From a virus, in the IMG/VR virus record IMGVR_UViG_3300044641_001504, positions 1 through 33,298 of that record: DNA of 33,298 bases; one strand, written 5' to 3'. Each line of letters opens with the position of its first letter. Positions within the stretch are counted from its first letter, which is position 1. This document shows positions 1 through 33,298 of the stretch, in pieces. The translations under genes and the position numbers were made by a program. The notes beneath the pieces were generated by a model. It worked only from the letters and a program-made list of their open reading frames with translations, was not told the origin of the DNA and did not search any database.

Positions 1-655
1 TAAGAAGATTACCCATACCGCTTCCTTCGCGAGTATAGTCTTTCTGATTAAAATCACCGCAGAAGATAACACGACATCCTTCGCCAACGCGAGTCATTAC
101 CGTATGGATTTCGTGATCCGATAGATTCTGACACTCGTCAATGATAATGATGTTATCGCGGAACGTTGTACCACGTAGGAACGATGTTGTATCAAAGTGA
201 ATATATCCGTTCTGCTTCATCGTCTCATATGATTTATCACAGAGCTCCGAAATGATACCTTGATATGGGCCTTCGTATGCAGCAGCTTTATCTTTTGCTG
301 AGCCTGGTAAAAATCCCATATCTCTAGTAGGCACAACGCTGCGCAGGATCATGATGGGCTTTGGTCCATCACCATTAAGCATAGCGTTCAGAGCAAGATA
401 CATTGCTAAGAATGTCTTACCTGTTCCGGCACAACCGTGAAGAATGAGATTTTTATCGTTGTCAAATGCTTCAACGACTAATCGCTGGGCAGCAGTTTTA
501 GGGACTACGCGACGAAGAATAGGGACAGCAGGTTGTCGATAACCTGTGGACTTTATCTTCTTTTTTGTTTTTCGTTCTTTTCTTGTCAAATACTTACTGG
601 CTTCAGCTTCAAGGAATTGTTCGTCGATGATTGCAGCTACCGATTGAGGTATCAT
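1..655 (-). CDS. phoH: PhoH-like ATPase (3' part cut off by window start)
   Basis: The first 218 codons of a PhoH-family P-loop ATPase can be read; the C-terminus lies outside the window. The Walker A motif GCAGTGKT is at residues 74-81 and the Walker B stretch IIIDECQ at about 170-176, followed by the sensor-like region FCGDFNQ. PhoH proteins are common in T4-like marine phages. They are ATPases with nucleic-acid links whose exact role in infection is unsettled. The ATG at 655 has GGAG five bases upstream. The first 70 residues are basic and precede the ATPase core, as in phage homologues. It is the last gene of the leftward unit seen here. The family call is secure, the cellular role is not. 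Confidence 0.93.
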   Translation of the reverse strand, partial: MIPQSVAAIIDEQFLEAEASKYLTRKERKTKKKIKSTGYRQPAVPILRRVVPKTAAQRLVVEAFDNDKNLILHGCAGTGKTFLAMYLALNAMLNGDGPKPIMILRSVVPTRDMGFLPGSAKDKAAAYEGPYQGIISELCDKSYETMKQNGYIHFDTTSFLRGTTFRDNIIIIDECQNLSDHEIHTVMTRVGEGCRVIFCGDFNQKDYTREGSGMGNLL

Positions 656-732
656 GTCTGCTCCGCTGTTGTTATAATTTGTTATAGGGAACATAACGAA
701 ATATGAACGAGTTACTGGTCGCGTGGTCCTCC

Positions 733-966
733 TTAGAATGTGTTGACTGTTGAGCGTGGATGGCGTTTCTTAATCGTCTTAAGAATGTCGCGGAAGCCCG
801 AGTCCGGCTTATTTTTGCCAGACGAAACGCCGCTAACGATAAGGGGTGCACCAATTTCTTGACGAATGTGTGTATTTTCCTCCAGATAGATTTCCATCTG
901 GGAGATTGTCATGAACTCATCAAAGACTTCGTCGGTCTTTGTGTTGACGAAAGTGTACCTTGGCAT
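733..966 (-). CDS. Small conserved phage protein, FmdB-like N-terminus
   Basis: A 77-residue protein beginning MPRYTFVNTKTDEVF, which resembles the start of FmdB-type regulators and a small protein common in T4-like phages. The cysteines that bind zinc in true FmdB ribbons are absent, so no metal-binding role can be claimed. The C-terminal half has a basic segment (DILKTIKKRHP). It starts just after thyX stops, with AGGA about 13 bases upstream of the ATG, a rather long spacing. Function unknown. Confidence 0.75.
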   Translation of the reverse strand: MPRYTFVNTKTDEVFDEFMTISQMEIYLEENTHIRQEIGAPLIVSGVSSGKNKPDSGFRDILKTIKKRHPRSTVNTF

Positions 967-971
967 ACGAC

Positions 972-1649
972 TTATTTAGCTTCCTGTTGAAATACGTCTG
1001 AGAGCGATGGAAATACTTTTACGATTTCTTCCCAAGCTGCGAGCGCGAGCTCGCGATGCTCTTTCTGAGTAGAAATATCCATACGAACCTGACAGTAATG
1101 AATCCAGCTACGAAGAGATCCCTTCATGTACATACGAGACATTGTTAGCCCCTCGGGAAGAACAGCACGAGCCTGTTCCTTGGCGATACCATTTTGAATC
1201 GCCCAAACATATGCAATCCTAGCCTCATCTAGAACTGTAGCCTGATATTCTTCCCACTCATTCTGAAGAGATTCGTCGTCGGTCTCGACGCTATTCTGTC
1301 GATTCTTCGTATCCTGTAGGCGAGCTTCACGCATAACGAAACCCATATCCTTGGTAGGATCTGCGTAACGCTGACTAAACTCCTGAAAGCTGAATGATCG
1401 ATGACGAAGAACTTGACGCCCAATATCACGAGTGGTATTGATTTCCATCACCACATCGACCATCTCGAACGGCGACCAATGATTATGTTTCACGAGATAA
1501 CGAAGGAGCTTTGGAGCAGATTCGCTATTCATCTGATTAGATGGATTACTTACACGAGCAACATAAGCGATGAACTCATCAGCGGTCATGTTACCATCTT
1601 TAGTATTAATCCACGATTCAGTAACCGCAACAATTTCAGCAGTGTTCAT
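972..1649 (-). CDS. thyX: Flavin-dependent thymidylate synthase ThyX
   Basis: A 225-residue ThyX, the usual length. The signature RHRxxSxxxxSxRY is present as RHRSFSFQEFSQRY at residues 82-95. ThyX makes dTMP from dUMP using FAD, NADPH and methylene-tetrahydrofolate, and here it would supply thymidylate for phage replication. The substrate-binding end is also intact (ARAVLPEGLTMSRMYMKGSLRSW is partly recognisable around residues 160-182). The start at 1649 has GAGGA about 10 bases upstream. It sits between phoH and two small genes in a leftward operon. Identification is secure from the motif. Confidence 0.97.
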   Translation of the reverse strand: MNTAEIVAVTESWINTKDGNMTADEFIAYVARVSNPSNQMNSESAPKLLRYLVKHNHWSPFEMVDVVMEINTTRDIGRQVLRHRSFSFQEFSQRYADPTKDMGFVMREARLQDTKNRQNSVETDDESLQNEWEEYQATVLDEARIAYVWAIQNGIAKEQARAVLPEGLTMSRMYMKGSLRSWIHYCQVRMDISTQKEHRELALAAWEEIVKVFPSLSDVFQQEAK

Positions 1650-1663
1650 GATATATCAATTCC

Positions 1664-1882
1664 TCACTTGTTTTTCGTTTGATTATTCAGCTCGAGCAAC
1701 TTCAGTACCTGTCCAGATGTTTCTTCTACTTCCCACGCAACACCAGTAGAACCATAAATGAAAGTCGTCAAACTTCCGCCTGGAGTTTTTGACCATTCGT
1801 AGACTGCAAGGATACAGTCAGCCTTAATCCAAATAGGATCGCCCTTATATTGCTCAACGGTGTTTGTTAATTTTAAGAACAT
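1664..1882 (-). CDS. Small conserved protein, FlbD-like fold suspected
   Basis: A 72-residue protein if translation starts at the ATG at 1882, which overlaps the end of the preceding gene. A longer in-frame ATG at 1915 has no better ribosome site. The pattern MFLKLTNTV..GDPIWIKADCILAVYEW..TTFIYGSTGVAWEVEE resembles short beta-rich proteins of the FlbD type. No catalytic residues are apparent. The overlap suggests translational coupling with the gene upstream. Function unknown. Confidence 0.7.
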   Translation of the reverse strand: MFLKLTNTVEQYKGDPIWIKADCILAVYEWSKTPGGSLTTFIYGSTGVAWEVEETSGQVLKLLELNNQTKNK

Positions 1883-2409
1883 GTGAACCAATCTGGTACT
1901 GGCCGATTCGTCCATTTTGCGAATCGCGCCTTATGATTTATATAGTAAGCGCGATAGCCGTCTACAGGACTTTCGCGCTTACAATCTTCTGGCATCGCCT
2001 GAGGGAACTGAGTCAGTGGACCGAAGCTGATATTCCTCGGAGGCTTAGACAACAGATCAAACAGTTCGCCGCACTTGTGTTGTTTGCCATAACGATATGT
2101 GTATTCTTTCAGAAGAGCAGCAAGCAAACACACAGACCAGTTGTAGTTGTTGTTCGTTTGCATCGACCACTGAGTGCAAGGATGATTGACATGAGTCGCC
2201 TGATACAACGATTCATTACGCTCATCAGTCAGTGTCCATCGCTTGACATTGCGACCTGTTTTAGACTTACCCAAGACTTCAGCGCCATCGATGATACGAT
2301 GGGCCGAGGAAAGCATCTGTGCTTCCTCGAGGATCATCTTAACAACATGTTTATCACAGTGCTGTTGTGCAGCTGCGATTGGATCTTTATCAAGAATAAA
2401 ACGATTCAT
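1873..2409 (-). CDS. Conserved phage protein with CDKHVVKM motif
   Basis: A 178-residue protein beginning MNRFILDKDPIAAAQQHCDK. The CDKHVVKMILEEAQMLSSAHR region (residues about 18-38) is the hallmark of a family I recall from many phages, without a proven activity. The start at 2409 is chosen because GGAG lies seven bases upstream. An in-frame ATG six bases earlier would leave no room for the ribosome site. The start overlaps the previous stop (TAATG), and a strong promoter at 2449-2477 lies inside the previous gene. The many conserved Cys, His and Asp residues hint at an enzyme or metal protein, but I cannot name one. Confidence 0.8.
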   Translation of the reverse strand: MNRFILDKDPIAAAQQHCDKHVVKMILEEAQMLSSAHRIIDGAEVLGKSKTGRNVKRWTLTDERNESLYQATHVNHPCTQWSMQTNNNYNWSVCLLAALLKEYTYRYGKQHKCGELFDLLSKPPRNISFGPLTQFPQAMPEDCKRESPVDGYRAYYINHKARFAKWTNRPVPDWFTCS

Positions 2410-2645
2410 TACCATACTCCATAGTGCTGAACTAATCCAGCAACATATATTATAGTCACTACAACTTGAATTGTCAAGAGCGAATATTTACGCCACATCC
2501 ACCCAACAACAAACCAACCCAGATTTCCAACTAGGGAAAAGTAGATGTTCAGTGGGTAGATGTTCCATGCGGTAAGTCCGACCCCAATAATCAAGATGGC
2601 TGTCGAAATCCATTCCGTCCACAATTCTGTCGATTTGCTTACCAA
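2409..2645 (-). CDS. Small membrane protein (three helices predicted)
   Basis: A 78-residue hydrophobic protein with three likely membrane segments, about residues 13-30, 33-49 and 55-75. The start is uncertain. A TTG at 2645 has AGGAG ten bases upstream and overlaps the stop of the 49-residue gene before it (TTGGTAA), which suggests coupling. A GTG at 2693 is in frame but would cover most of that conserved neighbour. Similar short polytopic proteins occur in T4-like phages. The 3' end contains the promoter for the next gene. Function unknown. Confidence 0.65.
   Translation of the reverse strand: MVSKSTELWTEWISTAILIIGVGLTAWNIYPLNIYFSLVGNLGWFVVGWMWRKYSLLTIQVVVTIIYVAGLVQHYGVW
2449..2477 (-). 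promoter_or_regulatory. Sigma-70-type promoter inside a coding region
   Basis: Reading leftward: TTGACA (2477-2472), 17 bases, TATAAT (2454-2449). Both boxes match consensus exactly. It lies inside the 3' end of the membrane protein gene 2409-2645 and would drive the gene starting at 2409 and those after it. Confidence 0.85.
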
Positions 2646-2788
2646 TGTCGAATGACTCCTGCGATGATAAAGAAGTTTGTGATAACGTAACACAACACAA
2701 TAACAGTTCTGATGATTGCAACATTATCTGCTTCCCTATCATCGCTTCCGGATTTTTCTCCGAGAGATTTAGCCCACAGTCTCCACAT
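2639..2788 (-). CDS. Small conserved phage membrane protein, 49 aa
   Basis: A short gene encoding MWRLWAKSLGEKSG... and ending ...IAGVIRHW. Residues about 24-45 form one hydrophobic helix after a charged N-terminus rich in Lys, Glu and Asp. I recall very similar openings in small proteins of T4-like marine phages. It overlaps the gene before it by 20 bases and the one after it by a few bases. Together these give a compact overlapping block of tiny genes. Probably an inner-membrane protein of unknown role. Confidence 0.75.
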   Translation of the reverse strand: MWRLWAKSLGEKSGSDDREADNVAIIRTVIVLCYVITNFFIIAGVIRHW

Positions 2789-2870
2789 TCAATCTCTCGT
2801 TCCAATATTCAACTACATCAGCCCAAGTTTTTGGGTCATATCCCGCATCGATCATATCGATGTTGATCAT
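2769..2870 (-). CDS. Tiny hypothetical protein, 33 aa
   Basis: An ATG at 2870 opens a 33-codon frame beginning MINIDMIDAGYDPKTWADVV and ending ERLNVETVG. It is acidic, with a plausible amphipathic helix. It fills the space between two likely genes and overlaps the following 49-residue gene by 20 bases. The ribosome site is weak (only GAG within reach). It is a real gene judging by the tight packing, but very short. Confidence 0.5.
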   Translation of the reverse strand: MINIDMIDAGYDPKTWADVVEYWNERLNVETVG

Positions 2871-2880
2871 AATCTCGAGA

Positions 2881-3126
2881 TCACTGTTCATCGAAGAACT
2901 CCCTGGCTTCTTCATATGTCATGAAATACTTCAGAGTCTTCTTGATAGCTTTAGAATTTTTCTTAAATTGTTTAAGATCTTGTAACTCAAATTTCTTGAG
3001 CGTGTCCAAGTCGTCCAGCAATTTTTCGATATCTTCCTGAATTCTAATGTAAGAATCTTTTAGATTTTCTACAGTGATCTTATCGGCCACTTCGTGATCT
3101 AGATCGAGAGAAAAATTCAAGCTCAT
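2881..3126 (-). CDS. Conserved phage protein, charged helical, 81 aa
   Basis: An 81-residue, highly charged, probably all-helical protein. The N-terminus MSLNFSLDLDHEVADKITV and the end TLKYFMTYEEAREFF resemble a protein widespread in T4-like phages. A coiled-coil-like region with Leu, Ile and Lys repeats runs from about residue 20 to 60. The start has GGAG about eight bases upstream, located inside the 3' end of the previous gene, with an ATGA overlap. Function unknown. Confidence 0.75.
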   Translation of the reverse strand: MSLNFSLDLDHEVADKITVENLKDSYIRIQEDIEKLLDDLDTLKKFELQDLKQFKKNSKAIKKTLKYFMTYEEAREFFDEQ

Positions 3127-3272
3127 TTAACTTCTCCTTCAGTTTCTAACTGTTTGATGCGGATTCTTAGTTCTTCGTTTTCTTTTTCTAATCTAGAAAT
3201 ATCAAGAATGAATTTCGCGATTTCTTTTTCCAGACTATCAAGCATTTGTGTGTATGAATCTTTCAGTCTCAT
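3123..3272 (-). CDS. Small coiled-coil protein, 49 aa
   Basis: A 49-codon gene beginning MRLKDSYTQMLDSLEKEIAK and ending QLETEGEVK. Leucine and isoleucine recur at heptad spacing over residues about 5-42, which predicts one coiled coil. Its start overlaps the stop of 3269-3478 and its stop overlaps the next start (ATGA), so the three genes are translationally coupled. Role unknown. Confidence 0.65.
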   Translation of the reverse strand: MRLKDSYTQMLDSLEKEIAKFILDISRLEKENEELRIRIKQLETEGEVK

Positions 3273-3478
3273 GAAATAATATCCACAACACGATTGCTCT
3301 GTTCACTCACTATACGCACCCGAGCTTGGCGGCTTTCTCCAGAAAATCTATTCTTGAGTTGAAACGCGCGAGGTGCGTATATTTGAGCGTCGTTCTGAAC
3401 GGATCCTTCTGCATTAGTCCAATTTTGGATAACAGAAGGGCCATTCAATATCATATATTCGATTCTCACAGTATCCAT
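3269..3478 (-). CDS. Hypothetical protein, 69 aa
   Basis: A 69-residue protein starting MDTVRIEYMILNGPSVIQNW. It has no membrane segment, a basic C-terminal half (several Arg) and beta-type alternation near the end (ARVRIVSEQSNRVVDII). It overlaps the next gene by an ATGA. I do not recognise the family. Confidence 0.65.
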   Translation of the reverse strand: MDTVRIEYMILNGPSVIQNWTNAEGSVQNDAQIYAPRAFQLKNRFSGESRQARVRIVSEQSNRVVDIIS

Positions 3479-3493
3479 CTTATTTAAACTCCA

Positions 3494-3679
3494 TCACTTA
3501 TCCTCGCGATGATATTTTGCCCTGTCTCTAATAGACATACCTATACCCCACGTCACGATCATCAGCAATCCTACGACGATCATCTCTTGACCAACAAGCA
3601 GCAGTAGAATCCAAAATATGAACACAGCCAACATGATTGCGATCATACCATATGAAAATGCTATAAGGTGTTCTTTCAT
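3494..3679 (-). CDS. Small membrane protein with two helices
   Basis: A 61-residue protein with two strong hydrophobic segments, about residues 8-28 and 32-50, and a charged C-terminal tail (RDRAKYHREDK) that should be cytoplasmic. No lytic or transport signature is visible. It sits among other tiny hypothetical genes. Confidence 0.65.
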   Translation of the reverse strand: MKEHLIAFSYGMIAIMLAVFIFWILLLLVGQEMIVVGLLMIVTWGIGMSIRDRAKYHREDK

Positions 3680-3692
3680 TACTTATCCGTCA

Positions 3693-3872
3693 TCAATGAG
3701 CAGTAGCCTTAGCACCGTATAGAAAATCTTCAATTTCCATACAAGCATCTGTTAATACATCTAACAACCTTGCTTCAGCTTCATCCTTAGGATCCATGTA
3801 CTTATAGATAGCGTCGAGCAAAAGCGTGTTCAGTTCTTTAAGATTGTTCATTTCAAACTTCTCTTCTTTCAT
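3693..3872 (-). CDS. Small acidic hypothetical protein, 59 aa
   Basis: A 59-codon frame from ATG 3872, which overlaps the previous stop. An in-frame ATG at 3851 with AGAAGAG upstream is an alternative giving 52 residues. The product is acidic and helical (LLLDAIYKYMDPKDEAEARL, then DACMEIEDFLYG). No recognised domain. It fills an otherwise empty 170-base gap between credible genes. Confidence 0.6.
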   Translation of the reverse strand: MKEEKFEMNNLKELNTLLLDAIYKYMDPKDEAEARLLDVLTDACMEIEDFLYGAKATAH

Positions 3873-4090
3873 GATAATTTTTGCGGTGATAGAAGAGCAG
3901 GAATTTCCTCTTCCATTTCTGTTTCCCAGTGTCGGCAGTAAAAATGCTCACCATACGAATCGATGAGCTTCTGAGGATAACCCTGCTCAACAAGCCACTC
4001 ATGAATATTCTCCGGAGCAGGATTAGGAACTGGCTTCGGAAACCCAAACTTCCAACCAGAAGGCGGATCAATTATGCGCACCTTAGTCAT
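3869..4090 (-). CDS. Conserved phage protein with PPSGW motif, 73 aa
   Basis: A 73-residue protein starting MTKVRIIDPPSGWKFGFPKP and containing HEWLVEQGYPQKLIDSYGEHF, then YCRHWE. I recall this pattern from T4-like phage proteins of unknown function. The start at 4090 has GGAG eight bases upstream and shares one base with the upstream stop (TGATG). His and Cys in EHFYCRHWE could bind a metal, but that is a guess. Confidence 0.78.
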   Translation of the reverse strand: MTKVRIIDPPSGWKFGFPKPVPNPAPENIHEWLVEQGYPQKLIDSYGEHFYCRHWETEMEEEIPALLSPQKLS

Positions 4091-4473
4091 CACTTACACT
4101 CCCGAATATGTTTGCAGTCTTTACGGAAACCAAAGCCAACGCAAGTGCAGCTCCATTGAGTGCTATCGCGAGTGACAGTGTATGTAGTTCCAGGCTTTGA
4201 ACCTTGAACGATGAACGTCTCGGATCGAGCGATAGCTTTCTCGCTCTCGCGCGCAAGACTAATATCAAGCCCAACAATACGATCACGATCGATCACACGA
4301 AACGGAAACTGCGAATCACCAGTCGAGATGCATATAGCATCACTGGCGATCCACTTAGGATTAGGAAGAATCTGGCCTGTATATTCATTAATAGGATTGA
4401 TTACGCCCGATGCAAACACAGCAGCATTACGGGCGTCACGAACACGAATGGTAACCACTTCGCCTACATTCAT
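4090..4473 (-). CDS. SWIM zinc-finger-like protein
   Basis: A 127-residue protein whose C-terminus holds CTCVGFGFRKDCKH, a CxC...CxH arrangement typical of a SWIM zinc finger (about residues 108-121). SWIM domains bind nucleic acid or protein partners. The N-terminal 90 residues are beta-rich and unassigned. The ATG at 4473 is preferred over a TTG two codons earlier because AGGAG lies seven bases before it. The promoter at 4497-4525 directly precedes it, making this the first gene of its transcription unit. Confidence 0.8.
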   Translation of the reverse strand: MNVGEVVTIRVRDARNAAVFASGVINPINEYTGQILPNPKWIASDAICISTGDSQFPFRVIDRDRIVGLDISLARESEKAIARSETFIVQGSKPGTTYTVTRDSTQWSCTCVGFGFRKDCKHIRECK

Positions 4474-4496
4474 ACCCAATCTCCTATCTATGACTT

Positions 4497-4525
4497 ATTA
4501 TAGCTCACTCGGAGCTAGTTGTCAA
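4497..4525 (-). promoter_or_regulatory. Sigma-70-type promoter
   Basis: TTGACA (4525-4520), 17 bases, TATAAT (4502-4497), both perfect on the minus strand. It overlaps the 3' end of the gene at 4505-4843 and drives the SWIM protein gene starting at 4473. Confidence 0.9.
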
Positions 4526-4843
4526 GTCAATAGCATCATGCTCGTACAAGAACATCAAACAGCACATAGCATGGGCTAAATGATTCTTACCGGTTTCGGG
4601 ATCATTCTCCTCGCCAGTTTTCCAAGCCCACAAATGACGCTGAAGTGCGTCAAAATAACGCCTCTTGGCGTCTGGTACTTGTTTCCAATTATCACGTTCA
4701 TACTTCTTAGCGCCCAGAGTGAGAACATCTACTGTAGCAATCAGCGCATGCGCAGGAAGCAATCCAAACTCTAGCTTATCGCCATCAAATTTCCTTCCAC
4801 CAGTCGTGGCTATTTGCGACATTTTTACTGCATCATCACTCAA
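4505..4843 (-). CDS. DUF5664 / MazZ-like dNTP diphosphohydrolase domain
   Basis: A 112-residue protein with the pattern GGRKFDGDKLEFGLLPAHAL, then LTLGAKKYERDNWK and RHLWAWKTGEENDPETGKNHLAHAMCCLMFL. This matches the DUF5664 family (dATP/dGTP diphosphohydrolase N-terminal), an all-helical MazG-type fold. Glu and Asp in the GEENDPETG segment and His in NHLAHA are plausible metal ligands. Relatives include MazZ of 2-aminoadenine phages, but no PurZ or DatZ is visible here, so a general pool-cleaning role is more likely. The start is TTG 4843, with GGAG seven bases upstream and overlap with the upstream stop. Confidence 0.82.
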   Translation of the reverse strand: MSDDAVKMSQIATTGGRKFDGDKLEFGLLPAHALIATVDVLTLGAKKYERDNWKQVPDAKRRYFDALQRHLWAWKTGEENDPETGKNHLAHAMCCLMFLYEHDAIDLTTSSE

Positions 4844-5070
4844 ATCAAATTCTCCATATTAGATCGTTCTACCAATTCATCTGCTATCCGATAGAAATAT
4901 TCCGCCATGTACTTAGAACCATGAGCGTTCTCCCATGTTGTTAAGATGAGATCAAATACAGTAGACGTGACGTATCTAGCGTTGTCGCCAGGCGTTCCGC
5001 AGTCTACCGTATCCATAGTCTTGAATATGAAAGCGAGAAAGTCTTTCTTAATTCGTTCTTCATCTGTCAT
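4840..5070 (-). CDS. Hypothetical protein, 76 aa
   Basis: A 76-residue protein, probably helical, with one stretch of aromatic residues (YMAEYFYRIADELVER) near the C-terminus. It is coupled on both sides: its start overlaps the upstream stop (ATGA) and its stop overlaps the TTG start of the DUF5664 gene. No family recognised. Confidence 0.65.
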   Translation of the reverse strand: MTDEERIKKDFLAFIFKTMDTVDCGTPGDNARYVTSTVFDLILTTWENAHGSKYMAEYFYRIADELVERSNMENLI

Positions 5071-5279
5071 ACTGGCATACCAGCTTCAGATAGCATCCGT
5101 TCAATTATTTTGCGGAACTCTTCGGGACTTTCCAAAAGATAAGCCTGACGGATCTTATATAGATGCTTGTTTATTTCGTCATTAGGAACAACTGTGAATT
5201 TACCACGACCTTCGATTTCATCGATCAGCTCACCGTCATCAAATTCTCTAAGATCAACTTCAACATTCACGTATGTCAT
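5067..5279 (-). CDS. Hypothetical phage protein, acidic, 70 aa
   Basis: A 70-residue protein beginning MTYVNVEVDLREFDDGELID. A beta strand followed by acidic helices is predicted. The opening is reminiscent of small T4-like phage proteins of the form NVEVDL.EF.DEELI. A clear GGAG is eight bases before the ATG. It overlaps the next gene. Function unknown. Confidence 0.68.
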   Translation of the reverse strand: MTYVNVEVDLREFDDGELIDEIEGRGKFTVVPNDEINKHLYKIRQAYLLESPEEFRKIIERMLSEAGMPV

Positions 5280-5295
5280 CGCACAATCTCCTATA

Positions 5296-5781
5296 CTATT
5301 CCGCTTCTCTCAGCGCGTCTTCTTCCCACTCAGCCATAGTCTCACTGATAGAGAAAGTCGTGTCAATATCAACAGGAATGTTTTCCGTAACCCATATTGA
5401 ATCGCCTTCGATATCGTAGAATTCTTCTATTCCATCAACATATTTACCGCAGAAATTCACGCCGCACTCATAGAAATATGCTTCGACGGTAAATCCAAGC
5501 GACTCGAGATGCTTATAGAATCCGATAGGAGGAGACCATGCAGAATCGAACCATAGATTTAGCGGACCCGATCCTTCGTCGAGATTATCAATCGCAGAGC
5601 TACACTCTACGTCCCATTTCGTACCCCAATTCTCAGAGCACCAACCGTGTTCCCACTCGCCATTAGGCGGAGGCATGAACGTATCCATAGGATTCTTATC
5701 GACGAACGCTTGTGCGAGACGCCTAAGTTCGACTGGATTCTCGTGAATGATCGTTGTATTGTTCTGGCACCAATTAGGCAT
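5296..5781 (-). CDS. DUF1281 / Api92-like protein
   Basis: A 161-residue protein starting MPNWCQNNTTI, with SENWGTKWDV and DSAWSPPIGFYKHL further on. These are the landmarks of the DUF1281 (Api92-like, ferredoxin-like fold) family, found in many phages and plasmids. Conserved Trp and Cys residues are present, and no catalytic role is established. The usual length is 140-200 residues, so the gene looks complete. GGAG lies eight bases before the ATG. Confidence 0.88.
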   Translation of the reverse strand: MPNWCQNNTTIIHENPVELRRLAQAFVDKNPMDTFMPPPNGEWEHGWCSENWGTKWDVECSSAIDNLDEGSGPLNLWFDSAWSPPIGFYKHLESLGFTVEAYFYECGVNFCGKYVDGIEEFYDIEGDSIWVTENIPVDIDTTFSISETMAEWEEDALREAE

Positions 5782-5795
5782 TTGATGATCTCCGA

Positions 5796-6035
5796 TTAAG
5801 CGACTTCGAGCATTTCATTGTGAACCATACGGCAGTAATCAAACGCGACGTCTGCGGCCTGTCTGATATCGCGCACATCATAGTCCGTGATCGTATCAAT
5901 GTTACGATATCCGCGTTCGCCGCGAAGCTCAAAGATATTGAACGTTGCGGAACCGTTCCAGGCGATAGTAAAGCCTAAGTTCTCATCGGTGTGAACGATA
6001 TAGCCATAATTCTCGAGGATTTCATGAACAGTCAT
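5796..6035 (-). CDS. Hypothetical protein, 79 aa
   Basis: The ATG at 6035 follows AAGGGA at proper distance and lies about 20 bases after the -10 box of the promoter at 6061-6089. An in-frame frame opening further upstream would have to start inside that promoter, so it is rejected. The product (MTVHEILENYGYIVHTDENL...) is a mixed alpha/beta protein with a His-rich C-terminal helix. It is the first gene of its unit. Confidence 0.7.
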   Translation of the reverse strand: MTVHEILENYGYIVHTDENLGFTIAWNGSATFNIFELRGERGYRNIDTITDYDVRDIRQAADVAFDYCRMVHNEMLEVA

Positions 6036-6060
6036 TGGATTTCCCTTCATCATATATTTC

Positions 6061-6089
6061 ATTGTAGCTGGCTTGGGGACGATTGTCAA
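6061..6089 (-). promoter_or_regulatory. Sigma-70-type promoter
   Basis: TTGACA (6089-6084), 17 bases, TACAAT (6066-6061) on the minus strand. It drives the gene starting at 6035 and the run leftward from it. Its -35 box overlaps the stop region of 6086-6289. Confidence 0.88.
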
Positions 6090-6289
6090 GTGGAAGATTG
6101 ACCTTGAAGCTTGAGCGTGAGATTAGCTAGATAACGCCCACAATCCTTATCAGCCATAGCTGCGACTAAGAGTGTATCGGGCGAGGTTTTGGTGATACGG
6201 CTTATGTGCTTAAGAACACCATCTAGCTGGGAATATTCGAGCTCCGGATAACGCATCAAGAAACCCTGCATCCTGCTTGCTAAGCGCAT
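6086..6289 (-). CDS. Hypothetical protein, 67 aa
   Basis: The ATG at 6289 has AGGGG eight bases upstream and overlaps the end of the preceding gene. Longer in-frame starts would cover 60 bases of that gene. The product starts MRLASRMQGFLMRYPELEYS and is helical and basic in places. Family unknown. Confidence 0.62.
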   Translation of the reverse strand: MRLASRMQGFLMRYPELEYSQLDGVLKHISRITKTSPDTLLVAAMADKDCGRYLANLTLKLQGQSST

Positions 6290-6477
6290 GTGAAAATCCC
6301 CTGTTTCTTCGGAGTATTGCGTACTGCGTGCGGCCAAGCGTTACGGAGAAGCTCTTCTTGCAACCAAGAAACCTTATCCCTGAATGCTTGAGCTAGACGA
6401 TAATCTTTATATCCCATAGCCAAGCTATAGTTTTCTTCCATAAGAGTAAGAGCGATACGGATTTGTTCAGAAGTCAT
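6280..6477 (-). CDS. Small helical protein, 65 aa
   Basis: A 65-residue protein that starts MTSEQIRIALTLMEENYSLA. The segment DYRLAQAFRDKVSWLQEELL resembles a UVR-like helical hairpin, which usually mediates protein contacts, but the match is loose. The end is basic. It overlaps the next gene. Confidence 0.62.
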   Translation of the reverse strand: MTSEQIRIALTLMEENYSLAMGYKDYRLAQAFRDKVSWLQEELLRNAWPHAVRNTPKKQGIFTCA

Positions 6478-6489
6478 GGTCTATTCCTT

Positions 6490-6696
6490 TTACGATTGAA
6501 GCTGAAACGTGAATTCTTCGCCGTCTCCGTCGACATAAGAAATCCTCGATCCGTCCAGGACAAGAACGTATGTATCAGTATTGCTAATCATCGGATTGTC
6601 TGACATAACTCCAGCGAAGCTATCGTAGTCGTACTTATCGAAGGGCTCGAACGTGGACGTAGCAACGAGGCGGAGAACTTGGGCTTCAGTGATCAT
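6490..6696 (-). CDS. Hypothetical protein, 68 aa
   Basis: The ATG at 6696 is preceded by AAAAGGA at good distance and follows the promoter at 6724-6752 by about 28 bases. The product begins MITEAQVLRLVATSTFEPFD and ends in beta-type sequence (YVDGDGEEFTFQLQ). It is acidic. Family not recognised. Confidence 0.65.
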   Translation of the reverse strand: MITEAQVLRLVATSTFEPFDKYDYDSFAGVMSDNPMISNTDTYVLVLDGSRISYVDGDGEEFTFQLQS

Positions 6697-6723
6697 TTCG
6701 TTTCCTTTTATCATCATATATTG

Positions 6724-6752
6724 ATTATAGCGCGAAAAGAGCTGATTGTCAA
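6724..6752 (-). promoter_or_regulatory. Sigma-70-type promoter
   Basis: TTGACA (6752-6747), 17 bases, TATAAT (6729-6724), perfect on the minus strand. It lies directly behind a terminator hairpin for the unit upstream and starts a new transcription unit at 6696. Confidence 0.9.
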
Positions 6753-6758
6753 GGGTAG

Positions 6759-6795
6759 CAAAAACAGTGACTTAGGGATAAATCACTGTTTTTGT
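6759..6795 (-). terminator. Rho-independent terminator
   Basis: On the minus strand an AAAAACAGTGA arm pairs with TCACTGTTTTT around a 12-base loop, and the second arm ends in a run of five T. It lies 20 bases after the stop of the gene at 6812-7105 and just before the next promoter. This is a clean terminator-promoter junction. Confidence 0.82.
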
Positions 6796-6811
6796 TAGGA
6801 AAACTTTTTTT

Positions 6812-7105
6812 TTAGATTTTTAATAATTTTCGGGCGCGCTTGAACTCAGCTGTAGCTATAGCTAAGTTGAAGTCTTTATGGTTATAGTGATAGTCAAGCT
6901 TACGTTCTATGATTTTTATTATAGCTAAGATCGAGTATTTGTCGGTAAAGCTAAGTTCACGATTGTGTAGCATAGCTTTAGCTTCGACTAGAGCTAGACT
7001 ATGTTCGACGTATTTAATAGTAGGGGAAAACTTACAAATCCTTACGATACGTTTTCCAGCGACTTGAACTTGACTGTAGCGCGACTTGAGCTGAACTATA
7101 GACAT
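6812..7105 (-). CDS. Hypothetical basic protein, 97 aa
   Basis: A 97-residue, Lys/Arg-rich, mostly helical protein starting MSIVQLKSRYSQVQVAGKRI. GGGAG stands about eight bases before the ATG and the promoter 7134-7162 about 30 bases before it, so it is a single-gene unit closed by the terminator at 6759-6795. The high positive charge would suit nucleic-acid or membrane binding. No known domain seen. Confidence 0.68.
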   Translation of the reverse strand: MSIVQLKSRYSQVQVAGKRIVRICKFSPTIKYVEHSLALVEAKAMLHNRELSFTDKYSILAIIKIIERKLDYHYNHKDFNLAIATAEFKRARKLLKI

Positions 7106-7133
7106 TTTTTAAAACTCCCGTATCCCTATTACG

Positions 7134-7162
7134 ATTATAGGTGGTTATGGGATAATTGTCAA
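7134..7162 (-). promoter_or_regulatory. Sigma-70-type promoter
   Basis: TTGACA (7162-7157), 17 bases, TATAAT (7139-7134) on the minus strand. It drives the monocistronic basic-protein gene starting at 7105. Confidence 0.9.
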
Positions 7163-7165
7163 GGC

Positions 7166-7519
7166 CTATTTTCTGGGAGCCTTTTCGACTGCAAACTCAA
7201 GCCTAAGCCCGATTTGTTGCAGCACATGTTCGTGGGCCATTTTATGGACTTCTTCTACTTTGGGCGCTTGCCCGATGAACTTATCGTTGGATTTGAACCA
7301 CGCATAATACTGTCCTTGCTCTTTAATGATTTTCACGGGAATGTATGCGCGCTCGCTGCTGTCCCAATCAATGATATCGTCGGAAGACACAGATCTTATG
7401 TTTTCAGCGTCTTCTGACATATCAACCCATCCAAAGAATCTTTTCATAGCCCAACGAGCAAGAACAATACCAGCAATCCAAGAGCAGGCTGAGATTAGTA
7501 CGTATGTTAGATATTCCAT
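7166..7519 (-). CDS. Membrane-anchored hypothetical protein, 117 aa
   Basis: The N-terminal residues about 4-26 form one membrane helix (YLTYVLISACSWIAGIVLAR), followed by a soluble domain of about 85 residues with beta-rich and His-containing parts. AAGGA lies six to seven bases before the ATG. It is the last gene of the operon that holds the TET-like and glycosyltransferase genes. This may be chance, or it may place part of the pathway at the membrane. Family unknown. Confidence 0.68.
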   Translation of the reverse strand: MEYLTYVLISACSWIAGIVLARWAMKRFFGWVDMSEDAENIRSVSSDDIIDWDSSERAYIPVKIIKEQGQYYAWFKSNDKFIGQAPKVEEVHKMAHEHVLQQIGLRLEFAVEKAPRK

Positions 7520-7529
7520 GTGTTTTCCT

Positions 7530-8366
7530 TTAGGACATAAATGATTCTAGAGTATTAGTGAACTGTGAGCTCTGATAAGCTTTCTGCCACTGGATGCGGA
7601 CTTCCTTACGATTATCCATTCCCATCTTACCCCACGAGCCTTCTTTCGTTTCGATCGACACGAACTGTGGGAAATACTTTCTGAGTTCTTCTGCAGCTTG
7701 TTCTTGTAGTTCTAATGTACGGAATGTGGAATTTCCGCCGACATTGTTGTGAACATAGTTGAAGAAGAAGTTATAGAGGATAGCGTTCTTATGCCCTTTG
7801 GTGAGCATAGAAAGAGTGATCCAATAATCTTCGTACAACTTAATCTTCGGATTCGCGCGATACATCCCATCGAATCGGATATCAGCTTCTTCCATCCAGT
7901 CTGTGCGCAATCCGTATGTTGTATATGCGCGACCAACTTCCTTGAAGTCTTCGCGAACGTGATTGTTGCCACCACGAGCAGAAAATCCAACCTGCATGTA
8001 AGAGTCGAGCGTCTTGTCTAATCTATCATACATCATCATGAATAGCGATTCTGGCATATCATTGAATTGCTTCAACTCTGTATCGCGCCAACCAAACGTA
8101 GCGAGATCATCGATGAACCAGACTTTTCCCTTTCCGATAGCAGGATGCTCAATACAACGTTGACGGATATCAGCAATCCCATCAATATCCATTGGATTAC
8201 CGATGATTCGAATAGTCTCAGGAATATGCTTACGAAGCTCTTCTACACGATCCTCGCGTGTGAACATGTATACTTGATCATGAAGCGAAGCAGGAATCTG
8301 AAACACAGCTTTCTGCTTATCCTCGCGCATGAACGTTGTTATGATAATCTTAGGGGTTGAATTCAT
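7530..8366 (-). CDS. GT-A / TET-associated glycosyltransferase-like protein
   Basis: A 278-residue protein. It opens with PKIIITTFMRED, a typical first strand of a GT-A nucleotide-sugar fold. It then shows FIDDL at 84-88 (DxD-like metal site), SARGGNN at 129-135, YEDYW at 178-182 and GGNSTFRT at 210-217. I recall this set from phage proteins grouped with TET-associated glycosyltransferases (TAGT). These are proposed to put sugars on hydroxylated bases in DNA. It overlaps the HAD gene by 17 bases, and the same operon holds a TET/JBP-like dioxygenase, which fits a DNA glycosylation step. An alternative is a glycosyltransferase acting on host surface sugars. Fold call moderate, substrate inferred. 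Confidence 0.6.
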   Translation of the reverse strand: MNSTPKIIITTFMREDKQKAVFQIPASLHDQVYMFTREDRVEELRKHIPETIRIIGNPMDIDGIADIRQRCIEHPAIGKGKVWFIDDLATFGWRDTELKQFNDMPESLFMMMYDRLDKTLDSYMQVGFSARGGNNHVREDFKEVGRAYTTYGLRTDWMEEADIRFDGMYRANPKIKLYEDYWITLSMLTKGHKNAILYNFFFNYVHNNVGGNSTFRTLELQEQAAEELRKYFPQFVSIETKEGSWGKMGMDNRKEVRIQWQKAYQSSQFTNTLESFMS

Positions 8367-8742
8367 CTACAAAGGTTTCCAATGTCATTGCTTTATCATC
8401 GATATACCACACACCGTATGGCTTACCAAACACGAGCTGATCGAACGGAACGTCATTGCGATCAAGCCATTCCTCAGTGATCTTACTGAGCTTGCTGAAA
8501 GCAAACTCCACATCATTTCCGCACGTGCGCATGTGACGCGCAGTAAGGATGGTGATATACCAACCCTTATCACGCGCCTCACGAAGTTTATTGATTGTTG
8601 CTGGGATAGGTGTCGATGACGCATAACGAACCACTGAACTCTCGATATTGAGATCGTTCATGCAAAGAGTGTGGTCTAGATCAACGACTAGGCTTTGATC
8701 AAACAAGTCCGCTGTCTGAGCGCGCCTGACGATAGAGGGCAT
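8350..8742 (-). CDS. HAD-superfamily phosphatase, capsule-biosynthesis type
   Basis: A 130-residue minimal HAD enzyme with motif I DLDHTL at residues 21-26 (nucleophile D21, acid/base D23), motif II ITILTAR, and a late Lys and Asp-Asp (GKPYGVWYIDDKA). Such small HADs (about 130-150 residues, no cap) often remove phosphate from sugar phosphates in polysaccharide pathways. The ATG at 8742 with AGGAG seven bases upstream is chosen. An ATG at 8775 would lie almost on the transcription start of the promoter at 8784-8812. It lies between the nucleotidyltransferase-kinase and the glycosyltransferase, which suggests a shared pathway. Confidence 0.82.
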   Translation of the reverse strand: MPSIVRRAQTADLFDQSLVVDLDHTLCMNDLNIESSVVRYASSTPIPATINKLREARDKGWYITILTARHMRTCGNDVEFAFSKLSKITEEWLDRNDVPFDQLVFGKPYGVWYIDDKAMTLETFVDEFNP

Positions 8743-10270
8743 AATACAACTCCTGATTTGTTTCACTGTGATCATGTAATGGTATCATAGTCAAAAACAG
8801 AGACGCTGTCAAGAACAAAGTGATCCGCCAAGTCTTTTCACCATACTTATCAATGAATAGAGTCTTATATGCGTTCCTGGCTGCTTCTTTGCCAGCATCG
8901 AAGTAGATAGTCTTGCCATCTTTATTTAGATAAAGCTCCGCATCCACATAATCATATGGATAATAGGCTGAATGAGTAATCTTGGCTAAGTCGTATAGGA
9001 TATTACCATAGGCTTCACCACGAGGATCAATCAGCTTGATTTGCTTGCTGCCGGGATGATAAAAGATGTTCGAGAAGCATAGATCACCGTGAAACAAAGA
9101 ATCTTGGAAAACATCAAACTCACCGTCGGCGGTCATATTAGCAAACTTCGACAGAAATTCTGAATCAAATTCTGAATCATCTTCATACGCGAACTTATGA
9201 CTAATCGTAATGTATCTTTCGTAGTTCTTAGTCGCTACATTATGAAAGAACTGAGGCTTGCCTGGCTTGAAGTAGAACTTGAATTTATCAGTCAGTTTGA
9301 ATAACTTCGTGTAGATTTCAGCCCAGAAGATAGGATCTGATTCGAGATATAGATACAGCTCGCGAAGAGTCGGACTATCGACACGTTCCATTGTGTATGT
9401 CGGACGATCACCATACAAGTTCTTATCCAGGATGCGAGGCGTCATCACCTTAATTGAAGTCGGAAGATTATCATACCAATTAGCTTCAGCATGAATCTTG
9501 CTGGGTTGTACGATAGACGTCTTCGTGATCGTAGCACCATCGCTGGATGGAAACAATTGATTGAACGATCGAGAATTACTTACGCCACGATTCTCAAGAT
9601 ACTCTTGCAACGTACCAAAGTCAACGATCTTCACTGACTTAGAGTAGATCGATTCTTTTTTCATATAGCGAGTCATTGCAGAAGATATCTGAACTTCTCC
9701 TTCGCTTGTGCTATGAATTGCGTAAATCATACAATTACGGAATTGATAGCCATCAGCGAAATAATAAACTCCGCTAACAGCAGTATCTGTTGCTGGCATA
9801 TCTCGTGGTTTGTCGTGAAATTTAACTACAGCTCCTGCGTTGAGTTCAGCCATACACCAACGTTCCCAATCAGAAACTTTTTGTGTAGAAATCCAAGAAG
9901 TACGAGAATCTGTAAACGGCGCATGATTCACAACGATATCACTGAGAAGAATCAATACAGGTTCTTCTCCGATGTCTTCCGGAAGACCGCAATAGATGGA
10001 AACGCCAGGACCACCTTTTCCTTCAGCTTCAGTGTATTCCGCAAAGCGAACTCGCGAGTCGTCGGGAAAATACATTCCGACGATCTCGCGAATCTTATTT
10101 GCTTGATGTCCAACAACGATACATACTTCACGAGCACCGCTATCAAATGCGAGTCTAATGTTATGTACGATGATAGGAATATCCTGATACGGCAAAACGC
10201 ACTTCGGATAGTTCTTACCTAGTTCATTGAAACGAACACCACGCCCAGCGGCAGGAATCACACAATACAT
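8699..10270 (-). CDS. Nucleotidyltransferase-kinase fusion protein
   Basis: A 523-residue two-domain protein. Residues 1-230 form a sugar- or choline-phosphate nucleotidyltransferase: PAAGRGVRF at 6-14, YPKCVLP at 21-27 and LSDIVV at 109-114. Residues about 250-523 resemble the aminoglycoside/choline kinase fold, with HGDLCFSN at 394-401 and IDPRG at 414-418, the catalytic and metal-binding motifs. Such a fusion could phosphorylate a small substrate and then activate it as an NDP derivative. The ATG at 10270 is chosen because the PAAGRG fold must begin there and AAGGG precedes it; an upstream in-frame extension lies inside the TET-like gene. It follows that gene by 13 bases. Substrate unknown. 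Confidence 0.85.
   Translation of the reverse strand: MYCVIPAAGRGVRFNELGKNYPKCVLPYQDIPIIVHNIRLAFDSGAREVCIVVGHQANKIREIVGMYFPDDSRVRFAEYTEAEGKGGPGVSIYCGLPEDIGEEPVLILLSDIVVNHAPFTDSRTSWISTQKVSDWERWCMAELNAGAVVKFHDKPRDMPATDTAVSGVYYFADGYQFRNCMIYAIHSTSEGEVQISSAMTRYMKKESIYSKSVKIVDFGTLQEYLENRGVSNSRSFNQLFPSSDGATITKTSIVQPSKIHAEANWYDNLPTSIKVMTPRILDKNLYGDRPTYTMERVDSPTLRELYLYLESDPIFWAEIYTKLFKLTDKFKFYFKPGKPQFFHNVATKNYERYITISHKFAYEDDSEFDSEFLSKFANMTADGEFDVFQDSLFHGDLCFSNIFYHPGSKQIKLIDPRGEAYGNILYDLAKITHSAYYPYDYVDAELYLNKDGKTIYFDAGKEAARNAYKTLFIDKYGEKTWRITLFLTASLFLTMIPLHDHSETNQELYYALYRQARSDSGLV
8784..8812 (-). promoter_or_regulatory. Sigma-70-type internal promoter
   Basis: TTGACA (8812-8807), 17 bases, TATGAT (8789-8784) on the minus strand. 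It lies inside the 3' end of the nucleotidyltransferase-kinase gene and would give extra expression of the HAD and glycosyltransferase genes. Confidence 0.8.
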
Positions 10271-10283
10271 TATAAGCCCTTTT

Positions 10284-11669
10284 CTAATGAACTTGATCAA
10301 GTCCCAATTTATATAGGATTTGATTTGCTTGCTCAGCAAATCCATTATGTCCCAAGAAATTAGCCCACTCTTCGGTGTCCCACATGTTAGGAGAAACACC
10401 ATTCCATCCTTGATGCCATAGCTTATGTTCTTTATCATCACGACGAGAATAAACAAATCGTCTGCGCGTATCCTCATATTTTGCTGAACCGCAATTCAAC
10501 ATAGACTCTCGGAAATACATCACGACCGACATACGCTCAAAGCCTTCTTCGTGATTGAAAGCAGGAGAGTTAGAATGGATACGATGAGCGTTCATCATAA
10601 TCAAATCACCAGCGCGAATGTTAGCTGCTACACGAAACTCCGGAAAGCACAGATAGAAACCATCGTAGTCCTTACCATTATCTAAGACTAGAAGATTACT
10701 GAATCCTTTCGGATTTTCATGCGACTCCCACGACTCACACAGATCACCGACGTCACGATGCGCTGCTGTACGGAAATCGCGATTGATGGTTAGAGTAGTG
10801 TAAACAGTATCGCCTATGCGCCAATCTTCACCGAGTTGTTCCATAGCAGCTGCTTGTCCAGCCCAACGCACAGGCACTTCGCGCTTGAACACTTCGTTTG
10901 CTGCGTGAAACAGAGGGAGAGAAGTCTTATACAAATCTTTATGATTTGCGCTCCAACCTGTTTCACGGCAGAATGGAATGCGTGGATATCTATCCATGAA
11001 TCCACCGACTCCCGAACGAACACCATTAGCATATGTCGAGGAAGAAATTAATTCATCAAGAATAAACTGAGATCTTTCTACTCGTTCAGTAGCGGATAGA
11101 TCTTTGATACTATGAAACCATTCGTCAAAATTAAATTCCGTGGTCTTATGAACAATCCAGATAGCTCCAGATCCAATCTCTGCGAGATTCTTATTAGCAC
11201 CAGAGCCTCTTCCCTGCAAAGGCTTATTCGGAGTGTTCTCGTATATTTCTAGCAGACGATCATTACCATTAACAGTAGGTGGACTACCAGCCATAATATA
11301 TTGAAGAACAGCCTTTTCTCGCTGTGTGACCCAACGACGCTGTCCTTGACCATCTGGAAGTTTTTGGAATTCAGTATCCCTCTCGATACCAGCAGCCAAA
11401 CCACGATTGTCTGACATCATTGCGCCAGAACGAAGAGCGGTGTATGCGCTATCTGTCATTTCCTTAGAGAAAACATTCTTACGAAACTTGCATAGCAAAT
11501 TCTTTTCGCTGTGTGTTTCGCCCATCATGATTTGAAGTGGCGTCAGTGGCTCATACACATCAGTGTCTTCATTCAAGACAAGATCGTAACAATCGTGATC
11601 CAAAAACTTACCAAGAACATGATCCATCTGATCGCGGAAAGACTTTTCGAGATAGATTACTTTTACCAT
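10284..11669 (-). CDS. TET/JBP-family Fe(II)/2OG dioxygenase
   Basis: A 461-residue protein whose residues about 285-390 match the TET/JBP dioxygenase core. They show TLTINRDFRTAAHRDVGDL with iron ligands H304 and D306, then FYLCFPEFRVAANIRAGDLIMM, distal His 365 (or 362) in AHRIHSN, and R379 for 2-oxoglutarate. Family members oxidise 5-methylpyrimidines in DNA, and phage members act on 5-methylcytosine as the first step of hypermodification. The N-terminal 250 residues are unassigned, with MMSDNRGLAAG near 84-94. AAGGAG precedes the ATG, and a promoter lies about 70 bases upstream. The next three genes (transferase-kinase, phosphatase, glycosyltransferase) suggest that the hydroxyl group is further decorated. 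No DNA methyltransferase is in the window. Confidence 0.85.
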   Translation of the reverse strand: MVKVIYLEKSFRDQMDHVLGKFLDHDCYDLVLNEDTDVYEPLTPLQIMMGETHSEKNLLCKFRKNVFSKEMTDSAYTALRSGAMMSDNRGLAAGIERDTEFQKLPDGQGQRRWVTQREKAVLQYIMAGSPPTVNGNDRLLEIYENTPNKPLQGRGSGANKNLAEIGSGAIWIVHKTTEFNFDEWFHSIKDLSATERVERSQFILDELISSSTYANGVRSGVGGFMDRYPRIPFCRETGWSANHKDLYKTSLPLFHAANEVFKREVPVRWAGQAAAMEQLGEDWRIGDTVYTTLTINRDFRTAAHRDVGDLCESWESHENPKGFSNLLVLDNGKDYDGFYLCFPEFRVAANIRAGDLIMMNAHRIHSNSPAFNHEEGFERMSVVMYFRESMLNCGSAKYEDTRRRFVYSRRDDKEHKLWHQGWNGVSPNMWDTEEWANFLGHNGFAEQANQILYKLGLDQVH

Positions 11670-11692
11670 AAATGCTCCTTAAAATCCTATCT

Positions 11693-12271
11693 CTATGTAT
11701 GCTTCAGAAGATTTTCATATGTATTATAATACACATTTATAGCACAAATTTTGCTAATTGTCAAGTCACTTGGAAAAAGAAAGATGAAGTCTACATCGGG
11801 ATTTTTATTCACGAGCCATGTCAAATAATTCAGGCGACCAGGATTATCTGCTGCGTTCGCTCGCGTGCTAGGACCATAATTATCGGAGCCATCATAGATG
11901 TTCGAAAGGAGCTGATTGTCATCTTCAATAAGAAAATCAAATCCCAAACAAATTAACTGATCATGACCAGCCTTGATGGATTCGATCATAGCATTCATTC
12001 CTGCGTTGCTACGAGGCCTCCCGATATTGCATTCGGAAGGCTCCCATCGCTCATTGATAGGCGGAATAACAACTTTCGATGACGGAAAATCGCTACGCTC
12101 TATCTCTTGAATAATGCCGTCATCAATAGCAACAAGCACATCAGGAATAGAATGATCTGGAAAATCACGATACAAAGCGTTACAGCCATATATCGTCCCA
12201 TATTGTTTGAGTCTAGATAAATCTATTCCCTCGCGAGAAGTGCCATTACCAATGATGAAAGCAGTATTCAT
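11693..12271 (-). CDS. MptE-like / DUF115-type Rossmann protein
   Basis: A 192-residue protein opening with AFIIGNGTSREGIDLSRL and containing GCNALYRDF, PDVLVAIDDG, SNAGMNAMIESIK and LICLGFDFL. This is a phage family with a Rossmann-like fold related to MptE (6-hydroxymethylpterin diphosphokinase) and some sialyltransferases. The activity of phage members is not known. It might bind nucleotide sugars, consistent with the glycosyltransferases around it. The start overlaps the upstream gene's stop by four bases. Confidence 0.75.
   Translation of the reverse strand: MNTAFIIGNGTSREGIDLSRLKQYGTIYGCNALYRDFPDHSIPDVLVAIDDGIIQEIERSDFPSSKVVIPPINERWEPSECNIGRPRSNAGMNAMIESIKAGHDQLICLGFDFLIEDDNQLLSNIYDGSDNYGPSTRANAADNPGRLNYLTWLVNKNPDVDFIFLFPSDLTISKICAINVYYNTYENLLKHT
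11736..11764 (-). promoter_or_regulatory. Sigma-70-type promoter of the TET-like operon
   Basis: TTGACA (11764-11759), 17 bases, TATAAA (11741-11736) on the minus strand. It lies in the 3' end of the MptE-like gene. It would start the unit TET-like gene, transferase-kinase, HAD, glycosyltransferase and membrane protein. Confidence 0.82.
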
Positions 12272-12750
12272 TTCTTAGCCTTTACCTTCTTATCATTAAT
12301 CTCTACATTGTCATCAACAATTGGCCAATTCGCTGTTAGAGTAGGAAACGCTTCCCTGACAGCATCCATACGAATAGTCAGTTTTCTGTTTTTCATTCTA
12401 AGAAGCAATAGCGCATCACGAGGATCGATAGATTCTAAAACTTGAATGAATAGATTTTCTCTACGCAATTGATTGACTTCACGTCCTTCATCACTATCTA
12501 CAAAATATATCAGTTTCTTGCATTCAATGTAAAGTCGTCCTTCCTGATCTGCTGCATCAAACAATGGTTTGTATGGAGGATCTCCAGGAGGAAGCAACCA
12601 CTTGCATCCAGGATCCATACCATAACCAATTATCGTCTTCAGCGCATATGAACTATGCAATCTTAGAAAGTCGATTTGTTTTTCTTTAGTAGTCTGAGCT
12701 TCGATCTTCCCAATGATACTGGAAAGAGCAACGTTAGTATTAATTGCCAT
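12268..12750 (-). CDS. DUF6433-like conserved T4-type phage protein
   Basis: A 160-residue protein with TTKEKQIDFLRLHSSYALKT, GMDPGCKWLLPPGDPPYKP and RENLFIQVLESIDPRDALLLL. This is the pattern of a conserved protein (DUF6433-like) found in nearly all T4-like cyanophages, always with the phrase W.LP.G.PPY. No activity has been assigned. The ATG at 12750 is chosen because AAGGAG lies seven bases upstream, inside the tail of the previous gene. It sits in the replication-linked block. Confidence 0.85.
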   Translation of the reverse strand: MAINTNVALSSIIGKIEAQTTKEKQIDFLRLHSSYALKTIIGYGMDPGCKWLLPPGDPPYKPLFDAADQEGRLYIECKKLIYFVDSDEGREVNQLRRENLFIQVLESIDPRDALLLLRMKNRKLTIRMDAVREAFPTLTANWPIVDDNVEINDKKVKAKK

Positions 12751-13042
12751 CAATGTTCTCCTTGTTGTAGTCAATTACATTTATAAACTTTTTCTTGTCT
12801 TCATCTGACCAGCTGCGCAAATAATCATTATCTTGATTAAAAATATCAAGATATTGTTCTTCTGAGATTTCTCTATGGGAACATATAAGATAACCAAGAT
12901 GTTGCTGACTAAACTCTTCGAAGTCTACATCGTCTTCACGACACACAACTTCATCAAGCGCATGATTAATGTCATCTTCTACTTCTACAACAAAACGAAC
13001 TCGATGCTGTGAAATAGTTTCGACAAGAACAAGTTTCTTCAT
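12740..13042 (-). CDS. Conserved T4-type phage protein, 100 aa
   Basis: A 100-residue acidic protein with VETISQHRVRFVVEVEDD, then EFSQQHLGYLICSHREISEEQYL and FNQDNDYLRSWSDEDK. These strings are characteristic of a small protein shared by T4-like marine phages next to MazG and DUF6433 genes. The gene order here repeats that neighbourhood. Function unknown. Start ATG 13042 follows the upstream stop by overlap. Confidence 0.82.
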   Translation of the reverse strand: MKKLVLVETISQHRVRFVVEVEDDINHALDEVVCREDDVDFEEFSQQHLGYLICSHREISEEQYLDIFNQDNDYLRSWSDEDKKKFINVIDYNKENIDGN

Positions 13043-13587
13043 TAGATATCGCCTTCCTTACGATTCTCAGAATAAAATGCATCAAACGTTCCACCAGGAT
13101 ATCGCGACTTCAGCTTCTCTACATTCTGGGCAACAACTTCGTTAGGATCGAGCTGGAGCGCATTGCAAGCATTAGCCCAATACCAAATAACATCACCAAG
13201 TTCTTTCTTGAGATGCTCTCGCGTTTCGTCGGTGTACGGCTTACCCTGGAACAATACCTTCTTGACGATTTCTTGCGCTTCACCAGCTTCGCTTGTCAGA
13301 CCGATGAGGGATGTCAGCAGCAGCGAAACATTAAGATGATCATTCGTATAATGTAACTGCGCTGCACGAGCGATAAAGTCACCCATCGAACGACTTTCCA
13401 CACTCGTCACACCCATAACGAATTTAGAATATCGACTCATATCAATAGCGGCATTAGTCGGAACGGAAATCGCTTCAATCAATTCAGCTGCATTATTATT
13501 CAAGTTAGTAGATTCGTTCATGTTCATTATCAGTTCCTTGTTGTTGTAGGGATATTGAATGAAATTGGCTTCAACGGCGAAACTCAT
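13042..13587 (-). CDS. mazG: MazG-like nucleotide pyrophosphohydrolase
   Basis: A protein of 181 residues from ATG 13587 (GGAG seven bases upstream), or 161 from ATG 13527 (AAGGA upstream). The MazG-type core has IGLTSEAGEAQEIVKKVLF, then HLKKELGDVIWYWANACNAL, carrying the ExxE...ExxD metal-binding pattern. The close RYPGGTFDAFYSENR is typical of T4-like phage MazG proteins. These enzymes hydrolyse NTPs or related alarmone-type nucleotides to monophosphates and may adjust host nucleotide pools. It sits between RNase H and the conserved 100-residue gene. Confidence 0.87.
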   Translation of the reverse strand: MSFAVEANFIQYPYNNKELIMNMNESTNLNNNAAELIEAISVPTNAAIDMSRYSKFVMGVTSVESRSMGDFIARAAQLHYTNDHLNVSLLLTSLIGLTSEAGEAQEIVKKVLFQGKPYTDETREHLKKELGDVIWYWANACNALQLDPNEVVAQNVEKLKSRYPGGTFDAFYSENRKEGDI

Positions 13588-13588
13588 T

Positions 13589-14449
13589 TTAGAACTCCGA
13601 TATGGCTTCAGTCAGATTACGAAGTCGATGCTTTACGAAATAATTGAATATCTTATTTCTAGGCTGACGTTCATAGCTATCATATGTTTCTATGATCTGA
13701 TTCTGTAAAGTATCAGGAATGCAATCTAGATCAACTAGCATCTTATTGCGATAATAGTTGCGCAACATTTCTCCTGTACAATATGCTTCAGGTTCCATCA
13801 GAGTCCATTCTTCTAGCTTCTTTTTAGACAAAGGCTTTTGTCTAGCGCCCGAAACAAACGTATCGTCTGCTGATAGGAAGTTCGGTACACCATCACCACT
13901 ATCTCCCTGCAAGATGTGATACTGTTTGAATCGCTCTGGATTTACGTCAGGCGTGACATACTTCTTACCTACGGGTGAATACTGAACAACGTTCGAGAAC
14001 TTCTGCAGTTGTGCGAAATCTTTGTCGCCAGACACAACGAGGATCTTTTCGTTTCCACCTAGAAACACTCCGCGAGCATTACAGATAGCTCCGATGATAT
14101 CATCTGCTTCTGCGCCTTCGAAACGAAGAACTGGATATGGCATATTTTCTTGAATTTCGTCGCGGATCTTATGGAGCGATTCGAAGATCAGTGACCAGTT
14201 GTGCTCAGACTTATCACGAGACTTTTTACGATTAGCCTTATAGTGCGGGAAAGTTGTGCGCCTCCAATATGAAGGTCCGTCACAACAGATCACAAGCTCG
14301 CCATAGGTACTACCAAACTTCTGCTTGTACATACGCAAGCTCGACAGAACCATATGGCGAACCATATCCTCATCGAGCTTGCTTTCATTATTAGCCAACT
14401 GCATCATGATGTTTGATATCATCACCTGGCTGAAATCAACGAGAATCAT
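13589..14449 (-). CDS. rnh: T4-type RNase H (FEN-1 family 5' nuclease)
   Basis: A 286-residue protein, close to the T4 enzyme's 305. The metal-binding acids are visible: D5 (ILVDFS), D57 (CCDGP), E111, E114, D116 and D117 (FEGAEADD), D142 and D144 (SGDKDF), followed by QGDSGDGVPN, the helix-hairpin-helix entry. In T4 this nuclease removes RNA primers from Okazaki fragments. It has GGAG six bases upstream of the ATG and its own promoter at 14472-14500. It heads the unit leading to mazG and the DUF6433-like gene. Confidence 0.92.
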   Translation of the reverse strand: MILVDFSQVMISNIMMQLANNESKLDEDMVRHMVLSSLRMYKQKFGSTYGELVICCDGPSYWRRTTFPHYKANRKKSRDKSEHNWSLIFESLHKIRDEIQENMPYPVLRFEGAEADDIIGAICNARGVFLGGNEKILVVSGDKDFAQLQKFSNVVQYSPVGKKYVTPDVNPERFKQYHILQGDSGDGVPNFLSADDTFVSGARQKPLSKKKLEEWTLMEPEAYCTGEMLRNYYRNKMLVDLDCIPDTLQNQIIETYDSYERQPRNKIFNYFVKHRLRNLTEAISEF

Positions 14450-14471
14450 GCTTCACTCCATTTCATAACAT

Positions 14472-14500
14472 ATAGTACCATATCAAAGGGAGAATGTCAA
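14472..14500 (-). promoter_or_regulatory. Sigma-70-type promoter of the rnh unit
   Basis: TTGACA (14500-14495), 17 bases, TACTAT (14477-14472) on the minus strand. The base before TTGACA is G here rather than the usual C. It drives rnh. Confidence 0.78.
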
Positions 14501-14504
14501 CAAC

Positions 14505-14885
14505 TTAATTGTCGTTGTTACCATCTTCATCATCATTGCAGCCAATAAAGTCGGTGTATACCGTTGGAGGCTTAACATTCACAGCAGCTTTTACGACTTC
14601 CTGTAATGGATGAGACACGCCCATAGTATTAAGCAGCGTAGAACGTAGAGCTTCAACTGTAAAGCCAAAATGCTTATCAAAATCCTCATTGAATATATCA
14701 AAGCCTTGTTGGGCTAACATATTCACCATATCGATGGCGTAGGTTTCAATAACTTCGTCGATGTATTTACGACGATTCAATTCTTTAGCAGCTTCATCAT
14801 CAACGGACAGAATAGTCCTCACGCGAGGACCGGGAAAAATCAAGACGTTATTATTTGATTGCTCGGAGGAGAATTGTTTGTTCAT
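14505..14885 (-). CDS. Conserved phage protein, 126 aa
   Basis: A 126-residue protein starting MNKQFSSEQSNNNVLIFPGP, with a helical middle (YAIDMVNMLAQQGFDIF, then EALRSTLLNTMGVSHPLQ) and an acidic Asn/Asp tail. I recall the pattern of a family near the RNase H gene in T4-like phages. The ATG at 14885 is chosen (GGAAG about five bases upstream) over one four codons earlier. It overlaps the upstream gene by 35 bases. Function unknown. Confidence 0.72.
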   Translation of the reverse strand: MNKQFSSEQSNNNVLIFPGPRVRTILSVDDEAAKELNRRKYIDEVIETYAIDMVNMLAQQGFDIFNEDFDKHFGFTVEALRSTLLNTMGVSHPLQEVVKAAVNVKPPTVYTDFIGCNDDEDGNNDN

Positions 14886-15978
14886 TGATTCTTCCATTCG
14901 TGTTTGACGCCTTCGTTGTTAGGGATTCAAAAGCTCGTTCCGCGGCCTTCGCTGTGGACGTCGTGATAGCAGACAAACTATCCGCTGGCTTACGAAGCTT
15001 CTTCTGCTGTGATTTGTCGGAGTAACCAATAATGGTCGTTCCCTTAACAGACAACCCTTTCGCATCAGACGCAACGTAATGAGCTAGAACATTCGTCTTA
15101 GTATTTAGAGTCCAAAGAGCAGACGCGCCTACGATCTTAGACGGATCAATAGAAACAATCTTAAGATCAGTATGCTCTTTCTGGAACTTGATCTTGGACA
15201 CAACCTTATCAGCTGTCTTAGGTTTCTTCAGTCTCGTCTTGCGAACAACAACCTTGCGATTGTTAGAAACCATAGACTCACAATCAGACATCATGCTCTT
15301 AAAGAACGATATGCGATCCTTGAGCTGCTTCTTATTCATATTACGATAAGCATACTTGAGATCATCGTCTTTGGTCGTTAGGACTTCTTCTAACTCTTGC
15401 AACCAAGGCTGATAGTATTCGGATATGGCTTTAGCTTGAGCAGGTTTGACTTCTTTTTCTTTCAGCCACGCATAGAAGTTCTCGATATTGATAGTACCCT
15501 TATCGAGAGCTTCTTCAACGACACAGATCATGTCGTTTGACGTATTCCGCGCAACAGAAATGGCGTTGGGTTTCTTTTCTAGCTTCATGAGCGCTGCGCT
15601 CTTACGACACATAGTCAAGATGCGCTCTTCGAGCTTATTCTTACGATCGTCGTCAGCAAGACCCATAAGATACATGCGAGCCATAGAAGTCACGGAGCTT
15701 GATACATGCACGTCAGGCAAACGATTGAACATAGCCACAGAAGCCTTAGACATATTAGATTCTTCCATGAATTCTAAGATGTACTTGCGACCTTCTTTTG
15801 GCTCATAGAAATAGTTGTACCAGTTATAGGCCTGCATCTCGCGCGAGCGAATCTCGGAATCGTTCAGAAAAGCGATGTCGTCCCACACGGGCTCTCCGCC
15901 CATATGATTCGAATCTAGTCCTCTCGGCAGAATAGCTTTACGTTTCTTGATCTTGACTGTAAGCAAACTCTTAGCCAT
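14851..15978 (-). CDS. Large conserved T4-type phage protein, 375 aa
   Basis: A 375-residue basic, mostly helical protein (MAKSLLTVKIKKRKAILPRG...). The C-terminal part has DPSKIVGASALWTLNTKTN, then KGLSVKGTTIIGYS and KKLRKP. These strings resemble a long conserved hypothetical of T4-like phages. The C-terminal beta region and the basic linker could bind nucleic acid. AGGAG lies six bases before the ATG and a promoter at 16002-16030. No catalytic motif recognised. Confidence 0.75.
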   Translation of the reverse strand: MAKSLLTVKIKKRKAILPRGLDSNHMGGEPVWDDIAFLNDSEIRSREMQAYNWYNYFYEPKEGRKYILEFMEESNMSKASVAMFNRLPDVHVSSSVTSMARMYLMGLADDDRKNKLEERILTMCRKSAALMKLEKKPNAISVARNTSNDMICVVEEALDKGTINIENFYAWLKEKEVKPAQAKAISEYYQPWLQELEEVLTTKDDDLKYAYRNMNKKQLKDRISFFKSMMSDCESMVSNNRKVVVRKTRLKKPKTADKVVSKIKFQKEHTDLKIVSIDPSKIVGASALWTLNTKTNVLAHYVASDAKGLSVKGTTIIGYSDKSQQKKLRKPADSLSAITTSTAKAAERAFESLTTKASNTNGRINEQTILLRAIK

Positions 15979-16001
15979 GTGAATCTCCTATCACTATTAC
16001 A

Positions 16002-16030
16002 AGTATATCATACGACTAGGTGGTTGTCAA
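16002..16030 (-). promoter_or_regulatory. Sigma-70-type promoter
   Basis: TTGACA (16030-16025), 17 bases, TATACT (16007-16002) on the minus strand. It drives the 375-residue protein gene at 15978. The -35 box overlaps the end of the glycosyltransferase gene. Confidence 0.82.
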
Positions 16031-17013
16031 GAGTTATTAGTCATTGAGCTTAGGAAATCTTGCCATTGAGAAGCCCGCAAATCCCAGTTGTAATACTTAT
16101 CAAAGTAAAGCTTCTGGAGCTTGAGTGTATTCTGATTATGATCTTGCCAAAATCCCTGGATAAGCATATTGAGGATTCCTGCGAACTGATTGGCATGTCG
16201 CCCATTATCTTCATCGAAATTATACATTACGCCAAAATTGGCACATGTTTCGGGAAGAGCTTGGAAATTAGGGCATATCACGCTGCATCCGGCGCTCATA
16301 GCCTCGATCACCGAGATCGCGCTAGTCTCTGGCCAGATGTTCGGATACGCATAGATGTGCGCTTTCTTGAGAGCTTCGCGCACGACTTCGTTTGGCTGAT
16401 ATCCGTGATATGTGATGTTAGGACTTCTATTGCATCGATCGAAGAGAGCTTTGTATGGCTCATCGCGTTGCTGCCATCCATAGATCTTGAACGAAGAAAA
16501 TACATCAAGATGAAAATCTACACCGCGCTCGGCTAGAAATTCTGCAACAGGAACGAGAAGCTCTAATCCTCGATGAGGCGTCGTATGATAAATAAGTCGA
16601 ATTGTTCCTTTAGGCTTTTCGTGCTTCTCAATAGGAACAACAGCATTCTGTAGGACTATCCCCTTGGAATAGGGTACATTCAGTCCCATGTTATATGTTG
16701 TTTGCTGATGATTAGAAACGAACACGAGCTTCTCGAATCGTGCGAGACTCTTAGGATCTTTCAGATGCTGCGACTCTGGATCATCCCATGTGTCATGAAG
16801 CCATAAGATGTTTTTCTTATTGGGATCGATCGCGCGCACGCGAGAACAGATAATGTTGAACTGATCAGTAAGATCTTTCGGAAGCCTCTGCATCAATCCT
16901 TGATACATTTGCTCAGTTCCACCCTTCGAACCAATATGCTCGAAGGTCCCATTATCAGACGGATCAATTTGCGTAGAAGATTCTTTTAGACCAGTGATAT
17001 TCAGTTTAGTCAT
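16027..17013 (-). CDS. GT4-type glycosyltransferase (GT-B fold)
   Basis: A 328-residue protein with a GT-B layout. The N-terminal half includes NILWLHDTWDDP and LVFVSNHQQTTYN. The C-terminal half has IRLIYHTTPHRGLELL, then NITYHGYQPNEVV, and the GT4 signature PETSAISVIEAMSAGCSVICP. This Glu-rich signature binds the nucleotide diphosphate of the sugar donor. The enzyme would transfer a sugar from an NDP- or UDP-sugar with retention. Start ATG 17013 has GGAG seven bases upstream and overlaps the previous stop. Whether its acceptor is DNA, lipopolysaccharide or a protein cannot be read from sequence. Confidence 0.88.
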   Translation of the reverse strand: MTKLNITGLKESSTQIDPSDNGTFEHIGSKGGTEQMYQGLMQRLPKDLTDQFNIICSRVRAIDPNKKNILWLHDTWDDPESQHLKDPKSLARFEKLVFVSNHQQTTYNMGLNVPYSKGIVLQNAVVPIEKHEKPKGTIRLIYHTTPHRGLELLVPVAEFLAERGVDFHLDVFSSFKIYGWQQRDEPYKALFDRCNRSPNITYHGYQPNEVVREALKKAHIYAYPNIWPETSAISVIEAMSAGCSVICPNFQALPETCANFGVMYNFDEDNGRHANQFAGILNMLIQGFWQDHNQNTLKLQKLYFDKYYNWDLRASQWQDFLSSMTNNS

Positions 17014-17260
17014 TCACTCGCTCCATATGCGATACACTGTCAATACGGAAAGAACGCCAGCCGGCAGAAACAATATCAAAGACAGCCAAAACATTAGGAT
17101 TATCCTTCGTTGTAGTTTCAGAATCGTTCATCATAGGAGGGAGATACTTCTCTTGCAAGGAGCATCGCATAAGGCGTTGCGTACCATCCTTCTTAAGAAA
17201 CGACACTTCGATTACACCATTCTTTGCAGCTTCGCGAAGTTCTTCTTTAGTATATAGCAT
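17006..17260 (-). CDS. DUF2693-like small phage protein
   Basis: An 84-residue protein, YTKEELREAAKNGVIEVSFLKKDGTQ, with RLMRCSLQEKYLPP and WRSFRIDSV. The pattern (a short helix, then beta strands with GxxEVxFxKxDGxxRxMxC) fits DUF2693, a small SH3-like family common in T4-type phages. AAGGA precedes the ATG. Its role is unknown. It overlaps the glycosyltransferase start. Confidence 0.8.
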   Translation of the reverse strand: MLYTKEELREAAKNGVIEVSFLKKDGTQRLMRCSLQEKYLPPMMNDSETTTKDNPNVLAVFDIVSAGWRSFRIDSVSHMERVND

Positions 17261-17652
17261 TACAATTTCCTTCCTAGATGTTTGGCATCAGTGCCGTCAG
17301 TGATATATTGATATGCGCCCTTTGAATACGCCGGCGCGGTGCGTGCAGCCTTATCTTGCATAGCCTGCACAGTAGCAGCAGACTCAGCTGAGTCACGTTT
17401 CCATTTATGATCATTGAGCTTATCGCGCTTTGCAGCTATTCCGCCAGGAATAGTGTTAGTCATGGGCGCAGCATTAGATTCTACTGCAAGACTGTATGAG
17501 AACTTCTTATTGGATTGAGTAGGCTTGACGTAGCCAACTTTCTTGAGTAGCTCTTGAGTCATACGCCTAGACTCAATCATAGCCTGTGTTGGCTTGCTAG
17601 TCTTACGCTTACGTGTATTCGTAGTGGTAAAGTAGATTGGAAGTATCGGCAT
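17260..17652 (-). CDS. Conserved basic phage protein, 130 aa
   Basis: A 130-residue, strongly basic protein with many Lys, Arg and Thr (NTRKRKTSKPTQ; IAAKRDKLNDHKWKRDS) and likely disorder in the first half. It is the first gene after the promoter at 17677-17705, with AGGGG before the ATG. Similar basic proteins sit near the DUF2693 gene in other T4-like phages as far as I recall. Possible nucleic-acid binding is inferred only from charge. Confidence 0.7.
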   Translation of the reverse strand: MPILPIYFTTTNTRKRKTSKPTQAMIESRRMTQELLKKVGYVKPTQSNKKFSYSLAVESNAAPMTNTIPGGIAAKRDKLNDHKWKRDSAESAATVQAMQDKAARTAPAYSKGAYQYITDGTDAKHLGRKL

Positions 17653-17676
17653 AACTGACCCCTCATCACATTATTC

Positions 17677-17705
17677 ATTATATGCTAGAATAAGTCGATT
17701 GTCAA
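17677..17705 (-). promoter_or_regulatory. Sigma-70-type promoter
   Basis: TTGACA (17705-17700), 17 bases, TATAAT (17682-17677) on the minus strand, both perfect. It begins the unit 17652 to 16027. Confidence 0.9.
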
Positions 17706-17716
17706 GACCTATTTAT

Positions 17717-18391
17717 CTACTCTAGCTCATAGTCACGAATAAGCCCAGCTTGAGAAGATGGTAGCCCTTTAAATGGTAAATTCATATCCCAATATTCTGG
17801 CTGTATTTTGTGTTTGCGTAGATTGCTTTGGAGTAAATGCTCACCTAGCATCCAACGCTTTTCGCTGAAATAATACTCGTCGATGTGTATGTATGTAGAA
17901 GAATATTTATCCATCATATCAGAACTGGAAAATGCAAACTGATCGCATGCTACATTGTCACTCCTCTGAGGAACGTATAATTTGTTATTGTCTAATCTAT
18001 TGAACGGAATAACAACATTAAGAGCATAATCAAATCTGCCTCTAATCGTCCAGTCGTATCTAAAATCAAAGTCTCGTTCATAGGCACATTTCAACATATT
18101 GGATTCATATATCGAATAAAATCCAGACAAAGTATTGCGAGGTGGCCACAACTTATGTTCTATCGGATCAAAATATTTACCATAGATTTTATCATCTTCT
18201 ACAGTAAACTTAGGATCTTCAAATTTATGTGCTATTGGTTTATATAGATCAACTATCTTCTTGTTGTGTTTGCTATTCCACGAATGCAAAAACACGTCCA
18301 CTTGATAGTAGTCAAATAAGTTCATCTCATAGAACTTATATGCTGCTTCAAATGAACGTGCTTGCCCAGACAAACATAACGCTATCTTCAT
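17717..18391 (-). CDS. KIALCLSGQ-type protein, copy 2 of a tandem pair
   Basis: A 224-residue protein opening with MKIALCLSGQARSFEAAYKF and holding DVFLHSWNSKHNK, GFYSIYESNMLKCAYERDFDFRYDW and IRGRFDYALN. It is a paralogue of the gene just upstream (the same motifs in the same order). The family occurs in phages and large viruses and probably has a Rossmann or GT-A type fold acting on sugars; the RGRFDYALN segment would fit a donor-binding site. ATG 18391 overlaps the upstream stop (ATGA). Activity not established. Confidence 0.72.
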   Translation of the reverse strand: MKIALCLSGQARSFEAAYKFYEMNLFDYYQVDVFLHSWNSKHNKKIVDLYKPIAHKFEDPKFTVEDDKIYGKYFDPIEHKLWPPRNTLSGFYSIYESNMLKCAYERDFDFRYDWTIRGRFDYALNVVIPFNRLDNNKLYVPQRSDNVACDQFAFSSSDMMDKYSSTYIHIDEYYFSEKRWMLGEHLLQSNLRKHKIQPEYWDMNLPFKGLPSSQAGLIRDYELE

Positions 18392-19182
18392 TTTTTTTCT
18401 TTTGTGGTCCAAAATTCTAAATCATGATTTAGCCAATATGTTCTAGTGCTCCAATCATGTCGTATGAGACTATAGACCCATCTTCTTCCATCAGATTCCG
18501 GATAGCCGATAAACGGATCTTGCATATCAACGTATCGTACCTTTTCATTTTCTCGTTCAGGATATCCGTGATGATTTCTGAGACCAGTCTCGATTAGGGT
18601 GGTAGAAACTAAATGTTCTCCGTAAAATTTGTATCCGGGTATCTTAGAATATTTTTCTATGTGTTCATAAACAGACATATACTTGTTCATGTTTTCACTA
18701 GACCCAAAGGCAAATAGATCACAAAAACCGTAATCGTAAGTATTATCTTCTTTTATATATTTTCTTTTTGGTAAGTATACGAATGTGTTGTCTAGATTAT
18801 TAAAATCAAAGTGTGTGTTTAAGGCATAATCAAATCTACCCCTAATCACCCAGTCATATCTAAAATCAAAATCTCGTTCGTAAACATTTTTTAAATTTCT
18901 TGATTGTAGTATGGAATAAAATTGAGCTAAAGAATATCTAGGTAAACTAGTTACATGATTGCAGTTCTTTTGATATATCTTATCATGCTCAGGAGAAAAT
19001 TTGTAATCTTCAAATGTTCGCATAACAGGATCATACAACCCCTTTATATCATTGTTGAGATGAGAATTCCAAGAATGAACGAATACATCAACTTCATAAT
19101 GATCTAGAAGATTCTTCTTCCAATAAGAATATCCTTCTTCAAGTTCGCGAGGTTGCCCAGACAAACATAACGCTATCTTCAT
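18388..19182 (-). CDS. KIALCLSGQ-type protein, copy 1 of a tandem pair
   Basis: A 264-residue paralogue of 17717-18391: MKIALCLSGQPRELEEGYSY, DVFVHSWNSHLNN, VYERDFDFRYDWVIRGRFDY. Its C-terminus is about 40 residues longer than that of copy 2. The conserved GEHL and YERDFDFRYDW suggest a common catalytic core. The start overlaps the stop of the QueC-like gene (ATGA), so the three genes are likely translated together. It is probably a glycan-related enzyme, inferred from fold resemblance and from the many glycosyltransferases nearby. Confidence 0.72.
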   Translation of the reverse strand: MKIALCLSGQPRELEEGYSYWKKNLLDHYEVDVFVHSWNSHLNNDIKGLYDPVMRTFEDYKFSPEHDKIYQKNCNHVTSLPRYSLAQFYSILQSRNLKNVYERDFDFRYDWVIRGRFDYALNTHFDFNNLDNTFVYLPKRKYIKEDNTYDYGFCDLFAFGSSENMNKYMSVYEHIEKYSKIPGYKFYGEHLVSTTLIETGLRNHHGYPERENEKVRYVDMQDPFIGYPESDGRRWVYSLIRHDWSTRTYWLNHDLEFWTTKEKK

Positions 19183-20066
19183 TTTATTTTTGCATTCTGG
19201 GTAAATTCAATTGCTTTTTCTTTAGTGTCTATTATTCCTAATTCCTCGCTGAACGAACATGCATCATGACATTGCATTTCTATAGGTAACCAGACGCGTA
19301 TTTGAGCAGTTATCCCGTCCCCTCCGCCATACTCTAGAGCTTTACTGTGTCGATATTCTTCAATCTGTTCTGAAGAATAATCGGAATAAAGCATAAGATT
19401 GCGCACCATCCTATCCCACAAACACTTATAGCATTTCTCGCAACCCTCATAGTTTTTTGTAGGCGTTGCACAAGATAAAGCCATTCGTGCATATTGCTCG
19501 GGTAGATATTTAAATACATGCCATCGAGTGAAATTCTGATGATATTCGTGAGTCAATAATGGTGTGAACAATGTTATGTTCGGAGCGCGATCAGCGATCC
19601 ATTTCTTAAGATAATTAACCTTTTCTATACCTTGTTCAGCCGAAGAATCGTTCCCTTTTTTATTATAAAACTTTTTCTGCAGTTGCTCCCATGTTATTCC
19701 GGAAACAATCATATCAAAATTGTCTTTATTAGCTACAGCATACCATGCAATATAATTCCACGGTCCAAGATGGCGCATCGATCCTTTTTTATAATTTGAA
19801 AGGATATCATCTTTGAATTCGGAAGGAGTGACTGAATGTTTATAATAAGCAAAATCCCTAATCTTCCGCAGTTCTTCAACAATTAGATCTACATTAGATA
19901 TGCTGTTTTTGGGTAAAGCGAAAGCAGCTTTTATGTCCAATCTGCTATTTAGATCTTCACTTCTTACTAGAATCGTTGCTGTTACTTCGTGATCAGTTTC
20001 AGTTAGTAATTTGTATAGGATATATGTAGAATCATATCCACCAGTAAAAAATAAACAAACTCTCAT
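19179..20066 (-). CDS. QueC-like PP-loop ATPase
   Basis: A 295-residue protein with the PP-loop FTGGYDST at residues 7-14 (a relaxed SGGxDS). A four-cysteine zinc site follows, C199-x9-C209-x2-C212-x2-C215, in the same order as QueC. QueC converts 7-carboxy-7-deazaguanine to preQ0, which some phages put into DNA. The protein is longer than typical QueC (about 230 residues), with a long insertion between motif and cysteines. Another PP-loop activity, for example amide transfer in sugar synthesis, is therefore possible. It sits between a 2OG oxygenase and the paralogous pair. No QueD, QueE, FolE or DpdA is visible in the window. Confidence 0.7.
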   Translation of the reverse strand: MRVCLFFTGGYDSTYILYKLLTETDHEVTATILVRSEDLNSRLDIKAAFALPKNSISNVDLIVEELRKIRDFAYYKHSVTPSEFKDDILSNYKKGSMRHLGPWNYIAWYAVANKDNFDMIVSGITWEQLQKKFYNKKGNDSSAEQGIEKVNYLKKWIADRAPNITLFTPLLTHEYHQNFTRWHVFKYLPEQYARMALSCATPTKNYEGCEKCYKCLWDRMVRNLMLYSDYSSEQIEEYRHSKALEYGGGDGITAQIRVWLPIEMQCHDACSFSEELGIIDTKEKAIEFTQNAKIK

Positions 20067-20067
20067 C

Positions 20068-20661
20068 TTAACTCATTTCTACCCAACCGGTCATGATATA
20101 CTTAGTGTTGCTGATCGGAGGATTGCCGCGATGGGTGTGAGTGTATCCGGCTGGCCACAAGATCAATCGTCCCTCTTTAGACTTAACGCGACGAGAATAG
20201 TATAGGAATTCAGATTCTCCGCCTTCATCAACATCGTTGAGATAGAGAATAAATGTCATCATTCTACGCATGTTAGTCGGACTATCATCTTCGCAATGCC
20301 ATTGATGATATCCACCACCAATCTCAGTTTTTTGCAGTTTAAGCAAACGAATTGTATGATGACTTAGCGTGGTTAGGATACTGAACTTATCAGAGTAGAT
20401 TGGGTATATTATATCCCAGAATTTTCTATTGAATTCATAACAAGGCTCCATGTCAGAAACGTCCATCTCGGTGCGCGAAAGTATCGATGACCAATACAAC
20501 TGATCATCAGATTTTTCGTGCTTCTTGTTTCCTTGTGCTTGCCTATTAACAGTAAATCCATTTTTCTCAAATCTATTAAAGCAATCAATAGTCCTGCGAC
20601 ATTCTTCTGAAGAAAAGAAATTGTCATAGGTCATTACGAAATCGTCTATTGTATAACTCAT
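20068..20661 (-). CDS. 2OG-Fe(II) oxygenase, prolyl-hydroxylase type
   Basis: A 197-residue protein with the double-stranded beta-helix core of prolyl 4-hydroxylases. The iron-binding segment reads WHCED, that is H122-x-E124 rather than the usual HxD. The strand pair MTFILYLNDVDEGGESEF is intact. The distal His is 175 or 177 in THTHRG, and K187 can bind 2-oxoglutarate. Such short oxygenases abound in T4-like phages; the substrates are unknown. It starts inside the overlap with the DUF458-type gene (ATG at the upstream stop). Confidence 0.85.
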   Translation of the reverse strand: MSYTIDDFVMTYDNFFSSEECRRTIDCFNRFEKNGFTVNRQAQGNKKHEKSDDQLYWSSILSRTEMDVSDMEPCYEFNRKFWDIIYPIYSDKFSILTTLSHHTIRLLKLQKTEIGGGYHQWHCEDDSPTNMRRMMTFILYLNDVDEGGESEFLYYSRRVKSKEGRLILWPAGYTHTHRGNPPISNTKYIMTGWVEMS

Positions 20662-21131
20662 GATGCTAATAGCTCCTTCATTCTGTCGGCTGCATAACTT
20701 GCAGCAAATGCTTTTGGTTTAATCATAGGAGTAACATTGCATGTTCCGCGAATGTAGCCAACCGCTTGCTGAACAACACAAGAACTTCCGTGAACTATAT
20801 TTGGATTGATATCTAGATGTACTTCTGCGTGACGATCGCCAATAGATTCTGCGAGATCCATATAAAGCTGTGCAGCCTTATACACTTCGTTCATTAGCCT
20901 ATATGCTGGGCGATCCTTACGCTGATCGTAATCGCGCTCTCTGGATACGGATCCAAAAACTTTGCATCCACGAGACCCGTCATAGTGTACCACGACGGCG
21001 AGAGTGTAGTCTGCATACCAAAGTTCATCTTTACCTCTATAGCGTTCAGAATCTGCACCAATGTAAACACAAGTTGTTTCAGAGCAATTCATAATAAACT
21101 CGCGCACTTCATCAAGATCCATATTGTTCAT
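20658..21131 (-). CDS. DUF458 / YkuK-type RNase H-fold protein
   Basis: A 157-residue protein with YIGADSERY (first acidic strand), YTLAVVVHYDGSRGCKVFG, EVHLDINPN and then GSSCVVQQAVGYIRG. These match the DUF458/YkuK family, which has an RNase H-like fold. The acidic residues in GADSE and HLDINP correspond to the likely metal site. It may be a nuclease acting in replication or repair, though no substrate has been shown. A second ATG (21122) is possible. Confidence 0.82.
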   Translation of the reverse strand: MNNMDLDEVREFIMNCSETTCVYIGADSERYRGKDELWYADYTLAVVVHYDGSRGCKVFGSVSRERDYDQRKDRPAYRLMNEVYKAAQLYMDLAESIGDRHAEVHLDINPNIVHGSSCVVQQAVGYIRGTCNVTPMIKPKAFAASYAADRMKELLAS

Positions 21132-21173
21132 AACTTTATTTATGGGAGATATATTTTGTGTTAAATTTTCAAA

Positions 21174-21632
21174 TCAAATGATAGTCAACAATAATGATAC
21201 TACTATAAAAACAAATAATACGAAGGCTCCTACTATTTTTCCTACAAAAGAAATAACTTCGAACAATTCTTCTTGACGTTTTTGTTCTTCTTCTTCCAAA
21301 CGACGTTGTTTTTTTCGCATTTCTATAACCATAGATCTGACTGAATCCCATCCAGCTAATCCGTGTTCTGTTATAAACTGCATTTCAATATCGTGCATCA
21401 TCTTCATAGCTTCAGCTTTTGCTGCATAAGCTTCCATTGCGACTTGCTCTAGCGTTTTACCGCTCATCAATCCAGCTTTAGGATCGGCTGCAATTTGTGT
21501 TAGTTGTCCTACCGCTTTCCAAAGGCCAGCTAAATCTTTAGCCATGCCTTGCATCTCTTTACCGACAGCAATACCAGCTTTGATGGCAGAATAACTGGTC
21601 TTAGCTAAAGCTAAGATAGTAATCGGATCCAT
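21174..21632 (-). CDS. Phage protein with C-terminal membrane anchor
   Basis: A 152-residue protein. An amphipathic N-terminal helix (MDPITILALAKTSYSAIKAG) is followed by an Ala- and Lys-rich helical middle, a charged coiled-coil zone (about 103-127, EMRKKQRRLEEEEQKRQEE) and a single hydrophobic helix at 131-151. The layout is similar to conserved T4-like phage proteins near tRNAs, and a spanin- or holin-accessory role is conceivable but unproven. AGGAG six bases upstream is partly held in the arm of a stem-loop (21641-21677). Confidence 0.72.
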   Translation of the reverse strand: MDPITILALAKTSYSAIKAGIAVGKEMQGMAKDLAGLWKAVGQLTQIAADPKAGLMSGKTLEQVAMEAYAAKAEAMKMMHDIEMQFITEHGLAGWDSVRSMVIEMRKKQRRLEEEEQKRQEELFEVISFVGKIVGAFVLFVFIVVSLLLTII

Positions 21633-21640
21633 ATATTTCT

Positions 21641-21677
21641 CCTGATTAATTAAATACTATGAAATAATTAATTCAGG
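21641..21677 (-). promoter_or_regulatory. Stem-loop over the ribosome site of 21174-21632
   Basis: On the minus strand CCTGAATTAATTA pairs with TAATTAATCAGG (one bulged base) around a loop of about 12 bases, and the 3' arm runs into the AGGAG ribosome site. No T-run follows, so it is not a simple terminator. It could hide the ribosome site and tune translation. Confidence 0.5.
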
Positions 21678-21700
21678 AAAATTCAGTCAACTCACTATCA

Positions 21701-21838
21701 TTATTTATAAGTTTTTATGAAATTCCAAATCGACAACGGTATTTTTACTAAAATAAACCATATCAACGACAAAATGTATATTGCAAATAACAAACCTATC
21801 ATAGATATGGCAAAAGTTAGCGCAATGTTTTGTATCAT
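21701..21838 (-). CDS. Small membrane protein, 45 aa
   Basis: A 45-codon frame that starts MIQNIALTFAISMIGLLFAI and ends in a basic tail (WNFIKTYK). Residues 4-33 are almost wholly hydrophobic, enough for one long or two short membrane helices. The ribosome site is weak (GGA at distance). It lies directly after the tRNA-Leu gene. Such small hydrophobic proteins could be lysis accessories, but there is no motif to say so. Confidence 0.5.
   Translation of the reverse strand: MIQNIALTFAISMIGLLFAIYILSLIWFILVKIPLSIWNFIKTYK
21702..21709 (-). promoter_or_regulatory. T4-late-type box TATAAATA
   Basis: An exact TATAAATA on the minus strand, 70 bases upstream of the gene at 21632, fits the T4 late promoter. 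It coincides with the last codons of the small membrane-protein gene 21701-21838, so chance is possible. Confidence 0.4.
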
Positions 21839-21852
21839 ATGTTTTTTCCGAT

Positions 21853-21928
21853 TGGTGCCCACGGTCGGACTCGAACCGACACTGTGGAGATTTTAAGTCT
21901 CCTGCCTCTGCCATTGGGCTACGAGGGC
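21853..21928 (-). tRNA. tRNA-Leu(UAA), short variable arm
   Basis: 76 bases with encoded CCA. Acceptor GCCCTCG pairs with CGTGGGC apart from one T-T mismatch. The anticodon loop CTTAAAA gives anticodon UAA, and the T arm is GTCGGTTCGAGTCCGAC. The variable region is only five bases, although leucine tRNAs normally have a long variable arm. Identity is assigned from the anticodon alone. Confidence 0.88.
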
Positions 21929-21931
21929 GAT

Positions 21932-22024
21932 TGGTGGAAGAGGTAGGATTCGAACCCACGGTACGCTACTAACGCACGCTTGTTTTCAAGACAAGTACAA
22001 TAAACCGGACTCTGTCACTCTTCC
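21932..22024 (-). tRNA. tRNA-Ser(UGA)
   Basis: 93 bases, class II, with encoded CCA. Acceptor GGAAGAG pairs with CTCTTCC. The anticodon stem ACTTGT/ACAAGC encloses loop CTTGAAA (anticodon UGA). A long variable arm (GCGTTAGTAGCG region) is present, as serine tRNAs require. The T loop TTCGAAT is canonical. Confidence 0.95.
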
Positions 22025-22029
22025 TAATA

Positions 22030-22190
22030 ATTGCCGATGTTGGTGTTCAGCCAACTTCCCTGCTGCTCGGCCACAGCGCCCTCGGTCCATGCGAGGCTGC
22101 ATTGGTTAGATGCAACCCGGAGGCGTGGGTAACTCGGAGCATATGAGTAACCATTCTCACACGCCTGATCCAACTGTTAGTCCCACGGCG
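22030..22190 (-). ncRNA. Unassigned structured segment in the tRNA cluster
   Basis: No convincing gene here. On the minus strand there is a nested arm (GGCGTG/CACGCC, 22165-22122, enclosing an 8-bp near-perfect stem with loop ATATGCTCC). A perfect 8-bp hairpin follows with loop CTAACCA (22117-22095), then a 5-bp hairpin with anticodon-like loop CTGAACA (22055-22039). The last resembles a tRNA anticodon arm (GAA), but no T arm or acceptor follows before tRNA-Ser. It could be a stable small RNA, like the small RNAs in the T4 tRNA cluster, or a decayed tRNA. Confidence 0.4.
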
Positions 22191-22195
22191 CACTC

Positions 22196-22315
22196 TTAAT
22201 TATCTTCAGACCTATTGTATTGTTTGCGCCACAACCACGAACTAAAGTCAAGCGTAGCACCTTCTAACCAACTGATCAACCAACTGTTCCATAACCAATG
22301 ATCATATCTGTTCAT
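22196..22315 (-). CDS. Small Trp-rich protein, 39 aa
   Basis: A 39-codon gene MNRYDHWLWNSWLISWLEGA followed by SSWLWRKQYNRSEDN. AGGA lies eight bases before the ATG. Six tryptophans and an amphipathic pattern suggest membrane association. The SSWLWRKQY end recalls a small protein in T4-like marine phages. It sits between the structured segment and tRNA-Trp. Confidence 0.62.
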   Translation of the reverse strand: MNRYDHWLWNSWLISWLEGATLDFSSWLWRKQYNRSEDN

Positions 22316-22334
22316 AGTGATAATCCTTTAAAAA

Positions 22335-22408
22335 TGGCACCAGATGAGAGAGTCGAACTCTCGCCTGCGGTTTTGGAGACCGCCGTGCTACCGTAACACT
22401 TATCTGAT
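22335..22408 (-). tRNA. tRNA-Trp(CCA)
   Basis: 74 bases. Acceptor ATCAGAT pairs with ATCTGGT (one T-G pair), discriminator G as is usual for Trp, encoded CCA end. The anticodon stem GCGGT/ACCGC encloses CTCCAAA (anticodon CCA). The T loop is TTCGACT. A phage tRNA-Trp is not common. Confidence 0.9.
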
Positions 22409-22413
22409 AATCT

Positions 22414-22896
22414 TTACTTATTGTCTAATCGATATTCTAGAATCGCAATTTTCTTGTCTAACTCACCAAACAACTTTTGCACTTCCATTCTGATAGCGGC
22501 TCTGGCATTAGCGGCATCAGCTGTCATATCAAGAGCCGTCTTCTGGTTCATAGCTAAACTCTTTTCACGATCCAATGTCATAGCTGCACGGGCAAGTGCA
22601 GAATCTCTTTCAACTTTTCCAATTTGATCGCTCAAACTTTCTCTGATCTGAGCCATGTCAATCGTAGTACCTTGAGGAGGTATTGCTTTGTTATCGGAGT
22701 TGACGACAATAGCAATTTTTGATTTTAGACTAATGATCTCGTTCTTCGAATCGCTCAAAGCTGACATCAAGTACACTACACAGGAAAAGAGAATTGGTAT
22801 ACCAGCAAATACTAGCTTCTCAACCAATCCACTCTTCCCAGAACTTGCTGCCATCTGTTCAGATAGTTGTGTCAATTTTTTATCTTCTTCAGCCAT
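22414..22896 (-). CDS. Membrane-anchored coiled-coil protein, holin-like
   Basis: A 160-residue protein. A short polar N-terminus leads to one hydrophobic helix at about residues 24-46 (LVEKLVFAGIPILFSCVVYLMS). A conserved VVNSDNKAIPPQGTT segment follows, then a long Ala/Lys/Glu coiled coil to the end. This layout fits the DUF7201-type or holin-like phage proteins I recall. Lysis involvement is possible but unproven. GGAG precedes the ATG. Confidence 0.68.
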   Translation of the reverse strand: MAEEDKKLTQLSEQMAASSGKSGLVEKLVFAGIPILFSCVVYLMSALSDSKNEIISLKSKIAIVVNSDNKAIPPQGTTIDMAQIRESLSDQIGKVERDSALARAAMTLDREKSLAMNQKTALDMTADAANARAAIRMEVQKLFGELDKKIAILEYRLDNK

Positions 22897-22954
22897 TTAA
22901 TTTCTCCATGTTTATCAGTTTATGTAAGCATGAAGAAAAGATCAATTCAGTCGC

Positions 22955-23692
22955 TTATTTATTCATTCTTTTTTGATGATCAGGGAACTTATTTCCGTAG
23001 ACGTCTTCTCCGTCAAAGTATCGACGACCAGCTTGATGCGATCGCTCTTTGTCTGGTCCACTCCGTTCTTCTCCGAATGCGCGCGAGCATTGTTGCTCAT
23101 CTGCAATTTCTTCTTCAGTCAGATATCCCTTAGCATTTACCATATCAAATGAATCGACATAGTATCTAGGTGTAGGAATGAAACAACCAATCCAATCGCC
23201 CTTATTAACAGTAACCCAATAGTTAGATCGAGTGATCTTAAGATTGAATGTAAAATCTCGACGTAAATTGTCACACTCGATGATACCCGTCATATGACCC
23301 AATCCATCAATAAAATAATTCGGAGGATTTATAGTCATAAGATTAACGTTCTCCGGCGTTCTGAGAACGAAGCTATTCTGTACAGTTATGATGCCAAGAC
23401 CAAAATGCGACTTAACGATTTGTCCCGCGCCCTTAGTCTCTTCGCGCATGATGATACGGGTAGCGTCTTTTCCTTGTCCGCCGTCCCAGAATGCGTCAAA
23501 TGAATGTTGTGACTTGACAACATATCCATATTGATTTCCGATGACTAGAGGCAAGCAGAGATATGCGTGATCACTGAACCAATCACGACGTTTCTGCCCG
23601 CGCAAAGACATATACTGAGCTTCACAAGGATAGTCGATCCCATCAGAATGCGGAATAGCAACAATCTTGTTCGGATCTTTCACTAACGCCAT
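22955..23692 (-). CDS. DUF6065-like protein
   Basis: A 245-residue protein from ATG 23692, which overlaps the previous stop. It has the phrases VAIPHSDGIDYPCEAQYMSL, RRDWFSDHAYLCLPLVIGN and SHFGLGIITVQNSFVLRTPE, with NPPNYFIDGLGHMTGIIECD further on. These match a DUF6065-like family thought to be beta-rich. An upstream in-frame extension is only the overlapping part of the neighbouring oxygenase gene. It is paired with a 2OG oxygenase, as such proteins often are. Activity unknown. Confidence 0.75.
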   Translation of the reverse strand: MALVKDPNKIVAIPHSDGIDYPCEAQYMSLRGQKRRDWFSDHAYLCLPLVIGNQYGYVVKSQHSFDAFWDGGQGKDATRIIMREETKGAGQIVKSHFGLGIITVQNSFVLRTPENVNLMTINPPNYFIDGLGHMTGIIECDNLRRDFTFNLKITRSNYWVTVNKGDWIGCFIPTPRYYVDSFDMVNAKGYLTEEEIADEQQCSRAFGEERSGPDKERSHQAGRRYFDGEDVYGNKFPDHQKRMNK

Positions 23693-24267
23693 GCCGAGAT
23701 TGCTTTCTCTTGATTGTATGTATAAAACGATGCTATCGTGTATCGTACACCTTCGGGAACTTCGCGGACTCCGTGAAGGAATTCCAGAGTCCCAGGAAAT
23801 ATCGCGAGCGATCCCTTTGTAGGTTTCCACTCAATCTTTTTATTAGGCCAATGAATCTGTCCGCCTTCAAAATTGTCATTCAGATATATGACGGAAGCAA
23901 AATCTCGCCAAGGAAATGGATGAGGCTTACCATTGGGTTCTTCTCTATCAGCATGCGGATGCAGCTCATATCCTCGCATCCAACGAACTATCTGCAGTGT
24001 GTCTGGAACCAGCGGTCTTTTATCTTTAGCTAGAGCATGTATCACACAGCCAACGTCGCGACTGATTGTCACGATATTATTTCTCAGAGGCGCATCGTCT
24101 ACTTTATGATAATCAATAACTCTCTTAGACCAAAAATCATTATTCTGCCCGGAGTTATCGAATAGGTTCAAATTCTTTTCCGTATAAGCTATGATAGCGT
24201 CACACTCATCATATGTCAAGAAGTTTTCTTGAATATACGGATATTTCAATGGATCATAATATGACAT
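23683..24267 (-). CDS. 2OG-Fe(II) oxygenase, prolyl-hydroxylase type
   Basis: A 194-residue protein with all catalytic residues: H105 and D107 in ELHPHAD, H165 in EFLHGV, R175 in PEGVRYTIASF. The strand SVIYLNDNFEGGQIHW is typical of the P4H-type fold. It would hydroxylate a protein or other acceptor with 2-oxoglutarate, O2 and Fe(II). ATG 24267 is preferred over one two codons earlier because AGGA is then seven bases away. It overlaps the DUF6065-like gene, with which it is likely translated. Confidence 0.88.
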   Translation of the reverse strand: MSYYDPLKYPYIQENFLTYDECDAIIAYTEKNLNLFDNSGQNNDFWSKRVIDYHKVDDAPLRNNIVTISRDVGCVIHALAKDKRPLVPDTLQIVRWMRGYELHPHADREEPNGKPHPFPWRDFASVIYLNDNFEGGQIHWPNKKIEWKPTKGSLAIFPGTLEFLHGVREVPEGVRYTIASFYTYNQEKAISAWR

Positions 24268-24288
24268 ATACATTTCCTAATCTGCTGG

Positions 24289-24393
24289 TTACTGCCATCC
24301 AGCGTCACCTTTTCGCGTGACAGATTCTTGGGAGAAGACGGATGAATCAAGACGAACTCCAGTCGTCGCCTGACTATATCCAGCAATAAACAT
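24289..24393 (-). CDS. Doubtful small ORF, 34 aa
   Basis: A 34-codon frame (MFIAGYSQATTGVRLDSSVF to QESVTRKGDAGWQ) in the otherwise geneless stretch before the oxygenase. The ribosome site is poor. The composition looks protein-like, but a second frame is also open here. It may be a fragment of a once longer gene. Confidence 0.3.
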   Translation of the reverse strand: MFIAGYSQATTGVRLDSSVFSQESVTRKGDAGWQ

Positions 24394-24416
24394 TCATCCA
24401 ATTCACTGCTAGTGTT

Positions 24417-24563
24417 CTACGGATCCCGTCCCGTAGAATAGACATCTTTATTTATTATGTGGCAGGTGAGGTATCCGTCCAACGGTTCAAAATGTTTCTG
24501 GACTTCCCATTCTCCTTTTATCGGATGATCAAACCGACCCTCAGTGACACAACTAGTATACAT
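24417..24563 (-). CDS. Doubtful small ORF, 48 aa
   Basis: A 48-codon frame, MYTSCVTEGRFDHPIKGEWE to VYSTGRDP, between tRNA-Thr and the oxygenase block. It has a natural-looking composition but a weak ribosome site. Its end overlaps an 8-bp hairpin (TTCTACGG/CCGTAGAA, 24415-24438). No family recognised. Confidence 0.38.
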   Translation of the reverse strand: MYTSCVTEGRFDHPIKGEWEVQKHFEPLDGYLTCHIINKDVYSTGRDP

Positions 24564-24594
24564 CACGTTTTGGTGCTTTTCTTACCACAAACTT

Positions 24595-24668
24595 TGGTGC
24601 CGCACGGAAGAATCGAACTCCCATCAGAGGATTACAAAACCACTGTAATGCCATTATACTAGTGCGGC
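24595..24668 (-). tRNA. tRNA-Thr(UGU)
   Basis: 74 bases with encoded CCA. Acceptor GCCGCAC pairs perfectly with GTGCGGC, and the T arm is GGGAGTTCGATTCTTCC. The anticodon loop TTTGTAA gives UGU. The anticodon stem GTGGT/TCCTC has two T-T mismatches, unusual for a working tRNA. Confidence 0.82.
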
Positions 24669-24673
24669 AAAAT

Positions 24674-24769
24674 TGGAGGTCCGTTAGCTGATAGATCCCC
24701 GAATTAAAGGTTGGAACCAATAACCCCAGATCATCTTGAACCCCGAAGACTTATTAATCGCGACGGACC
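24674..24769 (-). other. tRNA-sized inverted repeat ending in CCA
   Basis: On the minus strand GGTCCGT (24769-24763) and ACGGACC (24684-24678) form a perfect 7-bp stem, with TCCA directly after, as in a tRNA acceptor. The 78 bases between hold a GGTT/AACC hairpin with loop containing TTGGTTC but no T arm. It may be a decayed tRNA-Thr(GGU) or another small RNA. Confidence 0.35.
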
Positions 24770-24828
24770 AAGCGCGATAGAAAGCTAACCATGACTCTCT
24801 TCGGATCTATTTCGCGATCACCCGTTTT

Positions 24829-24904
24829 TGGTGCGGGATGAGAGGGTCGAACTCCCGACATTCTGCGTGTAAAGCAGACGCTACTACCACTGAGCTAATC
24901 CCGC
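24829..24904 (-). tRNA. tRNA-Val(UAC)
   Basis: 76 bases with encoded CCA. Acceptor GCGGGAT/ATCCCGC is perfect, the anticodon stem TCTGC/GCAGA encloses TTTACAC (anticodon UAC), and the T loop is TTCGACC. It follows tRNA-Asn by five bases. Confidence 0.95.
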
Positions 24905-24909
24905 ATATA

Positions 24910-24985
24910 TGGCTCCCCGACCAGGGCTCGAACCTGGGACAATTCGATTAACAGTCGAATGCTCTACCAGCTGAGCTATCGGGAA
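24910..24985 (-). tRNA. tRNA-Asn(GUU)
   Basis: 76 bases with encoded CCA. Acceptor TTCCCGA/TCGGGGA has one T-G pair, the anticodon stem TTCGA/TCGAA encloses CTGTTAA (anticodon GUU), and the T arm is CCAGGTTCGAGCCCTGG. It is the first tRNA after the promoter at 25002-25030. Confidence 0.96.
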
Positions 24986-25001
24986 AAATTTCTATTTTAT
25001 T

Positions 25002-25030
25002 ATTGTACTATATATATCATTTTTTGTCAA
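25002..25030 (-). promoter_or_regulatory. Sigma-70-type promoter of a tRNA cluster
   Basis: TTGACA (25030-25025), 17 bases, TACAAT (25007-25002) on the minus strand. It lies 17 bases before tRNA-Asn and should drive the Asn, Val and Thr tRNAs. Confidence 0.86.
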
Positions 25031-25035
25031 GATCA

Positions 25036-26037
25036 TTATTCATCGAACGGAGAATTTAATCTTACTGATCCGTGGATTGAATCGCGGATCGAATCGACTG
25101 TGACTTCTCCGCGCCCATGAAAACCAAAGACGTTTGAAATGATCAAGGTATCTTTTGGCACAATCATTGGGCTGGCACTAAGATTCATGGCTTCCATTTC
25201 ATTCGGAAAAATTCTCAACGATCCTTCCGCATGACCATATGTACGTTCTAGCTCGATAGTCTTATCATAATAACGCATATATGCAGACTGCATCCAAGTC
25301 AATCGAGCTTCGTTCATTATATGTGACTTGGGTGAGATTGTAAAGGGACCGTTCTCGATCCTGACTTCTTTAGGGAAATACCAGAACTTCAGCGCATCAT
25401 AATAGGTATCGAAGTGCATAATCTTTTGCACGTCGCCATCGTTTGCTTTATTATGAACACGCTGAATGAACGTGTTATTTACGTACTGTGCGGATGCGTC
25501 CGAATGATTACTAGGTAACATCAAACATTCAAACACACATTCTCTAAGTCTGCTATTAAACATCACATCACGTGCGAGAGATTGTTTATCTAGTCGAGCA
25601 ATGAGATTGAACAATTGCTTATTAGCACTGATGTCAATCTGTTCCATTTCTTGGATAAGATCAGTATTGTCAGCGCCTAAGAAATCTGTAAGTAATACCA
25701 CACCATCATCAAGATATGTCTGGAGCATTACAGATTTATTTTCGATCCTACGAGCGCGAAGGAGATGAACCTCATTAGCGAAAACAGAACGCACAACATG
25801 AAGACCTCGCTGAGCATCCAGAATGCTGTAAGAAAGTTCATGCAAATTTTTGCTGCGACTAAACAAAATCGGATTAGGCTGCTTCCCGATAATGATAGTC
25901 GCAGCAATGTTTAGCGCATTTTTTATCTCAGCCACGCTTGTTGCGTTGCGCGCAACATTGTAGCAGTCATCTATTTTTGCTACTTCATCATCCGTGAGAG
26001 CATTCAGTGAGCGGAGGAAAGAATTAAATGCGGACAA
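25036..26037 (-). CDS. PhyH-like 2OG-Fe(II) oxygenase
   Basis: A 333-residue protein with a helical N-terminal 100 residues and a phytanoyl-CoA-hydroxylase-like core. The iron ligands are H208 and D210 in MHFDTYYDALKFWYFP and H307 in FGFHGRGE. R318 or R326 would bind 2-oxoglutarate. The strand KEVRIENGPFTISPKSH is typical of the PhyH group. It stands first after the sugar genes, next to gmd (one base apart), so a hydroxylated sugar or lipid substrate is plausible. Confidence 0.82.
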   Translation of the reverse strand: MSAFNSFLRSLNALTDDEVAKIDDCYNVARNATSVAEIKNALNIAATIIIGKQPNPILFSRSKNLHELSYSILDAQRGLHVVRSVFANEVHLLRARRIENKSVMLQTYLDDGVVLLTDFLGADNTDLIQEMEQIDISANKQLFNLIARLDKQSLARDVMFNSRLRECVFECLMLPSNHSDASAQYVNNTFIQRVHNKANDGDVQKIMHFDTYYDALKFWYFPKEVRIENGPFTISPKSHIMNEARLTWMQSAYMRYYDKTIELERTYGHAEGSLRIFPNEMEAMNLSASPMIVPKDTLIISNVFGFHGRGEVTVDSIRDSIHGSVRLNSPFDE

Positions 26038-27006
26038 TTATGCAAACTCCGACTTCCAGTGCTCGATCATCTCATCTAGCATAGATTCAAATGTATACGT
26101 AGGATGCCAGTCAAGAAGTTTTCTTGTTCTCCCGGAATCGCCGCAAAGATATTTCAGCTCTTCTGGGCGCAAAAGTTTTTCATTCTGAACCACATAATCT
26201 TTATAGTCCATGTTCAGATAATTGAAAACATACTCGCACATTTCGCGAACAGTGTGTGATTCGCCAGTCGCAACAATCCAATCCGACGCTTCTTCGCGAT
26301 TGATAATCTTGTGCATCGCGCGCACGTAGTCGTAGCTGTGTCCCCAATCACGCGAGCTATCCATGTTTCCGAGTTCTAGCTTGTCTATCATACCCTTATG
26401 GATCATCACAGCAGTCTTGACCACTTTGTTCGTGACGAAGTTGGTACCACGACGCGGAGATTCATGATTGAACAGGATACCATTACAGACGTGCATCTTA
26501 TACGCATTGCGATAATGGCGCACAAGATTATAACCAAGAAGCTTCGCGCACCCGTACGGACTGACAGGATGCATCGGAGTTGAAAGACGTTGAAACCCGT
26601 CGGATTCTACGGAATTACCGAACATCTCGCTAGAAGAAGCTTGATATACTTTAGCTTTAGGAACGATAGTCCTTGCAGCTTCTAGGAGATTTAATACACC
26701 CATAGAGTTGGTCTTGATAGTGAATGCAGGGATATCGCTCGAGATACGCACATGACTTTGTGCAGCTAGATTATAAATCTCATCTGGCTTTACATTACCA
26801 AGAATATTGTAGAGAGAATGCTCATCTAACATATCACCATAATACGTCGTGATCTTATCGTTAGTGTTTACGAGCCTATCGCTCTGATTCTCAGCGACGC
26901 TATGACGACGCACGATACCGTGAACTTCGTAACCCAGTTCCAATAGATACTCAGTAAGATAGCTGCCGTCTTGTCCAGAAATACCAGTGATTAATGCTTT
27001 AGTCAT
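26038..27006 (-). CDS. gmd: GDP-mannose 4,6-dehydratase
   Basis: A 322-residue short-chain dehydrogenase, near the usual 340-370. The NAD(P)-binding GISGQDGSYL is at 8-17, SSSEMFG at 124-130, and the catalytic Y151 and K155 are in SPYGCAK. RRHS and FNHESPRRG are characteristic of GMD and bind the cofactor and GDP-mannose. It makes GDP-4-keto-6-deoxymannose, the precursor of GDP-fucose, GDP-rhamnose and GDP-perosamine. It overlaps the DegT-type gene start. No GDP-fucose synthase (fcl) is in the window, so this step must come from the host or lie elsewhere. Confidence 0.96.
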   Translation of the reverse strand: MTKALITGISGQDGSYLTEYLLELGYEVHGIVRRHSVAENQSDRLVNTNDKITTYYGDMLDEHSLYNILGNVKPDEIYNLAAQSHVRISSDIPAFTIKTNSMGVLNLLEAARTIVPKAKVYQASSSEMFGNSVESDGFQRLSTPMHPVSPYGCAKLLGYNLVRHYRNAYKMHVCNGILFNHESPRRGTNFVTNKVVKTAVMIHKGMIDKLELGNMDSSRDWGHSYDYVRAMHKIINREEASDWIVATGESHTVREMCEYVFNYLNMDYKDYVVQNEKLLRPEELKYLCGDSGRTRKLLDWHPTYTFESMLDEMIEHWKSEFA

Positions 27007-27607
27007 TACGAAAAATCTCCATTTGCGAAATATCAGGCCAATCAGTCACAGTCCATTGCTTCGGCATAATATTTATTGCGTCTTCTAGCTTGTCTAATCC
27101 GAGTTGTGCGGTTTCTGGTGTCATGTAATAATGATAACCAACGCTTTTGATATTCTGATTGCGCCATGGCGTATTACGTTCTCGGCCATCATACGACATT
27201 CTTACCAGCTCATCCCGAGCATCTTTATTATCTAGCAGAATCATTCCGCCGCGCCCGAGACTGAGATGCTTCTGATATTGGAAACTCAAGCACATCATAT
27301 TTCCAGGAACATAACTATTCTTTTTCCAAAGAACTGCTGCGTCAATCACATTATGTGTGAGCGAATAGAAATCTTTCCATTCAGCATCATTCCAATTTAG
27401 TTGGATGTTTAGTTTGTTTGCTAGAAAAGCGATGGAAAGATATGTGCGTGTGGGTACCACGATAGATTGCGCTTTTGTATATCGCAAACACAATTCAACG
27501 CCATGTGTGCAGGAATCAACAGCAACAGCATACGGCGCTCCAAAAAATTTGGCTACACGATTTTCGAATTCTGTGATTGTTTCGAACGAAGGGGCGAGCG
27601 TTGTCAT
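26999..27607 (-). CDS. DegT/DnrJ-type aminotransferase, short form
   Basis: A 202-residue protein with landmarks of PLP-dependent DegT enzymes: DSCTHGVEL at 31-39, VIDAAV with D89, and SFQYQKHLSLGRGGM with K113 as the Schiff-base lysine. Family members are usually about 370 residues, so the C-terminal half is missing. The reading frame closes cleanly and overlaps gmd, so it may be a natural short form rather than a broken gene. It could aminate the keto-sugar made by Gmd (as in perosamine) if active. Confidence 0.78.
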   Translation of the reverse strand: MTTLAPSFETITEFENRVAKFFGAPYAVAVDSCTHGVELCLRYTKAQSIVVPTRTYLSIAFLANKLNIQLNWNDAEWKDFYSLTHNVIDAAVLWKKNSYVPGNMMCLSFQYQKHLSLGRGGMILLDNKDARDELVRMSYDGRERNTPWRNQNIKSVGYHYYMTPETAQLGLDKLEDAINIMPKQWTVTDWPDISQMEIFRND

Positions 27608-28401
27608 GTTTTCAATTTTCCACTTATTCTGTGTACGTTACTCTGATTACCAAAAACAATAGCCATGTTAGCAAAATTGCTGTTTTGACAAAGCAGACTG
27701 CTGCATCTAGATATGAAAATACAATCAGTAAATGCTTCTATCCAATGACGTTCGGTAAAAAAGTTTGTTGCTTCTGATTCCAACGATTCGATATTATCGG
27801 TGTCCAATCGAATAAAATTTTCATTATATAAAATCATGTCACCGTATTTATCTATCAGCGCTCGTAGTGATTGATGATTATCGGAAGCAACACAAATTTT
27901 TTCGTATTTAAATTGTTCGATCAGTTTATCGATATGATTTATATAATCTTCTATCGTAACTGTGCGTGTGTAATAACGATTCATCGTCGTAAGTCTAACA
28001 TGAACACCAAGAGTTTTATCTAAGTCTATCCCATTTAATTTTTCGTCAATCTTATCTAGTATAGATTGACGTATCGACAGTTTCTTAGCAAGAACTCGAT
28101 ATCTTTGTAAATTTACGTGATTCTCAATTTTTTTACAATAACCAGCTAATATAGAATCGACAATAGTATAACTATCATCAATCTTTTGATCTATCACACA
28201 ATTCAAACCCCCTTCGTAAAATTCATAGTTTTTATCTGAAAGGGATATTTTTAGTTCTTTTAAAATATGCTTCGGAAATGGCTTTAATGAAAGATATATA
28301 TTATCAAATTCTATGTTGTTATCGCATAGTGCTTGAATTCCACCCTGCAATACGCGAGAAAATACTCCTCCACCAGAAATTTTATATTTTATATTTTTCA
28401 T
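27604..28401 (-). CDS. Fucosyltransferase-like protein (NodZ/GT23-like)
   Basis: A 265-residue protein. The middle has LGVHVRLTTMNRYYTRTVTI and KICVASDNHQSLRALIDKYG. The C-terminal part EATNFFTERHWIEAFTDCIFISRCSSLLCQ recalls alpha-1,6-fucosyltransferases (HVR...SDN...SS). These use GDP-fucose. The N-terminal third is unassigned. The gene looks notably AT-rich by eye. ATG overlaps the upstream stop. Donor and acceptor are inferred from family and gmd. Confidence 0.65.
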   Translation of the reverse strand: MKNIKYKISGGGVFSRVLQGGIQALCDNNIEFDNIYLSLKPFPKHILKELKISLSDKNYEFYEGGLNCVIDQKIDDSYTIVDSILAGYCKKIENHVNLQRYRVLAKKLSIRQSILDKIDEKLNGIDLDKTLGVHVRLTTMNRYYTRTVTIEDYINHIDKLIEQFKYEKICVASDNHQSLRALIDKYGDMILYNENFIRLDTDNIESLESEATNFFTERHWIEAFTDCIFISRCSSLLCQNSNFANMAIVFGNQSNVHRISGKLKT

Positions 28402-28931
28402 TCGTATCCCATATGTTTAGCATATCGGATCATCGTTTCCGATTTACGTTTCTTCAGAGGTCGAGCAGGACTTCCAACATATATAGTCCACGGCTCCGTG
28501 TTGCACTTAAGCATAGATGAAGCACCCAACACAGATCCTTCGGCCATGGTAACGCCAGGAAGAACTACGCCCCCTGCACACACTCCGCTGAATCGTTTCA
28601 GAACGATTGGTTCTAATATCAATGTATCCTTATATTCATCAGGAATCAAAGGGCCAATTAATCCGTCGCCATTAAATGTTTCGGAACCACACACCAGCTT
28701 CGCTCCCACAGAAACGAAACAAAAGTCTTCGATGGTTAGACTAGTATACTTTCCACCAATGACAGCAACATGAGGTGAGATATGAACATAGTCACCAATC
28801 GTGAGTTTCGTTGTACAATAGAATCCGCTATCGATAGCGACATGATCACCAATAGCGCATAATTCGGGACGCGTTATTTCAGTGTTCTTACTGATAAAGA
28901 CGTCTGCACCTATCTTCACAAAGAAATCCAC
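28398..28931 (-). CDS. Left-handed beta-helix acyltransferase
   Basis: A 177-residue hexapeptide-repeat protein. Repeats of the form [LIV]GxxxxI run through the middle (CAIGDHVAIDSGFYC, LTIGDYVHISPHVAV, LTIEDFCFVSVGAKL), with H53 in ISPHVAV as a possible catalytic His. VGSPARPLKK closes the helix as in WbbJ-type O-acetyltransferases. The start is uncertain: GTG 28931 or GTG 28919, both overlapping the upstream gene. It would acetylate a sugar of the same pathway. Confidence 0.82.
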   Translation of the reverse strand: MDFFVKIGADVFISKNTEITRPELCAIGDHVAIDSGFYCTTKLTIGDYVHISPHVAVIGGKYTSLTIEDFCFVSVGAKLVCGSETFNGDGLIGPLIPDEYKDTLILEPIVLKRFSGVCAGGVVLPGVTMAEGSVLGASSMLKCNTEPWTIYVGSPARPLKKRKSETMIRYAKHMGYE

Positions 28932-29587
28932 TTGATGTTAGGAAAAAAGTCCACATACATATGCAGCACGTTCCAGTCTTCTTCGGTCAACATATTACTC
29001 ACAGAATCTTCTTTTCTTATTATCGACAACTTGAGATTCTGATTTAGCATACCGGCTATTAGCGTGTATGTTGAATATCCGCCAATAACTGAAGCAGCAG
29101 AACACATTCTTTCCCAATCACCAACTGTATCATCAACAGCTTCGATGCCGTACCGCTTATACACCAGCGGATCATCGCTGATCACAACAGTGTCGTTGGA
29201 TATCAGCTTATCAAATTTCTCAATGGAAACTATTGCTCTATCTTTTTGCCTGATGTGAACAATATTCTCGCTGGTCTGTCTGTACTTCTTTTTCAGAAAT
29301 ACTTCCTGCTGAATAGCATCCCAATGTTTGATTATGAGATTAGCATTTGATCTGACGAACGGTGATGTTTTGCTTGTGCCGTTAACAATAGCATACTCTG
29401 GCTTATTTTTAAAGCCGAGTATGCTATCGACGAAAACAATATCAGGATCTTTCGTATCAGCAGTATAGGAACCATGATTAAAAATCAACTTACTGACTGT
29501 CTGATTCTTTTCGATAGCTATCGCGTAGCAAGCACACAACGAAAGAATCTGAGTACCAAGACCGCCGCGAATATTAAACTCAGCCAT
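28916..29587 (-). CDS. GT11-like glycosyltransferase (fucosyltransferase type)
   Basis: A 223-residue protein that opens with FNIRGGLGTQILSLCACYA, the GGLG(N/T)Q motif of alpha-1,2-fucosyltransferases. Later VVISDDPLVYKRYG and SVIGGYSTYTLIAG match their SDD and STF-type regions. GT11 enzymes transfer fucose from GDP-fucose. The protein is shorter than usual (about 290), so activity is not assured. It overlaps the cupin gene and acyltransferase gene. Confidence 0.68.
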   Translation of the reverse strand: MAEFNIRGGLGTQILSLCACYAIAIEKNQTVSKLIFNHGSYTADTKDPDIVFVDSILGFKNKPEYAIVNGTSKTSPFVRSNANLIIKHWDAIQQEVFLKKKYRQTSENIVHIRQKDRAIVSIEKFDKLISNDTVVISDDPLVYKRYGIEAVDDTVGDWERMCSAASVIGGYSTYTLIAGMLNQNLKLSIIRKEDSVSNMLTEEDWNVLHMYVDFFPNIKWISL

Positions 29588-29990
29588 TTAAGAACACTTT
29601 ATCATTCTCTACGCCAGTGTACGGACCCGTCTTGTACTCATACACGATCGCATCTTCAATGACTTCATATGTATGGCCACCCTCTAGAGTCACAGAGATA
29701 TCGCCTGGATAAAGTCTTACCTTCGCAAGGAAACGACTGTCGGTGTCAAAGAATGACACATCAACTTCTCCGCTGATAACACACCAGGATTCCTGAGCGA
29801 TAACATTTTCACGACCTTCTTTCCATATGTGTTGATGAGGTCTGAAAGTCTTACCTTTTTTCATATCGAGGGAGCACACCTGAATGAAGTTATCAGGATC
29901 GACGATTTCTTCTCGTTCCCTCGAAATGCTTTCGCGATAATACACGATGTGCAGCAATTTTTCTGGATTCGCCTTTGAATAGATTTTCAT
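29580..29990 (-). CDS. Cupin-fold protein
   Basis: A 136-residue cupin with PHQHIWKEG (metal-binding HxH), VIAQESWCVISGEVDVSFFD, LYPGDISVTLEGGHTYEV as the two cupin motifs, and an ending YKTGPYTGVENDKVFLN. Similar single-domain cupins occur in polysaccharide and sugar-nucleotide clusters. ATG 29990 (AAGGA upstream) is chosen over one codon earlier. It heads the sugar cassette after tRNA-Gln. Confidence 0.78.
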   Translation of the reverse strand: MKIYSKANPEKLLHIVYYRESISREREEIVDPDNFIQVCSLDMKKGKTFRPHQHIWKEGRENVIAQESWCVISGEVDVSFFDTDSRFLAKVRLYPGDISVTLEGGHTYEVIEDAIVYEYKTGPYTGVENDKVFLNG

Positions 29991-30008
29991 CATGTTCCTT
30001 TATGACAA

Positions 30009-30082
30009 TGGCTCGGGATGATGGATTCGAACCACCATTCACGGAGTCAAAGTCCGCTGTACTACCATTATACTAATCCCGA
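30009..30082 (-). tRNA. tRNA-Gln(UUG)
   Basis: 74 bases with encoded CCA. Acceptor TCGGGAT/ATCCCGA is perfect, the anticodon stem GCGGA/TCCGT encloses CTTTGAC (anticodon UUG), and the T arm is GGTGGTTCGAATCCATC. It separates the RlpA-like gene from the sugar cassette. Confidence 0.95.
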
Positions 30083-30093
30083 ATGATGTTTCT

Positions 30094-30420
30094 TTATCGT
30101 TGAACGATTTCGTAATTAACCTTACACAATCCGTGACATCCAATAGAAAACGCAGCTCCTCGCGCGAGATCTAACTGATAACCTTTTCGGAAAGGTCCTC
30201 TGTCATTGATACGAACGATCACGCTCTTACCTTTATGAGAAACACGCATCATTGTGCCGAACGGATATGTCCTGTGAGCAGCTGTCATACCGTTAGGATC
30301 AAACTTCTCGCCGTTGGCCGTTCTCTTTCCTGACTGATACCAAGTCGCATTCATTTCACCTTTAGCTACAGCCGGCGCAGCAAACATCACAGTCGCGATT
30401 ACAACATAAACTCTTAACAA
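30094..30420 (-). CDS. RlpA-like secreted double-psi beta-barrel protein
   Basis: A 108-residue protein. An N-terminal hydrophobic segment ending APAVAKG looks like a signal peptide. The rest is a double-psi barrel: ATWYQSGKRTANGEKFDPNG, AAHRTYPFGTMMRV and VRINDRGPF, with Asp in NDRGP as the lytic-transglycosylase-type residue. RlpA-like enzymes cut peptidoglycan strands lacking stem peptides, so a lysis or entry role is likely. The start is TTG 30420 (AAGGA eight bases upstream), because longer frames run into tRNA-Pro. It ends before tRNA-Gln. Confidence 0.82.
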   Translation of the reverse strand: MLRVYVVIATVMFAAPAVAKGEMNATWYQSGKRTANGEKFDPNGMTAAHRTYPFGTMMRVSHKGKSVIVRINDRGPFRKGYQLDLARGAAFSIGCHGLCKVNYEIVQR

Positions 30421-30442
30421 TACATATATCCTTATTGGAAAA

Positions 30443-30519
30443 TGGTCGGAGATGAGAGATTCGAACTCCCGACCCTCTGCTCCCAAAGCAGATGCGCTAC
30501 CAGGCTGCGCTAATCTCCG
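30443..30519 (-). tRNA. tRNA-Pro(UGG)
   Basis: 77 bases with encoded CCA. Acceptor CGGAGAT/ATCTCCG with the C1-G72 pair typical of bacterial tRNA-Pro, anticodon loop TTTGGGA (anticodon UGG) on stem TCTGC/GCAGA, T loop TTCGAAT. Confidence 0.95.
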
Positions 30520-30534
30520 ATTTGTTATTTAGCA

Positions 30535-30563
30535 AGTATATATCACTTCTTATCGATTGTCAA
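30535..30563 (-). promoter_or_regulatory. Sigma-70-type promoter
   Basis: TTGACA (30563-30558), 17 bases, TATACT (30540-30535) on the minus strand. It drives tRNA-Pro and the RlpA-like gene, and overlaps the end of 30543-30752. Confidence 0.82.
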
Positions 30564-30752
30564 GAATTTCTTCCAGGCCTGAGCATCCAAGTAATCTAGA
30601 ATCATACTAACCCAATAGGTAGCCATGATTATTCCTAAGCAAACAACTGTAGCGGCATCCGTCGCCCACATTGCTCTGTATACATTATAGACGATAAGAG
30701 CAAGACCTAAGCCCGCAACACCAATCATAAAAGGATAGAGTTTCTTAAACAT
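30543..30752 (-). CDS. Small membrane protein, 69 aa
   Basis: A 69-residue protein with two hydrophobic helices, about residues 6-26 and 35-53, and a Lys-rich tail (AWKKFLTIDKK). AGGA lies six bases before the ATG. Two-helix topology would allow a holin-like role, but no test is possible from sequence. Confidence 0.65.
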   Translation of the reverse strand: MFKKLYPFMIGVAGLGLALIVYNVYRAMWATDAATVVCLGIIMATYWVSMILDYLDAQAWKKFLTIDKK

Positions 30753-30773
30753 TATGATTCCTATGTTAGGAGA

Positions 30774-31082
30774 TTACCAAGAACGACATACTCGACGTTC
30801 GCGCACGCCGTATGGAGTACGATCCCATGTGCTGTAGCATTGAGGACGGCGAGGCGCGTGATACGCATATGGATTGCGTACTGGGCGCGGATGATAGTAC
30901 GGGTGCTGTTGATAATATGGGCGATGCTGATAATATGCGTGATGATTTGATTCAGACACACCATTAGCGACGACTGCACCAGCGAGCGCGCCCACCGCAC
31001 CAGCCGCAACAAGCTGTTGTTCTCGGGCTGTGCAAGCGGTAAGCCCAAGCGCAAGAACTGAAATTGTTAGGATCTTTTTCAT
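30774..31082 (-). CDS. Small lipoprotein, His/Tyr/Pro-rich
   Basis: A 102-residue protein. The signal peptide MKKILTISVLALGLTAC ends in a lipobox (LTAC, Cys at residue 17). A Gly/Ala zipper-like segment follows (AAGAVGALAGAVVANG), then a His/Tyr/Pro-rich stretch and a C-terminal Cys pair (QCYSTWDR..., RRVC). It should be an outer- or inner-membrane lipoprotein. The ATG at 31082 overlaps the previous stop, with GGAG six bases upstream. A possible role is superinfection exclusion or lysis, inferred from its location class only. Confidence 0.75.
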   Translation of the reverse strand: MKKILTISVLALGLTACTAREQQLVAAGAVGALAGAVVANGVSESNHHAYYQHRPYYQQHPYYHPRPVRNPYAYHAPRRPQCYSTWDRTPYGVRERRVCRSW

Positions 31083-31435
31083 GCTACACTCCATTCATAA
31101 TCATCGACGGTCATGATTGATTCACTGCCATCGTATTCGTCGATGCGATATTTAGTGCCGGCTGGCAGTTCTATGATTCTCAGATCTGAGAATCGTGAAT
31201 TAGCTTTCTTACCCAATTCTTCCACGACTTGGATCAGAATAGGATCAGTGCGCGGTAAATCTCGCTCAGAAACATATTCTCCGTCCTTATCGTGCATACT
31301 GGCAAAGAACTTCGTCATTGCGCCTTCGTAAACTTCTTCGCTATAACTGAGATCAGCTAATTCTGCATATCGCTTTAGTGCGACTGGAGAAAGCCCGAAA
31401 CCACCGAAGCACGCATTATATACTATCTTAGTCAC
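31079..31435 (-). CDS. Conserved phage protein starting TKIVYNACFGGFGLS
   Basis: A 118-residue protein: residues 1-16 (TKIVYNACFGGFGLS) and RYAELADL then DLPRTDPILIQVVEELG, with ELPAGTKYRIDEYDG at the end. I recall this family from many phages and some bacteria; function unknown. The start is GTG 31435 because GGAG lies six bases before it; a longer frame begins inside tRNA-Arg. It couples to the lipoprotein gene by ATGA. Confidence 0.85.
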   Translation of the reverse strand: MTKIVYNACFGGFGLSPVALKRYAELADLSYSEEVYEGAMTKFFASMHDKDGEYVSERDLPRTDPILIQVVEELGKKANSRFSDLRIIELPAGTKYRIDEYDGSESIMTVDDYEWSVA

Positions 31436-31454
31436 TTTCTTCTCCGTTGTCAAG

Positions 31455-31532
31455 TGGCGATCGCGGAAGGACTCGAACCTTCGACCCACAGCTTAGAAGG
31501 CTGTTGCTCTAATCCTGCTGAGCTACGCGACC
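31455..31532 (-). tRNA. tRNA-Arg(UCU)
   Basis: 78 bases with encoded CCA. Acceptor GGTCGCG/CGCGATC (one G-T pair), anticodon stem ACAGC/GCTGT with loop CTTCTAA (anticodon UCU), T arm GAAGGTTCGAGTCCTTC, discriminator G. It reads AGA codons, rarer in many GC-rich hosts. Confidence 0.95.
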
Positions 31533-31550
31533 TTTCCTTTTATATAGCTT

Positions 31551-31610
31551 GCGTGAGCGCACTACACGCGCACGATATTTGGGCGTGCGCAGATCTTGCG
31601 CGATAGGATT
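31551..31610. other. Overlapping GC-rich hairpins in an intergenic gap
   Basis: GCGCACG and CGTGCGC (31568-31590) form a perfect 7-bp stem with a nine-base loop. Two shorter stems, GCGTG/CACGC and GCGCA/TGCGC, overlap it. No T-run follows on the minus strand, so a normal terminator is not evident. It lies between 31609-31797 and tRNA-Arg and could act in processing of the tRNA transcript. Confidence 0.4.
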
Positions 31611-31797
31611 ACGCTTTGACGCGGCGGAGTTTTCCGCAGAGTTCCCAGTCATAAGTCTTCTCCTTCGTCTTCTTGTTAACGACGAAATCCATCTTATAGC
31701 CGGTGTATGCTTCTAGATAATTTACAGCAGCGACGATATCGTCGAACTCTTTCAGTCCAGCATTCTTATTGAGATAAGGCTTTGCGATATACTTCAT
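31609..31797 (-). CDS. Hypothetical protein, 62 aa
   Basis: A 62-residue basic protein, MKYIAKPYLNKNAGLKEFDD and ending KTYDWELCGKLRRVKA. The ATG at 31797 overlaps the stop of the GP88-like gene (ATGA). Earlier in-frame codons belong to the overlapping frame of that gene and are not used. No family recognised. Confidence 0.65.
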   Translation of the reverse strand: MKYIAKPYLNKNAGLKEFDDIVAAVNYLEAYTGYKMDFVVNKKTKEKTYDWELCGKLRRVKA

Positions 31798-32435
31798 GCT
31801 GCGAGTTCCTTCACCATCTTGCCCATACGACGACCGTGCGCAGGATACGCGACGACCTCGACTTCCTTGTCCCAGCAAGCGCGGCAGTCACCGCATTTGC
31901 CTTTACGCTCATAGGCGTCACATACCTTGGTCGCGCTCGTCGCAGAATCAGCGAACGGGATAACCGTCGAGCCATGATCTATATCAAACTCGCCGTTGAT
32001 AGAGTCGGACGAGTAGCGAACAGCCACGTTATCCAGAGTCTTCATACGCTCAAGGATCGCGCGAATGCGCGGGATCTTGTATGACTTACTCGGAATCCAA
32101 TGCTTCGTGTCGGGCGTCTTCTGCATCACAAGAAAGATCTTGAACGCAAGCGCAGGATGATATACGTCGCCAGAGTCGAACCAACGAAAGAACTTCTGCT
32201 TCTTGAGCGTAGCAGTCATATCATCAACCCACTCAGCTCGGTTCCAGTCTTCGCGATTATGCTCGCGGAGAGCGATCGCGTCGGGCATAACATAGAAACC
32301 CTCGGTCGCATAGCAGCCGGCGCAAACTTCCACTACCTGTTTCGTGAAGGGATCAACAGAACCCGGGCAAGTCTCGCGTGCTTGCAACGACCAGGACTTG
32401 GCTGGCATCTTAGAAGCCTTAGACAACTTAATCAT
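31794..32435 (-). CDS. GP88-like cysteine-rich protein
   Basis: A 213-residue protein with KMPAKSWSLQARETCPGS, VCAGCYATEGFY, FRWFDSGDVYHPALAFKIF, HWIPSKSYKIPRI and CGDCRACWDKEVEVVAYPAHG. This is the pattern of the GP88/gene product 88 family seen in many phages. Six or seven conserved Cys, spaced CxxC and CxxCxxC, suggest a metal or iron-sulfur site. Its enzymatic activity is unknown. The ATG at 32435 (GGAG six bases upstream) is used, just after the promoter at 32461-32489. Confidence 0.85.
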   Translation of the reverse strand: MIKLSKASKMPAKSWSLQARETCPGSVDPFTKQVVEVCAGCYATEGFYVMPDAIALREHNREDWNRAEWVDDMTATLKKQKFFRWFDSGDVYHPALAFKIFLVMQKTPDTKHWIPSKSYKIPRIRAILERMKTLDNVAVRYSSDSINGEFDIDHGSTVIPFADSATSATKVCDAYERKGKCGDCRACWDKEVEVVAYPAHGRRMGKMVKELAA

Positions 32436-32460
32436 CACGATCTCCATTCATCTTAGCTTA

Positions 32461-32489
32461 ATGATACCACGGGCTGACGTGATTGTCAA
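32461..32489 (-). promoter_or_regulatory. Sigma-70-type promoter
   Basis: TTGACA (32489-32484), 17 bases, TATCAT (32466-32461) on the minus strand. It drives the GP88-like gene. Confidence 0.8.
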
Positions 32490-32514
32490 GGGCCCGTGGT
32501 ACTTTAAACCAAGA

Positions 32515-33084
32515 CTATTCTACGTAGGCTTCCTTCGGAAGATTCTCGCGGACAGCGGTACGAGCGTCGCGACGATCAGCTTCTTCAGCTTCCCACTCAG
32601 CTTCCATGGTGCTGAACTCTGCGCGAGTATCTTCCTTGATCTTGTCGAGCATCGTCTTCTCGCGCTTGGATACAGCTTTCATAGTCTCAAGATTCTTGGC
32701 CTTGATCGCTTCTTCGGCGATCATAGCATTGACAAGCTTATTAGAAGCGGAATGGTCGACGACAACTTTCTTGACCGGAGCCTTGACAGTCTTGGTCTTA
32801 GCAACAACCTTAGTCTTAGCGGCCGCAGCTTTCTTAGGCGAGGCCTTAGCAGCTTTGGCCTTAGCGACGGGAGCGGAGAACGTGGGCAGCGCGCCGCCGC
32901 TGAAAACATAAGCGGCGATCGCTTTGCCGCCGTCGCGAACGGCTTCTAGCGCGAGGCCAGTCTTGCGAGCAAGGAACAAAGCGCGACGAGCGCGCCGAGC
33001 GGAACCCGTAGCAGTCTCGAGCTGAGCGGGGGTGAAACGATTCTTGTTGGTCTTGAGAAGGTCGAATACGAATTGGGCTTTCAT
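32515..33084 (-). CDS. Lys/Ala-rich histone-H1-like protein
   Basis: A 189-residue protein in three parts. Residues 1-65 are a compact, possibly winged-helix-like region (KAQFVFDLLKTNKNRFTPAQ...). Residues about 72-110 are a Lys/Ala/Pro-rich linker of the histone H1 type (AKAKAAKASPKKAAAAKTKV). From about 115 to 189 it is an acidic-basic helical segment. A protein of this build would bind DNA and could compact or coat it. The ATG at 33084 is used; AAAGG is about 11 bases upstream. It is the only gene after the promoter at 33117-33145 in its unit. Confidence 0.78.
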   Translation of the reverse strand: MKAQFVFDLLKTNKNRFTPAQLETATGSARRARRALFLARKTGLALEAVRDGGKAIAAYVFSGGALPTFSAPVAKAKAAKASPKKAAAAKTKVVAKTKTVKAPVKKVVVDHSASNKLVNAMIAEEAIKAKNLETMKAVSKREKTMLDKIKEDTRAEFSTMEAEWEAEEADRRDARTAVRENLPKEAYVE

Positions 33085-33116
33085 GGGATATAAACCTTTC
33101 ACTTGGTACATTACGA

Positions 33117-33145
33117 ATAATAGGTGGTAGTGGGTTGATTGTCAA
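33117..33145 (-). promoter_or_regulatory. Sigma-70-type promoter
   Basis: TTGACA (33145-33140), 17 bases, TATTAT (33122-33117) on the minus strand. It drives the H1-like gene at 33084. Confidence 0.85.
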
Positions 33146-33151
33146 GGGCCC

Positions 33152-33256
33152 TTAGGATTTATTTTCCATATAGTGGACTACGGCGAAGCCTACGAACATT
33201 ACGAACACAAGCGCAAGCATAGGACTCATTATGAGAAACGTATCGGCTACAGTCAC
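33152..33256 (-). CDS. Tiny membrane protein, 34 aa
   Basis: A 34-codon frame from GTG 33256, preceded by AAGGAAG. The product starts TVADTFLIMSPMLALVFVMF and ends VVHYMENKS. One hydrophobic helix spans about residues 7-28. It lies before the H1-like gene unit and after a -10 box near the window end. Unknown role. Confidence 0.5.
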   Translation of the reverse strand: MTVADTFLIMSPMLALVFVMFVGFAVVHYMENKS

Positions 33257-33289
33257 GATTAACTTCCTTTGCAACAACTCACTATATTG

Positions 33290-33295
33290 ATTGTA
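33290..33295 (-). promoter_or_regulatory. -10 box of a promoter cut by the window end
   Basis: TACAAT on the minus strand, placed as the -10 box of the same promoter type. Its -35 box would lie about 17 bases further right, outside the window. It would drive the small gene at 33256. Confidence 0.45.
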
Positions 33296-33298
33296 TCA

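Follow-up and report, generated by a model that had tools for sequence, protein, structure and literature searches.

TET-based DNA hypermodification clusters are reportedly known in phages from the work of Iyer in 2013 and Burke in 2021, and phage TETs have usually been described as acting on 5-methylcytosine (5mC) supplied by a partner methyltransferase. In the synthesis of kinetoplastid base J, the oxygenases JBP1/JBP2 act on thymine, and a glucosyltransferase then glycosylates the product. In phages T2 and T6, a dCMP hydroxymethylase instead introduces the hydroxyl in the nucleotide pool, and the sugar comes from the UDP-glucose of the host. Their TAGT (PF20691), the beta-glucosyl-HMC-alpha-glucosyltransferase, acts on a cytosine base (PMC13216743). 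For phage TETs, a published model, as summarized in PMC12730594 with reference to Burke 2021, couples a C5-methyltransferase, a TET and glycosyltransferases. Finally, 5-carboxymethylcytosine (5cxmC), the product of a CmoA-CmoX-CmoY pathway, has been proven as a hypermodification handle in phage S-B43 (PMC12783734); TET, glycosyltransferases and nucleotidyltransferases are not mentioned in that paper.

Here, we analyzed a 33,298-nucleotide stretch of an environmental T4-like phage (IMG/VR record IMGVR_UViG_3300044641_001504; the window), in which four linked, intact minus-strand genes encode a TET/JBP oxygenase, a nucleotidyltransferase-kinase fusion, a small HAD phosphatase and a TAGT glycosyltransferase. 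A sequence-only reading had proposed these genes as a DNA hypermodification operon, and this proposal was supported by the gene families, which profile searches confirmed for all four proteins, by their motifs and by the recurrence of the set. As predicted from sequence, the cassette very probably oxidizes a DNA base, makes an activated sugar and attaches that sugar to the oxidized base. Like the described phage TET clusters, it combines a TET/JBP protein with a glycosyltransferase, and the modification is predicted to take place after replication. It differs from them in the lack of a canonical C5-methyltransferase in the genomes searched, in carrying its own sugar-activation pair and in residing in T4-like genomes. 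The same reading considered this exact gene set undescribed, which may hold for the set itself, although TET/JBP-centred hypermodification clusters and TAGT, after which PF20691 is named, were already known; the novelty lies in this combination of genes, in the sugar module and in the lack of a methyltransferase. Where dN/dS could be computed for the four genes, it ranged from 0.03 to 0.17, indicating purifying selection.

The first gene (10284-11669, minus strand) encodes a 461-aa TET/JBP-type 2OG-Fe(II) dioxygenase. It matched the Pfam Tet_JBP profile above the curated cut-off (E = 3.8e-14; 52.7 bits versus 34.9), which places it inside the TET/JBP group, and it matched phrog_24024 with an E-value of 2.7e-106. 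The residues named in the sequence-only reading (His304 and Asp306 of the HxD motif, His365 and Arg379) lie in a catalytic domain spanning approximately residues 234-388, and all four were invariant among 28 aligned relatives. The iron ligands (HxD...H) and the 2OG-binding Arg could be aligned to those of TET2, a structure that a profile of the window TET also reached in the PDB (E = 5.6e-5). Conservation extended to the N-terminal region, outside the catalytic domain. We also considered a residue located eight positions C-terminal to the 2OG-binding Arg, at the site of TET2 His1904, as a rule for distinguishing cytosine from thymine substrates. Since this residue is Arg here, Asp in the methyltransferase-linked Melnitz-type TETs and Leu in the Cooper-type TETs, it was not decisive, and no simple base-choice rule emerged.

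The following two genes form a putative sugar-activation pair. The fusion (8699-10270, minus strand; 523 aa) matched the Pfam profiles NTP_transferase (6e-10, residues 6-228) and APH (1e-3, residues 259-434), in agreement with a nucleotidyltransferase domain at approximately residues 1-230 followed by an APH-type small-molecule kinase domain at 230-515. Its start is most likely at 10270, the listed 592-aa ORF extending back into the TET gene. The motifs AAGRGVRF..K, HGDLCFSN and IDPRG were conserved in the alignment. In the predicted structure, the kinase half was of low quality (mean pLDDT 56.7), and fold comparison was therefore done with the transferase half, which matched RmlA/GalU folds. 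The HAD gene (8350-8742, minus strand; ~130 aa) probably starts at 8742 as judged by alignment, although its ORF could begin at 8775. Its product matched TIGR01689 (EcbF/BcbF-like) with an E-value of 1.2e-16 but scored far under the curated cut-off (60.8 bits versus 162), and its sequence thus relates it to the EcbF/BcbF capsule phosphatases while placing it outside that subfamily. The motifs DxDxT, TAR, K and DD were invariant, and the protein is related to PDB entries 1xpj and 9iqw. Of 73 cellular loci carrying the fusion, 55 had a HAD gene next to it, with glycosyltransferases around them, and the window has the same layout. Judged by sequence, the two genes were acquired together from surface-polysaccharide clusters of bacteria or archaea, and the cassette illustrates how a phage can bring along its own predicted sugar-donor synthesis from cellular capsule pathways. 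The cellular capsule/LPS loci share the fusion architecture and the adjacent HAD gene, but a second nucleotidyltransferase is present in 64 of the 73, whereas the phage copy is linked to TET and TAGT. In Enterococcus phage 9183, the HAD and fusion genes adjoin a thymidylate synthase homologue of the base-modifying type (Asp at position 177). A literature search for the product of the HAD and fusion proteins found no report.

The last gene of the cassette (7530-8366, minus strand) encodes the 278-aa TAGT. Its score exceeded the PF20691 cut-off (32.5 bits versus 27.5), it matched phrog_842 (E = 3e-42), and its Asp86-Asp87 pair was invariant in the alignment.

The four functions also occur together in three different gene orders elsewhere, namely TAGT-HAD-fusion-TET in the Stenotrophomonas phage DLP6, TAGT-fusion-HAD-TET in contig L044, and TET-TAGT-HAD-transferase-kinase, with the fusion split in two, in the Synechococcus phage S-CBWM1. 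The linkage is therefore not due to chance. The complete cassette was found in nine further contigs. Sister phages carry other cassettes in place of the genes that follow TET, one consisting of an epimerase and a TAGT, the other of an amino-acid:DNA transferase (ADDT) and a P-loop kinase. These replacements belong to the same functional class as the sugar module, and the decorating part is thus swapped as a whole, while the oxygenase ahead of it stays the same. ADDT and P-loop kinase classes are known from 5-hydroxymethyluracil (5hmU) hypermodification. A 5hmdU DNA kinase has been described (PMC7653180). Both DLP6 and S-CBWM1 are cultured, making the TET substrate directly testable, and for DLP6, 18 restriction enzymes have been assayed (PMC5349666).

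The reading that we consider best, with about even chances of being correct, is that of a post-replicative DNA-glycosylation cassette in which TET acts on thymine and TAGT on the product. The TET/JBP protein would first act on a 5-methylpyrimidine of the phage DNA, most likely thymine, and hydroxylate its methyl group, giving 5hmU as JBP does in base J synthesis. As suggested by their families and cellular relatives, the HAD and fusion proteins would convert a small sugar or polyol into an activated, nucleotide-linked donor, from which TAGT would transfer the activated group onto the new hydroxyl. The strongest candidate is thymine, since phages that carry this oxygenase generally lack genes for 5mC-forming enzymes. 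The ADDT and kinase classes in the sister cassettes, as well as the Cooper-type TET phages sampled, which also lacked PF00145 proteins, suggest the same by analogy. One Cooper-type TET, mycobacteriophage Prince gp2, is annotated as "thymidine hydroxylase" in its record; this actinophage TET likewise has no C5-methyltransferase, but its neighbours carry the annotations DNA glycosylase and adenylate kinase, TAGT is absent there, and the sequence similarity is low (~25%). Against thymine, the T2/T6 TAGT acts on cytosine (PMC13216743), and a host methyltransferase could be a source of 5mC. If thymine is the target, phages would have an equivalent of base J, with the order of oxygenase and glycosylation alike, while the glycosyltransferase is of the TAGT type and the donor would come from phage enzymes.

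The sequence-only reading had instead favoured oxidation of 5mC to 5hmC as the first step, while noting that the methyltransferase was not in the window; the genomes searched did not support this step. No C5-methyltransferase was indeed found in the window, a 33-kb fragment. PF00145 proteins were also absent from six complete genomes with this TET type (DLP6, Cr30, C48C1, S-CBWM1, P12024L and HTVC112P) and from two contigs of 154 and 173 kb. Two genome-scale relatives carrying the same cassette as the window, G004 and G026 (139 and 158 kb), each encode one PF00145 protein, with Arg at the position of SpCmoX R350, an SPPC motif and an adjacent CmoA homologue. By these sequence features it is a CmoX-type carboxymethyltransferase and not a canonical C5-methyltransferase, and wild-type SpCmoX uses carboxy-SAM exclusively (PMC12783734). 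Among the genomes tested, no hydroxymethylase-type PF00303 protein was found, the only PF00303 protein (in Cr30) having the ordinary Asn. Thus, no canonical C5-methyltransferase was found across ten genome-scale records with a TET of this type, and a widespread T4-like branch has a TET without its usual partner. A 5mC route, in which the methyl group would come from a host methyltransferase or a non-PF00145 enzyme before oxidation and glycosylation, agrees with the published model as summarized in PMC12730594, and with the Melnitz-type TETs, for which a PF00145 protein is encoded immediately ahead of TET in 66 of the 74 loci; given the ten records, however, we regard it as unlikely. The Melnitz methyltransferase was also considered as a CmoX and ruled out, as Leu stands where CmoX has Arg350.

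The CmoX in the window's lineage, being a cytosine-modifying enzyme, makes a cytosine target possible there. CmoA would provide carboxy-SAM, CmoX would carboxymethylate cytosine, TET would hydroxylate the CH2 group and TAGT would glycosylate the hydroxyl, a route to which we give a somewhat smaller chance than to 5mC. An analogy exists in tRNA, where ALKBH8 hydroxylates mcm5U. In both relatives, CmoX carries the diagnostic Arg, lies next to CmoA and is the sole PF00145 protein, a CmoA homologue lies downstream of TET, ADDT and an inositol-phosphate synthase in contigs L027-L029, and the handle role of 5cxmC is proven in S-B43 (PMC12783734). However, the four functions occur in DLP6 and S-CBWM1 without any PF00145 protein, showing that the cassette is independent of CmoX, while S-B43 and S-CRM01 carry CmoX without TET. 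Furthermore, TET and CmoX are tens of kilobases apart in both G004 and G026, and G026, unlike G004, encodes the ligase CmoY, the proven user of 5cxmC. That the phage-made sugar would end up on the hydroxylated carbon of CmoX-made 5cxmC, yielding a new base with both a carboxylate and a sugar, appears slightly less probable again; 5cxmC would then be a new TET substrate and its handle would have a second use. That the sugar genes are chance neighbours of TET, serving virion protein or host surface glycosylation, is improbable: fusion-HAD pairs are characteristic of clusters for cell-surface polysaccharides, and another set of sugar genes is present in the window, but the four functions occur in four arrangements in distant phages, a linkage unlikely to outlast reshuffling by chance, and the T2/T6 relatives of TAGT glycosylate DNA (PMC13216743).

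The operon had been described as lying behind one sigma-70 promoter. A consensus match (TTGACA-17-TATAAA, 11764-11736, minus strand) does lie upstream of TET, within the end of the preceding gene, but a single promoter is too simple, as a second consensus match (TTGACA-17-TATGAT, 8812-8784, minus strand) directly precedes the HAD gene and promoter-like sites showed no excess across the region (18 found versus 19.1 expected). The gene directly upstream of TET (11693-12271, minus strand), conserved in this position in close relatives, encodes a 192-aa Rossmann-like protein (DUF115/MptE-like/GT42-like). It matched a GT42 sialyltransferase motif weakly (E = 0.015), and its AlphaFold model (pLDDT 85) gave no significant match in the PDB, while viral fold matches included DUF115 and MptE-like proteins (4e-4); it is a possible partner of the TET cassette. 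The second sugar gene set of the window is located at ~16-29 kb. The range originally assigned to the operon, 7166-11764, contains the four genes but also covers a fifth (7166-7519, minus strand; dN/dS 0.13-0.22), whose 117-aa product has a hydrophobic N-terminus and had no family match in Pfam and PHROG profile searches. This gene remains behind the cassette regardless of the cassette type.

The window, a virus record of 33,298 bases from a T4-like phage, carries the cassette on its minus strand, downstream of genes for RNase H (13589-14449), a DUF6433 protein and a MazG-like protein. A 192-amino-acid protein (12271-11693) opens the series, followed by the TET/JBP oxygenase (11669-10284), a nucleotidyltransferase-kinase fusion (10270-8699), a HAD phosphatase (about 8742-8350), a TAGT glycosyltransferase (8366-7530) and a 117-amino-acid protein (7519-7166), and the genes overlap or almost abut. 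The TET/JBP identity proposed in the sequence-only reading was borne out, as the protein passed the Pfam cut-off, the iron ligands (His304 and Asp306 of the HxD motif, and His365) and the 2OG-binding Arg379 were invariant in 28 relatives, and the TET family profile reached human TET2 (PDB) with an E value of 5.6e-5, ligand and Arg residues aligned. The TAGT and nucleotidyltransferase families also passed their Pfam cut-offs, while the kinase half of the fusion (HGDLCFSN and IDPRG motifs conserved) and the HAD phosphatase were consistent with the proposed calls at scores below cut-off. The single promoter suggested for all four genes was not established, because besides the sigma-70-like site before TET, another lies directly before the HAD gene.

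Scanning IMG/VR with five TETs as queries gave 80 loci. The full set TET-fusion-HAD-TAGT, in unchanged order, was found in nine further contigs (L006-L010, L020, L021, L030 and G026); three others (L005, L012 and L016) end inside the fusion gene. Across the four genes, dN/dS was 0.03-0.17 where computable. Distant phages combine these functions with TET in different orders: TAGT-HAD-fusion-TET in Stenotrophomonas phage DLP6, TAGT-fusion-HAD-TET in contig L044, and TET-TAGT-HAD-nucleotidyltransferase-kinase in Synechococcus phage S-CBWM1, where the fusion is split into two genes. Relatives of the fusion and of the TET occurred in 8 and 13 of 50,697 phage records, respectively (E 1e-5), and despite this rarity they adjoin in DLP6; the association of TET and cassette is more than chance. 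Several of these phage TETs were deposited as "SNF2 DNA repair protein".

The sequence-only reading took 5-methylcytosine (5mC) as the TET substrate, which found no backing, since a recognisable 5mC-making enzyme was absent from every searched genome that has this type of TET. The C5-methyltransferase family PF00145 was missing from the complete genomes of DLP6, Caulobacter phage Cr30, C48C1 and S-CBWM1, from two contigs (154 and 173 kb), and from P12024L and HTVC112P, whose TETs also share the Arg found eight residues beyond Arg379. PF00303 was absent from all tested (a set without P12024L and HTVC112P) apart from Cr30, whose PF00303 protein is an ordinary thymidylate synthase. Most contigs compared are fragments, and absence is firm only in complete genomes, for what the PF00145 and PF00303 profiles detect. 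In contrast, for the TETs of the Methylophilales phage Melnitz group, a separate one, 66 of 74 loci have a PF00145 protein encoded immediately ahead of TET. That protein (L186:4010-6194, L191-L261) has Leu at the position of SpCmoX Arg350 and M.HhaI Asn304, and the TET there is short. A ThyX-type thymidylate synthase lies at 972-1649 of the window, and no ThyA-type hydroxymethylase was found in G004, its genome-scale relative.

G004 (139 kb) and G026 (158 kb), genome-scale relatives of the window that both have the full cassette, encode one PF00145 protein each. This protein shares 49% identity with SpCmoX from phage S-B43, matches PDB 8yf3 (3e-104), and keeps SPPC and the Arg replacing the methyltransferase Asn; a CmoA homologue (E 9e-22 to the E. 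coli protein) comes next after it. An enzyme with these CmoX features takes carboxy-SAM as donor and yields 5-carboxymethylcytosine (5cxmC); SAM is not accepted by wild-type SpCmoX (PMC12783734). In relatives of the window, CmoX and CmoA follow gp46 and peptide deformylase (L085, L089, L095; G004:17410-18453, G026:51010-52053), with CmoX conserved at 88-94% versus about 70% for its neighbours. A CmoY ligase is present in G026 and G023, but not in G004.

The substrate common to the TETs of these cassettes would most simply be thymine, as for JBP, because DLP6 and S-CBWM1 have all four functions but no PF00145 enzyme. The ADDT (amino-acid:DNA transferase) and P-loop kinase found in sister cassettes are in keeping with 5hmU chemistry. 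One actinophage, its genome likewise without PF00145, has a Cooper-type TET that bears the product name "thymidine hydroxylase", an annotation rather than functional evidence. For the lineage of the window, 5cxmC could be a second TET substrate, although CmoX occurs without TET in S-B43 and S-CRM01, and TET without CmoX. Alternatively, 5mC could come from the host. For thymine as for the rest of the proposed route, we infer all enzymatic steps.

Cellular relatives of the fusion sit in polysaccharide clusters, where HAD directly adjoins it in 55 of 73 loci and a second, separate nucleotidyltransferase accompanies it in 64 of 73. Enterococcus phage 9183 (L185, 6893-14269) has a HAD-fusion pair too, next to genes for a thymidylate synthase homologue, a thymidylate kinase, a dUTPase and glycosyltransferase-like proteins; this second phage setting, independent of the first, also points to base modification. 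The synthase homologue has Asp (Asp177 type) at the position deciding dCMP use (PMC8670742), and the phage DNA likely contains a glycosylated pyrimidine.

Among close relatives of the window, the 192-amino-acid gene and TET in front are constant and the 117-amino-acid gene behind is usually kept, while the middle part varies. Instead of the window's fusion, HAD and TAGT, it may hold a sugar epimerase and a second TAGT type (L013, L022), these with an extra TAGT-like protein (L011, L031), or a protein without family assignment, ADDT and P-loop kinase (L017-L019, L032). Every replacement is of a kind expected to decorate a hydroxylated base. The TET plus TAGT theme is already known; what this analysis adds is the sugar module of cellular type, the exchange of middle parts, the lack of a 5mC source in the genomes searched and, probably, the exact gene set.

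Further gene neighbourhoods were noted. L027-L029 hold another unusual modification cluster, in which TET is followed by FkbM methyltransferase, ADDT, an inositol-1-phosphate synthase homologue, a small protein and a CmoA homologue. ADDT, a TAGT-like protein and inositol-1-phosphate synthase lie near TET in Cr30 (L002, 18001-24474), and UDP-galactopyranose mutase follows TET in C48C1 (L003, 17923-21370), making galactofuranose on its DNA possible. Two small 2OG-Fe(II) oxygenases are encoded in the window (20068-20661 and 23683-24273), the latter with weak, below-cut-off Tet_JBP similarity. A second sugar-related set (14851-29587) includes a group 1 glycosyltransferase (16027-17013), a GDP-mannose dehydratase-like epimerase (26038-27006) and a hexapeptide protein (28398-28931). 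The DegT/DnrJ-type aminotransferase at 26999-27607 has 202 amino acids, about half the usual length, and matches in two separate stretches.

Follow-up and report, generated by a model that had tools for sequence, protein, structure and literature searches.

The noncoding segment lies within a tRNA cluster

The DNA analysed here is a virus record of 33,298 bases (referred to throughout as the window), which probably derives from a T4-like phage judging by its RNase H homologue. Among the matches listed, this protein shares 54% identity with its counterpart in Methylophilales phage Melnitz and 48-52% with cyanophage homologues. On the minus strand, a tRNA-Trp gene is followed by a 39-codon ORF, a noncoding segment, tRNA-Ser(UGA), and tRNA-Leu (Table 1). 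An initial annotation, made from the letters of the window, had described the segment as a structured, GC-rich stretch within a tRNA cluster that lacks a good reading frame, and these points were borne out in part: the location, the GC content and the lack of a convincing gene hold, the hairpins hold only partly, and the structure is more intricate than was described (see below). The three flanking tRNA genes place the segment inside the cluster. Its GC content is 0.561 compared to 0.422 for the whole window, and GC content at least as high as that of the segment was found in 308 of 33,128 sliding 170-base windows, 297 of which lie elsewhere; nearly all of these fall within the final 1.6 kb. 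ORFs in the segment reach 49 codons, but four small frames (three in or overlapping the segment, and the upstream 39-codon ORF) had no match in PHROGs or Pfam, and the 50-residue frame of the segment had no tblastn match in phages. A degenerate pattern for the motif WLWNSWLISW of the 39-codon ORF matched two near-identical contigs only.

Table 1. Features of the locus and helices of the RNA, in window coordinates.
Feature	Position	Strand	Remarks
tRNA-Leu	21853-21928	-	Same tRNA cluster
tRNA-Ser(UGA)	21932-22024	-	5 bases separate the 3' end of the model match from this tRNA
Whole noncoding segment	22025-22195	-	Between the stop codon of the 39-codon ORF and the first base of tRNA-Ser
Model match of the RNA	22030-22194	-	R1 151.6 bits, R2 137.6 bits, alignment A7 (scores of a training member)
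39-codon ORF	22196-22315	-	Between tRNA-Trp and the RNA; AAGGA motif upstream
tRNA-Trp(CCA)	22335-22408	-	Next tRNA upstream of the RNA
P2a 5' strand	22182-22187	-	Pairs with 22124-22129; two-sided changes at 5/6 pairs in 21 sequences
P2a 3' strand	22124-22129	-	Covariation in 21 sequences
P2b 5' strand	22176-22179	-	Pairs with 22130-22133
P2b 3' strand	22130-22133	-	Partner of 22176-22179
Possible P2c 5' strand	22170-22173	-	Pairs with 22134-22137; weakly supported
Possible P2c 3' strand	22134-22137	-	Partner of 22170-22173; weakly supported
P3 hairpin	22142-22161	-	Stem 22156-22161 with 22142-22147, loop 22148-22155
P3 loop segment UGGUUA (kissing)	22148-22153	-	Pairs with 22103-22108
P4 hairpin	22095-22117	-	Stem 22110-22117 with 22095-22102, loop CUAACCA 22103-22109
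P4 loop segment UAACCA (kissing)	22103-22108	-	Pairs with 22148-22153
P5 5' strand CCUC	22120-22123	-	Pairs with 22080-22083
P5 3' strand GAGG	22080-22083	-	Pairs with 22120-22123
S1 5' strand GCUGU (3' pseudoknot)	22073-22077	-	Predicted pairing with 22062-22066
S1 3' strand GCAGC	22062-22066	-	Predicted pairing; directly follows S2, located by means of the S2 coordinates and the sequence of the member
S2 5' strand GCCGA	22067-22071	-	Pairs with 22033-22037
S2 3' strand UCGGC	22033-22037	-	Pairs with 22067-22071
P7 hairpin inside S2	22039-22055	-	Stem 22051-22055 with 22039-22043; two-sided changes at 4/4 modelled pairs

A family of homologous RNAs in phages

Two near-identical contigs carry the same locus: L162/L002 is 100% identical to the window, while L161/L082 differs from it by one base within the segment (22129), a difference that changes a G-C pair of helix P2a to G-U. 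BLAST searches of named phages with the segment returned only short chance matches or tRNA matches among the matches listed, as did searches with five other family members or their flanks. The near-identical contigs aside, no copy was detected by BLAST in relatives of the neighbouring 160-aa and 152-aa proteins (best 80 each). Matches of 22 bases in L110 and L126, which lie in apparent coding sequence, were rejected. A pattern for the loop GTTGGCTGAACACCAAC found six stretches, two of them in near-identical contigs and four attributed to chance.

More distant homologues were reached by other routes. The RNaseH-like protein at 20658-21131 retrieved graded relatives as a query, and a search with the core of the segment yielded a 32-base match (E 1.3e-4) in one of them, L173 (from a contig of 157,580 bases), where it extends to a full-length homologue located directly after tRNA-Met. 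A first DNA pattern, based on the conserved 3' core of the L173 homologue, found 30 stretches, ten of which are homologues by context. A covariance model built from seven members (R1) recovered three more distant members at 57-64 bits; the loci of the other 20 stretches scored at most 21.0 bits. A second pattern returned ten stretches with a single new one (L270), which was rejected at 9.0 bits with R1. The third pattern was relaxed so that the S2 strand was no longer fixed and found 95 stretches, and R1 identified 16 more members among 69 new loci. All 19 members added via R1 (16 and 3) scored at least 35.6 bits with that model. A second covariance model (R2), built from 21 members, was applied to 13 further new loci from the third pattern and identified five more members, two of which (L407 and L398) repeat sequences in its training set (those of L331 and L372). 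The three sequences that are in neither model (L397, L400, and L403) scored 65.9-86.2 bits with R2. Other loci carrying a search core scored at most 21.0 bits with R1 and 20.8 bits with R2. The window sequence is part of both training sets, and its scores in Table 1 are to be read as those of a training member.

In total, 31 copies of the family were found on 31 contigs, with 24 distinct sequences that form 16 clusters at 85% identity and a lowest pairwise identity of 45%. L162, whose sequence is that of the window, and the repeat loci of one contig (L002, L082, L245, and L307-L315) were left out before counting. The carriers are a number of phages, mostly environmental, although the IMG numbers of contigs L372, L374, L398, and L400 point to isolate genomes. 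R1 had no matches in 48 related virus records (50 were searched, the members' own records aside), and its one match in 27 other records (34 searched, members aside) was the rejected L270 locus. No copy was found with R1 in 12 named phages, and R2 with strict filters found none that is convincing in 20 named phages, with a positive control run alongside (one 9.7-bit fragment was returned). From approximately 126 bases downstream of the RNA, the L372 lineage shares 181 bases with Bradyrhizobium phage BDU-MI-1 at 96.7% identity, yet the search of that phage gave no full family member. The patterns also matched 36 stretches in genomes of bacteria and archaea, none of which was confirmed (at most 16.7 bits with R1 and 17.7 bits with R2).

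The RNA is usually placed directly beside tRNA genes

The model match ends 3-6 bases before a tRNA gene in 22 of the 31 copies (19/26 and 3/5) and starts 0-11 bases after one in 19 of them (17/26 and 2/5). Counting either side, 26 copies have a tRNA gene no more than 11 bases away. In L331, for example, tRNA-Ala ends at 9382, the RNA spans 9383-9547, and tRNA-Glu begins at 9554. The identity of the downstream tRNA varies by lineage (Ser(UGA), Val, Ala, Pro, Glu, or Met). Nine copies lack a tRNA in the 6 bases that follow them, and in five (L372, L374, L391, L386, and L398) the nearest tRNA is more than 11 bases away in both directions; these five are preceded by a CACC or CACT end for which ARAGORN makes no tRNA call. 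Nine member records were searched whole, and each contains a single copy of the RNA, even though arrays reach about 24 tRNAs. In L171 and L172, which are 89% identical in the RNaseH-like protein, the gap between tRNA-Trp and tRNA-Ser is 14 bases and the RNA is absent from it. Its absence there from close relatives suggests that the RNA is gained or lost as a unit.

Other elements in the neighbourhood

A second conserved noncoding element is located on the minus strand of the window at approximately 24284-24440, between tRNA-Thr and an ORF that starts at 24273, with the core CACGCGAAAAGGTGACGCTGGATGGCAGTAACCAGC. Homologues of this element were found in L173 (2173-2354), L267 (13292-13449), L247, L252, and L244; each of these contigs has a copy of the main RNA as well. 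It had no Rfam match at gathering (window and L173), and RNAalifold predicts 21 pairs, eight of them with two-sided changes. A 160-base gap between tRNA-Thr and tRNA-Val (24669-24828) is 81.7% identical to its counterpart in L161, with substitutions and 26 extra bases in L161, which makes it far more variable than its surroundings; a stretch of 44-48 bases from it recurs in L172, L175, and L403. The region of the 160-aa ORF (22414-22954) is absent from the near-identical contig L161 and is therefore a recent insertion or loss. Relatives of the 160-aa protein are very common in viral contigs (at least 596 of 599 pattern stretches). The RNaseH-like protein (PF04308, 20658-21131) has relatives in five named phages that adjoin tRNA or tRNA-processing genes.

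Covariation supports a conserved fold

Comparison of the family members gives a fold with four main parts: an arm formed by P2 and P3, a P4 hairpin whose loop pairs with the loop of P3 (a kissing contact), a helix (P5) that closes the P4 domain, and a helix (S2) that encloses the P7 hairpin. The 3' part is probably an H-type pseudoknot, which we model as S1 and S2 arranged around P7. In the first seven sequences, 96.7% of cells at 43 pairs (pseudoknots included) can pair compared to 83.1% in shuffles, and the covariation score is 0.482 compared to 0.200, with none of 500 shuffles as high and slid controls at 0.122 or below. With 21 sequences and 26 nested pairs, 96.5% of cells pair (68.2 +- 1.3 in shuffles), there are 153 two-sided changes (45.9 in shuffles), and the covariation score rises to 0.769 (0.210 in shuffles, 0/500 as high; slid controls 0.096 or below). 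Covariation across related phages, measured by pair counting rather than R-scape, is strongly positive.

Compensatory changes across these 21 sequences maintain P2a, P4, P5, S2, and P7, with two-sided changes at 7/7 pairs in P4, 5/6 in P2a, 3/5 in S2, 4/4 in P7, and 2/4 in P5. The letters of S2 change by lineage from RCCGA/UCGGY to GUCGA/UCGAC, GAGGA/UCCUC, or AUCGA/UCGAU. P2b and P3 are not alignable across groups and were assigned by hand (no P2b for L331, and no P3 for L331 or L353); they pair fully in 13 and 12 members, respectively, near-copies being unlisted in these counts. The possible P2c has 89.3% of cells paired and covariation that was equalled by 147 of 500 shuffles. S1 (GCUGU/GCAGC) is invariant in the members, but every search pattern for the wider family demanded its letters, so we consider this pairing plausible only.

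Checks outside the models matter because the structure was read from the same sequences (alignment A4) and the model guided the fitting of the larger alignments, A6 and A7. L397, L400, and L403, which are in neither model, each have 5/5 pairs in the kissing contact, 5/5 in S2, and 6/6 in P2a (segments picked by hand), and S2 of L397 is a new version, AUCGA/UCGAU.

The kissing contact between P3 and P4 is absent from both covariance models and its segments were assigned by hand. Over 16 rows (the 21 sequences minus five near-copies), 77 of 80 positions pair, compared to 53.8 +- 4.7 when the segments are re-dealt (0/20,000 as high). Among the eight distinct segment pairs, 37 of 40 positions pair and 11 of 20,000 shuffles were as high. 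Different lineages use different letters, with UGGUU x AACCA in the window, UGGUC x GACCG in L256, UAGUC x GACUG in L247 and L353, and UGACU x AGUCA in L394; the two sides are exchanged in L372, L391, and L386 (GACCA x UGGUC). A looser test in which the loops may slide found about equal complementarity across groups, so the specificity of the contact is drawn from the fixed-register test. From these comparisons, we take the complementarity of the P3 and P4 loops to be a kept feature of the RNA family.

Of the hairpins that can be seen by eye in the segment, two are conserved helices of the family: GGUUGCAU(CUAACCA)AUGCAGCC is P4, perhaps the arm that had been called anticodon-like, and GUUGG(CUGAACA)CCAAC is P7. 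A third, CUCG(CAUGGAC)CGAG, is not a family helix, as its GAGG is assigned by comparison to the upstream CCUC instead (P5). The folding energy of the segment is ordinary for its composition (-60.7 kcal/mol, z -1.12), with 28 of 200 shuffles folding equally well and 22 of 1,657 minus-strand windows folding at least as well, one of which overlaps the segment. Single-sequence folding (z -1.1) would have missed the structure, and RNAalifold on a mixed alignment recovered only part of the fold. For the window member, the nested helices of the family (with P2c) have an energy of -39.4 kcal/mol, kissing and S1 pairs uncounted, compared to -60.7 kcal/mol for the minimum free energy structure; thermodynamics of the single sequence thus favours another fold, and a competing fold is predicted. 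The stable RNAs of T4 have fold z-scores of -0.83 (rnaD) and -4.57 (rnaC), and Rfam likewise gives no match at gathering for either of them, so a weak z-score and the lack of an Rfam match decide little.

Interpretation of the conserved RNA

The comparisons above show that the family exists, where its members are placed, and most of how they fold. We consider it very probable that the minus strand at 22030-22194 encodes a structured noncoding RNA of approximately 165 bases, belonging to a phage family usually found beside or between tRNAs, which would be processed like a tRNA and act in trans. Placement and the general course of tRNA maturation suggest that the RNA would be co-transcribed with the tRNAs. 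Processing of the upstream tRNA at its 3' end would then create the 5' end of the RNA, and RNase P, in cutting the downstream tRNA free, would create the 3' end. It may then act in trans as a stable RNA or an RNA-protein particle. Conservation points to the S1/S2 strand (GGGCGCUGU...AGCAGCAGG) as a putative binding or active surface. The letters of the scaffold vary while those of the S1 strands are kept, which makes the 3' pseudoknot the likely working surface, with the caveat that the search patterns bias this contrast. The likeliest target, and this is a guess, would be the machinery of translation or of the tRNAs, with tRNA-cutting host defences counted in. A fuller version, which we offer tentatively and to which we give somewhat less than an even chance, is that the RNA represents a new phage RNA class, matured like an extra tRNA, whose 3' pseudoknot acts on host translation or tRNA machinery as a ribozyme, as a ligand of the ribosome or of tRNA enzymes, or as an anti-defence decoy.

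Several other explanations were weighed. The initial annotation had allowed for a decayed tRNA, and such a relic, like a tRNA that was rearranged or fused from pieces, would account for the position in a tRNA array, the 7-base hairpin loops, and the fit of tRNA-Val(AAC) to 22069-22139 in the mitochondrial mode of ARAGORN. The relaxed ARAGORN modes disagree with each other, though, the segment has no match to the tRNA model at E up to 10, and a single fold that is not a cloverleaf is kept by compensatory change; we regard this explanation as refuted and its probability as very small. GC-rich filler DNA with chance hairpins would agree with a fold z-score of just -1.12, but it is hard to reconcile with homologues in 16 clusters that covary, which in our view refutes it and leaves it a negligible chance. 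It is likewise highly improbable that the segment encodes a small protein: an open frame of 50 codons does run along the minus strand (22027-22176) and ends at the tRNA-Ser boundary, but it matches nothing in phages, PHROGs, or Pfam, sequence changes track base pairs, and the lengths of the members differ by indels.

Two further alternatives concern what the RNA does. It could work in cis, as a processing or regulatory element within the tRNA transcript (such as a self-cleaving ribozyme or a structure that stabilises the array RNA), rather than as a free RNA. The presence of a tRNA within 11 bases in 26/31 copies would fit such a role, as would the clustering of conserved letters in the 3' pseudoknot, a pattern also seen in ribozymes and partly imposed here by the search patterns. 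Against this, each of the nine whole member records has a single copy despite arrays of up to about 24 tRNAs, the adjoining tRNAs differ by lineage, and no Rfam ribozyme matches at gathering. We prefer a trans-acting RNA, as there is one copy per array beside tRNAs that vary, and think a cis-acting role unlikely. The RNA could also counter a host defence directed at tRNAs or translation, as a decoy or an antagonist. Phage RNAs that mimic type III antitoxins are known, and presence or absence among close relatives (L171 and L172 lack the RNA) is what would be expected of a cassette that faces host defences. The argument is made purely by analogy, and we consider this role rather unlikely.

Comparison with known RNAs

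The initial annotation had likened the segment to the small stable RNAs of T4, or to a similar or new small RNA. The latter suggestion is supported by the covarying family and by the Rfam results. An Infernal search of ten members against Rfam 15 (including GOLLD, ROOL, HEARO, and skipping-rope) found no family at gathering over any of them, which is consistent with a new RNA; matches were considered at E up to 10 for the window, L254, L256, and L267, at E up to 0.5 for L333, L353, L386, L391, and L394, and at gathering for L173. The tRNA covariance model (RF00005) and ARAGORN match only the flanking tRNAs. No tmRNA was found by ARAGORN in the window; a plus-strand fit at the 50% threshold overruns the submitted piece and was judged to be spurious. 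An Rfam sX4 match overlaps tRNA-Ser and was discounted. Below gathering, L267 has three antisense matches, the best being Ms_AS-5 with 20.7 of 46 bits. The best sense-strand match is a weak one of L254 to IMES-4 (RF02037; 18.5 bits and E 0.57, with gathering at 48 bits), a family that is unlisted for the window, L256, and L267.

The likeness to T4 holds for position and fails for homology. Species 1 and 2 of T4 (rnaC and rnaD), with 139 and 119 bases, lie in the T4 tRNA cluster, and both resemble the new RNA in being unmatched by Rfam at gathering. T4 rnaC has a standard tRNA T-arm whereas the new RNA does not, and searches of the complete T4 genome with R1 and R2 (E up to 1, strict filters) gave no match.

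Other structured RNAs come from the same setting. GOLLD and ROOL are described as structured RNAs that phages and prophages carry, in many cases close to tRNA islands, and that have no assigned function (PMC12286853). According to the same source, many GOLLD members are longer than 800 nt, compared to approximately 165 nt for the new RNA, and the structure of ROOL is highly complex, with multiple pseudoknots. The window member matched neither model at E up to 10. Skipping-rope RNA (RF02924) is pseudoknotted and counted among phage noncoding RNAs (PMC7779021, PMC8501573). It adjoins the new RNA in two members, beginning 2 bases downstream of it in L386 (4796-4904, minus strand) and L391 (2184-2302, plus strand), where the Rfam model matches the adjoining segment and not the new RNA. 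The non-tRNA noncoding RNAs reported for S-CREM1 are abiF, wcaG, manA, and glnA (PMC9964418). We found no description of the new RNA in the open-licence literature searched. Structured RNA in phage tRNA islands is a known kind, and the family appears to be new within Rfam 15 and that literature.

The reason for the large tRNA arrays of some phages is still debated. A conserved, structured RNA that is placed like an extra tRNA offers a new handle on this question, and the family is defined well enough for searching, probing, and deletion. To the RNAs of tRNA islands, namely GOLLD, ROOL, species 1 and 2 of T4, and skipping-rope, it adds a family with tertiary contacts that are backed by covariation.
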